From assembly GCA_001871925.1 (NCBI GenBank), contig MNWZ01000167.1, positions 1-53,754 of the forward strand: DNA of 53,754 nucleotides, written 5' to 3'. Below the pieces are notes generated by a model. It searched no databases. It was given only the letters and a program-made list of their open reading frames with translations, and had not been told where the DNA came from. Origin of the DNA: Zetaproteobacteria bacterium CG1_02_53_45 (GTDB lineage: Bacteria > Pseudomonadota > Zetaproteobacteria > Mariprofundales > Mariprofundaceae). A program made the position numbers and the translations under genes. Shown one piece after another: positions 1 through 53,754 of this stretch (its first letter is position 1; the number at the start of each line of letters is the position of its first letter).

Positions 1-180
1 TGGGCGACCCATGCCGCCAGAGTAATCATTCAGATGCTCTTCAATCCGGATAAGTTCAAGGATGGTCACAAATTGCTGCTGCTTCTCAGTCAGCGGTCCA
101 AGCTCTTCCTCTAGCCATGGAAACAGCGATCCTTGAATTATTAGCCAGCTCTGTGATAATCCCTCTCGAAGATGATTCAT
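1..180 (-). CDS. IS5-type transposase, N-terminal fragment (runs off the left edge)
   Basis: An open frame starts with ATG at 180, has an AAAGGAG-type ribosome binding site about 7 bases upstream, and stays open for 60 codons to base 1. The start of the protein contains WLEEELGPLTEKQQQFVTIL followed by IRIEEH, which resembles the N-terminal region of IS5/IS1182-type DDE transposases; the phrase LGPLTEKQ is characteristic as I remember the family. The catalytic domain lies outside the window, so activity cannot be judged. A likely terminal repeat lies about 100 bases upstream of the start. The exact IS group is uncertain. Confidence 0.6.
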   Translation of the reverse strand, partial: MNHLREGLSQSWLIIQGSLFPWLEEELGPLTEKQQQFVTILELIRIEEHLNDYSGGMGRP

Positions 181-278
181 CTTTGATCTCCTTTCTGGTT
201 TGGTTGTCGTCGATGACTTACCCTACCAGAAGGGAGTTTTTTCGCCTCTTCTCAAAGGCTGAATTCAGCAGGTTTGAA

Positions 279-296
279 GACTTTTGCAAGAGGCTC
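279..296. repeat. candidate terminal inverted repeat of the left-edge IS
   Basis: On the minus strand the stretch reads GAGCCTCTTGCAAAAGTC. A GAG..CTTTGCAAAA-like end is common in IS5-group elements, and this lies at a suitable distance (about 100 bases) outside the transposase start. The other end is not in the window, so the repeat cannot be confirmed by pairing. Bases 300-448, between this end and msbA, hold no gene I can recognise. Confidence 0.4.
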
Positions 297-448
297 TGGA
301 TAACTACAAATGTACCATAAACGTTGGAAATTCAGGCCTACTTTATTGATGCAATATCCTTAACCGGACAGCAATGATGCCGATAGTCAATACCGGCATA
401 ATAAATAACAGAAAATTAAAATTATCCTGGAGCTATAAAACGACTGGG

Positions 449-2227
449 TTAGTCCCCTGAGGAGCTATTGAGCAATATATCAGCACTGTGACTCTCAAAC
501 TGCAGATGATACAGCTCGGCATAAATGCCGCCCTCTGCCAACAGTTCATTGTGTGAGCCAGATTGCACCAGCTTGCCCTGATCAAGCACAATAATGCGGT
601 CGGCATGGCGTATGGTGGAAAGACGATGGGCAATCACCATCACCGTACGTCCCTGCATCAGCCGGTCAATCGCCTGCTGTACCAGCCGTTCGGACTCGGT
701 ATCCAGTGCACTGGTTGCCTCATCAAGAATCAGAATCGGGGCATCCTTGAGCAATGCGCGCGCCAGTGACAGACGCTGACGCTGGCCGCCGGAAAGAATA
801 GCGCCGCGTTCACCGACAACAGTGTTGTAACCGTCGGGCAGTTTTTCGATGAATTCATGTGCATTGGCCGCACGCGATACAGCCTCAACCTGGGCAAAAT
901 CTACCCCGCCAAGTCCATAGGCGATATTATTCAGAACGGTATCGTTAAACAGGATAATTTCCTGCGTCACCAGTGCAATCTGGCTGCGCAACGATTGCTG
1001 GGTCAGATCACGCACATCCATACCATCAATCAGGATGTGACCGGCACTGGCATCAATAAAGCGCGGCACCATATTCACCAGCGATGTTTTACCTGCCCCG
1101 CTGCGTCCAACCAGCGCCACAACCTCACCGGCATGCACCGTAAAGTTGACTGCATCAAGTACCGGTTTATCGGTTCCGGGATAAGTCAGCTGCAGATTTT
1201 CAAAATGAATGGATTGTGTGAACGGCTTCATCTCTGCCGCCTGCCGGCTGTCTTCGACATCCACAGGTTCATCCAGCACTTCAAAAATTCGCTCGGAGGC
1301 TGCCAGACCCTGCTGAATATCATTGTTGGCCCGCGACAGGCGTTTCACCGGCTCATACAGCATGATCACTGCCGCCAGGAATGAAACGAGCGTACCGGCG
1401 GTTGTTTCACCGGATGAGACCCGCAAACCACCGTAGAGCAGTACACCGGCGATGCCGAAACCGGCCAGCAACTCCATGATCGGGAAAGAGAGAGCATTGA
1501 CCTTGAATACCTTGAGCTGATGACTCATAAAATCACCGGTAAACTTGCGGAAGCGGCCCCGCTCATACTCTTCCATGCCGAAAGCCTTGACCACGCGAAT
1601 GCCGCCAACGGTCTCCTCAAGCAGACTGGTCAGGTCACCCATGGCAGCCTGTCCATCCAGTGTGGCATGGCGCATTTTCCTGCCGAAACGGGCAATAGGA
1701 TAAATGATGGCCGGAAAGACCAGCATAGCGATCAGAGCCAGCAACCAGTCCTGCACAAATATCACACCGAGCAGGAACACTATGGAGATGGCATCGCGCA
1801 TCAGAGCCGTGACTGCCGTACTGACTGCCGACTGCACCAGCGTTACGTCATAAGAGAGACGAGCGAGCAACTCACCGGTTTTACGGTGGGCAAAAAATGC
1901 CAGCGACTGATCTGTCAGCTGCTTGTACAACATATTGCGCAGATCAAAAATGACGCGCTGACCAATATAGCCCATGGTATAAGCCTGCCCGAAATAGGCA
2001 GCCCCCTTGATCAGGTAAAGACCGATAATCAATGCAGGGATAATGTAGATCAGCTCCTGGTTGGTGCCGGTCAGCGCTTCATCCAGTACAGGCTTGAGCA
2101 TGTAAGCCATAGCGGCAGTACAGGCGGCGAGAATAACCATGCAGACCACGGCAATGCTCAGGCGCCCTTTATAAGGGGTAAGGAACCCCAGCAGCCTCTT
2201 GTACAGATATGTGGAAGAAGTAGCCAT
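449..2227 (-). CDS. msbA: MsbA-type lipid A/lipid exporter, ABC transporter with fused permease and ATPase
   Basis: This 592-residue half-transporter of the inner membrane is predicted to flip lipid A-core from the inner to the outer leaflet as a homodimer. The N-terminal ~310 residues form the six-helix ABC exporter domain. The C-terminal ATPase has a Walker A (GRSGAGKTS, about residue 375), the signature LSGGQRQR, and a Walker B followed by the D-loop (ILILDEATSALD) and an H-loop (IAHRLST). Length matches MsbA (about 580). It starts at ATG 2227 with AAGG about 7 bases upstream and follows amiC by only 9 bases, so the two are probably co-transcribed. Other lipid or peptide exporters of the same family cannot be fully excluded. 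Confidence 0.88.
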   Translation of the reverse strand: MATSSTYLYKRLLGFLTPYKGRLSIAVVCMVILAACTAAMAYMLKPVLDEALTGTNQELIYIIPALIIGLYLIKGAAYFGQAYTMGYIGQRVIFDLRNMLYKQLTDQSLAFFAHRKTGELLARLSYDVTLVQSAVSTAVTALMRDAISIVFLLGVIFVQDWLLALIAMLVFPAIIYPIARFGRKMRHATLDGQAAMGDLTSLLEETVGGIRVVKAFGMEEYERGRFRKFTGDFMSHQLKVFKVNALSFPIMELLAGFGIAGVLLYGGLRVSSGETTAGTLVSFLAAVIMLYEPVKRLSRANNDIQQGLAASERIFEVLDEPVDVEDSRQAAEMKPFTQSIHFENLQLTYPGTDKPVLDAVNFTVHAGEVVALVGRSGAGKTSLVNMVPRFIDASAGHILIDGMDVRDLTQQSLRSQIALVTQEIILFNDTVLNNIAYGLGGVDFAQVEAVSRAANAHEFIEKLPDGYNTVVGERGAILSGGQRQRLSLARALLKDAPILILDEATSALDTESERLVQQAIDRLMQGRTVMVIAHRLSTIRHADRIIVLDQGKLVQSGSHNELLAEGGIYAELYHLQFESHSADILLNSSSGD

Positions 2228-2236
2228 TTGTATGCC

Positions 2237-3445
2237 TTAATTACCGGCAAACAGTGACATGGTGTCGTCAGAAGCGACCGCACTGGCCGTTGAGTCCTTT
2301 AAACGACCCATTTTATGGAAGAAGTCGACACTTGCATCGAATAGTGCGGATGCAAGCAGTTTCTGGTGCTCTCTGGTTTTCAACATCCTTTCCCTCGCCG
2401 GGTTGGAGATATAATCCAGTTCTACCAGCACACTGGGAATTTCCATCGCACTTAACACGGCAAAACGGGCACGTTTGGGTGATGAATATTTGATTGGTCC
2501 GGCATGTTTCATTTTACTGATGACTGTTTCAGCCAGCATATGCGAACTGTTTATACTGTCGGTACGCAGCATCTTGCCGAGAATACTGTTCACCACCGGA
2601 TCATCAATCTGGTCGAAAGCCACGCCACCGACTTCATCAGCGGCATTTTCCTTGGCTGCCAGTGCTCTGGCTGCCTTATCTTCCGTGGCACCGCGATCAG
2701 ACAGTGTATACACACTCGCCCCTTCTACAGTATGTGTTCTGACAGCATCGGCATGAATACTGATCATCAGATCCGCCTTGGCCTTGCGTGCCAATTGCAC
2801 CCGTTTCATCAAGGGTACGAAATAGTCGCCTTCCCTGATCAATACTGCCTTCATACCGGGCGTTGCATCAACAATCTTTGCCAACTCTTTGGCTACAGCC
2901 AGCGTAACCACCTTTTCATACAGCTTGTGCGGGCCAATAGCTCCGGGATCTTCACCACCGTGGCCTGCATCAATAGCAATGATCAGTTCTTTTTGTTTTT
3001 TGCTGACATCGGCAGTGATCGCCTCTTTTTTCGCCTGATCAGGCCGCATCAGGTCGACAACCAGACGAAAGGGTTTACCCTGCATGGGTTTGAGTAAAAA
3101 AGAACGTGGTTGAACCTTCTCTTTCACATCAATCACAAGCCGGAGCATGCCGGTTTTGGGCACTCCGGAGCGAATTTCCTGAATCACCGGGTCAGGTAGC
3201 GACAGCTGGTTCAGTCTGGTTTTCAGCTCAGTCTGCTGCATATCAATGACGATACGTTCCGGATTGTGCAAACGGAACAACTCGTATTCAATCTTGCCGC
3301 TGAGATCGAGAACAAGACGGGTGTGGTCGGGCGCAGTCCACAAGCGGATATCCCGAAGCGCACCGGTATCAGCCTGAGCTGCACTTGAAAACAGCAGCAG
3401 CAGGAGTAATCCGACGATTTTTGAGAAAAACAGGTTCTGTCGCAT
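2237..3445 (-). CDS. amiC: N-acetylmuramoyl-L-alanine amidase (AmiC type) with AMIN domain
   Basis: This secreted zinc amidase of 402 residues cleaves the stem peptide from MurNAc during daughter-cell separation. A signal peptide ends near residue 25 (SSAAQA). An AMIN domain (about 30-130), which targets amidases to the septum, is followed by an Amidase_3 domain (about 155-375). Zinc-ligand and catalytic motifs are visible: DAGHGGEDPG, the glutamate in LYEKVVTLAVA, SIHADA, and VLVELDYISNPAR, where the family glutamate is present. It lies 9 bases upstream of msbA. Such enzymes are usually activated by LytM-domain proteins, none of which is in this window. Confidence 0.9.
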   Translation of the reverse strand: MRQNLFFSKIVGLLLLLLFSSAAQADTGALRDIRLWTAPDHTRLVLDLSGKIEYELFRLHNPERIVIDMQQTELKTRLNQLSLPDPVIQEIRSGVPKTGMLRLVIDVKEKVQPRSFLLKPMQGKPFRLVVDLMRPDQAKKEAITADVSKKQKELIIAIDAGHGGEDPGAIGPHKLYEKVVTLAVAKELAKIVDATPGMKAVLIREGDYFVPLMKRVQLARKAKADLMISIHADAVRTHTVEGASVYTLSDRGATEDKAARALAAKENAADEVGGVAFDQIDDPVVNSILGKMLRTDSINSSHMLAETVISKMKHAGPIKYSSPKRARFAVLSAMEIPSVLVELDYISNPARERMLKTREHQKLLASALFDASVDFFHKMGRLKDSTASAVASDDTMSLFAGN

Positions 3446-3477
3446 GAATGCCTATACTCACTGAGGCCATTATCTTT

Positions 3478-3495
3478 GCAAGGCCTGAGCCTTGC
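3478..3495 (-). terminator. stem-loop between manC and amiC
   Basis: GCAAGGC and GCCTTGC form a perfect 7-bp stem with a CTGA tetraloop in the 108-base gap after manC. No run of U follows on the minus strand, so it may be an mRNA 3' end structure or weak terminator rather than a full intrinsic terminator. Confidence 0.4.
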
Positions 3496-3553
3496 TGCAA
3501 GGAAATTTCGACTTATTCAGTACTTTCCTGACAGCAGGCCAAATGTAGCCGGT

Positions 3554-4969
3554 TTAATTTTTCACACGGCCATAGGTATCTTCAAAGCGTTCGATGTCAT
3601 CTTCATCCAGATAGTCGCCAATCTGCACCTCAATCAACTGCAAGAGCACCCGGCCCTTGTTTTCAAGGCGATGAATTTCGCCGATCGGAATATAGGCGCT
3701 GCCGTTTTTGGCCACAACTTTCACCAGATCGCCACAGGTCACTGTGGCCGTGCCACTGACTACAACCCAGTGTTCTGAACGATGCTGGTGCGACTGCAAA
3801 CTGAGCTTGCCACCCGGATAGACTTCAATGCGTTTGATCGTGTAACCACTTGCTGTTCCCTCAAGCACGGTATAACTGCCCCAGGGTCTGCGCACAGTCA
3901 CATGTTCAAGATGGTATTTCCCTTTACCCAGCTTAAGTTCGTCCACCACATCCTTAACACGCTGACTGTCGCCGACCTTACACAGGAGGATGGCATCGGG
4001 TGTTTCAACAGCAATAATATTTTCCAGTCCGACTGCCGCTATGAGGCTTTTTTCACTGCGCAGCAATGAGCCTTTGCAGTCGATCGCCAGCACATTACCA
4101 CTGATATCGTTACCATTGGCATCATGTTCTGCCATTTCATGCACCGCATCCCAACTACCCACATCGGACCAGCCGATATCAGCCGAGACAAGTGATACGC
4201 GCGACGATTTTTCCATGATACCGTAATCGATCGAAATATTAGGCATCTGGTCAAACATCGTACGGATCACTTCCTGCCACGACTCACCATTATTCCAGCG
4301 CTTACGCATGGATTGCAATATTTCATACACTTCCGGCAGATAGGTGCACATCTCCTCAAGGATCGTGGATGCATTCCAGACAAACATGCCGGAGTTCCAG
4401 AAATAGTTACCGTCAGCCAGCATGCGCTGTGCATTGGCCAGATCAGGTTTTTCGACAAAGCGTAAAACATGCAATACATCGGCATCTTCCGCTTCAGTTT
4501 GTACGTAACCGAAACCGGTTTCCGGATGTTTCGGCACAATGCCGAAGGTCACCAGCTTGCCCTCTTCAGCTGCAGCTACGGCCTTTTTCAGGCACGCCTG
4601 AAAAGCCGCGTGTTTGGTAATAATGTGGTCGGCAGGCAGCACCACCATCACAGGATCTTCCTTGGTCAGATCCTGGAACAGGGCTGCGGCTACAGCAATG
4701 GCAGGTGCAGTATTACGACCGCACGGCTCGAGAATCAGATTCAGGCCATCAAGCTCTGAAAACGCTTCGCCACTGGCATGTGTATCGCCGGTAACCACCC
4801 AGGCATTATCCCGGCTGATCAGCGGACTTAAACGCGAAATCGTGGTGCTTAACATTGAGTCAATGCCGTTAATGTTGAGAAACTGCTTGGGCAACTGCTG
4901 CCTGGACAGTGGCCACAAACGTGTGCCGGAACCTCCGGCCAGAATAACGCCTCTAATCAACTGACTCAT
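3554..4969 (-). CDS. manC: mannose-1-phosphate guanylyltransferase / mannose-6-phosphate isomerase
   Basis: This bifunctional cytoplasmic enzyme of 471 residues makes GDP-mannose from mannose-6-phosphate, as in the AlgA/ManC/XanB family. The nucleotidyltransferase domain (about 7-285) opens with GVILAGGSGTRLWPLSR..PKQFL, the GDP-mannose pyrophosphorylase signature. The C-terminal cupin (about 340-460) has RPWGSYTVLE and SLQSHQHRSEHWVVVSG, which carries the metal-binding histidines of the type II isomerase. It starts at ATG 4969 behind GGAGGGGGA and overlaps the upstream transporter gene by four bases (ATGA), so the two are translationally coupled. Its product could feed the sfz-like polymer, the glycan locus or LPS; the sequence does not say which. 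Confidence 0.93.
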   Translation of the reverse strand: MSQLIRGVILAGGSGTRLWPLSRQQLPKQFLNINGIDSMLSTTISRLSPLISRDNAWVVTGDTHASGEAFSELDGLNLILEPCGRNTAPAIAVAAALFQDLTKEDPVMVVLPADHIITKHAAFQACLKKAVAAAEEGKLVTFGIVPKHPETGFGYVQTEAEDADVLHVLRFVEKPDLANAQRMLADGNYFWNSGMFVWNASTILEEMCTYLPEVYEILQSMRKRWNNGESWQEVIRTMFDQMPNISIDYGIMEKSSRVSLVSADIGWSDVGSWDAVHEMAEHDANGNDISGNVLAIDCKGSLLRSEKSLIAAVGLENIIAVETPDAILLCKVGDSQRVKDVVDELKLGKGKYHLEHVTVRRPWGSYTVLEGTASGYTIKRIEVYPGGKLSLQSHQHRSEHWVVVSGTATVTCGDLVKVVAKNGSAYIPIGEIHRLENKGRVLLQLIEVQIGDYLDEDDIERFEDTYGRVKN

Positions 4970-6345
4970 ACTTGTCCCCCTCCTTCTACTTCTGTTTCAA
5001 CGTTCAGTGCCGCTTCCGATTTTTCAGTCCAGGCTTTAAAACGATTGCTCACATTAAACGTGACAAACACCCAGAGCAGACATAATACGATATTGGTGCC
5101 CACCAGAAATATGGTCGGCAAGGCCAGCACGGAAATCACCAGCATAATCACGCCGCCCTGAATCAGATCACCGAAACGGGTAAAAAACGTATTAATGGCC
5201 AGCATACCTTCATAACGTGTAAAACGGTCCAGTGGCAGAAACAGAATCTGTTTGGTGGTGTTGGCCACAGAATAATCGATACTGTTATCAGCCATTTTCA
5301 CAATGGCAAACCAGGCAAGCACCGGGAATGCAAGTACAGAGACATACATGGCAAGGTTCAGAACAGCCAGGCTGATCAACGCGCCCCCGACGCCAATCGC
5401 CTGATATAGCGGACGCACCACAAATGCCTGCAGTACCAGAGTGGCGATATTCACGTAGAGATAGAAATTTGCATAAAACGCACCGATCTCATCTCCACTT
5501 TTCTCACCTGTTACAAAATCCGCCAGAATAAATTCGCCGGTAGAGTTGATCAGGTTCAGCAGTACCACGGAAGCCGCAATCCAGCGCAGGTAGGAGGTGT
5601 CAAACACCCGTTTGAGACCGCCCAGCAGATGCGAGATGGATTCATCATCTGAATGGCTTGCCGATTCCTTGCGCATCGAGGTATTGGTGGTCGGTATCAG
5701 CACTGCAACCACCAGCATGACACTGGCCAGTACCATCAGCCCGTAAGATCCCAGTTGCAGATACATAAACTTGGCAACCATCGCACCGATCATCGCACCC
5801 AGCGATCCACCAATGGCGATGTAGGAGGTCAGTCGCTTGCCGCTTTCCACACAGTGGTAATCACTGACCATGGTCCAGAACTGTGAAATCTGCAATACAG
5901 AGAAAATGCCCAGCCAGATAAAAAACGGTACCCCGATGTCATAACCGGCCGAACCGAGGAAATAGAACAGCATAATGTTGCTGGCCAGAAAGATCGTTAC
6001 AGCATGGAACAGTTTGTCGCCTTGCAGGTGCTTTATAATATGACTGTAAAACGGTACCAGTATCAGCAGCAGAGCTGCCTGACCGGCCAGTGCATAACTG
6101 CGGATCACGGCGCTGCCGCCATCAAGAATCAAACCTTCACGCACAGGTTTCATCAGATAATAGGCAAGCAGGATTAAAAACAACCGGACAGCAAACTGGA
6201 AGGTCGCCTTGCCTTCCGGACTTTTAAAATCACTCCAGATTTTGCCTGTTAAATTCGCCAAAATATCCCCACACCACCAATACTTGCCTGTATATCCATG
6301 CTCTGTCAGTGCAACCTCAATCACAGCGACGGCCATTCCAATCAT
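4966..6345 (-). CDS. Npt1/Npt2 (ATP/ADP antiporter)-like membrane transporter
   Basis: This polytopic inner-membrane protein (up to 459 residues, about 12 hydrophobic helices) carries the phrase YYLMKPVREGLIL in its first helix. That phrase is typical of bacterial members of the nucleotide-transporter (TlcA/Npt) group within the major facilitator fold. In obligate intracellular bacteria this family exchanges ATP and ADP; the substrate in free-living bacteria is unknown. The ATG at 6345 gives an unusual 30-residue extension. An in-frame TTG inside ILANLTG, with GGGGA just upstream, is a possible alternative start. It overlaps manC by four bases. Confidence 0.7.
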   Translation of the reverse strand: MIGMAVAVIEVALTEHGYTGKYWWCGDILANLTGKIWSDFKSPEGKATFQFAVRLFLILLAYYLMKPVREGLILDGGSAVIRSYALAGQAALLLILVPFYSHIIKHLQGDKLFHAVTIFLASNIMLFYFLGSAGYDIGVPFFIWLGIFSVLQISQFWTMVSDYHCVESGKRLTSYIAIGGSLGAMIGAMVAKFMYLQLGSYGLMVLASVMLVVAVLIPTTNTSMRKESASHSDDESISHLLGGLKRVFDTSYLRWIAASVVLLNLINSTGEFILADFVTGEKSGDEIGAFYANFYLYVNIATLVLQAFVVRPLYQAIGVGGALISLAVLNLAMYVSVLAFPVLAWFAIVKMADNSIDYSVANTTKQILFLPLDRFTRYEGMLAINTFFTRFGDLIQGGVIMLVISVLALPTIFLVGTNIVLCLLWVFVTFNVSNRFKAWTEKSEAALNVETEVEGGGQV

Positions 6346-6448
6346 AAAAACGAATCCGGTTAGTATCAGTCAAACAACAAAAAAGTCACCTGCTTTAACT
6401 GCATAACCGCTGGAGCGCGGCATGCTATAGAAACGATCATAAAGTTTC

Positions 6449-6468
6449 TGTCCCCCAAATGGGGGACA
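6449..6468 (-). terminator. strong stem-loop after the sfz-like operon
   Basis: TGTCCCCCA and TGGGGGACA form a 9-bp stem with a 2-base formal loop (in practice a shorter stem and larger loop), 27 bases past the stop codon of the CotH/SH3 gene. The position fits the 3' end of the operon, but no U-tract follows on the minus strand. It could stabilise the mRNA or act with another factor. The rest of the 6346-6494 gap shows nothing else clear. Confidence 0.5.
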
Positions 6469-6494
6469 CAAACCATCGGCCTCGCAAAAGTGCG

Positions 6495-9400
6495 TCAGAA
6501 CGGACTGCAAGCCACGAAGCGCTGCTTGCGACCGGATGTTATCGGCACATTCGTTGCCTTCAGTGTATTGGCATACTCATTCACTTCAGTTTTCACCGGT
6601 TTCCAGCGATTGCCGTCATACATCCACAACTCAAGCTTGTCCTCATGCACCGATACCGACACTTCGGTCCTGCGGGAGTTCTCCTGCAAATATTCAACCA
6701 TCAAATCGGCTGTAGTTGAAACATTCGGCTCCACCGAGAGAACCCATGAGCGCTGAATACAACGCATGGCAGAATAACCGGATGGCAAATATTTCGGTAC
6801 CTTGCCGCCTTCGATATCCAGTTTCACTTCTGTTGTGGATGCTACCGGATGCTTCAGCACCAGTTGCCCTGCAAACAGCCCCCAGCCTTCATCCGTCATA
6901 TAAATGGAGTCGTGGCCCTGCTTGATAAAACCATGCCCATACAGTTCGGCCGGCAGTGGCCAGTCAAATATCGCCGGGGCTTTGGGATCCACCGGTGTCC
7001 ACCTGTAACTGCCAAACAGCTTGCGGGCCAGGAAGTTGTCATGCGCCGTCACAAAATACATCAGCGATTCATAAACCTTGGTGAACTCCTTTTCACCGTA
7101 AGTAATGAAGTTATCCTTATACAGCTCTTTGCCGACTACCGAGGCAAGATTACCGATACGCGCATGCATGACAGTTGGAGAAAACCAGCCGAAAGTATCT
7201 TCCGGACCATTTGCTTCAATGCCCAGCAGATGTTTAATTTTTTGTTCCAGACGATAACGCAGGCGCGGATTATGCAGCGTCTTGTCTTTCAGTGGATTAC
7301 TCACGCCCACATCCGGCGGGTAGTAGTACTGGAAGTTATCATTCCAGATTTTATACGGCTTTTCGGTAAACGGATCGTATGTACGTCCGAATGTCAGATT
7401 GTAGTCCCACGGAATCACCGTCCACTTGTTCAGCGTGGGATCACGGTGTAACCAGTAATTTTTGTTATAGGTATCACCATCGGAAACCAGGCCGTTGACG
7501 GCAACCCAGTTGATCACCGATTCATCGTCAAACTCTTTGGCCAGTACCGTATGCATTTCATCGACACGCGCCTGGCTGACAACCCTGGCCATCGCACGCA
7601 GTGAATCATAATTTTTATCCTGCGGCGTAATTTTATCAAAACAGAACTCCATACGGTCAGAGCTGTTCAAATCACCGCAGAATGAGGCATCAACCGGCTG
7701 ATAAAACTCACCCCTTAGATCCATATTATTGGCAGCAAGAAACTCAGTGCCCATCCATTCAACCGACAGGAACAGTCCGACCCGTTTGCCCTCATTGAAC
7801 GTCGCCCTGACCAGATGCACTTCCGGCACCTTCATGCCCATGGCCGCCATCAGTTTCCAGGCCATCCATTCACGCATCATCACTTTATCCGAAGCCATGG
7901 AACGTAACGCAATCCTGCGATGCCCGTACCAGCGGCTGCCCTCTTTATCCAGCTTGATCAACAGTGACTTCTTGTCGAATACGCGCGTCGAACTACCGAG
8001 CACAGTAATCGTACCCAACAAAGTTTTTTCCACCGTATGACCCTTGGTTCTCATCTGGATATCGAACTCGGAGTGATCATAAAGGCCTTTTTTGAACACG
8101 GCATCCAGATAGTCATCGTCCATATTGATATACAGCTCTTCAACCGGAACCTTGTAGAGGGCCTGCTCCAGTGCCGCATAAGAGAAGTTGAAGGGCTGCC
8201 CGTGCGAAATCCTGCTGCGATACTGTTCAATATTATGTTTATCGATGATGTGTAAACCGGTTGCTGCATGTTGTACCGGCTCAATCTCTTTCAACAGATC
8301 AATTTTTATCCAGCCGACATTTTTGCCATCCACCTGCGGGTTGATACGGGCCCAGCCGTCACGGCGCTGTAGCAATGCAACGTTATCACCTTTGGCAACC
8401 CAGCTATTGATTTCAGCCTCATCACTGGCATCTACGCGCAACGTTGAAGTTTTCAGCACCTCAAAGACATCTCCGCTCTTTGCCCCGTTCAGGTTTGCCG
8501 GTGCATTTTTACTTTCTTCAGCTTTGGCTCTGGCCAGGACCTCAATTGATGTCGTTTCAGCCTCTACCAGATCGTTGTTAAACACCCAGCCCACTCTGCC
8601 GCTGAGCGTCATGCGCACCAGACTCCACTCACCCTTGCGCTCAACTTCGGAAGCAGTCTCGTTGCGTGCACCCCAGGCCACGACGTCGTACTGTTTTCCG
8701 GGGGCAGCCCGCAAATTAGTTGTCTGTTTGAAGAAATAGAGTTTCCCTGCCTGGCGTTCTACCTGTGCCACTTCTTGCACGACTGCAGGTGAATCGACAG
8801 TGGATGGCGCTGCTTTTGCAACCAGTTTTGTAGCACTCCTGTGCACCCAGCCGATGCGCTTGCTTTGCTGCATCTGAACCTTGATCCACTCACCGCGGGA
8901 GTCCAACTGATTGGCGAATGCACCGATTCCAGCCCAGGAGACGATATCAAATTTCGCATCAGGGCCGGCACGCAGGTTGGCTTTGGCGGAAAAGCTGATG
9001 AGATCTGTCTGAGGCAATGTTTTGTCTGCAACCTCAGACGTCTGAGTTTCTGCAGACTGAGCAGATTGCCCATCCGCACTGATGGCAATCATCGGTTGTG
9101 CAGTCTGAGTCTCTTTAGACTGTAGCGTTTCCGGCTGAACTGCAGCTGCGGGTTCTGCAGCCTCCTGCGAAACCGGTGCAACCGGCTCAAAAGCTGCGGA
9201 ATCAATCCAGCCGACACGACCACTGTCCAGCATACGCACTTTCAGCCAGGAGTCCTGCTGTGCCAGTACAGCTACCATGGCTCCGCTACCGGCCCAGCCC
9301 AGCATCTCTGACATTGCCCCGGGTGCTGAACGCATCGTTGTTGTTTGCAGCAGTTGCTTTTCGCCTATGCCAGCAGCTGACTGCTGTGGCACTGGCACTT

Positions 9401-10910
9401 CCTCTTGCGCTGCTGCTACAGGCACAGTCGTTGCTGCAGGCTGAGCTTCAACCACGGAAGTGGCTGTCGGTGCAACAGCATCAACCGGTTTTATCGCGCT
9501 GCGATGCACCCAGCCCATGCGTTTACTTTCCTGCAGCTGCACCTGAATCCAGTCGCCACTGGTCTTCAGCTCATTGGCATATGCTCCGGCAGTGGCCCAT
9601 GTTACAACATCAAACTTCACATCAGGACCGGCGCGCAGATTTGCATTATTGGAAAAGAGCAGACTGTTAGTGGCCGATGATTCGCTTCCCGGAACCACAA
9701 CATTCTGTTCCTGCAGTGCTGCAGGGGCCTGTTCGCCTGTACTGATGACGACCGGCATCGGTTCACTGGCACTATCTTCAATCGGTGCAGTAGCTAGCGC
9801 TTCTGATTCACTCTTATTGAGCTGACTCTCTGCAGCTATTGATTTTTCTCCAGCTACAGGAGCATCTGACTGCGGTGCGGCTTCAGCCGCCTGTAGCGCA
9901 GGCTCAGTCATTTGCGCGGCCACTTCAGGAGGTGTTACTTCTGCCTGAGCGATCGGCGCCAGTTCATCAGCCGCCGGTGCAACAGGTTCTGCCAATTGCG
10001 TTTCTGCCTTGAGCGCCGGTGCTTCCGCCTGAGTGGTTTCTACTGCAGAAGCGCCACCCGTATTGAATACCGTAACCGCACCATCATTACTCTGCGTATC
10101 CACTGCAGGAAGAGCAACGGCTTCATCCGTACCGGTTTCAGCAACAGAGGATTCCACCGCTGTTGTATCGGCAGCAACCGGTTCCGGTTTAACTACAACC
10201 ACATCTGCCTGCGGGAGTGATGCTGTCTCTTGCGCAGCTAATTCAGGAGCACTCTCCTCAGCCTTTGCGACCACATCAGGCTCAGCTTCCACTGCATTGC
10301 TCACAGTCACCTGTTTCTCTACTGCCTGTGTATCAACCGGTGTTGTTTCGACAACCACGGGTTCAGTTTTCGTGGAAACCTCGACCGACTGGGAAACAGC
10401 AACTGCCTGCAAGGCATCGGCCTCAATCCAGCAGACTCTGCCGCTATCTGTCATTCGCACTTTCAACCACTGACCCTGCTGTTCCAGAGTCTCAATTCCG
10501 GCACCTGTACCGGCCCATCCAAGCACATCATAAAGTGAGCCGGGGCCTGAACGGATCGTCGTGGTTTTTGCAATACGGGTTGCTTTATCTCCGGCCGCCG
10601 TCGGCATATCAACTGTTTCAACGGCTGTAAGCTCAGGCTCCTGCAGGAGCGCAACTGCCATAACCGGCTGTTCCATCTCGACTACAGTTTGATCCGCTGC
10701 ACTGGCAACAGGCCCGGCTGCTGATGCAATAACTACAGTGCTGTTCAGTTCAAAGACTTCCACGCCACTGGCTGCCTGCTGTTTCTCATTTGCTGTAGTA
10801 ACTGCCAACTGATCGACATCACCCTCTGCTGCAAACAGCAGGGCACTTGCAGTCACTGTCATAATAGACAGTGCTGCAATTCGGACGAACAGGGATTTTC
10901 TATCAATCAT
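6495..10910 (-). CDS. sfz6: giant secreted protein: six bacterial SH3 repeats plus CotH-type kinase domain (sfz6-like)
   Basis: This 1471-residue protein starts at ATG 10910, after the stop of the upstream gene and behind GGAGAG; a longer frame would run into that gene. A signal peptide ends near residue 28 (SALLFAA). Six SH3_3-type repeats follow at about 115-167, 420-473, 522-575, 640-693, 727-780 and 817-873. They share the pattern LR.GP..FDVV.W ... GWV and are linked by Ala/Val/Glu/Pro/Thr-rich spacers, the longest about 170-415. Residues about 920-1230 look like a CotH-family atypical kinase, with HRRIALRSM and IPWDYNLTFGRTYD, the latter resembling the metal-binding DWD-like motif. SH3 repeats suggest peptidoglycan binding. 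Phosphorylation of matrix components is an inference. It is the last gene of the operon and corresponds in position to sfz6 as I recall it. Confidence 0.82.
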   Translation of the reverse strand: MIDRKSLFVRIAALSIMTVTASALLFAAEGDVDQLAVTTANEKQQAASGVEVFELNSTVVIASAAGPVASAADQTVVEMEQPVMAVALLQEPELTAVETVDMPTAAGDKATRIAKTTTIRSGPGSLYDVLGWAGTGAGIETLEQQGQWLKVRMTDSGRVCWIEADALQAVAVSQSVEVSTKTEPVVVETTPVDTQAVEKQVTVSNAVEAEPDVVAKAEESAPELAAQETASLPQADVVVVKPEPVAADTTAVESSVAETGTDEAVALPAVDTQSNDGAVTVFNTGGASAVETTQAEAPALKAETQLAEPVAPAADELAPIAQAEVTPPEVAAQMTEPALQAAEAAPQSDAPVAGEKSIAAESQLNKSESEALATAPIEDSASEPMPVVISTGEQAPAALQEQNVVVPGSESSATNSLLFSNNANLRAGPDVKFDVVTWATAGAYANELKTSGDWIQVQLQESKRMGWVHRSAIKPVDAVAPTATSVVEAQPAATTVPVAAAQEEVPVPQQSAAGIGEKQLLQTTTMRSAPGAMSEMLGWAGSGAMVAVLAQQDSWLKVRMLDSGRVGWIDSAAFEPVAPVSQEAAEPAAAVQPETLQSKETQTAQPMIAISADGQSAQSAETQTSEVADKTLPQTDLISFSAKANLRAGPDAKFDIVSWAGIGAFANQLDSRGEWIKVQMQQSKRIGWVHRSATKLVAKAAPSTVDSPAVVQEVAQVERQAGKLYFFKQTTNLRAAPGKQYDVVAWGARNETASEVERKGEWSLVRMTLSGRVGWVFNNDLVEAETTSIEVLARAKAEESKNAPANLNGAKSGDVFEVLKTSTLRVDASDEAEINSWVAKGDNVALLQRRDGWARINPQVDGKNVGWIKIDLLKEIEPVQHAATGLHIIDKHNIEQYRSRISHGQPFNFSYAALEQALYKVPVEELYINMDDDYLDAVFKKGLYDHSEFDIQMRTKGHTVEKTLLGTITVLGSSTRVFDKKSLLIKLDKEGSRWYGHRRIALRSMASDKVMMREWMAWKLMAAMGMKVPEVHLVRATFNEGKRVGLFLSVEWMGTEFLAANNMDLRGEFYQPVDASFCGDLNSSDRMEFCFDKITPQDKNYDSLRAMARVVSQARVDEMHTVLAKEFDDESVINWVAVNGLVSDGDTYNKNYWLHRDPTLNKWTVIPWDYNLTFGRTYDPFTEKPYKIWNDNFQYYYPPDVGVSNPLKDKTLHNPRLRYRLEQKIKHLLGIEANGPEDTFGWFSPTVMHARIGNLASVVGKELYKDNFITYGEKEFTKVYESLMYFVTAHDNFLARKLFGSYRWTPVDPKAPAIFDWPLPAELYGHGFIKQGHDSIYMTDEGWGLFAGQLVLKHPVASTTEVKLDIEGGKVPKYLPSGYSAMRCIQRSWVLSVEPNVSTTADLMVEYLQENSRRTEVSVSVHEDKLELWMYDGNRWKPVKTEVNEYANTLKATNVPITSGRKQRFVACSPF

Positions 10911-10915
10911 GTTGT

Positions 10916-11851
10916 TTAGTCTCTCCACCTGTAGCTCGCGCCAATACCGGCAAACCATGAAACCGGAGCATTACGTCCGAAAAGTGCTTTGCCGATCAGA
11001 GCATTTGCACTCCATCCGGTCCCCATAAAGGAGTGTGAATAACTGAGCTGAATAGAGGTTTGATCCGAACTGGTCATAGCGGCAGGTGCCTGATTGACAA
11101 AAACCTGATTCTGTACGCCGCCACGTGCAAATCCGATGCTGTTAATCAGACTCAGACTGAAGAAATCACCGGTTCTGACAAAGTCCGTTTCAGTTAACGC
11201 ATACTGGATTGTCACATCTGATCGTAATGTATTGCCTTTACCGCTGAAGAAATAGGTGAATTTTGAGCCGGCTTTCCAGCCCCATTTCCTGGAGTTCACA
11301 CCCCAGGTTCTGAACGGAAAATTATGCGTGGGGTCGGATGAGAGCAAAACGCCCAAACCTGCGCCAAGCGTTCCTTTACCAATGGCTGACGGATTACCGT
11401 TGTCGTAACCTGTCGGAATAATCATAAATGCTTCCCATGCAGCACTGTCCAGATAGTTGCCGGAAAATCGTGTCCTTACGCCCAGCTCCACATCTCCCAG
11501 GCCGGTATTCCTGCCGGAAACTTGTACGCCGGGGCCACGAAGACCTACTTGCCCGCAACGACGGTGGCCCATACCCAAATTGGCATATACCGTATGAAAA
11601 TAGGACCAGCCGTATTCATAGCCGAGTGTCGCACCGATATTTCTGATCTTGCAGATATTGGTGATCACATTACGCGACACATCCCAATGTTTATTGGCAG
11701 CGGTATAACTCAGATTGGTCGACACCATACTCTCGCCCTGCTCCAGCATGCCAACCCCGGCTTCAGCCTTGCCCGACATAACCAGCATCGCTGTGAATAG
11801 CGCAGCTACAATCGTCATCGGTTTTCTGTTGTTTACTATCACTAACCTCAT
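10916..11851 (-). CDS. sfz5: outer-membrane beta-barrel-like protein (sfz5-like)
   Basis: This 311-residue protein is chosen to start at ATG 11851 (MRLVIVNN) because GGGGAAGGGG lies just upstream and the start falls after the stop of the preceding gene. A signal peptide ends at MSGKAEA. The remainder alternates short amphipathic strands and turns, with segments such as GLGDVELGVRTRF and AFMIIPTGYDNGNP. These resemble the Phenol_MetA_deg/transporter-like outer-membrane barrel family, and the protein ends in a strand with aromatic residues (YRWRD). No BcsC- or AlgE-type porin is encoded nearby, so this is a candidate export channel for the polymer. That role is inference; the family only supports an outer-membrane location. 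Confidence 0.7.
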   Translation of the reverse strand: MRLVIVNNRKPMTIVAALFTAMLVMSGKAEAGVGMLEQGESMVSTNLSYTAANKHWDVSRNVITNICKIRNIGATLGYEYGWSYFHTVYANLGMGHRRCGQVGLRGPGVQVSGRNTGLGDVELGVRTRFSGNYLDSAAWEAFMIIPTGYDNGNPSAIGKGTLGAGLGVLLSSDPTHNFPFRTWGVNSRKWGWKAGSKFTYFFSGKGNTLRSDVTIQYALTETDFVRTGDFFSLSLINSIGFARGGVQNQVFVNQAPAAMTSSDQTSIQLSYSHSFMGTGWSANALIGKALFGRNAPVSWFAGIGASYRWRD

Positions 11852-11865
11852 ATACGCCCCTTCCC

Positions 11866-12882
11866 CTATGACTTCCAATAGCGTCTTATAACTTGTTCAG
11901 CCGGTTTATTTTGCGGCGTAAAATCCGCATCAGCTGCCCCACCTGATGTGATATCGCTGTACCAGGCCCAGATAAACAGACCACTCACCCATGGTTTATC
12001 CAGTGCTCTCAACCAGATATCCAGTGCATCCCGTTGCAGATTCAGATCGACTTTTGCATTTTTTAACGACTGCCACTCCCAGGGCCTGGCTGAAGCCCCG
12101 GCAGCCGAAGGCATACCGACCTCCAAGACCCATAATGGCCGTTTGATCTCAACTACTGCCAGACGGAGTTCTTCAACAGCTTTATCGACATAAACCTGCA
12201 TCTCCTCTTTTGTGCCTGTTTCCCCCAGAGAGGGGTACATGGTCAAGGCAACCGCATCGAGTAACTGCCAGTGCGGGAATGCTTTCACACCTTCAATATT
12301 ATGTGCCGCATAGGTTAATACAATCGGCTCAGGAAGCACTTCGCGTAACTGGGCGATCAGTTTAGGCCATGGCGCATGTCTGGCGGCATGAGTCAGCTCC
12401 GTACCGATAACAAAAGCATCAATGCCTTGTCCTGATACAAAGCGGGCGCATTCGATAACCCGCTTTGAGTAACTGTCGAACCATGCCTGCCAGCTATACG
12501 GGTCGGCATGATTGATGGCCCCTGCCCATGAACCGGGAACAAGCATCTGCGGTTTTATCGTCACTTTCAAACCGGCTTCGCGGGCATAGCGAATAGCGGC
12601 CTGCAACTGAACATCGGTCACAGCGGCTGACTTTCTGACTTCAAGAGAATTGGTTTTCTCCTGCTCCAGAAAGGGAATAAACACAACCGCATTGGATCCG
12701 ATCGCTGCAAGCTGCTGTATCGATTTGCGTGACTTCGGATCATCCCAACCGGTATTTTTATGCTGCAATGCATTAAAGCCGCGCAGCATCTGCTGATTTT
12801 TCAGACCATCCCCGGCACAGCCCATGACAAGCAATGATGCCATGATCGCCATGGATACAAGTACAAAAGTAGGCTTACGCAC
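11866..12882 (-). CDS. sfz4: glycoside-hydrolase-like lipoprotein, TIM-barrel type (sfz4-like)
   Basis: This 338-residue protein starts at GTG 12882, which has AGGAAG upstream, overlaps the end of the preceding gene by 8 bases, and gives a clean lipoprotein signal (hydrophobic stretch ending LLVMGC). The mature part begins GFNALQHKNTGW and continues as a (beta/alpha)8-like chain. Two candidate catalytic glutamates sit where clan GH-A enzymes have them: FVIGTELTHAARH (acid/base, strand 4) and LWVLEVGMPSA (nucleophile, strand 7). It resembles GH113-type and other mannanase-like enzymes, but the exact family is uncertain. Periplasmic hydrolases in polysaccharide-synthase operons trim or release the polymer, which is the likely role here. 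Confidence 0.72.
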   Translation of the reverse strand: MRKPTFVLVSMAIMASLLVMGCAGDGLKNQQMLRGFNALQHKNTGWDDPKSRKSIQQLAAIGSNAVVFIPFLEQEKTNSLEVRKSAAVTDVQLQAAIRYAREAGLKVTIKPQMLVPGSWAGAINHADPYSWQAWFDSYSKRVIECARFVSGQGIDAFVIGTELTHAARHAPWPKLIAQLREVLPEPIVLTYAAHNIEGVKAFPHWQLLDAVALTMYPSLGETGTKEEMQVYVDKAVEELRLAVVEIKRPLWVLEVGMPSAAGASARPWEWQSLKNAKVDLNLQRDALDIWLRALDKPWVSGLFIWAWYSDITSGGAADADFTPQNKPAEQVIRRYWKS

Positions 12883-14377
12883 CGATCTTCCTGTATACCC
12901 GCCAGCCCAGGCTGTCGTAAACAAGCCGGAAACCATCCATACCATGGTTATACAGATGCGGATAACGAATATTCAGCCAATCGCGTCTGCCTGCTACTGA
13001 ATGAGGTTCAGGCACGGCAATCTGCTGCACATTCGGATGACGTTCACGCATGGCCGATTTGAAATCGTGTGAAAAAGATAACACCAGTCCCTCGGCATTA
13101 CCTCTGGCAGCAATCACTCTGGAAGCGGTTCTCTCGTACATCAGCGTTGGCAATGGATTCTTTTTCAACCACAAGCCAACCTGCAAATCACCATCCAGAC
13201 TGGAATCCGGACTCTGTTTGCCGGTAAGCGCCTGCACCCATTGCGACATTTGCGGGTTGGCTGTTTCGATAAACAGCCACCAGCCGCCGACCACACTGAC
13301 CACCATAAACAGAATCAGAAATGCGAATTCGCGGCGCGTCTGCATGCGCACATAGGTCAACTCAGCCATAAGGCCCGCACTGATCAGCGCCAGAATTTCA
13401 AACGGATGGGTCAGATAGTACTGGCTGGTCGCAATTGCGATGGCGATCAACGGATGCAGCAGCAACACAAACGAGGCCCGGAAGCGGTAGTTGTTGTTGA
13501 TCGTATCCAGTAACAGGTAAACCGATACAGGATAGGCAATCAGCAGGTAACCGGTTGCAGCCAGCAACGGCTTGAAGAACTGACCGCCAAAATCCAGCAA
13601 CCACGGGTAATCCTGAATATGCAGCATACCACCGAGGAACATTGAATCTGCATGCTCAATAAAGTGCATGAAGGAACCTTCAAAAATCCAGTTCAGATAC
13701 GCCCATGTGGCAACAGCAAATGCAAACGGCGTACCTACAATCAGGTATAGGCCCATCGGTGATACCATGATCGTGCGCAACGGTGCAATCACCACCAGCA
13801 GCGGAATCAGCGCCACAAAAATAAACACCGCTGAGCCATCAATAAAGAAGAAAAACACAAAGGTGACTGCCATTGAAATATAGGAGTGGATGTCATGGTC
13901 AGAAATAATATGCTGGGATGCACGGTAGAGCAGATAAAACGCAACCATACTCAGGGCGATATGGGAGCCCGATGTTGCCGCCCACAAAAAGCCCGGATGA
14001 ATCACCACCAGCAAGCCAAGCAGGGCCAGTCTGGTCTGGCTAAGTTTCACCTCTTTCAGGTGGTGTCCCCAAAGAAACAGCAGGACAGCCGATGCCATGA
14101 TCGACAGCAGGTAGGGTGCAGCGCCACCGTCCAGGCCCGGTATATAATAAAACGGCACCAGCAAATAGAGCGGCAAATGGGGCGCGAGGAAGGTAAAGTT
14201 TTCAAGCACAACCTGCTCAGCGCCTAAAGCCGCAATAACCGTTGCCCAGCGACTGACAGCACTGTCTGACATGAAGCCATGAGCCAGCAGCCAGATAGTC
14301 ACACCTGTCACCATCAAGACCAGCAAAGCCAGAAACAGCTTACCTTCCAGACCGGTTCTACTTACAAGCTGTCTCAT
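12875..14377 (-). CDS. sfz3: polytopic membrane protein of unknown function (sfz3-like)
   Basis: This 500-residue protein has roughly 10-11 hydrophobic helices in its first ~390 residues and a soluble C-terminal domain of about 110 residues (from TGKQSPDSSL to VYRKIGA). The fold pattern of a helix, a long loop and many helices, with an extracytoplasmic-looking tail, resembles GT-C membrane glycosyltransferases. I see no convincing catalytic acidic motif, so I do not assign activity. It overlaps the upstream synthase gene by four bases (ATGA) and the downstream glycosidase gene by eight, so it is firmly part of the operon. It corresponds to the gene reported as of unknown function in the sfz cluster. 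Confidence 0.75.
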   Translation of the reverse strand: MRQLVSRTGLEGKLFLALLVLMVTGVTIWLLAHGFMSDSAVSRWATVIAALGAEQVVLENFTFLAPHLPLYLLVPFYYIPGLDGGAAPYLLSIMASAVLLFLWGHHLKEVKLSQTRLALLGLLVVIHPGFLWAATSGSHIALSMVAFYLLYRASQHIISDHDIHSYISMAVTFVFFFFIDGSAVFIFVALIPLLVVIAPLRTIMVSPMGLYLIVGTPFAFAVATWAYLNWIFEGSFMHFIEHADSMFLGGMLHIQDYPWLLDFGGQFFKPLLAATGYLLIAYPVSVYLLLDTINNNYRFRASFVLLLHPLIAIAIATSQYYLTHPFEILALISAGLMAELTYVRMQTRREFAFLILFMVVSVVGGWWLFIETANPQMSQWVQALTGKQSPDSSLDGDLQVGLWLKKNPLPTLMYERTASRVIAARGNAEGLVLSFSHDFKSAMRERHPNVQQIAVPEPHSVAGRRDWLNIRYPHLYNHGMDGFRLVYDSLGWRVYRKIGA

Positions 14378-16461
14378 GGTTTCGCACCAGAGCCTGATGC
14401 TGCAGGACGAGCAGCGGATTTAGCCGCAGCCCCCATATCATGCGTCACCTCAAATGTGGTCAGGCCGTGATGGGTTTTTTCCCAATAGAACGGATTATGA
14501 ATCAACTGCCAGAAACCTTTGTAACCGGCCCATGATTGCAGCAGCCAGTACAGCGGGACCGTCAAGGCCCATGGAATCAGTGAAAAATAACGTCGTTTGA
14601 ATCCACTGAGCATAAACAGGTAGATCAAAAAGCCATTGGCAATAAGCAGGTTGAACAGGGTGATATAGAGTACAACCGGCGGAAAATAGGGATCAAACAT
14701 CGTCGTACTGGTACCCAGCCAGAGGATATACATAAAGAACATAACCGGCGTCAGCAGCGCACTGACAATCGTACCGCCAATGAAAAACTGAAAGCCCCAG
14801 AACCCGACAAAACCAAGCTTCCCGTAAAGCTTGATCGGACTGCGCATATGCACGAGGTAACTCTGCATATATCCCTTCAACCAGCGCGAGCGCTGGCGAA
14901 TCCAGTTCGGAATAGAGTTATTCGCCTCTTCAAACGTTGTGGAGTTCAATACACCCACACGATAACCGGCCTGTGTCAGGCGCACGCCAAGGTCGCAGTC
15001 CTCTGTAACATTGTACGGATCCCAGCCTTCCATTTCACGCAGCACATCCATTTTAAAGTGATTGGAAGTGCCTCCTAGCGGAATCGGAATGCGCAGGGCA
15101 TCAAGTGCCGGCAGGTAAAAATCAAACCAGAGCGAGTACTCCATGGTAAACATTCGGGTCAGCCAGTTTTCCGCCACATTGAAGTAGTTAAGCCTGGCCT
15201 GAATCACCGCTGTGTTTTCCGGAGCTTTCCTGAACGCGATGACGGCTTTTTTCAGCTGATCCGGCTCCGGCGCATCCTCTCCGTCATAAATGGTTGCCAA
15301 TTCACCACGGCAGAAGTGCAGAGCGTAGTTACAAGCCTTCGGTTTGGTTTTAGGCAGCGAGTCAGGTACCCGGATAATCTCGAAAATGCCTTCCAGCCCC
15401 AGCTCTTTGGCCTTATCAATGGTCTCGTCATCATCGTGTTCGAGAATCAGCTTGATATCAAGTTTGGAGAGCGGATAGTCAATCGAACGCAGTGCCTGGG
15501 CAATATTCGGCAGGGTTGCCGCTTCGTGGTACATCGGCAGCAAAATCGAATATACAGGCAGTGAACGCTCATCAACGGCCAGCACTTCTTCATCCGTCAC
15601 CAGATTATCAAAGTGTTTATCACCGCCAACCCAGGTAAGCACAATACGCAGGCCGAAGTTCAACAGAAGGAAGACGGAAATAAGTACATTAAACAGCACC
15701 AGCGAATTTACCGGCCAGATTGTCACGGTGATCACACTAAAGGTCATCCAGATAAACAGGAAAATAATCTGTTTCGCCGTGAACACCTCACTGGCAGAAA
15801 ACTCAGGTTTGCTATTGGCCAGTTCATGTACCGATTTTTCAGTATAAAACTGATTCCCGATCTCCTGCAGCACCCAGATAATGTCGAACTTCGATGTAAT
15901 AACGATATCAAAGGGCTCGCCCACCAGTTGATCCACCATTCTCAACAGCTGTGGATTGACATCCACCACGGCCACCTTGAGCAGGCCGCCCTGGCGACGC
16001 CACGGCACAAACAGGTTTCCTGAATAGATGGAGAGACTGTCACGATCAATCAGCGACTCATCAATGCGATCACGCAACAGATCAACGTTAGGCTTTTCGA
16101 AATGTTCGGACAGCGTCTTACCCAGCACGTATGGCTTCACCCAGCCTCGGGCCTGGATAATATCCCCGAGCCGCGTGCCCCAGTGCTTTTGAGTCTCAAC
16201 GGCTTCTAACAACTGCTTTTCAGTAATCAGTTCCCGTTCAAGCAAGAGGTCGCCAATACGTCCTCTGCGGAAATGATCGGTCAAAGCATCGTAGAAATCG
16301 ACAGCGCTTACCCAGCCCTTTGCCAGGAAAATATCGCCCAACCTTCCACCTTCTAATTTCTGGAGAAGCAGTGCCTGCTCCAACTGGTCATTGCTGATGA
16401 GCCCACGGCCCATCAGCAATTCACCAATTCGAGGCTTAGCCCCCCCTCCGGACTGGCTCAT
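14374..16461 (-). CDS. sfz2: BcsA/NfrB-like processive glycosyltransferase with N-terminal MshEN-type modules (sfz2-like)
   Basis: This 695-residue inner-membrane synthase begins with two tandem modules (about 11-65 and 68-121) of the pattern RIG.LL...LI...QL..A...Q...G.RLGDI, typical of MshEN/T2SS_E N-terminal domains, some of which bind c-di-GMP. Helices at about 230-275 precede a GT2 domain (300-530) with EHDDDE (341), YDGEDAPEPDQ (392), TEDCDLG (486) and QRSRW (523), the D,D,D,QxxRW set of processive synthases. More helices follow (about 550-645). There is no PilZ domain. NfrB-type proteins combine the same parts. The sugar donor cannot be read from the sequence. It starts 8 bases after the BcsB-like gene and should be its partner. 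Confidence 0.87.
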   Translation of the reverse strand: MSQSGGGAKPRIGELLMGRGLISNDQLEQALLLQKLEGGRLGDIFLAKGWVSAVDFYDALTDHFRRGRIGDLLLERELITEKQLLEAVETQKHWGTRLGDIIQARGWVKPYVLGKTLSEHFEKPNVDLLRDRIDESLIDRDSLSIYSGNLFVPWRRQGGLLKVAVVDVNPQLLRMVDQLVGEPFDIVITSKFDIIWVLQEIGNQFYTEKSVHELANSKPEFSASEVFTAKQIIFLFIWMTFSVITVTIWPVNSLVLFNVLISVFLLLNFGLRIVLTWVGGDKHFDNLVTDEEVLAVDERSLPVYSILLPMYHEAATLPNIAQALRSIDYPLSKLDIKLILEHDDDETIDKAKELGLEGIFEIIRVPDSLPKTKPKACNYALHFCRGELATIYDGEDAPEPDQLKKAVIAFRKAPENTAVIQARLNYFNVAENWLTRMFTMEYSLWFDFYLPALDALRIPIPLGGTSNHFKMDVLREMEGWDPYNVTEDCDLGVRLTQAGYRVGVLNSTTFEEANNSIPNWIRQRSRWLKGYMQSYLVHMRSPIKLYGKLGFVGFWGFQFFIGGTIVSALLTPVMFFMYILWLGTSTTMFDPYFPPVVLYITLFNLLIANGFLIYLFMLSGFKRRYFSLIPWALTVPLYWLLQSWAGYKGFWQLIHNPFYWEKTHHGLTTFEVTHDMGAAAKSAARPAASGSGAKP

Positions 16462-16469
16462 AGCAGCGA

Positions 16470-18896
16470 TTACCTTTTCTCATCAAGATGGTCCAGTGAG
16501 TCACCCGGATGAACAGTGTAGTCATCATGCATATGAGCTGCAGAAGTACCCTGCATGCGCGCTTCCTCAGCCTGATAAAGCGCATCATCTTCCTCACGGG
16601 CAACCTTGTTGGCTCTGGACATACGATAGAGGTATACCACAACCATGGTCAGCAGGAACCACAACAGCACCATCAGCCAGAAACGATATTTACCCAACAC
16701 ATCGAACCAGTCTTCCACATCAGGGTAATAGACCTGTGCCAGCGATGGTTCCCGGCTGTTAAGGGTTTTAATAACACCCATGGAGTCGATAAAGGCTACA
16801 TCGTCTTCTGTCAGTTCAAGGCGTTCCATTACAGCGATATCGGATGCATCGGACGGGTTGACCCACAGACCGTATGCCGCCGGTGCTTTGACAATCTCTG
16901 CAACGGTGATACTGGTCAGTTCGCTGACATCAAAATAGGACGAGCCATTTGGTGAGAGAATTTTCACACGACCGCGATCAAAGCGTACAGGTGCCTGCAT
17001 ATCGTCAGCCAGGGCAAAGTTACCCACTGCCACAAACGGATTCGTCGGACTCAGCACATCACCTGCACCGGCAAACGTCAGTCTGGTGTGATCGATCAAC
17101 AGCGGGAAATCTGCCGAAAGTCTGGCCAGCAGATGCAGTGCACGTTCGGGATTCTGCAGGAATGACGTTTCAAGATAAGTATCAAAGCCCTGCGAGAAGT
17201 AGTTGGTCAGGTCCGAGAACTTGGTCGGTGCAGCATCATCATTCTTTTTCACCACCAGCGCACTGTCCGGCGTAATCTGGATGTAATCGTGAGGCATCAC
17301 GCCACGGCAGTCGCCCTGCTCCACATCATGCTGCACAACGATACGGATATCATTGTACTGCTTCTGATATTCAGACGGCAAATTGATGGTAAAATTCTTT
17401 ACCAGACCGCTATTTTCCAGTCGGGCTGACTTCACCATGACGTCATTCAGGAACACGTACATTTCAAAAGTCGGATCATTTTCCCAACGCACCGGCGCAA
17501 TAATATTCAGGCTCAGGAAGTCAGGTCTGGTTCCAACAGGCAAGGTGAATGGTGGAATCACCATCTGCCAGCTGGCTTCACGCGTAATGTATTTCACACC
17601 CGGCTCAAAACCGAGCTTGGACAATGGCAGAGAGTAATAGCCGGCGTCGCCCTGCTCGCCCAACAAACCGAGCTTGATGCGCAGATCATCCGGCCTGTAA
17701 ACACGGTAACCCTGGCCTGCACTGAGCAATTTCCATTCATTGCTCAGCAGATACATCGGCTGCACATCATAGGGGTCGGTAACAACGATCGCAGTGCGGT
17801 GCTGCAGATTAATCAATGCAAGGTTGCTGACATGATCCAGCGCCTTGCCCATATCGGCAACCAATCCATCTTCACCGATGCTCAGACGCTTCTGGTCAAT
17901 CATCCGTTCCAGTTCGGTTTTTGGTGCAACAACGATATCGCCCACTTCCGGCAGGCGTTTGATGGTAACTTCTTTGCCATCTTCAACCAGCAGCGCCATC
18001 AAACCAAGCGTAGAGGCGAACTGGCCCTGACTCAGATTGCCTTCGGAAATACTGATCGCAACATTCTGTGGCAGCATACGCCACGCATCACGAATAGAAC
18101 GTTCTACCGACTGGTAGGAAATCGTCAGTGATGATTCAGGCAACAGATGCAGGAACGCGCCACTGATGCGGTCATCAAAACAGCGGTCTTCTGTAACCAG
18201 CAGTGTGCTGCGGATTTCGACTTTTGCATTTTCACCATGAAATGCGGAGGCCGGCAACATCACATCCAGTTCATGCAAACCACCATCAGGAGATAGGCTT
18301 ACCTGCTTGTAAGGCTTGCCGTTGACAGTAACACGAAGGTTTGATTTTTCGTGCACATCAGGAGAAGCGCGATACAGCAGTCTGAATTTGCCGCCTGTGA
18401 TTCTGCTGTCCAGTGGTGAATCAAAGAAGAATGACTGGGCGTGCGTGCCTGCAGTTCCCTCAAACATGATGCCATTCTTGAATCCCTTATCGAGCAGGGA
18501 GACCTGTCTGGATGTTGTATTGATATCTGCCTCTTCCACGACGGCTTCGGATTTGACTGTCACTGCCTTGGCTGCAGAGGAAGACGTCTTTTGCACTGTG
18601 CTTTTGGCTCTCGGCTTATGAACTTGCGAGGCCTGAATCCAACCCTGGGCACCCGTACTTTTCACTGCTACAAAAACCCAGGAACCCTGTCTCTCCATCT
18701 CAACCATTTGATCGCCGCCACGCAGCCCAACGAGTTTCGAAGACGTTGAAGACGGACCGGCATATAACGACGCGTTTGAAGGCGTCACCTGCAAACGATC
18801 ACCAATTTCGGCCTGTGCAACTGAAACATCAAAAGCCATAATCAGTAACATTGCCATAAATATAGTTTTTATTTTTTTCAATAAGAATACATTCAT
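16470..18896 (-). CDS. sfz1: BcsB-like periplasmic synthase subunit with N-terminal SH3 domain (sfz1-like)
   Basis: This 808-residue protein has a signal peptide ending at SVAQA (about 29) and an SH3-type domain at about 30-92 (NASLYAGPSSTSSKLVG to GWIQASQV). After a Ser/Lys/Val-rich linker comes a BcsB-like region (about 140-720) with the jelly-roll-type segment SFFFDSPLDSRI...LRVTVNGKP and the CFDDRISGAFLHLLP segment. One C-terminal transmembrane helix (about 739-759) anchors it next to the synthase, as in BcsB, and a charged cytoplasmic tail of about 50 residues follows. BcsB guides the nascent glycan through the periplasm. The extra SH3 domain is not usual in BcsB and suggests peptidoglycan contact. 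It is the first gene of the operon, with a promoter about 60 bases upstream. Confidence 0.86.
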   Translation of the reverse strand: MNVFLLKKIKTIFMAMLLIMAFDVSVAQAEIGDRLQVTPSNASLYAGPSSTSSKLVGLRGGDQMVEMERQGSWVFVAVKSTGAQGWIQASQVHKPRAKSTVQKTSSSAAKAVTVKSEAVVEEADINTTSRQVSLLDKGFKNGIMFEGTAGTHAQSFFFDSPLDSRITGGKFRLLYRASPDVHEKSNLRVTVNGKPYKQVSLSPDGGLHELDVMLPASAFHGENAKVEIRSTLLVTEDRCFDDRISGAFLHLLPESSLTISYQSVERSIRDAWRMLPQNVAISISEGNLSQGQFASTLGLMALLVEDGKEVTIKRLPEVGDIVVAPKTELERMIDQKRLSIGEDGLVADMGKALDHVSNLALINLQHRTAIVVTDPYDVQPMYLLSNEWKLLSAGQGYRVYRPDDLRIKLGLLGEQGDAGYYSLPLSKLGFEPGVKYITREASWQMVIPPFTLPVGTRPDFLSLNIIAPVRWENDPTFEMYVFLNDVMVKSARLENSGLVKNFTINLPSEYQKQYNDIRIVVQHDVEQGDCRGVMPHDYIQITPDSALVVKKNDDAAPTKFSDLTNYFSQGFDTYLETSFLQNPERALHLLARLSADFPLLIDHTRLTFAGAGDVLSPTNPFVAVGNFALADDMQAPVRFDRGRVKILSPNGSSYFDVSELTSITVAEIVKAPAAYGLWVNPSDASDIAVMERLELTEDDVAFIDSMGVIKTLNSREPSLAQVYYPDVEDWFDVLGKYRFWLMVLLWFLLTMVVVYLYRMSRANKVAREEDDALYQAEEARMQGTSAAHMHDDYTVHPGDSLDHLDEKR

Positions 18897-18958
18897 CTAA
18901 ACCACCCCAGTTCCTTCCCAGTCACAGTGAAACAAAAAGACACAGCCGCACATTATCT

Positions 18959-18964
18959 ATTATA
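18959..18964 (-). promoter_or_regulatory. -10 element of the sfz-like operon promoter
   Basis: A perfect TATAAT lies on the minus strand about 63 bases upstream of the BcsB-like start, in an A/T-rich stretch. No good TTGACA-like -35 box is found at 16-18 bases. The nearest TGTGACA-type sequence is about 20 bases upstream and belongs to the inverted repeat listed next, so the promoter may need an activator. The implied start of transcription is near 18952. Confidence 0.55.
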
Positions 18965-18983
18965 TCAAATAAATCAATCTCGC

Positions 18984-19017
18984 CGTGTCACACGATTGTC
19001 ATACTGTCAGTGACACG
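18984..19017. promoter_or_regulatory. inverted repeat CGTGTCAC-N18-GTGACACG, candidate operator
   Basis: Two perfect 8-bp arms (18984-18991 and 19010-19017) are separated by 18 bases. Half-site spacing centre to centre is 26 bases, between two and three helical turns. Further TGTCA copies occur in the spacer (18997, 19005) and near 19047. The repeat sits where an activator or repressor of the sfz-like promoter would bind, overlapping and upstream of the expected -35 position. The binding protein is unknown. Confidence 0.5.
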
Positions 19018-19560
19018 AATCAAATAATCTTCAACAATATGTGATTGTGTCAGCGTAAATATTCAAATACAGCAAATGAGCGCCATACAGTCAAAAGGCC
19101 TTCATACGCACTCATTACACGCATCAGACTGCACTCCTGAGCAATTGATAGCTTGCATATCCCAAGCAGTACCAGAAAATTATTTAAATTCAATGGGTGT
19201 AAATCAATCATGTCACATACGACAGCCCGAGCATCCCGTCCCGGTTCATCCCGGAGCGTCTGGCTTAAAAAAACTCAAGCCGGAACGTTTGCGGCAACTC
19301 ATTAACGGAAATGAAGTATTGCCAGAGAGATGGACACAGCAACGCTGAGATGGAACGGGGCGACTCAATGCGAAATTGAAGCTTGTGGAAGATGGTCGCC
19401 GCATTTGCATGCAGCGGTAGCGCAGGACTTCCTTCTTCCAGATGGGGCTTTGTGCAGGAGCGTGCTCGATATTTTGGTGTAAACCGTCAGAAGTATTAAC
19501 AGGGTCACAAACCAATAAGGAACTGGACAACAGCAGAAGAGTCTACATTACGCCCGCTTG
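19018..19560. other. gene-poor region upstream of the sfz-like operon and tRNA-Asn
   Basis: About 540 bases hold no gene I can defend. A plus-strand frame of 90 codons (19076-19348, ending LKPERLRQLINGNEVLPERW) and a minus-strand frame of 94 codons (19246-19530) overlap each other. Neither resembles a known family, and codon use looks random for both. The region could be leader DNA, a decayed gene, or hold a small RNA. Confidence 0.4.
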
Positions 19561-19565
19561 AGCTA

Positions 19566-19608
19566 TAAAAAAGAAAAGGCGGACACTCTTTGAGTATCCG
19601 CCTTTTTC
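19566..19608 (-). terminator. intrinsic terminator of tRNA-Asn
   Basis: A perfect-looking stem of GGCGG with the remainder paired (GGCGGATACTC / GAGTGTCCGCC, one G-U type position) and an AAAG loop lies at 19578-19602. It is flanked by A- and T-runs on both sides (CCTTTTCTTTTTT on the minus strand). It sits 13 bases past the tRNA 3' end. The symmetrical flanks mean it could also stop plus-strand transcription. Confidence 0.85.
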
Positions 19609-19614
19609 TCTGTA

Positions 19615-19690
19615 TGGCTCCCTGAGCAGGACTCGAACCTGCGACATATGGATTAACAGTCCACCGTTCTACCAACTGAACTATCAGGGA
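19615..19690 (-). tRNA. tRNA-Asn (anticodon GTT)
   Basis: The 76-base gene folds as a standard cloverleaf. The acceptor arms TCCCTGA and TCAGGGA pair over 7 bp, the D arm contains AGTTCAGTTGGTAGAAC, the anticodon loop is CTGTTAA with GTT (asparagine), and the T arm contains GGTTCGAGTCC. The discriminator base G and a genomically encoded CCA end follow. It stands alone, with a terminator just downstream, and lies between the divergently oriented sfz-like operon and the kinase gene. Confidence 0.97.
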
Positions 19691-19896
19691 ATAAGCGCGG
19701 CGAACCGTACGGAGCAGACCTACCCATGTCAATATGTCTAAAGGCATTTTTTTTTATTGTTCACTATATAAAAAAGCACCTTCGTCCACAGGCAAGAGTA
19801 AATTCACTGCGAGCTATTGCGCCAAAAGCACAATATTGCCAATATGCCTGACTATCTGAACACAGGTATGATCATCACCGCGAAGGAGATTATCCA

Positions 19897-22272
19897 TTGA
19901 AGTATGGCGCTATCTGGAAATCAGACTGGTTTATCGGCGCCATCATTTCCTTCCTGTTCATTGCTGCGTATGCCAGTGATTTTTCCCTGCTCAGAAAAGT
20001 GGAGTTCGCTTTCTATGATCTGGCCATTCAGGCCAACGACCATCCGTCCCGTGGCGACATCGCACTACTGAACTTTGACAGCGCCGGTAAAGACCAGCCA
20101 GAACTGCAGAACCTCATTGCAAAAAGTATTCATAAACTTTCCGATGCAGGTGCCCGTTTTATTGCTGTCGACATACTGTTCAGTGAACCGGCTCAGGCTG
20201 GTTCGAATCATCTCAACAAGCTGACTGAGGCAGTCCGGCATTCAGGCAACACATTGATGCCCATATTTTTCGAGCCGGGCGACATTAGCGGCAGCGCTCT
20301 GCCCGACTACGTCAAAGCTGCTGCGATCAAACACATCAACAGCGTGGATACCAACAGCTCAGCTGTATCTGCTGCAAGTCTGACCTACCCCTATCGTGAA
20401 CTGATGAGTGCTGCTGCAGGCCTCGGCCATATGAGCATCAGCAGTGATGGCGATGGTATATTCAGAAGTGAACCACTCATCTTTGCCTATGGCGGCCAAT
20501 ATTTTCCATCCATGGCGCTGGCTTTGGCCGCCAAAGTCCGGAACATCCCTTTAGACGACCTGAGGGTTAATCTGGGGCTGGATATTGAACTGGGGGCAAG
20601 CAATATCATGACTGACCCGCAGGGCAGAATATTGTCTTCCTTCTATAGTGCATTTCCCACCTACTCACTCCAGGATCTGCTCAGCGGAAAAGTCCCGGAC
20701 CAACTGTTTAACAACAAGATTGTGCTGATCAGCTCCAATAGCCAGGCCAACCATTCATTTTCCACGCCTATGGCAAGCGGAGTGTCACGCAGCCTGCTGT
20801 GCGCCGATGTACTGGAAAGCATACTCAGCGAACAGTTCGTCAAACGCCCGGGATGGACACTTACCGCCGAGCTTGCCCTGTTGCTACTGATCGCCTGTTA
20901 TCTGACCTTCCTGTTACCCGGAACAGCCACAAAACCAGCCGCGCTCATGTCACTGGCACTATTCATCCTGATCATGGCCAGCGCCTTCATCCTGCTGACC
21001 AGTCAACTACTATGGATTCAGGTCGTCAGCTCCGCACTGTTACTGCTCATCGGCCACGCGGCTTTTGCCTTAAAGCAGTATCTGTGCATCAATGAACATG
21101 CGCAGAGTTTTGTTTCCAACCCGGATGAAACCAATAAAATGCTCGGCCTCTCATTCCAGAGCCAGAACATGCTGGAAAAGGCCTTTGAAAAATTCCTCAT
21201 CTGTCCGCTTGATGATGATATGCTCTCCATACTCTATAATCTTGCCCTGGCCTTTGAACGTAAACGCCAATATGCGGAAGCCGTCAATGTGTATCAGCAC
21301 ATGGCCAAACACGACAGTGCTTATAAAGATATCCAGATGCGCATGATCAGCGCCAATAACAGTAAAGACACGGTTTCCAGCGGCGACTCCAGCATCGGAC
21401 TGTCCACCATTCTGCGCAGCGGCGACACCATTCCGACACTGGGTCGTTATGAAATCATCTCCGAACTGGGTAAAGGTGCGATGGGCACGGTTTATCTGGG
21501 CAGGGATCCGAAAATCAATCGTCAGGTTGCGATCAAAACCATGGCATTGTCGCAGGAGTTTGAGGCCACCGAACTCGAAGAGGTCAAAGAGCGCTTTTTC
21601 CACGAAGCTGAAATTGCCGGCATGCTCAATCACCCCAACATCGTCACCATCTTCGATGCCGGTGACGAGCATGATCTGGCCTATATCACCATGGAATATC
21701 TCAATGGCATTGATCTGGTGCCCTATACCAAGAAAGGAAAGCTGTTGCCACTGATCACTGTCCTTAAAATAGCCGCCAAGGTGGCCGAGGCCCTGCAGTA
21801 TGCCCATGACCACGGCGTCATTCACCGCGACATCAAACCTGCGAACATCATGATTCTGAAAAACAAGACGGTAAAGGTGACCGACTTCGGTATCGCACAC
21901 ATCAATGATTCAAGTAAAACCAAAGCCGGTGTTGTACTGGGTACACCCTCGTATATGTCTCCCGAACAACTCTCAGGCAAAACCCTCGATGGCCGCTCCG
22001 ATCTGTTCTCCTTCGGTGTCATGCTCTACGAACTGGCCAGCGGCGAGCGTCCGTTCCGTGGCGAATCCATTGCTAAACTGATGTATAAAATCGCCAAAGA
22101 GCCGCATATCAGCGCCATGAAACATAATCCGGAACTGCCCGTTTCGGTCTCCATACTGATTGACCAGTTGTTGGCCAAAAAGGTGGATCTGCGCATCGCA
22201 ACGGCCAATGAGGCACTGGCACGCATTCAGCAGTGCCTGCGTGAGCTCGGCAAGCAGGAGATCGGCCAATGA
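19897..22272 (+). CDS. CHASE2-domain serine/threonine protein kinase
   Basis: This 791-residue membrane kinase starts at TTG 19897, supported by AAGGAG eight bases upstream. A first membrane helix (about 11-28) is followed by an extracytoplasmic CHASE2 sensor (about 35-300, containing FYDLAIQANDHP and FIAVDILFSEP). Three more helices (about 315-390) and a short TPR-like segment (about 415-480) lead to a Hanks-type kinase domain (about 515-780). The kinase is complete: GKGAMGTVYLG loop, VAIK lysine, HRDIKPANI (about 643), DFG (about 662) and MSPEQ activation segment. Its stop overlaps the start of a PP2C phosphatase gene by four bases, so the two form a coupled signalling pair. The stimulus and substrates are unknown. 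Confidence 0.92.
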   Translation: MKYGAIWKSDWFIGAIISFLFIAAYASDFSLLRKVEFAFYDLAIQANDHPSRGDIALLNFDSAGKDQPELQNLIAKSIHKLSDAGARFIAVDILFSEPAQAGSNHLNKLTEAVRHSGNTLMPIFFEPGDISGSALPDYVKAAAIKHINSVDTNSSAVSAASLTYPYRELMSAAAGLGHMSISSDGDGIFRSEPLIFAYGGQYFPSMALALAAKVRNIPLDDLRVNLGLDIELGASNIMTDPQGRILSSFYSAFPTYSLQDLLSGKVPDQLFNNKIVLISSNSQANHSFSTPMASGVSRSLLCADVLESILSEQFVKRPGWTLTAELALLLLIACYLTFLLPGTATKPAALMSLALFILIMASAFILLTSQLLWIQVVSSALLLLIGHAAFALKQYLCINEHAQSFVSNPDETNKMLGLSFQSQNMLEKAFEKFLICPLDDDMLSILYNLALAFERKRQYAEAVNVYQHMAKHDSAYKDIQMRMISANNSKDTVSSGDSSIGLSTILRSGDTIPTLGRYEIISELGKGAMGTVYLGRDPKINRQVAIKTMALSQEFEATELEEVKERFFHEAEIAGMLNHPNIVTIFDAGDEHDLAYITMEYLNGIDLVPYTKKGKLLPLITVLKIAAKVAEALQYAHDHGVIHRDIKPANIMILKNKTVKVTDFGIAHINDSSKTKAGVVLGTPSYMSPEQLSGKTLDGRSDLFSFGVMLYELASGERPFRGESIAKLMYKIAKEPHISAMKHNPELPVSVSILIDQLLAKKVDLRIATANEALARIQQCLRELGKQEIGQ

Positions 22273-23075
22273 AACAGCTTGAAATGTATGCCATGACCGA
22301 TGTCGGCAAACGGCGCCAGCACAATGAAGATTACGTCGGCATCTCCGCAGCTCATGGCGTAGCTGTGCTGGCTGATGGCATGGGCGGCTACAATGCCGGT
22401 GAAGTGGCCAGCCGCATGGCAGTTGAAATTATCACTGCGGCCATACAGGAAAAAATTCTGCAAATGCCCACCGCCCTGCTCAATGAACACACCGGTTTCA
22501 CCGAAGAGTCCGTTCTGGTACGCAATGCCATTTTACTAGCCAACAACTCAATTTTCCGCGCCTCCAGCACAAAAGCCGGATGTGCTGGCATGGGCACGAC
22601 TGTGCTGGTGGCGGCCTTTTACGGCGACCGCATTACTGCAGCACATGTCGGCGACTCACGCATGTACCGACTGCGTGACAATATACTCTCCCATGTCACC
22701 GAAGATCACTCACTGATCCATGAGCAGGTTCGCCGCGGTCTGGTCACGGCCGCCAATGCCCGCAATTCAAGCATCAAAAATCTGGTCACGCGCGCTCTGG
22801 GCGTGGACGCAGGCGTGGAAGCCGACATTGTCGAAGACATGGTTTTTGAAGGCGATCTCTACCTGATGTGTTCTGATGGTCTGACCGATGTGGTTTCCGA
22901 TGAAATCATTCACAGCACACTATCGCATCACCACAATAATCTGCCCGCGACAGCCAGTCGCCTGATTGAGCTGGCCAATGAAGCCGGCGGACCCGACAAC
23001 ATCTCGGTTATTCTGATAAAAGCGCCGACAACAACACCAAAAAAAGGTATTTTTTCGCGGCTGTTTAGAAAGTAA
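22269..23075 (+). CDS. PP2C-family Ser/Thr protein phosphatase (Stp/PrpC type)
   Basis: This cytoplasmic phosphatase of 268 residues has the metal-coordinating motifs of the PPM family in order: DVGKRRQHNEDYVG, VLADGMGGYNAGEVAS, HVGDSRMYRLRD, SDGLTDVV and GGPDNISVIL. Length is normal for the single-domain bacterial enzymes. It starts at ATG 22269, overlapping the kinase stop (ATGA), and almost certainly dephosphorylates the kinase and its targets. An imperfect stem (GAAAG-TAACT / AGTTA-CTTTC) covers the stop codon. Confidence 0.95.
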   Translation: MKQLEMYAMTDVGKRRQHNEDYVGISAAHGVAVLADGMGGYNAGEVASRMAVEIITAAIQEKILQMPTALLNEHTGFTEESVLVRNAILLANNSIFRASSTKAGCAGMGTTVLVAAFYGDRITAAHVGDSRMYRLRDNILSHVTEDHSLIHEQVRRGLVTAANARNSSIKNLVTRALGVDAGVEADIVEDMVFEGDLYLMCSDGLTDVVSDEIIHSTLSHHHNNLPATASRLIELANEAGGPDNISVILIKAPTTTPKKGIFSRLFRK

Positions 23076-23406
23076 CTGAGTTACTCTTTCCTGTTCGACT
23101 TGCTCAGCCATCGAACTTCTATCTGGTCCCACCCCAAACTTGCCCGCAAGAGAACCTGTTCACAGGCATATCCCCATCGGATTTAACCTCGCGGCAGTTT
23201 GATTTATTCAAATTCCTGGTCTATAAACAATCAGTTCAGTTTTACTTCGCCGGCTAATTATTTTCTTTATTAGCTGCAAGCGGCCTGGAGCAGGCATACA
23301 ACTGAACAACGGTAATCACTCCTGACTTCCGTTCCGGCAAGCAATGATGCGCCATATCAATGTATGAAATCAATTTTGCTAACCAGAATCCATCAGGAGT
23401 TTTTTT
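23076..23406. other. 331-base intergenic region after the phosphatase
   Basis: I see no gene here. A frame of 96 codons on the minus strand (23254-23544) crosses into the lipoprotein gene and shows no family resemblance. The last 200 bases are A/T-rich and could hold a promoter for the lipoprotein gene, whose ribosome binding site (CAGGAG) begins at about 23394. No confident -35/-10 pair was found. Confidence 0.4.
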
Positions 23407-24009
23407 GTGAAACATCTTAACAATCTCGCCATAACAGCTGCAGTGCTTCTGGCATTTGTGCTTGCAGGGTGCGCTTCCGCCAGGCATGCCCCGCCACCTG
23501 CAGAAGACCCTGTTCATAACAAGCTTAACGTCACAGTAAACCACTCTTATGATGTAGCCTGGAAAACCTTGATTGAATATGTCCGTTCATCATTTTTCGT
23601 CATCGACAATTTTGACAAGTCAGCCGGAGTCATCACCCTCTCCTTTGGTGGTTCGCATACAGCCGAATACATCGACTGTGGCCCGTTCACAACACGTTCA
23701 AAGGAAGTTAAGTATTCCGGCCCCTACAGCAGTTTCCTGGAGCAATATGCCGGCGCAAAATTACAGGGAAAGCTGAATATTTTTGTAACCGAGCTAGGGC
23801 CAAAGCAAACGAGGGTTAAAGTGAATGCCCAATATACATTCAAAGCACCGCTCACAAAACCTGCAGAATGGGCCTTTGAATCCGGCTTTTATGCAACGGT
23901 GGCGCTCACTCAGGAACATAAAGCAGCTGGCGGCCCACAGACCAGAACCTGTCAACCGACCTACAAAGCGGAAAATGCCGTCATACAGGCCATAAAACCG
24001 CTGTTTTAA
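23407..24009 (+). CDS. outer-membrane lipoprotein of unknown function
   Basis: The 200-residue product starts at GTG 23407 with CAGGAG upstream. A lipoprotein signal ends at VLAGC (Cys22), followed by ASARH, which has no Asp at +2, so outer-membrane sorting is expected. The mature domain begins with a segment (YDVAWKTLIEYVRSS..VIDNFDKSAGVITLSF) that resembles the BamC-like fold seen in several envelope lipoproteins: a helix packed on a sheet, with the phrase 'W..l...l....f.i...d...g.i.'. That similarity is by eye. It is convergent with dgt and separated from the phosphatase by 331 bases, so a link to the kinase pair is unproven. Confidence 0.7.
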   Translation: MKHLNNLAITAAVLLAFVLAGCASARHAPPPAEDPVHNKLNVTVNHSYDVAWKTLIEYVRSSFFVIDNFDKSAGVITLSFGGSHTAEYIDCGPFTTRSKEVKYSGPYSSFLEQYAGAKLQGKLNIFVTELGPKQTRVKVNAQYTFKAPLTKPAEWAFESGFYATVALTQEHKAAGGPQTRTCQPTYKAENAVIQAIKPLF

Positions 24010-24128
24010 GAGATGGTTTACAGTACAACATCAAACTCGGGATGAATAATCCGAATATTTAAAGCATCACGTCCCAGAAAAAGCCTTATGTTCGACTGGC
24101 GTGTGCCGGTTGCCGCCCGATGCAGAAA

Positions 24129-25301
24129 CTATGGACGGACGTGGACGTTGAACAGGCGTTCGTGTTCTTCCAGTGCATAACGGTCGGTCATACCTGCGAT
24201 ATAGTCGGCAATAATTCTAGCCTGACGATTTTCGCTTAAACCTCCGCCAGCTCTTGCCTGACTCATCTCCAGCTGCTGGTTTTCCGGCAACATGGAGGGC
24301 GTCTGCATATACACATTGAAGATTTCGCGGATCACCCGTTCCGCCTTGTTGGCCATGCGGGCCACGCGGTGGTGGCGATACATGTTTTTAAACAGGAATT
24401 TCTTCATCTCACCGTTCATGATGCGAACCTGTCTGGAAAACCCAACCAATGGTGACGGGGCCGCACGCACATCAGCGAAACTGTTGATCGACATCTCATT
24501 AATGCGGCGATTGGTTTCCTCAATCACATCCACGATAAGGTCATTGATCATGTGGCGAACCGTTTCATTTACCTTCAAACGCTCGGACACATCGGGAAAT
24601 TCAGCTTCCACTTTTGCATAGTTACTGCCGAACAGCTCCAGACCTTTGAGCTCTTCCACAGAGAGCATACCGGCGCGATAGCCATCATCGATATCGTGAT
24701 TGTTATAGGCAATTTCATCGGCAAGATTGCCGATCTGCGCTTCCAGCGCCGGTTGTTCATGCAGATGGAAGTGCGCCATATCCACGTTCTTCGGCGTATC
24801 GTATGCCGAATGATGTTTAACTATTCCTTCGCGGGTTTCGTAACTGAGATTCAGGCCGTGAAATGCGGCATATTTATGCTCCAGCTCCTCCACAATGCGC
24901 AACGACTGGCGATTATGCTCGAATCCGCCATACGGCTTCATCACATCATCGAGCGCATCCTGCCCCGAATGGCCGAAAGGCGTATGACCCAGATCATGTG
25001 CCAGCGCCACGGCTTCGGCCAGATCCTCATGCAGACGCATCGAGCGGCAGATTGAGCGGGCAATCTGCGCCACTTCAATCGAATGGGTCAGGCGTGTGCG
25101 ATAGTGATCCCCTTCATGATTAACGAACACCTGGGTTTTGTACTCCAGCCTGCGAAAGGCGGTGGAGTGGATGATACGGTCGCGGTCGCGTTGAAACGGG
25201 TTGCGATGCAGCGATTCAGGTTCCGCATAAACACGGCCGCGCGAATTATCCGAGCGACAGGCAAAGGGCGCCAGTATGGATTCGTAGGCATATTGACCCA
25301 T
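24129..25301 (-). CDS. dgt: dGTPase-like HD-domain triphosphohydrolase
   Basis: The 390-residue enzyme hydrolyses dGTP (or other dNTPs) to the nucleoside and triphosphate. The start MGQYAYESILAPFACRS at 25301 is preferred: the frame is open further upstream, but that part is the antisense of pyrF and has a Cys/Ser/Arg-rich random look. Family motifs include PFQRDRDRIIHSTAFRRLEYKTQVF split over two regions, TRLTHSIEVAQIARS, ALAHDLGHTPFGHSG (the HD metal site) and EIAYNNHDIDDG. Its ATG shares one base with the pyrF stop (TGATG), showing translational coupling. It is the last gene of the supra-operon. Confidence 0.93.
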   Translation of the reverse strand: MGQYAYESILAPFACRSDNSRGRVYAEPESLHRNPFQRDRDRIIHSTAFRRLEYKTQVFVNHEGDHYRTRLTHSIEVAQIARSICRSMRLHEDLAEAVALAHDLGHTPFGHSGQDALDDVMKPYGGFEHNRQSLRIVEELEHKYAAFHGLNLSYETREGIVKHHSAYDTPKNVDMAHFHLHEQPALEAQIGNLADEIAYNNHDIDDGYRAGMLSVEELKGLELFGSNYAKVEAEFPDVSERLKVNETVRHMINDLIVDVIEETNRRINEMSINSFADVRAAPSPLVGFSRQVRIMNGEMKKFLFKNMYRHHRVARMANKAERVIREIFNVYMQTPSMLPENQQLEMSQARAGGGLSENRQARIIADYIAGMTDRYALEEHERLFNVHVRP

Positions 25302-26005
25302 CAGGCGGCTACAGACGCCATCATGGCCAGAGCTTCGAGGGCTGCGTCCCGCGGACTGGCTGCATGCAGAATCGGACGCCCCACCACCAGATAGTCGGAT
25401 CCACCGGCAATAGCAGATGCAGGATCCGCCACCCGCTTCTGATCCTGCGTATCCTGCCCGCCCCAGCGAATACCCGGTGTGACGGTAATAAAATCGGAGC
25501 CGCATGCCTGTTTGATTGCAGCCGCTTCATGAACACTGCACACGATACCGGCCAGGCCTGCATCCTGCGCCAGTCTGGCGCGCTCCAGCGCCACAATCCG
25601 GGCCTGCTCTTTGGGCATCGGATCACTGGTCAGAACGGTGACAGCAATCAGTTTCATATGCGGGTAGCTGGCTGCGGCCTTTGCTGCAGCTTTTAGCATC
25701 TCTTCACCGCCGCCGGCATGCACATTGATCATATCCACACCGAGCCCCCCCGCACTTTCAACAGCCTGTGCCACTGTGTTGGGGATATCATGGAATTTCA
25801 GATCGAGAAACAGTTTATGGGACCGGTTCAGATTACGCACCAGATCAGGTCCCTCGGCAACAAACAGGCGCAAACCCACTTTCAGCCAGCCTACTGCATC
25901 ACCGAGTTGATCCCGCATAGCCAGCGCAGCATCACGATGATCTACATCCAGCGCCACCATCAAGCGGTTTTTCATCAAATCATTCTGCATCATAGCTACC
26001 GGCAT
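25301..26005 (-). CDS. pyrF: orotidine-5'-phosphate decarboxylase
   Basis: This 234-residue enzyme catalyses the last step of UMP synthesis. The chosen start, ATG 26005, follows GGAGAAGG and shares a base with the lapB stop (TGATG). An upstream in-frame ATG at 26062 would lie inside lapB. Motifs are LMVALDVD, WLKVGLRLF, FLDLKFHDIPNTV (the catalytic K-D-x-K-x-x-D network) and VTPGIRWGG with DYLVVGRPI for phosphate binding. lapB-pyrF is a frequent pairing in Proteobacteria. Confidence 0.95.
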   Translation of the reverse strand: MPVAMMQNDLMKNRLMVALDVDHRDAALAMRDQLGDAVGWLKVGLRLFVAEGPDLVRNLNRSHKLFLDLKFHDIPNTVAQAVESAGGLGVDMINVHAGGGEEMLKAAAKAAASYPHMKLIAVTVLTSDPMPKEQARIVALERARLAQDAGLAGIVCSVHEAAAIKQACGSDFITVTPGIRWGGQDTQDQKRVADPASAIAGGSDYLVVGRPILHAASPRDAALEALAMMASVAA

Positions 26006-27144
26006 CAAACCTTCTCCTCGGACTTCGGGTGCAACGTTCCCCATGAATGGCATTGAGGGCACTGCCAGCGCACCTCAACCACCTCAACGCCGCACTGTTC
26101 ACAGGCATAGTTCTTGGCAGTTTTGCGCCACTGTCTGGAGAAACGGGTATGGGCATCGGCTTCATTGCCGAGCACTGCCTGCAGGCGCAGTGATTCACGC
26201 AGTGAATTGGGCACAAAGGCAAGCTCGGCACACAAATCCCGCGCCTCATCAGCCGAGCGATCACGCCCCACGCTCTCCATCCAGGCCAGAGCAAGCTCTG
26301 CATCCCGGCTCTGCTGCCAGAATGCATGCAGCAGATTCACACCCTCTTTGGCGTAATAATCATCATATTTAAGCAGCGTCGGAATACTCAGCGGGAAATG
26401 TTCGCGGGAATATTCGCGAAGTGCTGAAATTCCGGCCCCGGCTTTGTCAAAATCATGTTCACGCAGTGCCAGTTCGATCTCCACCATACGCGCCGGAGCA
26501 CACGACCGATCCAGCTCCATCGCCTGAGCGGCATAACCGCTGGCACCGGCAAAATCAGACTGGGCCCGGCACTGTCTGGCCATTTCTGAAAACAGATAGG
26601 CACGATGTGAACCGTAGGACTCCCTGCGCACCTGTTCCAGACGCGAGAGCAACTCTTCAGCCGCCAGCCACTCGGAACTCTGTTCTCGAATTCTCAGGCT
26701 TGCTTCCAGTGCACCGGCATGATCGGACTGAATTTCCAGTGCTTTCTGGTATTGATTGAGGGCGCGGTCGAGCAGGCCGCCGGTCTGAAAGTCGATAGCC
26801 AGAGCAAGGTGAGCCTGCAGATGCATGGATTTGGGCAGATCAGGGCGGGCCAGCAGATTCTGATGAATGCGTACAGCACGGCCGATTTCACCCTTGGAGC
26901 GGAACATCTCTCCCAGCGCCATATACACATCAGCGGCTTCCGAGCGCAGACGGGCCACCTGCACCATCTCCTGCAGTGCGAGGTCAGGCTCATCGGACAA
27001 CAGATAATTGATACCGCGCAACAGTGGCGAGATACGCTCATCCTCTTCCTGTTCAGGCCTGGACTCTTCCTGTAACGGGCGCAACACCAGCGCCAGCAAC
27101 ACCACCAGTGCGATGGCGGTAATGGCCAATAACAGTGTATTCAT
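26005..27144 (-). CDS. lapB: LapB (YciM) LPS assembly regulator, TPR protein
   Basis: This 379-residue protein is anchored by one N-terminal helix (about 3-21). Tetratricopeptide-like repeats fill about 40-330. The C-terminus carries a rubredoxin-like zinc motif (CEQCG ... CPQCH, about 349-366). In E. coli LapB controls LpxC proteolysis by FtsH and so sets lipid A synthesis, acting at the inner membrane. The gene follows lapA with a four-base overlap, the arrangement seen in many Proteobacteria. The number of residues between the cysteine pairs matches the family. Confidence 0.93.
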   Translation of the reverse strand: MNTLLLAITAIALVVLLALVLRPLQEESRPEQEEDERISPLLRGINYLLSDEPDLALQEMVQVARLRSEAADVYMALGEMFRSKGEIGRAVRIHQNLLARPDLPKSMHLQAHLALAIDFQTGGLLDRALNQYQKALEIQSDHAGALEASLRIREQSSEWLAAEELLSRLEQVRRESYGSHRAYLFSEMARQCRAQSDFAGASGYAAQAMELDRSCAPARMVEIELALREHDFDKAGAGISALREYSREHFPLSIPTLLKYDDYYAKEGVNLLHAFWQQSRDAELALAWMESVGRDRSADEARDLCAELAFVPNSLRESLRLQAVLGNEADAHTRFSRQWRKTAKNYACEQCGVEVVEVRWQCPQCHSWGTLHPKSEEKV

Positions 27145-27452
27145 ACGTCGTCTTGCAGTGGAATATTGCGCAAGTTGTCCACTTCCCGCTGCAGTCGTCC
27201 GTTCTCATCGCGCAGACGGTTGATCTCCAGCTTGTGCTTGCGTCGGGAAAAGCTCAAGGACAGCACACCACCGAAAAATCCGAGCATAAAGGCCAGGAAT
27301 ACCGGTATAAAAACAGGGGTGGAGGCACTGCTTACACCGAGGAACTGGATATGAACCGGCGTCAGATTAGCCAGTGCAAACATCGTGGCAAACGATGTCA
27401 GCACAATGACCAGCAGTACATTGATCCAATTGATTGAGTTCAGGGCATTCAT
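27141..27452 (-). CDS. lapA: LapA (YciS-like) small membrane protein
   Basis: The 103-residue product starts at ATG 27452 (MNALNSINW), 13 bases after ihfB; a longer frame exists but lies inside ihfB. Two hydrophobic helices (about 7-30 and 45-67) are followed by a basic segment (SRRKHKLE) and a coiled-coil tail with the heptad-like run INRLRDENGRLQREVDNL. This is the DUF1049/LapA layout. LapA works with LapB in LPS assembly. The ribosome binding site is weak (CCTTGCC), so translation may depend on the upstream gene. Confidence 0.9.
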   Translation of the reverse strand: MNALNSINWINVLLVIVLTSFATMFALANLTPVHIQFLGVSSASTPVFIPVFLAFMLGFFGGVLSLSFSRRKHKLEINRLRDENGRLQREVDNLRNIPLQDDV

Positions 27453-27465
27453 ATAAGGCAAGGCT

Positions 27466-27750
27466 TCAGACCGCGCGATCAACTCTCTCACGCAGATCCT
27501 TGCCCGGTTTAAAGTGAGGCACAGCCTTGGCAGGAACCTTGACCGACTCGCCTGTTTTCGGATTACGTCCAAGACGCTCATGACGTTCTTTGGTGGTAAA
27601 ACTGCCGAAACCGCGCAACTCCACATGTCCACCGGAGGCCATGGCATCTCCGATCACGGAAAAGATCGTGTTGACCACCACCTCTGCCTCGCGTCGGGTA
27701 ATGCCTTGCTGTTTCTCTGCTATGATGTCTACCAGTTCAGATTTTGTCAT
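27466..27750 (-). CDS. ihfB: integration host factor subunit beta
   Basis: The 94-residue DNA-bending protein pairs with IHF-alpha, which is not in the window. The start MTKSELVDII at 27750 has GGAGGGTG upstream; an upstream extension (MACAIGF...) lacks homology. The DNA-wrapping beta-arm sequence GRNPKTGESVKVPAKAVPHFKPGK carries the intercalating proline and the HFKPGK end typical of the HU/IHF family (positions about 62-85). The order rpsA-ihfB-lapA-lapB is conserved in many Gamma- and Betaproteobacteria. Confidence 0.95.
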   Translation of the reverse strand: MTKSELVDIIAEKQQGITRREAEVVVNTIFSVIGDAMASGGHVELRGFGSFTTKERHERLGRNPKTGESVKVPAKAVPHFKPGKDLRERVDRAV

Positions 27751-27874
27751 AACACCCTCCGAGATTGCCCTGTATTGAAGCACGGATTGTTCAGTGCTGC
27801 AATGCAGCCTGTGGACGGGGCTGCCAAAACCGATGGCGCAAGCCATTGATTCTGTACAGCTCTACAGCTTAAGC

Positions 27875-27912
27875 GATCAGGCCCGAATCGCAAGATGGAT
27901 TCGGGCCTGATC
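27875..27912 (-). terminator. long perfect hairpin after rpsA
   Basis: GATCAGGCCCGAATC and GATTCGGGCCTGATC form a perfect 15-bp stem with an 8-base loop, starting 7 bases past the rpsA stop codon. There is no U-tract on the minus strand (CGCTTAAGC follows), so it may be a partial terminator or an RNA-stabilising 3' structure that lowers expression of ihfB and the genes beyond. Confidence 0.65.
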
Positions 27913-27919
27913 TGAGAGC

Positions 27920-29662
27920 TTACTTCTTTTTAGCTGCTTTTTGAGCCGGTTTTTTGGCCTCAGTTGCTTCCAGCATACGCTGAAGCTGCAGTGCCAAAGC
28001 AGACGGCGCAGCTTCTGCCGAAGCCTGTTTGGAATAGCTGCGCATCGCATCACGTTCTTCATCACGCAACTGCTGACGAATAGACAGGTCCACCTGTCTG
28101 CGTTTGTGATTCACTTCAACGATTTTGGCTTCCACGTCATCGCCGACTTTCAGCTCGGGATGTTCACGCGGCACTTCACGCCTTGGCAAAAATGCCTGCA
28201 CACCTTCAGCCAGATCAATCACTGCGCCGCCCTGATTCAGTTCAGCCACCTTGCCGTTGACACTGTCACCGCGTTTGATAGAGGACATAAACAGCTCAAA
28301 TGGATCGCCGGAAAGCTGTTTGATGCCCAGTGCAATACGCTGTTTTTCACCATCAACGCCGAGAACCACACACTCCACTTCCTGACCCTTGCTGTATTGG
28401 GCCAGCGCATCTGCGCCCTTCAGGTCCCAAGACAGGTTTTCCATATGAACCAGTCCGTCCATACCTTCAGAAACAGGTACGAAGAAACCGAAGTCGGTTA
28501 CATTCTTGATTTTACCGGTGATATGCGAAGAGATCGGATGGTTGGCCAACCAGGCCTGCCATGGATTATCGCTTACAGCTTTAAGGCTCAGACGGATACG
28601 ACGTGCCTCTGCTTCGACTTCCAGCACAGCCACATCAACCACGTCGCCTTCAGCCAGCACAGATGCCGGTTTCACGTCATTCTTTGTCCAGCTCAGTTCA
28701 GAGCGATGGATCATGCCTTCGATACCCGGCTCGATCTCTACCACTGCACCGAACTCCAGCAGGCGGCGAACGATACCGGTCAGGCGCATACCCGCTTCAT
28801 AATTGACAGCAACATTTTCCCACGGATCGGACTGCAGGGCCTTCATCGAGGCAGATACTTTGCCTGTTTCCGCATTCATTTTAACAATTTCCACCGTCAC
28901 ATGCTGACCGAGCGAAAGCATCTCGGACGGGTGTTTGATACGACGCCATGAGATATCGGACACATGCAACAGTGCATCAACACCACCCAGATCAACAAAA
29001 GCACCGAAATCAGCCATGCGCTTGATTTCACCGCTTACCTTGTCGCCAACTGCATGGCTGACAAAGAACTGCGTACGCAGACCATCGCGTTCAGCAGACA
29101 TAGGCTTCTTGCGGGATACGACCACATTTTCAGGTCTGCGACGCGCTTCCAGCACAGCCACTTTACATGGCTTGCCAACCAGTTGATCAGCACTGACATG
29201 CATATCTGTATCGGCTTCAGAACGCGGCATAAATGCATTCAGACCGGCCAGGTTTACGCGGAAACCACCTTTCACTTCTGCGGTCACAACAGCATCGATC
29301 GCCTCGCCGCTTTCTGCAGCAGCCTCAACCAATGCCCAGGATTCGCGCTGTTTTGCTGCCAGCACGGAGAAAACAACACCTGAACCACCACCAGCCGACT
29401 GTACCATCGCATCAATTTCTTCACCCACGACAGGCAGATCCATGCCAGCCTGAGTGAATTCTGCAACAGGGATAGTACCCTCTACCTTGGCGCCTACATC
29501 AATGGTCACTGTATCTGCATTGACGCTGACCACCATGCACTTGAGCATTTCGCCACGTTTTACAACCGGCTGCTCCTTCAGCGAAGCTTCAAACAGCTGT
29601 TTGAATGACTCCTCTTCTACTGGTGCGTCCTGTACTTCCTGCAAGTTCTTGGCTTCACTCAT
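27920..29662 (-). CDS. rpsA: 30S ribosomal protein S1
   Basis: This 580-residue protein contains six S1 RNA-binding domains, at about 35-100, 120-180, 205-275, 290-360, 377-447 and 464-532. The first two are divergent (ribosome-binding) and the rest carry the repeated pattern V.G.V....dfGaFVdlg.....lh.S...W. The C-terminus is Lys/Ala-rich (EATEAKKPAQKAAKKK). Length fits the six-domain proteobacterial form (about 557), with a somewhat long N-terminus (SEAKNLQEVQDAPVEEESF). S1 recruits mRNA to the 30S subunit. The start is ATG 29662 without a strong SD, as is common for rpsA. A stem-loop lies in the leader. Confidence 0.96.
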   Translation of the reverse strand: MSEAKNLQEVQDAPVEEESFKQLFEASLKEQPVVKRGEMLKCMVVSVNADTVTIDVGAKVEGTIPVAEFTQAGMDLPVVGEEIDAMVQSAGGGSGVVFSVLAAKQRESWALVEAAAESGEAIDAVVTAEVKGGFRVNLAGLNAFMPRSEADTDMHVSADQLVGKPCKVAVLEARRRPENVVVSRKKPMSAERDGLRTQFFVSHAVGDKVSGEIKRMADFGAFVDLGGVDALLHVSDISWRRIKHPSEMLSLGQHVTVEIVKMNAETGKVSASMKALQSDPWENVAVNYEAGMRLTGIVRRLLEFGAVVEIEPGIEGMIHRSELSWTKNDVKPASVLAEGDVVDVAVLEVEAEARRIRLSLKAVSDNPWQAWLANHPISSHITGKIKNVTDFGFFVPVSEGMDGLVHMENLSWDLKGADALAQYSKGQEVECVVLGVDGEKQRIALGIKQLSGDPFELFMSSIKRGDSVNGKVAELNQGGAVIDLAEGVQAFLPRREVPREHPELKVGDDVEAKIVEVNHKRRQVDLSIRQQLRDEERDAMRSYSKQASAEAAPSALALQLQRMLEATEAKKPAQKAAKKK

Positions 29663-29718
29663 GGTTCTATCCGTCCTGGTTCAATTCTTGTCGAATTGTT
29701 ATTCAATTTTGTGTTAAT

Positions 29719-29742
29719 CCGGCAGCACTCATTCACTGCCGG
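29719..29742 (-). promoter_or_regulatory. stem-loop in the cmk-rpsA gap
   Basis: CCGGCAG and CTGCCGG pair over 7 bp with a 10-base loop, between the cmk stop (29757) and the rpsA start (29662). S1 of E. coli controls its own leader, so a structured leader is plausible here. An mRNA-processing or weak terminator role for cmk is equally possible. Confidence 0.45.
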
Positions 29743-29756
29743 TGTTCGTATCTGTT

Positions 29757-30449
29757 TCAGGCAGCGGCCTGAATAAGACCGCGTCGCTCTAGCACTCCGA
29801 GCATACGATCCACCACATCATCGACGCGCATTGTCGTCGAATCGATGGTAATGGCATCCGCAGCCTGACAGAGCGGCGCATGCTGACGTTCCTGATCTCG
29901 TTGGTCACGCATTTTCAACTCATCCACCACAGCTTCCAGTGAGCTGCCACCCTGATCTTTCAGTTGTGCCCAGCGCCGTCGCGCCCTTTCCCGCACCGAA
30001 GCGGTGAGGAAAAATTTAGCCGGTGCGTCCGGCAAAACCACCGTGCCGATATCGCGCCCGTCCATGATGCAGCCGGCCTGTGCAATCAGACGCTGTAATC
30101 CCAGCAGCTTTTCGCGCACTAACGGTTGCGCAGCCACCCTGGAAGCAGCCTCACCCACCTGCTCACTGCGCAGGCTCGCCGTGATATTTTCACCTTCGAA
30201 GAAAATGCCATCCACGGTCCAGTCGATAGAGACCAGCAGCCCGTCCACCAGCCCAGACAGTGATTCGGCACTGTCGAGTGCAACCGCGCGTGTCAGTGCA
30301 ACCGAGCCGACCAGTCGATACAGCAAACCGGTGTCCAGCACGGGCAGCCCCACCTCTTTTGCCAGCATTTTTGCCACCGTTCCCTTGCCTGAACCCGAAG
30401 GTCCGTCAATGGCAATGGTGAGCCCTTCTTTCGCCTGCCAGTCACTCAT
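29757..30449 (-). CDS. cmk: cytidylate kinase
   Basis: This cytoplasmic kinase phosphorylates CMP and dCMP and has 230 residues from ATG 30449. The P-loop IAIDGPSGSGKGTVAK and the substrate region DTGLLYRLVG are near the N-terminus. MDGRDIGTVVLPDAPAKFFLTAS is the typical mid-protein motif, and ARRR and RDQRDQERQHAPL lie in the lid region. The start is 1 base after the aroA stop; an in-frame ATG at 30461 overlapping aroA is possible. The aroA-cmk-rpsA order is conserved in Proteobacteria. Confidence 0.95.
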   Translation of the reverse strand: MSDWQAKEGLTIAIDGPSGSGKGTVAKMLAKEVGLPVLDTGLLYRLVGSVALTRAVALDSAESLSGLVDGLLVSIDWTVDGIFFEGENITASLRSEQVGEAASRVAAQPLVREKLLGLQRLIAQAGCIMDGRDIGTVVLPDAPAKFFLTASVRERARRRWAQLKDQGGSSLEAVVDELKMRDQRDQERQHAPLCQAADAITIDSTTMRVDDVVDRMLGVLERRGLIQAAA

Positions 30450-30450
30450 A

Positions 30451-31794
30451 TCAGGCTTCATCCGCCCAGCGCACATTCATACCGATGCCCTGAGCCAACG
30501 TAACAAAATTGGGAAAACTGGTGGCGATTGCTGCTGCATTATGAATGCGAATCTCACCCTCGGCACGTTGTGCCGCCACAGCCATGGCCATGGCTATGCG
30601 GTGATCGCCCAGCGCATCCACATCCGCATCACCCTTGAGGCTGTTCAGACCGCGAATCACTGCGCCATCCGGCTTCTCCATGATATCGGCGCCTGCTGCG
30701 CGCAGAGCATTGGCCATTGCCGAAATGCGATCCGACTCTTTCACGCGCAACTCATCAGCCTCTTCAAGCACGAACTCACCATCGGCAAGGGCTGCTGCGG
30801 CAAACAAAACCGGAAACTCATCAATGGCATCGGGCACATCATTCGGATCAACGAACATGCCATGCAGGCCACCGGCAGTCACACGCACATCGGCCACCGG
30901 CTCTTCACCGACACTACCCTGATTGGCCAGTGTCAACCGTGCCCCCATACCGTTCATGACACGGCGCCAGCCATCACGACGGTCATTGATGCCGATAGAT
31001 TTCAGCGTGACGTCGGAGCCTTCAACCAGAGCGGCTGCAACGGCAAAGAAACAGGCCGATGAAGGATCAGCGGGAATGACTACACTGTCTGCAGGTGCAG
31101 TCAGTTTATCGGTCGGGTGCAGAGAGATGGTGCCATCGGCCGCCACTTCCACAGGCTGCCCGAACAGCGGCAGCATACGCTCAGTATGATCGCGTGTCGG
31201 TTTCGGCTCATTTACCCTGGTAACACCATCGGCATAGAGACCGGCCAGCAATACACACGACTTCACCTGCGCACTGGCGACTTCAGAGACATGGTGAATC
31301 GCCTTGAGCTTGCCGCCGGTGATGGCGATCGGCAGCAGGTTACCGCCATCTCGCCCCTCAACTTGTGCCCCCATTTTGCGCACCGGATCCACCACCCGTT
31401 TCATCGGACGCTTACACAAAGATGCATCGCCGGTCATGCTGGCCGTGAAGCTCTGGCCGGCCAGTACACCGGTCATCAGACGCACACAGGTGCCGGCGTT
31501 ACCGGCATTGAGCATATCCGCAGGCTGCTTCAGGCCGTGCAGTCCCGCGCCGAATACACGCAGGGATGTTTTTTCTTCATTGAGCCACTCGATAACCACA
31601 CCCATGTCGATAAACATCTGTGCTGTAGCCAAATTATCTTCGCCGGGCAGAAAACCGTGGATTTCAGTCACACCATCGGCAAGCGAGGCCAGCATCACCG
31701 AGCGATGCGACATCGATTTGTCACCGGGCACAACGATATCCCCTTTCAGTGGTCCCTTGGCAGGACCTGCAATCAGTGTTCCACCGATATTCAT
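30451..31794 (-). CDS. aroA: 3-phosphoshikimate 1-carboxyvinyltransferase (EPSP synthase)
   Basis: This 447-residue enzyme of the shikimate pathway joins phosphoenolpyruvate and shikimate-3-phosphate. Motifs are PGDKSMSHRSVMLASLADG, LNAGNAGTCVRLMTG (PEP site), RVKESDR and GDHRIAMAMAVAA. The glycine/alanine at the PEP site is NAGTCVR, which resembles class II-type enzymes (AroA of Bacillus/Agrobacterium CP4 type have NAAT/NAGT variants); I do not assign the class firmly. It starts 1 base after the tyrA stop and is followed directly by cmk. Confidence 0.95.
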   Translation of the reverse strand: MNIGGTLIAGPAKGPLKGDIVVPGDKSMSHRSVMLASLADGVTEIHGFLPGEDNLATAQMFIDMGVVIEWLNEEKTSLRVFGAGLHGLKQPADMLNAGNAGTCVRLMTGVLAGQSFTASMTGDASLCKRPMKRVVDPVRKMGAQVEGRDGGNLLPIAITGGKLKAIHHVSEVASAQVKSCVLLAGLYADGVTRVNEPKPTRDHTERMLPLFGQPVEVAADGTISLHPTDKLTAPADSVVIPADPSSACFFAVAAALVEGSDVTLKSIGINDRRDGWRRVMNGMGARLTLANQGSVGEEPVADVRVTAGGLHGMFVDPNDVPDAIDEFPVLFAAAALADGEFVLEEADELRVKESDRISAMANALRAAGADIMEKPDGAVIRGLNSLKGDADVDALGDHRIAMAMAVAAQRAEGEIRIHNAAAIATSFPNFVTLAQGIGMNVRWADEA

Positions 31795-31795
31795 G

Positions 31796-32674
31796 TTAAA
31801 CCTTCCCCATATTGCTCAGCCAGTTTTCGCGAGCATCTCTGGCCGCAGTAAATTCATTTTTCAATCTGTCGCCATCGCCTGCCAGCAGTGCCTCACGCAA
31901 ACTGTTCAACTCGAACTGGAAGCGCTCGATCTGGTCAAGCAGTGCCTCACGGTTGCACAGGGCAATATCACGCCACATCTCCGGTGACGAGGAGGCGATG
32001 CGGGTAAAATCACGAAAGCCGCCGGCAGCAAAACGAAACGGATCATGGCCATCGCTGCGCTGTTTACTGACAGCATTGACCAGCGCAAAGGCAGCCAGAT
32101 GCGGCAGATGGCTGACTGAGGCGAGAAATTCATCGTGCTCGGTCGCCGCCATCACTTCAACCCGGGCACCGGCCTGCTCCCACATCTGTTTGACGATCGT
32201 CAGCGCTGCCGGATTCGAATCGGCTTCAGGCGTCACAATGCAGAGGCGCCCGTCATACAGCTCTGCAAAAGCAGCAGCTGCCCCCGACTGTTCCGTGCCG
32301 GCAATCGGATGGGCGGCAATAAACTGTTCAGAGTTGTGCAGATATTTTTTGGCGGCAGCTATGGCCGACTGTTTGGTCGAGCCGGCATCCGTCACAACGG
32401 TATGTTCCCCAAGTTGATCGGCCATGGCGGCAAAGACGCCATCATAGGCCTGCATCGGCACCGATAGCAGCACCACATCGGCACTCTGCACGGCCTGAGC
32501 AACATCATGTGTCCAGTCATCCACCACGCCGAGATCTTTTGCCAGTTCAAGATTATCCCGATTACGCCCCACACCGGTGACGCGATTGACCATACCGGCT
32601 CTTTTCAGGGCAAGACTGAGCGAACCACCGATCAGGCCGGTACCAATCACCACCAGATGTTGAATCGGCTTCAC
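31796..32674 (-). CDS. tyrA: prephenate dehydrogenase
   Basis: The 292-residue NAD(P)-dependent enzyme makes 4-hydroxyphenylpyruvate (or arogenate to tyrosine) from prephenate. It starts with GTG 32674, overlapping the hisC stop (GTGA). The Rossmann motif VVIGTGLIGGSLSLAL and VVLLSVPMQAYD are followed by DAGSTKQSAI and the substrate motif AAHPIAGTEQSGA (catalytic His). It lacks the chorismate mutase fusion of enteric TyrA. Position between hisC and aroA is the common aromatic amino-acid arrangement. Confidence 0.95.
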   Translation of the reverse strand: MKPIQHLVVIGTGLIGGSLSLALKRAGMVNRVTGVGRNRDNLELAKDLGVVDDWTHDVAQAVQSADVVLLSVPMQAYDGVFAAMADQLGEHTVVTDAGSTKQSAIAAAKKYLHNSEQFIAAHPIAGTEQSGAAAAFAELYDGRLCIVTPEADSNPAALTIVKQMWEQAGARVEVMAATEHDEFLASVSHLPHLAAFALVNAVSKQRSDGHDPFRFAAGGFRDFTRIASSSPEMWRDIALCNREALLDQIERFQFELNSLREALLAGDGDRLKNEFTAARDARENWLSNMGKV

Positions 32675-33798
32675 GATGCTGCGTTCTCCTGCTCTGACAG
32701 ACTTTCAATCACAGACGTAAGTACCGTCAGGAACTCGGCATTCTCCTCAGCCGTCCCTACCGAAATACGCAGGAAGTCGGCCATGCCATAAGGTGCGAGC
32801 GGACGCGCGATCATGCCGTGATCTTCAAGACGGCGGACAATTTCACTGCTCTGTGCATGGCGCAGCAGTACAAAGTTGCCATAACAGCGGCCACCGGAGA
32901 GCCCCATCTCAGTCAGGGCCGATTCCAGCTTCTCACGTCCGGCATTGGTGTCCGCAACGCGCGCCATCACCCAGTCGCGGTCATCCAGTGCCGCCAAGGC
33001 TGCGTGCTGAGCCAGCAGGTTGAGGTTAAACGGCTCACGGTAACGATTCACCAAAGCTGTGATGCGGCTGTCTGCAATCGCATAACCGATACGACAACCC
33101 GCCAGTCCATAAGCCTTGGAAAAGGTGCGACTGATCATCAGCCCCGGATGCTTCAGATCATGCACAGAGTCACCCAGTTCATCGGCGACGAATTCGTAGT
33201 AAGCCTCATCGATGATCACCACGACATTGCGTGGCAACCGATCCAGAAAGCTCTGAATCACAATATTGCTGTGCAGTGTGCCGGTCGGATTATTCGGGTT
33301 GGCGATACAAACCAGCTTGGTTCTCTCATTCACCGCAGCAGCCATGGCATCCAGATCATGGGAGCGGCCATCGGCCTCCGCTACAGGGACACCTGTTGCC
33401 CCCGCCGCCTGTGCGGCCAGTGCATAGACGATAAAACCACGCTGCGAATAGACCACCTCATCACCGGCTCCGGCAAAGGTACGGATAATCAGTTCCAGCA
33501 CCTCGTTGGAACCGTTGCCCAGCAATACCTGATCGCGTGATACGTGGTGCAGGGCCGCCAGCTTCACTTTCAGGGCATTGGCATCGCCATCCGGATAGCG
33601 GTGAACACCGGCGGCCGCATTGCACATGGCGGTGATAGCCTTCGGCGATGGCCCGTACGGGTTTTCATTGGAAGCAAGCTTGACCGCACGGCTCAACCCT
33701 TTTTCACGCAACAATGTTTCTACCGGTTTACCCGGCACATAGGGATAAAGTCCTGCGGTTTGCGGCACAGCCCGTGCCATCCAGTCAATCGACATCAT
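32671..33798 (-). CDS. hisC: histidinol-phosphate / aromatic aminotransferase
   Basis: This class I PLP aminotransferase has 375 residues. Motifs include KLASNENPYGPSPKAI, LLGNGSNEVLELI, CIANPNNPTGT, VVIDEAYYEF, and SRTFSKAYGLAGCRIGY, which holds the PLP lysine. In this genomic context (pheA-hisC-tyrA-aroA) it most likely transaminates phenylpyruvate and hydroxyphenylpyruvate, and may also serve histidine synthesis. It starts at one of two adjacent ATGs (33798 or 33795) behind AAAGGAAA, 14 bases after pheA. Confidence 0.94.
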   Translation of the reverse strand: MMSIDWMARAVPQTAGLYPYVPGKPVETLLREKGLSRAVKLASNENPYGPSPKAITAMCNAAAGVHRYPDGDANALKVKLAALHHVSRDQVLLGNGSNEVLELIIRTFAGAGDEVVYSQRGFIVYALAAQAAGATGVPVAEADGRSHDLDAMAAAVNERTKLVCIANPNNPTGTLHSNIVIQSFLDRLPRNVVVIIDEAYYEFVADELGDSVHDLKHPGLMISRTFSKAYGLAGCRIGYAIADSRITALVNRYREPFNLNLLAQHAALAALDDRDWVMARVADTNAGREKLESALTEMGLSGGRCYGNFVLLRHAQSSEIVRRLEDHGMIARPLAPYGMADFLRISVGTAEENAEFLTVLTSVIESLSEQENAAS

Positions 33799-33812
33799 CG
33801 TTTCCTTTTATG

Positions 33813-34964
33813 TTACAGCGGTTTGGAAACCGGATAGGAACCCAGCACCTTGATAAAGCCACCCGGCTTGGACTGAATTTCACCAATCGCTTCTGCCACA
33901 GCAGCGTCATCGCGGTGTCCCTGCACATCGGCGAAAAAGACATACTCCCACAGCTTCTTCTTTGACGGACGTGATTCGATGCGCGTCAACCCGATATTGC
34001 GACCGGCAAAGGAGGCAATCAGCTTATGCAGAGCCCCCGGCTCATCCCTGATCGACATCACCAAAGAGGTTTTATCTTCTCCGGATGCCGGCGAATCGTG
34101 CTGGCCGATGACAAAGAAACGGGTGGTATTGTCATGATAATCTTCAATATTTCGCTGTACCAATGGCAGGCCGGAGTGATCAACAATCGAGTACGGGCCG
34201 ATCACAGCGCACTTCTTCCAGTCCAGAGCCCCCGAACCGTTGGTCTTTGCCTCTTCAACGATATGGGCTGCGCGGATGGTCGATGAAGACTCCATCAACT
34301 GCGCCCTGGGCAAGTGGGCTGCCAGCCAGTTACGGCACTGCCCCAACGGCTGCGGATGCGAAATAACGAGCTCCACATCATCGAGTGCGTCAGCATACGT
34401 AAACAGATGGTGATGAATGGAGAGTTGCACTTCGGCACAGATATAGACATCACGTTCCATATCGGCGAACAGATCCAGCGTCGGGGTGACCGCCCCTTCA
34501 AAGGCATTCTCTACCGGCACCACGCCATAAGTGGCCCGCCCTGCTTCCACCTCATCGAAGACCAGCTCCAGTGAACTGCATGGCAGATATTTCGGCGTTG
34601 AGCCGAACTGGCGCATCGCAGCGGTATGGCTAAAGGTGCCTTCAGGGCCGAGATAGGCAATGGTCATCGGATGTTCGAGGGCCAGACAGGCGCCGATAAT
34701 TTCGCGGTAGATGCCATGAATCGACTCATCCGGGATCTTGGTTTCATGATCAGCAGCTGCAGCATCGGCATTGCGTGCCAGCAGCCTGCGAATAATCGAT
34801 GCCTCGCGGCTGGGCACATAAAACGGCACGTTGCCCTTATTCTGCTTGGCCTCGCCCACCTGTCCGGCAAGGCGTGCGCGCTTGCGGATCAGATCCAGCA
34901 TTTCATCGTCCACCGCATCAATAGCTGTGCGCAGTTCGTTCAGTCTGACTTCTAAATCACCCAT
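33813..34964 (-). CDS. pheA: chorismate mutase / prephenate dehydratase (P-protein)
   Basis: The 383-residue bifunctional enzyme has an AroQ chorismate mutase (about 5-85, with IDAVDDEMLDLIRKRARLAGQVGEAK), a prephenate dehydratase (about 98-280, with AYLGPEGTFSHTAA, VVPVENAFEGAVTPTLD and TTRFFVIG, where the Thr-Arg-Phe is characteristic) and an ACT domain (about 292-375). The ACT domain has GALHKLIASF and IESRPSKK, the phenylalanine-binding ESRP motif, so feedback inhibition by Phe is expected. It starts the aromatic block, 42 bases after uvrA. Confidence 0.96.
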   Translation of the reverse strand: MGDLEVRLNELRTAIDAVDDEMLDLIRKRARLAGQVGEAKQNKGNVPFYVPSREASIIRRLLARNADAAAADHETKIPDESIHGIYREIIGACLALEHPMTIAYLGPEGTFSHTAAMRQFGSTPKYLPCSSLELVFDEVEAGRATYGVVPVENAFEGAVTPTLDLFADMERDVYICAEVQLSIHHHLFTYADALDDVELVISHPQPLGQCRNWLAAHLPRAQLMESSSTIRAAHIVEEAKTNGSGALDWKKCAVIGPYSIVDHSGLPLVQRNIEDYHDNTTRFFVIGQHDSPASGEDKTSLVMSIRDEPGALHKLIASFAGRNIGLTRIESRPSKKKLWEYVFFADVQGHRDDAAVAEAIGEIQSKPGGFIKVLGSYPVSKPL

Positions 34965-35006
34965 GCCAGCACGCTAGCAGCGAGGCTTTATGCAATCCAT
35001 TCAGAA

Positions 35007-37817
35007 TTAAAGGCAATGCTTCAGACACCGACCTGTGTACGAGCTTTCACAGGCTGCGACCTGTTCAGGCGTGCCTGCAATCACCACCGTACCGCCCTTA
35101 TCGCCGCCTTCCGGCCCCATATCAACTATCCAGTCGGCAGTTTTGATCACATCAAGATTATGCTCGATGACAATGACCGTATTACCGCGCTCCACCAGCG
35201 CATGCAGCACATCCAGCAGTTTGGCGACATCATGGAAATGCAGACCGGTAGTCGGTTCATCGAGGATATACAGCGTATCGCCGGTGGCGCGCCGTGCCAG
35301 CTCCTTGGAAAGCTTCACCCGCTGCGCCTCACCACCGGAAAGGGTTGTCGCCGATTGCCCGAGCTGGATATAACCCAGCCCCACCTGCGATAGTGTATCC
35401 AGCCGGTTTTTCAGCGGCGGAATGGCGGCAAAGAAATCCTGTGCCTCCTCCACCGTCATATGCAGCACTTCATCAATCGTTTTACCTTTATAACGGATAT
35501 CGAGGGTTTCGCGGTTGTAGCGTTTACCCTGACATGATTCGCAGTGCACATAGACATCGGGCAGGAAGTGCATCTCCACCTTGATAATGCCGTCGCCCTG
35601 ACAGGCCTCGCAGCGACCGCCTTTAACATTAAACGAGAAACGCCCTGCCTGATAACCGCGCGCCCGTGACTCAGGCACCTGCGCAAACAACTCGCGGATC
35701 GGCGTAAAAATACCGGTATAGGTGGCCGGATTGGAACGCGGTGTGCGCCCGATCGGCCCCTGATCAATATCGATAATTTTATCGATCAGATCGGCACCCA
35801 GCAGTGTGGCATGGGTTCCCACACGTTCGGTTTTCAGACCCTTGGCACGCGCCAGCGCGCGAAACAGGGTGTCATTGGTCAGGGTCGATTTACCGGAACC
35901 GGATACGCCGGTCACACAGGAAAAGCGGGCCAGAGGAAACTCAACCTTCACCTGCTGCAGATTATGCTCACAAGCTCCTTCGACACCGATCATGGCATGT
36001 TTTTTCGGCACCTTGCGCCGCTTCGGCACATTGATCTTCTTGCGTCCGGAGAGGTAGTCGGAGGTCAGGGTTTTTGCCTTCAGGATATCCGCAAGTTTGC
36101 CCTGAGCGACAACTTCACCGCCGTGTTCGCCGGCCAGAGGCCCCATATCAATCACCCAGTCGGCCGTACGAATCGCATCTTCATCATGCTCAACGACAAT
36201 CACCGAATTGCCCAGATCACGCAGCCGCCGGAGCGTAGCCAGCAGACGGTCATTATCGCGCTGATGCAGGCCGATGGAAGGTTCATCCAGGATATACAAT
36301 ACGCCGACCAGTGCCGAGCCGATCTGGGTAGCGAGTCTGATGCGCTGTGCTTCTCCACCGGAAAGTGTGCCCGAGGTGCGCTCCAGACTCAGATAGTCCA
36401 ACCCCACTTCAATCATAAAACCGAGGCGCGCGGAGATCTCCTCCACCACCTTGTCGGCAATGGTGCGCTGCTGCGCACTTAACTGCAGATTATTCACCCA
36501 CACCTGTCCTTCACGCAGCGGCATACTGACAATTTCGGGCAGCGACTTGTCGTTAATGCGCACAAAACGGGCCGCTGTCGTCAGTCTTGAGCCTGCACAG
36601 GTCGGACAGGCAATGGTGTTGATATATTTGGACAGTGCCTCGCGCACATCATCGGAAGAGGTTTCACGCCAGCGCCGATCCAGATTGGGAATAACCCCTT
36701 CGAACGGGCGTTCAACCGTGCGGTTCTGCCCCGGTGTTTCATAAACAAACTGAACCTTCTGTCGGCCGGTTCCGTAGAGAAAAGCCTTTACCGCTTCGGC
36801 TGAGAGTTCGTTGAATGGTGTATCGATATCAGCGCCGACAAAAGCCGCAACAGCCTCCAGTGTCTGGCGGTACATAAACGTTTCGCGTCCGGCCCACGGT
36901 TCAATCGCACCATCGGCAATGGAGAGTGAGCCATCGGGCACCACCAGTGACGGATCGAACACGGTTTTGCTGCCGAGCCCGTCGCAGCTGCCGCAGGCTC
37001 CGACCGGAGAGTTAAACGAAAACAGGCGCGGCTCGATATCGGGGTAGGAGATCCCGCAATCGGCACAGGCAAATCGTTCGGAAAAGACCTGCTCTTCATC
37101 CCCGACCAGCGCCAGCATTACCCCCTCACCATAACGCAGCGCAGTCTCCACCGAATCGGCCAGACGGGTACGGATACCGTCGCGAATGACCAGCCGGTCC
37201 ACTACCAGCTCGATATTGTGTTTGATGTTTTTCTGCAAAGCCGGTGCCTCTTCAAGCCCCATCACGTCGCCATCAATGCGCACGCGCACAAAGCCGTCCT
37301 TGCCCGCCTTTTCCAGCTCCTTGCGGAACTCGCCCTTCTTTCCGCGCGCAATCGGTGCCAGCAGTTGCAGTTTCGTTCCCTCGTCGAGTGACTCCAGTTG
37401 ATCGATAATGACAGAGGCCGGTTGTGAAGTGATCGGTTTGCCGCAACCATAACAGTAAGGCTGGCCGATACGCGCGAAAAGCAGACGCAGGTAGTCATAC
37501 ACCTCGGTGATCGTACCTACGGTGGAGCGCGGATTGCGGCTGGTGGTTTTCTGCTCAATGGAAATCGCCGGTGACAGCCCTTCGATGGCATCGACATCGG
37601 GGCGCTCCATCATGCCGAGGAACTGACGCGCATAAGCCGAAAGCGACTCGACGTATCTCCGTTGACCTTCGGCATAGAGCGTATCAAAAGCCAGTGAGGA
37701 TTTGCCGGACCCGGAAACGCCGGTGATCACCACAAGCTGGTCGCGCGGAATATCCAGACTGACATTTTTCAGGTTATGTACCCGCGCGCCCTGCACACGG
37801 ATGATATCATTGCTCAT
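35007..37817 (-). CDS. uvrA: UvrABC excinuclease subunit A
   Basis: The 936-residue damage-recognition ATPase of nucleotide excision repair has two ABC modules, each with Walker A ([12 protein letters not shown] near 35; [12 protein letters not shown] near 640) and signature ([11 protein letters not shown] and [11 protein letters not shown]). Zinc modules are seen at CYGCG..., CADCG...CGSC and CEACQGDG...CESCQG. Length is standard for the family. ATG 37817 is the start. It is separated from priA by the hairpin array, and it reads towards pheA with a 42-base gap. Confidence 0.97.
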
Positions 37818-37987
37818 TGCTACTCCGGAAAGTTATTCGGCCATCACCACGATTCAAAACATAATCATTCACCGCAGAGTACGCAAAGTTAGACATAGTA
37901 AAAACCATAACGGTAATAGATCAGTACCACCGACCAACTCCTGTAACAGCCAGCTAATTCAGATGCACCCAAGCCAAATCTGAAAGG

Positions 37988-38156
37988 TGTAGCTACTCGA
38001 TGCAGTACATCACAATCCGGCAGGACAGCCGGATTGGACGTGCTTTAGCACGCCCGTAGGGTGTAGGTACAGGATGTACCTACATCACAAATCAGCAGGA
38101 TAGCTGATTTGGACGCGCCACAGGCGCGCCTGTAGCCCCACGATGGGGCTACATCA
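37988..38156. repeat. tandem array of palindromic hairpins with conserved loops
   Basis: Six perfect hairpins plus one degenerate copy occur in order. Degenerate: 37988-38012. Unit A: AATCCGGC/GCCGGATT (38014-38035), CGTGC/GCACG (38039-38052), TGTAGGTAC/GTACCTACA (38062-38084). Unit B: AAATCAGC/GCTGATTT (38089-38110), CGCGCC/GGCGCG (38114-38128), TGTAGCCCC/GGGGCTACA (38131-38153). Loops are conserved between units (AGGACA vs AGGATA; AGGAT vs ACGAT), as are the linker TGGAC and the trailer ATCA. Stems change with both sides changed together. Unit length is about 70-75 bases. The preceding stretch 37818-37987 holds no gene I recognise. Confidence 0.88.
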
Positions 38157-40278
38157 TATCCTGCGGATCAACATCGACTCGAATTCGCACATCGTTCGGC
38201 ATGTTCATCGCGGCAATCAGCGGCTCCAGCTTCCACGGCAACAGCTTGCGCGAAGCATCGCGCAGCAGCACCTCAATGCGATATTTTCCGGCCACACGTT
38301 CCATCGGGCACGGCATTGGCCCACTGACATTCAAGCCTTCAATTTTTTTACACTGTCCGGCAATAGAGGCTGCCACCTGTGTCGCACGCTCCACCTTGGC
38401 GGATGAACAGACGATACGTACCCAGCGGGCAAAGGGAGGGAAGGTCAGCATCTCTCTTAACTGCAACTCATCGGTCAATGTGGCTTCCGCCTGTGTCTCG
38501 CTGATGCGGCTCAACCAGCCTGCCTCGGGCATGCGTGTCTGGATCAGCACACGGCCGGGTTTATCACCGCGACCGGCGCGCCCCGTTACCTGGGTCATCT
38601 GCTGCCACCAGCGCTCGGATGCACGGAAGTCGGGCAGATTGACTCCGAGATCGGCATTGATCACGCCGACCAGCGTAACATTGGGAAAATCGTGTCCCTT
38701 GACCAGCATCTGGGTGCCGATCAGACAATCGAGTTTTCCCGATTCAAACTGTTCCAGTGTTTCTTCCAGGCGGGAGTGACTGGTAATCACATCGCGATCG
38801 AAACGGGCAAAACGCAGGTCAGGGAGCTGTTCGTGCAGCCACTCTTCCAGTTTTTCGGTCCCCTCCCCCAGCGGCATAAAAGCAGCCTCGCCACAGGATT
38901 CGCAGGTTTTGGGCACCCTGCGCCGAAAGCCGCAGGTATGGCAGCGCAGCGAGGCCGCCCGGCGATGCAGTGTTAATCGCATCGAGCAGTCAGGACACTC
39001 CGGTACATCACCACAAGCCGTACACTGCAGGGCAGGTGCATAACCACGGCGATTGAGAAACAGGATGGATTGATCACCATCGGCAAGGGTTTGTTGCAGG
39101 GCGGCCAGCAAAGCATCCGATACCGGCGACTCAATGCCACGCATATCCACCGTTTGCGGTTCAATCTGTAAGTTGCCGACGATAATGCGATCCGGCAGAT
39201 CAAGGCGCTGATAAAAACCGGCCAGCACCTGGCGCCAGCTCTCCAGACTCGGTGTCGCTGAGCCCAGCACAATCGGCACATTCAGCTCCTGCGCCAGCAG
39301 TACGCCCATATCACGCGCCGAGTAGCTCATACCCTCCTGCTGTTTGAAGCTGGCATCATGCTCCTCATCGACCACGATCAGAGCCAGTCTCGGCAGCGGC
39401 AAAAACAGGGCTGAACGCGTACCGATAAGAATTTCTGTCTGCTCAAGATGCTGGCGCACAACCAGACGCTCTTTGGCGGACATCGCCGAATGCCAGAGTG
39501 CTACTTTCTCAAAGCGCTGTTTCAAACGTGCCAGCCACATGGGTGTCAGGCCGATTTCCGGCACCAGCACCAGCACCTGCCCGCCATTCTGAATCACTGA
39601 TTCGGCAGCTCTCAGATAAACCTCGGTTTTACCCGAGCCTGTACGACCAAAGAGCAGGAACGGCTGAAACGTTTGCAGAGCCCCGATGATTTCTGTGATG
39701 GCCAGCTGCTGAGCCTTGTTAGGTCTGAACCCTGCAGATTTATCAAATCCGGCACCCTGAGAATCCCACATCGGCTCGGGGCAAGCTTCCTCAATCAAAC
39801 CATCGGCACAGGCGCGGTTCACAGCATGGCGGACACCTGCCACCTGAGTCGCGCGTTCAATCATGGTTTTCAGTGCAATCGCTGCGCGTGTGCGGAACAG
39901 GCCAGCCAGTTCCGGTCTCGACCGGTCCAGCAATTCGGAGTCCAGACAGCGGAAGCGGCGGATATCGTCCTGCGATGCCCACCCCAGTGCACTGCTCCAC
40001 AGATCGCCTGGTTGCGCCAGATAATAGCGCCGTACACGTTCCAGCCACTGCAATCGCCGGTCATCAAACAGCGGCTGATCATCGAGCCGGTCCAGCACAG
40101 GTTTATACCTGATAGCAGGATCAGCAACTGCGTCGGTCGCCATCAGCAAGCCCAGTCGCCTGCCTCTGCCAAAAGGCACCTGCACACGGATGCCCTTTAG
40201 CGCCTGACCAAGCCCTTCCGGCCAGCTATAGGTAAACGTGCCGGGCAGCGGTGAAAACACTGCGACCTCAACATACAT
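38149..40278 (-). CDS. priA: primosomal protein N' (PriA replication-restart helicase)
   Basis: This 709-residue helicase starts at ATG 40278 (MYVEVAVFSPLPGTFTY), which has GGAG six bases upstream; two earlier in-frame ATGs (40302 and 40365) are less likely. An N-terminal DNA-binding domain is followed by Walker A GRTGSGKTEVYLRA, the DEEH box, and paired zinc-binding cysteines (CTACGDVPECPDC and CHTCG...CESCG) inserted in the helicase. Helicase motifs V/VI include QMLVKGHDFPNV and QVTGRAGRG. The last codons (MM then TAG) are encoded by the final hairpin of the repeat array, so the C-terminus was probably shaped by that element. Confidence 0.95.
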   Translation of the reverse strand: MYVEVAVFSPLPGTFTYSWPEGLGQALKGIRVQVPFGRGRRLGLLMATDAVADPAIRYKPVLDRLDDQPLFDDRRLQWLERVRRYYLAQPGDLWSSALGWASQDDIRRFRCLDSELLDRSRPELAGLFRTRAAIALKTMIERATQVAGVRHAVNRACADGLIEEACPEPMWDSQGAGFDKSAGFRPNKAQQLAITEIIGALQTFQPFLLFGRTGSGKTEVYLRAAESVIQNGGQVLVLVPEIGLTPMWLARLKQRFEKVALWHSAMSAKERLVVRQHLEQTEILIGTRSALFLPLPRLALIVVDEEHDASFKQQEGMSYSARDMGVLLAQELNVPIVLGSATPSLESWRQVLAGFYQRLDLPDRIIVGNLQIEPQTVDMRGIESPVSDALLAALQQTLADGDQSILFLNRRGYAPALQCTACGDVPECPDCSMRLTLHRRAASLRCHTCGFRRRVPKTCESCGEAAFMPLGEGTEKLEEWLHEQLPDLRFARFDRDVITSHSRLEETLEQFESGKLDCLIGTQMLVKGHDFPNVTLVGVINADLGVNLPDFRASERWWQQMTQVTGRAGRGDKPGRVLIQTRMPEAGWLSRISETQAEATLTDELQLREMLTFPPFARWVRIVCSSAKVERATQVAASIAGQCKKIEGLNVSGPMPCPMERVAGKYRIEVLLRDASRKLLPWKLEPLIAAMNMPNDVRIRVDVDPQDMM

Positions 40279-40306
40279 ATCCTGCTCCGGTGTCGATGGC
40301 ATCCCG

Positions 40307-42202
40307 TCAGCTGATTTTGCTTGAGACAGCTTTTTCGCAACTCTCCGGAGCTGGGGCTGAAACAAATTCCGGCACCAGCACTCTCAGCTCCTGATACAGG
40401 CTCTGCACATCACGGGCGCCACAGGCCTGACGCAGGTTGACCAGCACCTGCTGAATCTCCTGCCAATCTACTTCCCGGCTGCCGGAAAGCAGGATTTTCG
40501 GGTGTGATGTCGGCTGCAGCGTTTCGGACTCGTGGAAAAGCTCCTCGTACAGCTTCTCGCCCGGACGCAGGCCGGTGAACTTAATCTCGATATCGCGCCC
40601 CGGCTCCAGCCCCGTGAGGCGAATCATCTGTTCAGCCAGATCAACAATTTTTACCGGCTCGCCCATATCGAGTACAAATATCTCACCACCGCACCCCATC
40701 GTGGCCGCCTGCAGAATCAGGCTGACTGCCTCAGGTATGGTCATAAAATAACGGGTAATATCCGGGTGCGTGACTGTAATCGGTCCACCAGCCTCGATCT
40801 GACTGCGGAACAGCGGCACCACAGAACCGGCCGAGCCCAGCACATTGCCGAAGCGGGTAGTCACAAAGGCGGTAGTTTCGCTGCGCAGATTCAGATTCTG
40901 GCAATAGATCTCGGCGCAACGCTTGGTTGTCCCCATCACATTGGTCGGGTTCACCGCTTTATCCGTAGAAACCTGCAGGAATTTCTTCACCCCGAATTCA
41001 ACGGCGAGATCGGCGATCTGGCATGTGCCCAGCACATTGGTTTTGACACCTTCAGCCGGGTTATCCTCAACCAGCGGTACATGTTTATAAGCTGCCGCAT
41101 TAAACACCACATCCGGTCTGAAATGCTCAAAGAGCCAGCGCATGCGCGGCTCATCCCTGATATCACCGAGCACAGCATGCAACCCCGGCTTGTCAGCCGG
41201 ATTCAACGCGGCAAGTTCCTTGTCGATTGTGTATAAATTGAACTCACCATGATCGAGCAGGATAAGGTCAGTTGGATTATAACGCAGCACCTGACGGCAG
41301 AGCTCTGAACCGATTGAACCACCTGCTCCGGTCACCAGCACAACCCGGCCGGCCAGCAACTCGTGAATGCCTGACTGATCCAGTTCAACCGTTTCACGCC
41401 CGAGCAGATCTTCAATCTGCACCTTACGCAGGCGCGACACTTCAACCTTGCCATCCGCCAGATCGGCAACCGACGGCAGTGTCCGGCATGGAACAGCGTG
41501 GGTTTGGCACTGCTTAACAACCTGTTGTATCAACTGATGAGAAGCTGATGGCAGTGACAGCAACACCACCTCGATGCCAAGCCTGTCAATTGTCGGTCCA
41601 AGTTCAGCCAGCGTGCCGATCACCCGTACGCCGTGAATCTCCTGACCCTGTCTGCGTATGGAATCATCAAGAAATCCGACCGGCTCGTAAGGGCCTGACT
41701 TGAGCAGATCGCGAACCAGCAATTCCCCCGCCTGACCGGCACCGACAAGAAGGGCCCGTTTGCGGGCCAATGTATAAATATTCAGATTCCTATCCTTGAA
41801 CCAGCGGTAAAATAGTCTGGGCGTGGCAAGACCAATGGTGAGCAAGGCAGGAAAGAGCACAAGAACCGAGCGGGGCAACCCTTCCAGCCGTTGCAACACA
41901 AACATCACGACAAAGCTGATTAATGTTGCAAAAACCACTGCTTTAACAATGCGCATCAGATCGGGAATGGAGGCAAATCGCCATATGCCCCGATACAGCC
42001 CAAAAAACCAGAATGTCAGCGCATGCACAGGTAACGATATTAAAACCATGAGTTGCAGCGGCCTGATGAATTCAACAGGAATTGATTCCAGATTAAACCG
42101 GAGCCAGAAGGCAAGCCAGACAGCCAGTGGAATCCAGACAAGATCATGGACCATGACCAGAAGCGGGTTCCGCAATGATTTAAGCGTATTCATGGCAGCC
42201 AT
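40307..42202 (-). CDS. PglF/WbpM/CapD-like nucleotide-sugar 4,6-dehydratase
   Basis: The 631-residue inner-membrane enzyme has four N-terminal helices (about 12-120), a first CoA-binding-like Rossmann domain (about 140-260, ALLVGAGQAGELL) and a catalytic SDR domain (about 285-580) with VLVTGAGGSIGSELCRQV and STDKAVNPTNVMGTTKR. This is the layout of PglF/WbpM, which convert UDP-GlcNAc to a 4-keto-6-deoxy sugar. With the PglE- and PglD-like genes nearby, UDP-diNAc-bacillosamine is a likely end product. The start is uncertain (ATG 42202 or 42193; neither has a good ribosome binding site). The gene is the last of the glycan locus on this strand. Confidence 0.88.
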   Translation of the reverse strand: MAAMNTLKSLRNPLLVMVHDLVWIPLAVWLAFWLRFNLESIPVEFIRPLQLMVLISLPVHALTFWFFGLYRGIWRFASIPDLMRIVKAVVFATLISFVVMFVLQRLEGLPRSVLVLFPALLTIGLATPRLFYRWFKDRNLNIYTLARKRALLVGAGQAGELLVRDLLKSGPYEPVGFLDDSIRRQGQEIHGVRVIGTLAELGPTIDRLGIEVVLLSLPSASHQLIQQVVKQCQTHAVPCRTLPSVADLADGKVEVSRLRKVQIEDLLGRETVELDQSGIHELLAGRVVLVTGAGGSIGSELCRQVLRYNPTDLILLDHGEFNLYTIDKELAALNPADKPGLHAVLGDIRDEPRMRWLFEHFRPDVVFNAAAYKHVPLVEDNPAEGVKTNVLGTCQIADLAVEFGVKKFLQVSTDKAVNPTNVMGTTKRCAEIYCQNLNLRSETTAFVTTRFGNVLGSAGSVVPLFRSQIEAGGPITVTHPDITRYFMTIPEAVSLILQAATMGCGGEIFVLDMGEPVKIVDLAEQMIRLTGLEPGRDIEIKFTGLRPGEKLYEELFHESETLQPTSHPKILLSGSREVDWQEIQQVLVNLRQACGARDVQSLYQELRVLVPEFVSAPAPESCEKAVSSKIS

Positions 42203-42280
42203 GCTTCATAAAAAAGATGGCGCGGCAATCTCTATCCTGATCATTACCGCGCCACTGATTTTCCGATTTATCTGTTAATG

Positions 42281-42562
42281 TTAATCGTCCTGATTCACAA
42301 CCATCAGGGAATCCCTGAATTTTGCTAAGCTTTTCTCACCGATACCTTTGACATGGAGCAAATCTTCTACATCCTTGAATGCACCATGTTCACTCCGATA
42401 TGCAACGATTGCCATGGCAGTTTTGTCCCCAATGCCTTTGACTTCCTGAAGTTGTTCAACAGTTGCAGTATTGATATCTACCATATTTCCACCGGCAAAA
42501 ACCGGCGTGGTTATCATCATGATGGCAAGAAAAAATGAAGCTATGATATGCTTAAGTTTCAT
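42281..42562 (-). CDS. small secreted ComEA-like helix-hairpin-helix protein
   Basis: The 93-residue protein has a signal peptide (ending TPVFAGG) and a single HhH module pair: VDINTATVEQLQEVKGIGDKTAMAIVAYRSEHGAFKDVEDLLHVKGIG, given here in short as two G-I-G hairpins at about 42-46 and 72-75. ComEA-type proteins bind incoming DNA in the periplasm during transformation. The ATG 42562 follows GGGGGAAA. It sits inside the glycan locus but has its own candidate promoter, so it is probably an independent transcription unit. Natural transformation in this organism is not shown. Confidence 0.87.
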   Translation of the reverse strand: MKLKHIIASFFLAIMMITTPVFAGGNMVDINTATVEQLQEVKGIGDKTAMAIVAYRSEHGAFKDVEDLLHVKGIGEKSLAKFRDSLMVVNQDD

Positions 42563-42628
42563 TTTTTCCCCCTGTGCTTTTAATTTTGCTGCTACAAATC
42601 AGTACTGTGATTTAATAACAACAGTTTT

Positions 42629-42634
42629 ATTATA
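42629..42634 (-). promoter_or_regulatory. -10 element upstream of the ComEA-like gene
   Basis: TATAAT occurs on the minus strand 67 bases before the start codon, in the 114-base gap between the O-antigen ligase and ComEA-like genes. A weak TTCAAA lies 15 bases further upstream. The gap is strongly A/T-rich. Confidence 0.45.
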
Positions 42635-42676
42635 GCATCTAAAAATCACTTTGAAGAAAAAATGGACAATCCCTGC

Positions 42677-43939
42677 TCAGGTGCGCCCTGATAAGGATTC
42701 GGATAAACCGGCCGCGGTTAAAACAAGCGCAAAAATAGTCGAAAAGTGTTCTTCAAAACTTGCAGATGACAATCCATGTACAAGCAGGGCTGCACCTGTC
42801 AGGGCAACCAGCGGCATCGCCACTGATTCATGCCAGCGTATCGCTATACCAGCCCGAATCCAGAAAAAGAGCAGCGTTAGTAGTGATAGCAAACCAACCG
42901 CGCCCCATCGTACCATGGTAAGCAGGTACTGATTATGAGGGTGTGACAGATATCGATCAGCAAACTCCTGCTTCTCGACCTGCCCTGCCTGCCAATCAGC
43001 TGCTGCTTTCGGGAAACTTCCAGTGCCAGCTCCGAGAACCGGCTGAGCCAACCATATATCGTAGCTCATTTTCCACCACTCCAGCCGCGCAGTAACAGAA
43101 GAAACTGCCATCTTCTGACTGATATCCACGCTCTGAACATCATCTGTAAATGCATACCATACGCCCAGCATGCGATCTTTACCCGGCCCAAGCCCCAAAA
43201 ACAGCCCGATCAGCAACACAATCAGTACAAACGCACCAAAAACCCTTCTATTCCCCGATTCCTGCAACCACTTTATTGCCACAACCAACAGGGACACCAT
43301 AGTCACGATATAACCGCTTTTCCCCTGTGCCATAAAAACCATCACCAGTGCCCATAAAGCAAGTCCCCACAACAGCCAGCGATAGTTATTTCGCCACAGC
43401 AGTCCGACATGCACCAGCCAGGCTGCCCAGATGCCATAAATAAAGCCGAAGCTGGTATGTCCGATATGGCCGGTAGGATTGTCTGCTGTTGAACCGGCTG
43501 CTGCACCACTCTCCACCAATCCGTTAGCCTGCAGAACACAATAGGCCAGATTAACCGTCAGGCCAAAACTCACCGATGCCAAAAATGCATTTCTATGCCG
43601 CTGAGATGAGACAACCACAACAACAACCGGCAGTAGCAGCCAGAACCAGTGTCTGCCAAGTATCTTAACACCCCAGGTCGGGTCGATACTCCAACTCAGG
43701 CCAACAGGAACCAGCAACAGATAAGCTGCCAATGCGAGGCTCAATATTTTGTGATGGCGCAATAATGCAGTCACCCCCTGCCACCAGATGCCTCCCAGCA
43801 ACCCAAGAGCCAGTGTAAGTCCCAGCATGATATTGGTAACCGCTACTGAAAATGGAAAGCAGATCATAGCCAGGCATAAAAGAATAAGGATTACAGACTG
43901 TTTACCTTGCCAATCAGGAGCATGCTCAGACCACTGCAC
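42677..43939 (-). CDS. O-antigen ligase / Wzy-type polymerase family membrane protein
   Basis: The 420-residue protein has about 11-12 hydrophobic helices, with a larger periplasmic loop after residue 280 that contains WLAQPVLGAGTGSFPKAAADW and SHPHNQYLLTMVRWG. The latter is the typical H-x-H-N-Q/x-Y motif of the Wzy_C/WaaL family. Such proteins join or polymerise glycans carried on undecaprenyl pyrophosphate at the outer face of the inner membrane. The GTG start at 43939 overlaps the aminotransferase gene by 14 bases. Which of ligase or polymerase it is cannot be settled by sequence. Confidence 0.87.
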   Translation of the reverse strand: MQWSEHAPDWQGKQSVILILLCLAMICFPFSVAVTNIMLGLTLALGLLGGIWWQGVTALLRHHKILSLALAAYLLLVPVGLSWSIDPTWGVKILGRHWFWLLLPVVVVVVSSQRHRNAFLASVSFGLTVNLAYCVLQANGLVESGAAAGSTADNPTGHIGHTSFGFIYGIWAAWLVHVGLLWRNNYRWLLWGLALWALVMVFMAQGKSGYIVTMVSLLVVAIKWLQESGNRRVFGAFVLIVLLIGLFLGLGPGKDRMLGVWYAFTDDVQSVDISQKMAVSSVTARLEWWKMSYDIWLAQPVLGAGTGSFPKAAADWQAGQVEKQEFADRYLSHPHNQYLLTMVRWGAVGLLSLLTLLFFWIRAGIAIRWHESVAMPLVALTGAALLVHGLSSASFEEHFSTIFALVLTAAGLSESLSGRT

Positions 43940-45089
43940 GTTTCAGCACCACCCTTACTGCCTGTATAGTTTTTTCAATATGCTCAACTTTTTGCGTAGG
44001 GTGCAGCAGCAGCGCCATACTGCTGCGGCCGGAAAGCTCGGCATTCGGCAGCGGATACCGATCTTGTTTCAAGTGGTCAAAAGCTTTTTCCCGGTATATT
44101 TCGCTGCAACTGCCATGAAAACAGGGAACGCCTTCAGCTACGACCTCACTAATAATTCGATCCTGATTCCAATCCGCATGTAGTAACTTCGTGTCGATCG
44201 TCGCATAGAATCTGTAATAGGCATGCTGAATACCGGCTGCCGGCACATGGATATCCAGCCCGGCAATACCTGATAATCCATCAATCATCATGGCCGCATG
44301 TGAGCGCCGGATCGCAAGCCACTCCGGCAGTTTTTTCAGTTGAATCAGGCCAATAGCCGACTGCATTTCAGTCAGCCGCCAGTTGCTGCCAAATGTAGTG
44401 CAAAGCCAGCGATGGCCCGGCCCATGTTCACGATGGAACACCTGATCGTAGTCACGACCATGGTCCTTTAACGCCCATACTTTACGCCAGACATCCTGAT
44501 CATCCGTCACCAGCATGCCGCCTTCGCCACCGGTAGAGATGATTTTGTCCTGACAGAACGAAAAGGCTGATGCATGCCCGAATGAGCCCACTTTGCGCCC
44601 GTTGATTTCAGCACCATGTGCCTGCGCGCAATCTTCGATCACTTTCAAACCATGCAGTTCGGCATAAGCCATAATTGCAGGCATATCACAGGGCCATCCG
44701 CCAAGGTGTACAACAATGATTGCCTTTGTTTTGCCTGTGCGCGCCGCATCAATACTTTCCACAGTTATGTTTCCGCTGCAGAGATCGATATCCGCCACAA
44801 CAGGGATAGCACCGCGCATCACCGCGCTGCTGGCTGTGGCTATAAAGGTTCTGGCAGGCACAATCACTTCATCACCGTCACCGATATCCAGCGCATAGAG
44901 TGCTGCTTCCAATGCCAGTGTACCGTTCGCCAGTGCAATCGCATAAGTCGTACCGGTATAGGCAGCGAACTCTTTTTCAAAGCAAGTGCCCTGTTCACCA
45001 CTCCAGTAATTTACTTTGCCTGATCGCAAAACGGCTTCCACAGCTGCAATCTCATCTTCAGCATATTCAGGCCAAACGGGAAAACTCAT
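43926..45089 (-). CDS. DegT/DnrJ/EryC1-type sugar aminotransferase (PglE-like)
   Basis: This PLP-dependent aminotransferase has 387 residues and acts on a keto-sugar nucleotide. The start ATG 45089 (MSFPVWPEY) follows GGAG by six bases; an upstream GTG at 45095 overlaps the preceding gene. Motifs are ALANGTLALEAAL, VIVPARTFIATASSAV, VIEDCAQAHGA, and SFCQDKIISTGGEGGML, which carries the PLP lysine. In the order sugar transferase, acetyltransferase, aminotransferase, it matches the PglC-PglD-PglE set of bacillosamine pathways. The exact substrate is inferred from context. Confidence 0.9.
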   Translation of the reverse strand: MSFPVWPEYAEDEIAAVEAVLRSGKVNYWSGEQGTCFEKEFAAYTGTTYAIALANGTLALEAALYALDIGDGDEVIVPARTFIATASSAVMRGAIPVVADIDLCSGNITVESIDAARTGKTKAIIVVHLGGWPCDMPAIMAYAELHGLKVIEDCAQAHGAEINGRKVGSFGHASAFSFCQDKIISTGGEGGMLVTDDQDVWRKVWALKDHGRDYDQVFHREHGPGHRWLCTTFGSNWRLTEMQSAIGLIQLKKLPEWLAIRRSHAAMMIDGLSGIAGLDIHVPAAGIQHAYYRFYATIDTKLLHADWNQDRIISEVVAEGVPCFHGSCSEIYREKAFDHLKQDRYPLPNAELSGRSSMALLLHPTQKVEHIEKTIQAVRVVLKRAVV

Positions 45090-45091
45090 TG

Positions 45092-45727
45092 TCACTCCAT
45101 TCCTCTGGAGGTGCCTCTTGCCGGCACCCCGACTACCGTCAAACAGTCTCCAATATCACTGATCACAGCAGCACCCGCACCGACTGTCACATGCCCGCCG
45201 ATACGAATACCCTGAATCACCGAGCAGCCGATGCCCAGCCAACTGCCGTTGCCCACAGTCACTTCACCGCCAATACTTGCACCCGGGCAAATATGCACCC
45301 CTTCGCCAAGTCTGCAATCGTGGTCGACACTGGCACCGGTGTTGACAATACAGCCGCGACCAAGGCGGGCATCAGCCTGCACCGTGGCATTGGCCATAAC
45401 TACACAACCTTCTGCCAGCGATGCCGATGGACTCACCCAGGCTTTTGGATGAATCAGTGCCGGAATTTTAAAACCGTGGCTGGCAAGTATACCCAGCCAC
45501 TCCAGCCTCTTTCTGCTATCACCCACTGCCACGGTTGCATGCGAAAACCCGGAAACAAATTGTCCGGCATGCTCGATTTTCCCCAATACAGGCCAGCGCA
45601 GAGAGCCGTCGAGCATGGCATACCTGTCATCAAGAAACGCGATGTTATCCCATACACCCTTGGCTTCAGCGGCTTCCGCCATCACCTTGCCGTGCCCGCC
45701 AGCTCCGAGAATAAGTAACTGATTCAT
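45092..45727 (-). CDS. NeuD/PglD-family sugar O/N-acyltransferase
   Basis: The 211-residue protein starts with ATG 45727, overlapping the stop of the sugar transferase gene (ATGA); an upstream extension is inside that gene. An N-terminal nucleotide-sugar binding part ([21 protein letters not shown]) is followed by a left-handed beta-helix of hexapeptide repeats. [19 protein letters not shown] holds the candidate catalytic histidine, matching the IEHEC position of PglD. It is predicted to acetylate the 4-amino group of the UDP-sugar made by its neighbours. Confidence 0.88.
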
Positions 45728-46317
45728 TTGGCACTCCCCCGAAATTTTTCCATCGTTACATGACCGGCCTGCGCCACACCCTCTGAACGCACCACTTTCA
45801 ACAGCGTCATCCAGAGTATCTTCAAATCCAGCAAGAAGGAGTGGTGATCCACATACCATACATCATGGGCAAATTTCTCTTCCCAGCTGATGGCATTGCG
45901 CCCGTTCACCTGTGCCCAGCCGGTGATGCCCGGCCTGACATCATGGCGCCGCGCCTGAACAGTGTCATACAACGGCAGATACTCCATTAACAGCGCTCTA
46001 GGTCCAACCAGACTGATATCGCCCTTGATGACATTAAATAGCTGCGGCAACTCATCCAGACTGGACCTGCGCAAAAAAATGCCAAAGGGAGGCAGTCGCT
46101 CTACATCCGGCAGCAGTTGGCCGTTCACATCCCTTGCATCGGTCATACTGCGGAATTTGTATATATAAAAAGGTTTTCCATGCAACCCCGGCCTCTTTTG
46201 TCTGAACAGAACCGGAGAACCTAATTTAATTCTTACCAGCAGCGCCAGCAGCAGCAGTAGCGGCCACAGCACACACAGGCCGCTGATCGCGGCTATAAGG
46301 TCAAACAAGCGTTTCAT
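45724..46317 (-). CDS. monotopic phosphoglycosyl transferase (PglC-like)
   Basis: The 197-residue enzyme transfers a sugar-phosphate to undecaprenyl phosphate and so starts glycan assembly. One N-terminal reentrant hydrophobic helix (about 3-30, [13 protein letters not shown]) is followed by the core: [40 protein letters not shown] (with the catalytic Asp-Glu pair) and SLVGPRALL, then [20 protein letters not shown]. Length is that of the small PglC class rather than WcaJ-type fusions. Both ends overlap neighbours by four bases. Confidence 0.93.
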
Positions 46318-47447
46318 TGCAGCCCATCATAGTAATCCAGCCATGCCTGAACCAGTCGTTTTACTGAAAAGTCATTACGAGCCCGCACCAATGCATTGTC
46401 CCCCATGACACGCATGGACTCAGGGTTGCTAACAACCTGCACTAAAGCCTGCCCCAGTGCTGACACATCTCCCGGAGGAAACATCAAACCTGTTTCAGGC
46501 TCTTTTATCGCATCTGAAATGCCATAGATTCTCGATCCAATCGCAGGCACAGCACATGCAGCAGCTTCAATAATAACGCTGCCGAACCCTTCGCGGTAAC
46601 TGGGCAGACAAAACAGGTCAGCTGCTGCAAAATAGGATTCGGGTTTATCGGTATAGTCGATAAAGTGAAGCCTGTCTGAAAACTCGCCGGTGGCTCGCTT
46701 AATCGACGATTTCAGGTCGCCTTCATCCGGCCCGACCAGCAGCAGTTCAAGTTGTCCGAGTGCAGGTGCAACATTGCCAAAGGCTGCTGCCAGATCGAGG
46801 ACACCCTTGTCTCTATTCATCCGGCCCAGAAATAACAGCAATACCTTATCATCAGAAATGCCGAGCTGTTTTCTGATTGTCCTGCGAGCAACGTCGTCCG
46901 GTTTGAATTTATTGACATCGACCCCACTGATCGAACCATCCGCAAGAACAGATAACTTCTCTGCCATGCATATGCCCTGTTCAATCAGAAACTGCCGCTG
47001 CGAAAAGCTGTCTGTCAGCAGATGTGTCGCCGAGGCAGCAAGCAAACGATCCATACTTTTCAGCAGAAACCTTGAAAACCCATGCCGGGTTGCCCAAACC
47101 TGACCGGTGAAGGTGTGAATGCGAAAGCGCACGCCAGCTATCTTTCCTGCCAGCATGGCAAGCAACCCGGCCTTCGGAGTCACTGAGTGGACCAGATCAA
47201 ATTGATGCTTCCGAAACAAGCCAGCCAATCGATAAAGCGCCCATATATCCGCAACCGGATTAATAGCCCTCTCAATGGCAAGTGGAATCACTTTTACAGG
47301 CAAACCGTTCTGCACAGCAAAATCAGCCTGCTGCGTATTCAGCACAAGCGTCACATCAAAACGTTCACTTAACGCGATGATCTGCTGTTCAAGAAATGCC
47401 TTCACGGTCATCTCGCTTGCAACCACAATACAGATGCGCTTTATCAC
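46314..47447 (-). CDS. glycosyltransferase family 4 (PglA-like)
   Basis: The GT-B enzyme has 377 residues from GTG 47447 ([13 protein letters not shown]), which follows AGGGTGAG; a TTG at 47465 is possible but poorer. The N-terminal domain has [15 protein letters not shown], and FTGQVWATR resembles PglA. The C-terminal nucleotide-binding part has [11 protein letters not shown] and [18 protein letters not shown], the E-x7-E motif of GT4. It likely adds the second sugar to the undecaprenyl-linked first sugar. It overlaps the PglC-like gene by four bases. Confidence 0.9.
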
Positions 47448-47499
47448 CCACTCACCCTGATACAATTTTTAGTGTTCTGAACAGGCCCTGAAGAACCTC

Positions 47500-50409
47500 T
47501 TATCCAGATACAGCTCGCTGCCGGATCACCGACGCCTTTTCGTAGTTCAATATAAAGATAGCCAGCAACATAGCAATGACAGAGACAACCACTCCCGAAT
47601 AACTCTGAAAATGGATACACAGCATCATGGTCAAAAACAGGATCCAGACCAGGCCGGAGAGCAGCACATCCAGCCAAGACATATTGCCCTGAAGATGAAC
47701 CATCCATAACAACACTGCTGCACTGCAGAACATGGAGAGTGTCGTCGCCGCAGCAATACCGCTAACTCCCATGTGCTGCATTAGCACATAATTCAGGCCA
47801 ATGTTTACAATCATGCCAATTACAGAAGAAACCAGAATCGACCGGTTATCATGCATCGCTGTCGCATATTTCATCAGAATCAGCTGACAGGCAAAAAATG
47901 GCACCTGCAGGATGCCCATGTGAATCACCCGTATCACCGCATCAATGCCTTCAGCATCCACATTTCCGCCTGCGAACAATAACTGTACAACAGGAGGAGC
48001 CACATAATAGACAATCAGGCTAGTTACGATACCTAGCAAAGTCGCCAGTGACATTAGTAACGAGAGCTCCCGATTTGCCGAAACCACATCCCGTTTGACG
48101 ATAAAACTGATAAAATAGGGCAACAGCACCATGGAGATACCGGTGCCAATAACACCTGTAACGAAAAACACGACTTTATAGCCCAAACCGAGTGATGCGA
48201 CACTGCCGGCCTCCAGACTTGATGCCATGCCGTTATCCACCAGCAGTGATATCTGCAGGAATATCGCCGCCAGAACCAGCGACATGAATTGCTTTTTACT
48301 CCCCTTAGGCAGAGAAATATCACTACCCCTTTTCGGCATCACGCTTAAATCATCCCGTCTCAGGTATAACTGCACCAGAATCAGATTCACCAGCTGCCCA
48401 AGCACCATGCCGATCAGCACGGCAGCAACGCCCAGCTGCTTGCCTGCGACCAGCAGTGCGGCAATGGCGAATACCGGCACAACCGCCTGCGACCAGGCCG
48501 GCACTGCAAAGTGCATGCGCGCACTCAGTATCGCATTCCCCAGCACAACCATGCCGCTGAACAGCAACAGCGGCAGCGCGCCATATAAAAGGTGCCGGGA
48601 TAAGTCAATGGTTTCGGAAGTAAAGCTCCAGCCCAGCATGGGCAAAAACACAGGTGCAAACAGTGTCAGCAACAAACTCAGAGCAAGCAGAGATATCGTG
48701 ATGATGTACGACAGGTGGCGCACGACATTCGCACCGTGTCGCTCCCCCTGTAGTCGCTCACGCATATACAGCGATACACTCGTAGAGCCAAAGGACTGGC
48801 CGAACACATTAACCATGAACATCGGAATCAGCATGGCCACAAAGAAAGCATCCATCTGCTCAGCGATACCGAACTCTTGCGCCATCAGCACATCGCGGAA
48901 AAAGAACCCGAGAAATGATAACATCGTAATCGCGGAAACAAGTATCCCTCCGCCCACAGACCTCTTTCTAAGCGAAGAGTCAGTTTCGCTTCTGTCTCCC
49001 TCGCCGGCGGAGATCAATACTTTTCCAATCGAAATAGTACTGACCGGAACATTGGCAAACCAGCGTTTAACCTTCTCCTGATAAAATCGGCTTTTCGCAA
49101 TCAGCCCGGTCCACCCCAACACTCCAACCGCCATAAACAGTAACAGGAACGGGTAGCGCACCCTGTGCAGCGTCCCCAAATTACCTATGGTAAAGCCGTA
49201 TATGGCAAGATATGTGAGCGCAAAGAGCAAACAGAGTGCCATCCCTTTTGAGCCGTAATACCTGATGGCCAGAAACAGTCCCGGAACAAGAAGATACCAG
49301 ATCAGTATCTCCAGCGTACCTACCACTCGCGTCGCACTCGTTGGAAACCACATATCAGGGAAAGGACCAAACAGGGAGAGAGCAAACACACGCGGCATAT
49401 ATCCGATGATACCTGTGACACTGTTCGGCAAGCGCTCCCGGTCAATATTGGAAGGGGCGTCAAAATTTGCACAGATTAGTCCGGCGCGTGTTCTGGCAGC
49501 AGTCTCAGCATATTTTTCTATCGAATCCGGCAGCCATGAACTCTCCTGCCACTGCCACTGTTTACACACTTCGGTTTCAGTCTGGGGGGCCCCGTTCCAA
49601 TTATTGTAGGCATTGGAATCCTGCGCTGCGCTGCGACCGAAGCTGACAGCTAGCATTGCAAACAGCAGCCATACGCAGGCCGAAACAATCAAATATGTCT
49701 TCTGCTTTCTCCACGCGGATCGAAACAGGGCAGGTACGGTAATAGCGACAAGCCACAAAGCAGTTGTCAGAGCAAGAAAAAGAGCGTTGTAAGGACGCAC
49801 GAACAGGATCAATCCAACACCTGCTATGCTTGCCAAAACAAAGACAGCAACAGATCGCATACCTGTATGATGATAGAAAAAGCGGATCCATGCATAAAGC
49901 ACCAGCAATGTGCCTGCTATGGCATAACCATCCTTATGCACCTGTGCATACCAGTTCAGGCCTGAAGGCAACACCACAAACAGAATCGCAGCTACGATAC
50001 CGGCAACCCGGCCGACTTTGCCCGGACAGAGAAGCTGCACAATAAGCAGCACAAGGATGCCTGAAGTGGCATGCAGAGCTGCATTCACCGGCAGTATCAG
50101 AGAAGGGTCGGCTCCGAACAGTGCGTACAGTACAGCCAGCACGGCCACATTACCTGTTGCACCCATTGCATCAGGCCATGTGGCATGCCACGACCACCCT
50201 GTCGCCAGAATTTTAGCCGCCATATCAGCAGCAACCTGGTGGAAATAGATAGCATCGTTATTCATCAGGCCAAGGCCTGCATGCATGGAGGGAATACTCG
50301 GGAGAATCAGCTTCTGGAAAAGCAGCCCCAGGACTGTAGCGAAACAGAACAGGGCGACCCACAACGGTAATATAACCGACACAGAGTGCCTGGCTGCTTT
50401 AATATTCAT
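47500..50409 (-). CDS. fusion of GT-C-like membrane glycosyltransferase and MurJ-like flippase
   Basis: One unbroken frame of 969 residues contains two polytopic halves. Residues about 1-460 look like a GT-C enzyme (ArnT/PMT-like): a first helix, a periplasmic loop with MNNDAIYFHQVAAD that may carry the catalytic acid, then about 10 helices. A polar linker (about 462-485, SAGEGDRSETDSSLRKR) leads to a MurJ/MviN-type flippase (about 486-965) with SFLGFFFRDVLMAQEFG, MDAFFVAMLIPM and about 14 helices. A single protein could flip a lipid-linked glycan and act on it. The ATG is 50409, 13 bases after the GT2 gene. Confidence 0.85.
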   Translation of the reverse strand: MNIKAARHSVSVILPLWVALFCFATVLGLLFQKLILPSIPSMHAGLGLMNNDAIYFHQVAADMAAKILATGWSWHATWPDAMGATGNVAVLAVLYALFGADPSLILPVNAALHATSGILVLLIVQLLCPGKVGRVAGIVAAILFVVLPSGLNWYAQVHKDGYAIAGTLLVLYAWIRFFYHHTGMRSVAVFVLASIAGVGLILFVRPYNALFLALTTALWLVAITVPALFRSAWRKQKTYLIVSACVWLLFAMLAVSFGRSAAQDSNAYNNWNGAPQTETEVCKQWQWQESSWLPDSIEKYAETAARTRAGLICANFDAPSNIDRERLPNSVTGIIGYMPRVFALSLFGPFPDMWFPTSATRVVGTLEILIWYLLVPGLFLAIRYYGSKGMALCLLFALTYLAIYGFTIGNLGTLHRVRYPFLLLFMAVGVLGWTGLIAKSRFYQEKVKRWFANVPVSTISIGKVLISAGEGDRSETDSSLRKRSVGGGILVSAITMLSFLGFFFRDVLMAQEFGIAEQMDAFFVAMLIPMFMVNVFGQSFGSTSVSLYMRERLQGERHGANVVRHLSYIITISLLALSLLLTLFAPVFLPMLGWSFTSETIDLSRHLLYGALPLLLFSGMVVLGNAILSARMHFAVPAWSQAVVPVFAIAALLVAGKQLGVAAVLIGMVLGQLVNLILVQLYLRRDDLSVMPKRGSDISLPKGSKKQFMSLVLAAIFLQISLLVDNGMASSLEAGSVASLGLGYKVVFFVTGVIGTGISMVLLPYFISFIVKRDVVSANRELSLLMSLATLLGIVTSLIVYYVAPPVVQLLFAGGNVDAEGIDAVIRVIHMGILQVPFFACQLILMKYATAMHDNRSILVSSVIGMIVNIGLNYVLMQHMGVSGIAAATTLSMFCSAAVLLWMVHLQGNMSWLDVLLSGLVWILFLTMMLCIHFQSYSGVVVSVIAMLLAIFILNYEKASVIRQRAVSG

Positions 50410-50422
50410 AAGTTTTTTTTCT

Positions 50423-51268
50423 TTATAACCCTTTAAAAATCAAATTCAGATAGCGTTTTTCTTCATCCTGAAGCGGCAGCAGTGTTCTTTGAAAGCCAAA
50501 TACCTTGAACCATATATTGACGATATCCCCAAGACCTTTGGCCAACTGTACGATAAATATCTTAACCGCCATGTGATTGGCATCACGAAGCCCAAAGGAG
50601 ATAAATGCTGATTTAACATACCTGAACCTGGCTCGCAGAACTTTCTTCAGCGGGCGCGCATTTTGCCTGTAGCCCAGCAACACCTCATCGAGACAGGCAA
50701 AGCGGCTCTGGGTAAAACTACGCAAGAGAAGATTCTGATCTTCCGCACCATCTGCATAGCTTTGATATCGATGACTTTGAAACCAACTCACCTTCCCCAT
50801 CCAGGTCGGATGCGGCAAATAAAACCCGCTCCATGGCTTTCGACAAATCTCAAGATGCTGTTGTGACACTGACAACTTGCCCAACCACTCCAGACTGTCA
50901 TTAAACACGGCATAATTGGTCGCCAGAAGATCTACTTCGGGATGCGCCTGCAGATAACCCAGTTGCTTTTCAATGCGCTGCGGCAAACTTACATCATCCT
51001 GATCCATACGGGCAAAATACTGACCACGGGCCATATCCACAGCCATATTCAGGCGTGCCGACAGCCCCATGTTCTTTTCACCCTCGACCAGGCGAATGCG
51101 CGGATCATCAAAAGAACGCATCACCTCCAGACTGTTATCCGTAGAGGCATCATTAAGAATGATCAGCTCCCAATCTGTGAAGCTCTGCTGCAAAATTGAG
51201 CGGACTGCGACTTTCAGTGTGGCTGCGCCGTTATATACGGGCAGGGCAATTGTTACGAAAGGCTGCAT
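50423..51268 (-). CDS. glycosyltransferase family 2
   Basis: The 281-residue GT-A enzyme begins with VTIALPVYNGAATLKVAVRSIL, followed by LIILNDASTDNSL, GLSARLNMAVDMARGQYFARMDQDD (the DxD-type metal site is DQDD) and RIEKQLGYL. It transfers a sugar from a nucleotide donor to the growing lipid-linked glycan at the cytoplasmic face. A basic C-terminal stretch (RPLKKVLRARFRYVKS) may bind the membrane. The donor and acceptor are unknown. Confidence 0.92.
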   Translation of the reverse strand: MQPFVTIALPVYNGAATLKVAVRSILQQSFTDWELIILNDASTDNSLEVMRSFDDPRIRLVEGEKNMGLSARLNMAVDMARGQYFARMDQDDVSLPQRIEKQLGYLQAHPEVDLLATNYAVFNDSLEWLGKLSVSQQHLEICRKPWSGFYLPHPTWMGKVSWFQSHRYQSYADGAEDQNLLLRSFTQSRFACLDEVLLGYRQNARPLKKVLRARFRYVKSAFISFGLRDANHMAVKIFIVQLAKGLGDIVNIWFKVFGFQRTLLPLQDEEKRYLNLIFKGL

Positions 51269-51305
51269 AGTCAGAATAATACTCCGATCTGCTTACACAC
51301 CATCA

Positions 51306-52217
51306 TCACAGCGTTCTCAACCATTGCAGTTGATCGCTGATGCCATCGGCCAGGGACACCTTGGGCTGCCAACCGAATGCTGCTTTGGCGCGGCTGATAT
51401 CGAGCACAACCTCTTTCACATCAAAGGCCCTGCTCTCCCGATAATTTACCTGCAGTTGTTGATCTATGGCATCTCGAATCAGGGTAATAATCTCATTAAT
51501 GGAGTGGCCCTGTCCGCTACCCGCATTATATACGCCGCAGCTATCGCTCTCCAGCGCTGTAACACACAGGCGGGCGAGATCGCTGACATGCATATAATCC
51601 CGAACAACCGAGCCATCGCCCCAGACTTCCAGTGCTTCTCCAGCCAGCGTTCTGGCAAGCAGGGTGCCGATCAAGCCCTGCACGCCGGAGTGCCCCTGTC
51701 TGGAGCCGTAAGGGTTGGATGGGCGCAAAATGACCGGTTCAAGTCCATACAACTGCTGATACATGTTCAGGTACTTTTCGATCGCCACCTTGACGACGCC
51801 GTATGAACTGATTGGATTGAGCGGGTGATCCTCCCTGATGGGGGAGCTCTCGGGATTGCCGTATACAGTGCCACCGGATGAGAGATAGAGTATCCGTTTC
51901 ATCCCTTTTTTCCTCATCTGCTCAAGTAGCAACAATGTATTGATCAGATTGCTCTGCACATCAGCAACAGGGTCGAGATTGGAGGTGCCCGGAACCGTTG
52001 TGCTGATCAGGTGACAGACAGCATCCATGCCCTGCAGCGCCTCTGCAACCTGAAATGTGTCGTCAAAACCACCTAGCCGGTATTCAACCCGCTTTAGCGG
52101 CTCCCGATAACGCTCCGGTGCACGGTCAAACACGCGCACTTTATGACCGCCCGCAAGCAGGTGATCCACCACATGCGAACCGATAAAGCCGTTACCACCC
52201 ATTACCAGAACTTTCAT
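51306..52217 (-). CDS. NAD-dependent nucleotide-sugar epimerase/dehydratase
   Basis: This extended SDR enzyme has 303 residues. NAD-binding motif VLVMGGNGFIGSHVVDHLL and catalytic segments LYLSSGGTVYG and SSYGVVKVAIEKYLN (YxxxK) are intact. RPSNPYGSRQ and VVRDYMHVSDLA follow, as in GalE/UDP-glucuronate-type epimerases. The ATG 52217 has GGGAG five bases upstream. The exact sugar (UDP-Glc/GlcNAc or other) cannot be named by eye. Confidence 0.9.
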   Translation of the reverse strand: MKVLVMGGNGFIGSHVVDHLLAGGHKVRVFDRAPERYREPLKRVEYRLGGFDDTFQVAEALQGMDAVCHLISTTVPGTSNLDPVADVQSNLINTLLLLEQMRKKGMKRILYLSSGGTVYGNPESSPIREDHPLNPISSYGVVKVAIEKYLNMYQQLYGLEPVILRPSNPYGSRQGHSGVQGLIGTLLARTLAGEALEVWGDGSVVRDYMHVSDLARLCVTALESDSCGVYNAGSGQGHSINEIITLIRDAIDQQLQVNYRESRAFDVKEVVLDISRAKAAFGWQPKVSLADGISDQLQWLRTL

Positions 52218-52257
52218 ATCAACTCCCGCCTAGTTGTACGGCTAACAGACTAAACAT

Positions 52258-53481
52258 TTAACTCTCTTTGTAAAAAATTCGCCCGGCCCAGTTGCTTGCA
52301 GAATAAGTCTTTTTACCCAGATAACGCCAGCTGAACTCGAACAGGAAACGTCTGGCAGCGCGGGGTCCGCGCTGTTTCCCCCATATAAGAAGGCACGGCA
52401 CCAGAATCAGAACTTTCAGCAGGTAAAGCAGAAGACTCGGTTGGTGCGACTTTGCGATGCTTTCAAAACGCCTAAAATCAATTCCCTGCTTAGCTGCAGC
52501 AGGACGAATCACCATTCGATCAGCAGCCTGTTTAATAAGAGGTTCAAAACGAACCTCGTAGCTATGCTCGGCTTGGGTTCTGGCATATCCGGCCCGGGCA
52601 ATGGCATCCCGTTTGTCAGGGTGGGCAAGCAGGTACTCAATTTTTTCAGCCAGATCATCGACGTCGTCAAAAACGATAATCTCCTCACCCGACACATAAT
52701 ATTCATCCAAGTGTTCGGCTTTTTCCGTGGCCAACAGGCCACCCGCTCCGGGCACTTCAAAGACACGCGCCTTGATCTGCCTGCTGCGCACCGGCTTGCC
52801 ATCTTCGATCACCACACCCGAGTCCCCGAAATTCAGGCTGACCTGAGACTCCCGCATAATTCCGGCAATCTCCCCTGCTTCCACCGGCCCACCGGGCCAG
52901 CCATAACCGAATGTATCCACATGGATACCACGCTGCATTAAATCCTCGACCCACTGTTTCCGATTACCGTAAGTAGAACCGACAAAGCTGACCTGATAAC
53001 GACACTGATCTGCCGGAATTGGAGGTGCCATACGGGATGAGTCCGCAGCCCACTGGCTAAGCACAACGTTATTCAGCCCGTCTTTTTCTGCTTTTTTCAT
53101 CGCAGAGAGGTAAGTCGTGACATGCAGATCGAACATCGGTGCAAGAAATCTTGATGCCTGCTCATATTTCCACGAGTCATCAGTAGCCCAGTGAATCAAC
53201 GCCGCATGACTTCCCTCTCGAATAAGCTGAAGTGTCTCCAGCCATATTTCATAGGTCATCAGTACACAGAAAACAATATCAGGTTTTTCTCTCTCGACTG
53301 TCTGCAAAAGACTTCGATTTAAATCTGCATAGTCCGAATAATCCAATTTAGCCAGGCTTTCGAAAAAGAGAACCTCATGGCCTAGATTTCTCAATGCCGG
53401 AATAAAATTCGTATATTCGTAACCCAGACCGCGCTCGGCATCACCATAATTGTACTGCCCAAAAACACATAAAACCTTCAA
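52258..53481 (-). CDS. CgeB-like glycosyltransferase
   Basis: The 407-residue protein starts at TTG 53481 behind a strong GGAGAAGGG. It opens with LCVFGQYNYGDAERGLGYEY and carries KPDIVFCVLMTYEIW, LIHWATDDSWKYEQA and, in the C-terminal half, KARVFEVPGAGGLLATEKAE and EIIVFDDVDDLAEKI. This is the layout of CgeB/spore-protein YkvP-like GT-B enzymes common in glycan loci. It is the first gene of the glycan block in the window. About 40 bases separate its start from the end of an IS30 element, so its native upstream region has been displaced. Confidence 0.85.
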   Translation of the reverse strand: MKVLCVFGQYNYGDAERGLGYEYTNFIPALRNLGHEVLFFESLAKLDYSDYADLNRSLLQTVEREKPDIVFCVLMTYEIWLETLQLIREGSHAALIHWATDDSWKYEQASRFLAPMFDLHVTTYLSAMKKAEKDGLNNVVLSQWAADSSRMAPPIPADQCRYQVSFVGSTYGNRKQWVEDLMQRGIHVDTFGYGWPGGPVEAGEIAGIMRESQVSLNFGDSGVVIEDGKPVRSRQIKARVFEVPGAGGLLATEKAEHLDEYYVSGEEIIVFDDVDDLAEKIEYLLAHPDKRDAIARAGYARTQAEHSYEVRFEPLIKQAADRMVIRPAAAKQGIDFRRFESIAKSHQPSLLLYLLKVLILVPCLLIWGKQRGPRAARRFLFEFSWRYLGKKTYSASNWAGRIFYKES

Positions 53482-53522
53482 CTATACCCTTCTCCAAGAT
53501 CAGCTTTCTCAATCACGCGCGG

Positions 53523-53550
53523 ATTCAACTCCCAAGTGCAACTCCAGTGA
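53523..53550. repeat. candidate terminal inverted repeat of the right-edge IS30 element
   Basis: ATTCAACTCCCAAGTGCAAC begins at 53523 and overlaps the transposase stop codon. Sequences of this kind end many IS30-family elements as I remember them. A short palindrome CAACTC-CAGT-GAGTTG follows. The second copy lies outside the window. Confidence 0.5.
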
Positions 53551-53754
53551 GTTGAGTTTTGGTGTTGAAGAACACTTCATGGGGTGTTCTATAGCCCAGC
53601 GTCTTTCTCGGTCGATGATTGAGTCGATGCATAATGAAGTCAACCTCCTCATCCGTGACCGTATTGAACCTCCGGCTCTTGGGAATGTACTGCCGCACTA
53701 GGCCGTTGGTGTTTTCGTTCAAACCTCTTTCCCACGATACATAAGGATGCGCGA
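53525..53754 (-). mobile_element. IS30-family transposase, C-terminal part (runs off the right edge)
   Basis: The minus-strand frame is open from the window edge (AHPYVSWERGLNENTNGLVR at its start) to a TGA at 53525. The phrases SWERGLNENTNGL, RQYIPKS, LNHRPRKTLGYRTPHEVF are diagnostic of the C-terminal DDE domain of IS30 transposases, and the final catalytic Glu is in WERG. The first part is missing only because the window ends. The element's terminal repeat abuts the promoter region of the CgeB-like gene. Confidence 0.93.

Follow-up and report, generated by a model that had tools for sequence, protein, structure and literature searches.

The locus described here is the sfz1-sfz6 cluster, already published as a candidate for stalk formation, carried by a Mariprofundus that is closely related to M. 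micogutta ET2. As the cluster itself is known, the most interesting remainder is an apparent swap between two sequence types of the cassette, type I and type II, together with the double-cluster strain ET2. Twisted iron stalks serve as candidate biosignatures in ancient rocks; no gene has yet been shown to make them, and sfz is the leading published candidate. Our comparison adds a predicted c-di-GMP receptor within the synthase itself, an intact hydrolase of the mannanase family that narrows the guess at the polymer, and what looks like a natural whole-cassette swap between stalk and dread formers. With two cluster types that track stalks versus short 'dread' minerals, the genetics of these iron structures becomes testable.

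Identity and layout of the sfz locus

Koeksoy et al. (2021) derived sfz1-sfz6 from a pan-genome study that set 11 stalk-forming isolates against 5 stalkless ones (PMC8250860). An earlier sequence-only reading of this DNA had cited that study, accurately, and had matched six genes to it. Within the window, i.e., the whole analysed stretch of 53,754 nucleotides, all six ORFs were indeed found at 6495-18896 on the minus strand, adjacent and in the published order (Table 1), and order, lengths, domains and flanking cassette agree with the publication (PMC8250860). The published lengths are 2051-2084 bp (sfz2), 1499-1535 bp (sfz3), 971-1037 bp (sfz4), 929-983 bp (sfz5) and 3311-7352 bp (sfz6) (PMC8250860). 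The genes of the window fit these ranges, with sfz2 measuring 2088 bp with and 2085 bp without its stop codon, and sfz4 1080 bp as the longest ORF or about 1017 bp with a better start. Similarly, the flanking TLC-ManC-amidase-MsbA cassette matches the published series of ADP/ATP antiporter, phosphomannose isomerase, amidase and MsbA-like exporter (PMC8250860). Sfz1 to Sfz6 share 58, 78, 68, 55, 49 and 45% identity with M. ferrooxydans PV-1 and 69-87% with ET2; relative to the minimum of 50-70% used in the paper, Sfz1, Sfz5 and Sfz6 fall slightly under versus PV-1 and well over versus ET2. The six-gene order is conserved in every complete Mariprofundus locus that we examined and is hence not due to chance. 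The sfz genes have later been taken as stalk markers (PMC12607638, PMC10734462, PMC10734525); we found no knockout, expression or polymer-chemistry result in the sfz literature, and their role in stalk making is a published hypothesis of a correlative nature.

Table 1. Position, strand and predicted product of the sfz genes and their neighbours in the window
Feature	Position	Strand	Length	Product or evidence
sfz1	16470..18896	-	808 aa	SH3-like N-terminus + BcsB-like periplasmic subunit
sfz2	14374..16461	-	695 aa	two tandem MshEN (putative) + membrane-embedded GT2
sfz3	12875..14377	-	500 aa	polytopic membrane protein, GT-C fold predicted (low-confidence model)
sfz4	11866..12945	-	359 aa	lipoprotein glycoside hydrolase, GH113
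sfz5	10916..11878	-	320 aa	predicted 12-strand outer-membrane beta-barrel, signal peptide
sfz6	6495..10958	-	1487 aa	six SH3b repeats + CotH kinase domain, secreted
TLC-type ATP/ADP transporter	4966..6345	-		PF03219 5.9e-7; kept downstream of sfz6 in relatives
ManC (mannose-1-P guanylyltransferase / mannose-6-P isomerase)	3554..4969	-		PF00483 4e-50, PF01050 6e-44, PF22640
AMIN + Amidase_3 peptidoglycan amidase	2237..3445	-		PF01520 1e-42
MsbA-like ABC exporter	449..2227	-		PF00664, PF00005
tRNA-Asn(GTT)	19615..19690	-		ARAGORN; Rfam RF00005; sfz1-side boundary of the sfz locus

When the longest ORFs are taken, the successive gaps from sfz1 to sfz6 are 8, -4, -71, -13 and -43 bp. Better starts, each with a plausible signal sequence, exist for three genes, and sfz4, sfz5 and sfz6 probably begin at GTG 12882, ATG 11851 and ATG 10910, respectively, which brings every sfz junction within about 14 bp. 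The tight spacing reported by the sequence-only reading is thereby borne out, but not its limit at sfz5: the sfz5-sfz6 gap is 5 bp with the better starts and the tight packing thus takes in sfz6.

The position of the tRNA-Asn gene is shared by many type I loci and by both dread-type loci. Directly after this gene, a strong hairpin of 15 pairs with a subsequent T-run is present at 19574-19606 (minus strand), which leaves a leader of ~680 bp to sfz1; with the exception of this element, promoter and terminator scans gave results at chance level. Beyond the tRNA gene, a CHASE2-Ser/Thr kinase and a PP2C phosphatase (19897-23075, plus strand) are transcribed away from sfz. The pair is kept at the sfz locus in ET2, OFTM123, KV, EBB-1 and others; none was seen within about 5 kb upstream in PV-1 or P3.

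Building blocks of a predicted exopolysaccharide machine

We propose that the operon probably codes for an exopolysaccharide machine of the synthase-dependent kind, gated by c-di-GMP, which produces the organic fibrils for the Fe(III) stalk and exports them, with type I in stalk formers and type II in dread formers. Its core would be the pair Sfz1-Sfz2. Sfz1 shows the BcsB domain (PF03170, 3.8e-18), hydrophobic segments at 3-21 and 739-757, corresponding to an N-terminal signal and a C-terminal TM helix, and a weak match to TIGR04211 at 43-120. Upstream of sfz1 in PV-1, an ORF (L049:3713-5473) repeats 249 Sfz1 residues at 100% identity, reflecting either recent duplication or an artefact of assembly.

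Sfz2 combines Pfam matches to GT2 (PF13632, 9e-21) and MshEN (PF05157, 3.7e-9), the latter part also being covered by two stretches of NF053729 (3.9e-32; 109.8 bits versus a cut-off of 38). Half-motifs starting at 11, 40, 68 and 97 form two MshEN double motifs (11-34/40-63 and 68-91/97-120), each with the canonical spacer of five residues that recurs in orthologues; the second half-motifs end in H instead of Q in most orthologues. The GT2 motifs are TED at 486 and QRSRW at 523, and TED and QxxRW are invariant among full-length orthologues. PDB profile matches comprise MshE (5htl), PilF (6f8l) and BcsA (7lby/4hg6), as well as PilF/PilB N-terminal domains. Judged by its sequence, Sfz2 is composed of two tandem MshEN domains, putatively binding c-di-GMP, ahead of a processive GT2. 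Koeksoy et al. (2021) took the N-terminal part for a secretion (T2SS) ATPase (PMC8250860); we reject a T2SS-type or translocation ATPase, as no ATPase domain is present. The published c-di-GMP site RxxxR (522-526) overlaps the GT2 motif QRSRW. In E. coli NfrB, MshEN fused to GT2 activates polysaccharide synthesis upon c-di-GMP binding (PMC8669469), and by this likeness a c-di-GMP switch would hold for the GT2 of Sfz2 as well.

Neither Pfam nor PDB-sequence profile searches returned anything for Sfz3, which has about eight hydrophobic segments, in line with the polytopic protein of the sequence-only reading. The ten best Foldseek matches of its AF2 model in the PDB are all of GT-C type (STT3, ALG12, ArnT, AftA and PglB among the best), with TM scores of 0.27-0.53 for a model with a pLDDT of 64. 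A GT-C enzyme would be expected to conserve a catalytic acid in its first periplasmic loop; residues 33-63 contain a nearly invariant E59 and no invariant Asp or Glu, and D180 and E339 are invariant. With low confidence, the model predicts that Sfz3 is a glycosyltransferase with a GT-C fold.

Sfz4 carries a GH113 domain (PF22612, 1.9e-39; 136 versus a cut-off of 27 bits) and aligns with the Alicyclobacillus endo-beta-1,4-mannanase 4cd6/3civ. Its residues E183 and E275, invariant across 23 homologues, correspond to E151 and E231, which we take to be the catalytic pair of AaManA. Based on this alignment, Sfz4 belongs to GH113, the beta-mannanase family, with both catalytic glutamates present, and not to GH10 as assigned by Koeksoy et al. 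(2021) (PMC8250860). Nearly all orthologues possess a lipobox-like cysteine. The presence of GH113 beside ManC points to a mannose-containing beta-glycan, albeit weakly, because ManC is not restricted to stalk formers (PMC8250860).

In the case of Sfz5, there is no Pfam match; its AF2 model (pLDDT 68) has 12 strands, and Foldseek ranks the COG4313 channel 4rl8 (9e-12) and FapF (5o65-5o68) best. A 12-strand outer-membrane barrel is thus predicted at low confidence; the earlier reading had likewise named an outer-membrane barrel. Sfz5 is not a universal exporter, because betaproteobacterial stalk formers reportedly lack sfz5 and sfz6. In Sfz6, Pfam finds SH3_3 in six stretches (PF08239, 4e-40) and CotH (PF08757, 4.4e-43). 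The BcsB-like, BcsA-like, GH-like and SH3-CotH products of the sequence-only reading accordingly have their Pfam counterparts in BcsB, GT2, GH113 and SH3_3 plus CotH.

What the data show directly is gene content, domains, catalytic residues, synteny, distribution and phylogeny. From these parts we infer a route from inner membrane via periplasm and outer membrane to the surface, and likewise the identity of the polymer, its export path, the order of action and the role in stalk or dread shape. Binding of c-di-GMP to the tandem MshEN of Sfz2 would switch on the inner-membrane GT2, which would polymerise a beta-linked chain and extrude it to BcsB-like Sfz1 in the periplasm. GT-C-type Sfz3 may add a side-chain sugar, with a polyprenyl phosphate as donor, and lipid-anchored Sfz4 may trim or edit the chain. 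Sfz5 would serve as outer-membrane pore, and outside the cell Sfz6, with its SH3b repeats and CotH kinase, could hold or phosphorylate the emerging polymer. Finally, Fe(III) would be deposited on the exported fibrils as stalk.

Distribution and two cluster types

We analyzed 78 genomes of the class, 23 from the genus of the window and 55 others. Sfz2 is present in 19/23 genomes of the genus, Sfz3 and GH113 each in 17/23, and all three in 1/55 others (G002, from another family), GH113 occurring within the class solely at sfz loci. Sfz5 is found in 17/23 and additionally in G002 and G018. Sfz2, Sfz3, Sfz5 and GH113 thus track each other across genomes. Some absences fall in fragmented MAGs, the two genomes with Sfz2 only have contigs cut at their ends, and the sfz1-6 synteny is complete within the genus wherever contigs allow. 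No sfz genes were detected in G021 (presumed Ghiorsea TAG-1). In G018, of another zetaproteobacterial genus, sfz1-, sfz5- and sfz6-like genes are adjacent on a short contig (L111), with no sfz2-4 between them. In a sample of 398 genomes from across the phylum, the Sfz3 profile matched outside the class in G352 alone, which encodes distant Sfz1, Sfz2 and Sfz3 in order (24, 50 and 22% identity) and, close by on the other strand, GH113; the N-terminus of its Sfz2 lies outside the MshEN motif pattern we used, yet Pfam finds MshEN.

Type I clusters occur in M. ferrooxydans PV-1, M. micogutta ET2, M. erugo P3, EBB-1 and KV; they are confined to known stalk formers or unphenotyped genomes and were found in no genome of other genera of the family. 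The expectation attached to the sequence-only reading, that sfz occurs in stalk formers only, is therefore borne out in part. It stands for type I among these genomes and fails for the cluster as such, since a complete and collinear set of the six genes occupies the canonical locus in G046 and G048 (presumed dread formers CP-5 and CP-8), with tRNA-Asn on the sfz1 side and TLC-ManC-amidase-MsbA on the sfz6 side. Given these presumed dread formers and the uncultured members with six genes, possession of sfz cannot be equated with stalk formation; what counts is the cluster's sequence type, and any claim of stalk specificity needs this distinction. For CP-5 and CP-8, more distant homologues of all six genes with <40% identity were published (PMC8250860). 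We measured 42-44, 65, 48, 45-46, 28 and 42% for Sfz1 to Sfz6 between PV-1 and G046/G048, a range of 28-65% that exceeds the printed <40% for most of the proteins, implying that either the measure of the paper differs or our naming of the two genomes is wrong.

A general adhesive exopolysaccharide under c-di-GMP control, i.e., a holdfast or biofilm matrix of benthic Mariprofundus on which minerals nucleate with other genes setting their shape, would share the MshEN-GT2, BcsB and GH domain logic of biofilm polysaccharides and would account for a syntenic cluster in presumed dread formers; a holdfast role has also been proposed by the published authors (PMC8250860). We nevertheless consider it quite unlikely, given that Sfz2 and Sfz3 are so rare among zetaproteobacterial genomes outside the genus and that, in the small number of strains with a known phenotype, stalk and dread go with different cluster types. 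The stalk-fibril machine proposed above stays our preferred reading.

Types I and II form separate clades with support of 100. The type II clade comprises G046/G048, the second clusters of ET2 and of the MAG OFTM123, both of which carry the two types, and the MAG 131-447 bin 005; the source genome of the window (86% complete) shows type I only. Both second clusters are devoid of the tRNA and of the TLC cassette. Within ET2 the two types share 51% identity in Sfz3 and 24% in Sfz5, and the ET2 type II proteins are 67-78% identical to the CP-5-like ones. Type II Sfz6 is about 680-690 aa long (843 in bin 005), with a CotH domain and without SH3 repeats, of which the scanned type I Sfz6 proteins have 4-9 and that of G002 three.

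In the rpoB tree the CP-like genomes fall beside KV, G053 and the ET2 group, among type I species (support 96), and the TLC+ManC tree from the same locus agrees (97 and 100). Constraining the CP-like Sfz1-3 to join KV/G053 lowers the log-likelihood by 1357 units (p-AU 1.8e-52). Since the flanking genes follow the species tree and the sfz genes do not, the simplest account of these trees is an apparent in-place replacement of type I by type II in the CP lineage. The literature describes which strains form stalks, dreads or filaments (PMC8250860, PMC5513912, PMC6443915). The match between type and stalk or dread shape comes from few phenotyped isolates that share ancestry; with two type-II-only phenotyped genomes, it effectively amounts to one evolutionary event. 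Tentatively, the two types may be ancient interchangeable cassette versions that set mineral shape, type I giving long anchored twisted stalks and type II short shed dreads, with the pelagic dread formers having swapped in place next to tRNA-Asn. Somewhat less likely in our opinion, the split would mirror mere species divergence devoid of functional meaning and the type II cluster of ET2 would be an unrelated duplicate. The low number of phenotyped strains leaves room for this explanation and a single replacement event would suffice, but the two ET2 types lie far apart, the second resembles the CP-5-like proteins, the split predates the species and the SH3 repeats are consistently missing in type II. 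M. micogutta ET2, which has both types, is inconsistently described with respect to its mineral form. We found no mention of the swap or of the ET2 double cluster in the sfz literature.

OFTM123 also has a partial type II cluster, its third sfz cluster, on a short contig (L116, G057:C24), running from the end of sfz3 to sfz6. Just downstream of its second cluster lies a Phage_GPA replication gene (L043:12074-13699, 7e-85), a hint of a mobile context. The idea that the second ET2 cluster sits in an AT-rich island was dropped, as the low GC came from masked N bases.

Comparison with known polysaccharide and stalk systems

Similar to the BcsA-BcsB cellulose synthase, sfz pairs a GT2 synthase with a BcsB periplasmic subunit. 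These BcsB-like and BcsA-like subunits, and the match of the Sfz2 GT part to BcsA in the PDB, could speak for a variant bcs operon that makes cellulose. Such a reading is highly improbable, however: the hydrolase stems from the beta-mannanase family, Sfz2 scores 47 bits with the NCBIfam CelA model, far under the cut-off of 699, and, as the sequence-only reading had noted, the components PilZ, BcsC and BcsZ (GH8) are absent. PilZ is missing from the synthase and the cluster (five PilZ genes are found elsewhere, on other contigs), no GH8 domain occurs among the cluster products, and BcsC_C was not found in the source genome at its 86% completeness. Within the genus, a BcsC-type exporter domain occurs in EBB-1 and AMOR20_M1282 only (G052:C46, G064:C121), possibly as part of a separate cellulose-like system.

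The NfrB-NfrA system of E. coli, producing the NGR polysaccharide, shares with Sfz2 a membrane GT2 combined with MshEN (PMC8669469). In NfrB the MshEN is C-terminal and the GT2 N-terminal, whereas the order is reversed in Sfz2; BcsB, GH113 and CotH partners are missing and the exporter NfrA is unrelated. With 39 bits against a cut-off of 1170 for the NfrB NCBIfam model, Sfz2 falls outside the NGR system.

Betaproteobacterial stalk formers have homologues of sfz1-4 only (PMC8250860). In the freshwater stalk former Ferriphaselus, the sfb/xag-like cluster (bcsB-xagB-xagC-xagD) is reported to comprise homologues of sfz1-sfz4 (Kato et al. 2015, PMC4643136), without sfz5/sfz6 and with <40% identity by the account of the 2021 paper (PMC8250860). 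The closest counterpart is the sfz cluster of Koeksoy et al. (2021) itself, which shares gene order, lengths, domains and flank with the window and shows no structural difference from it.
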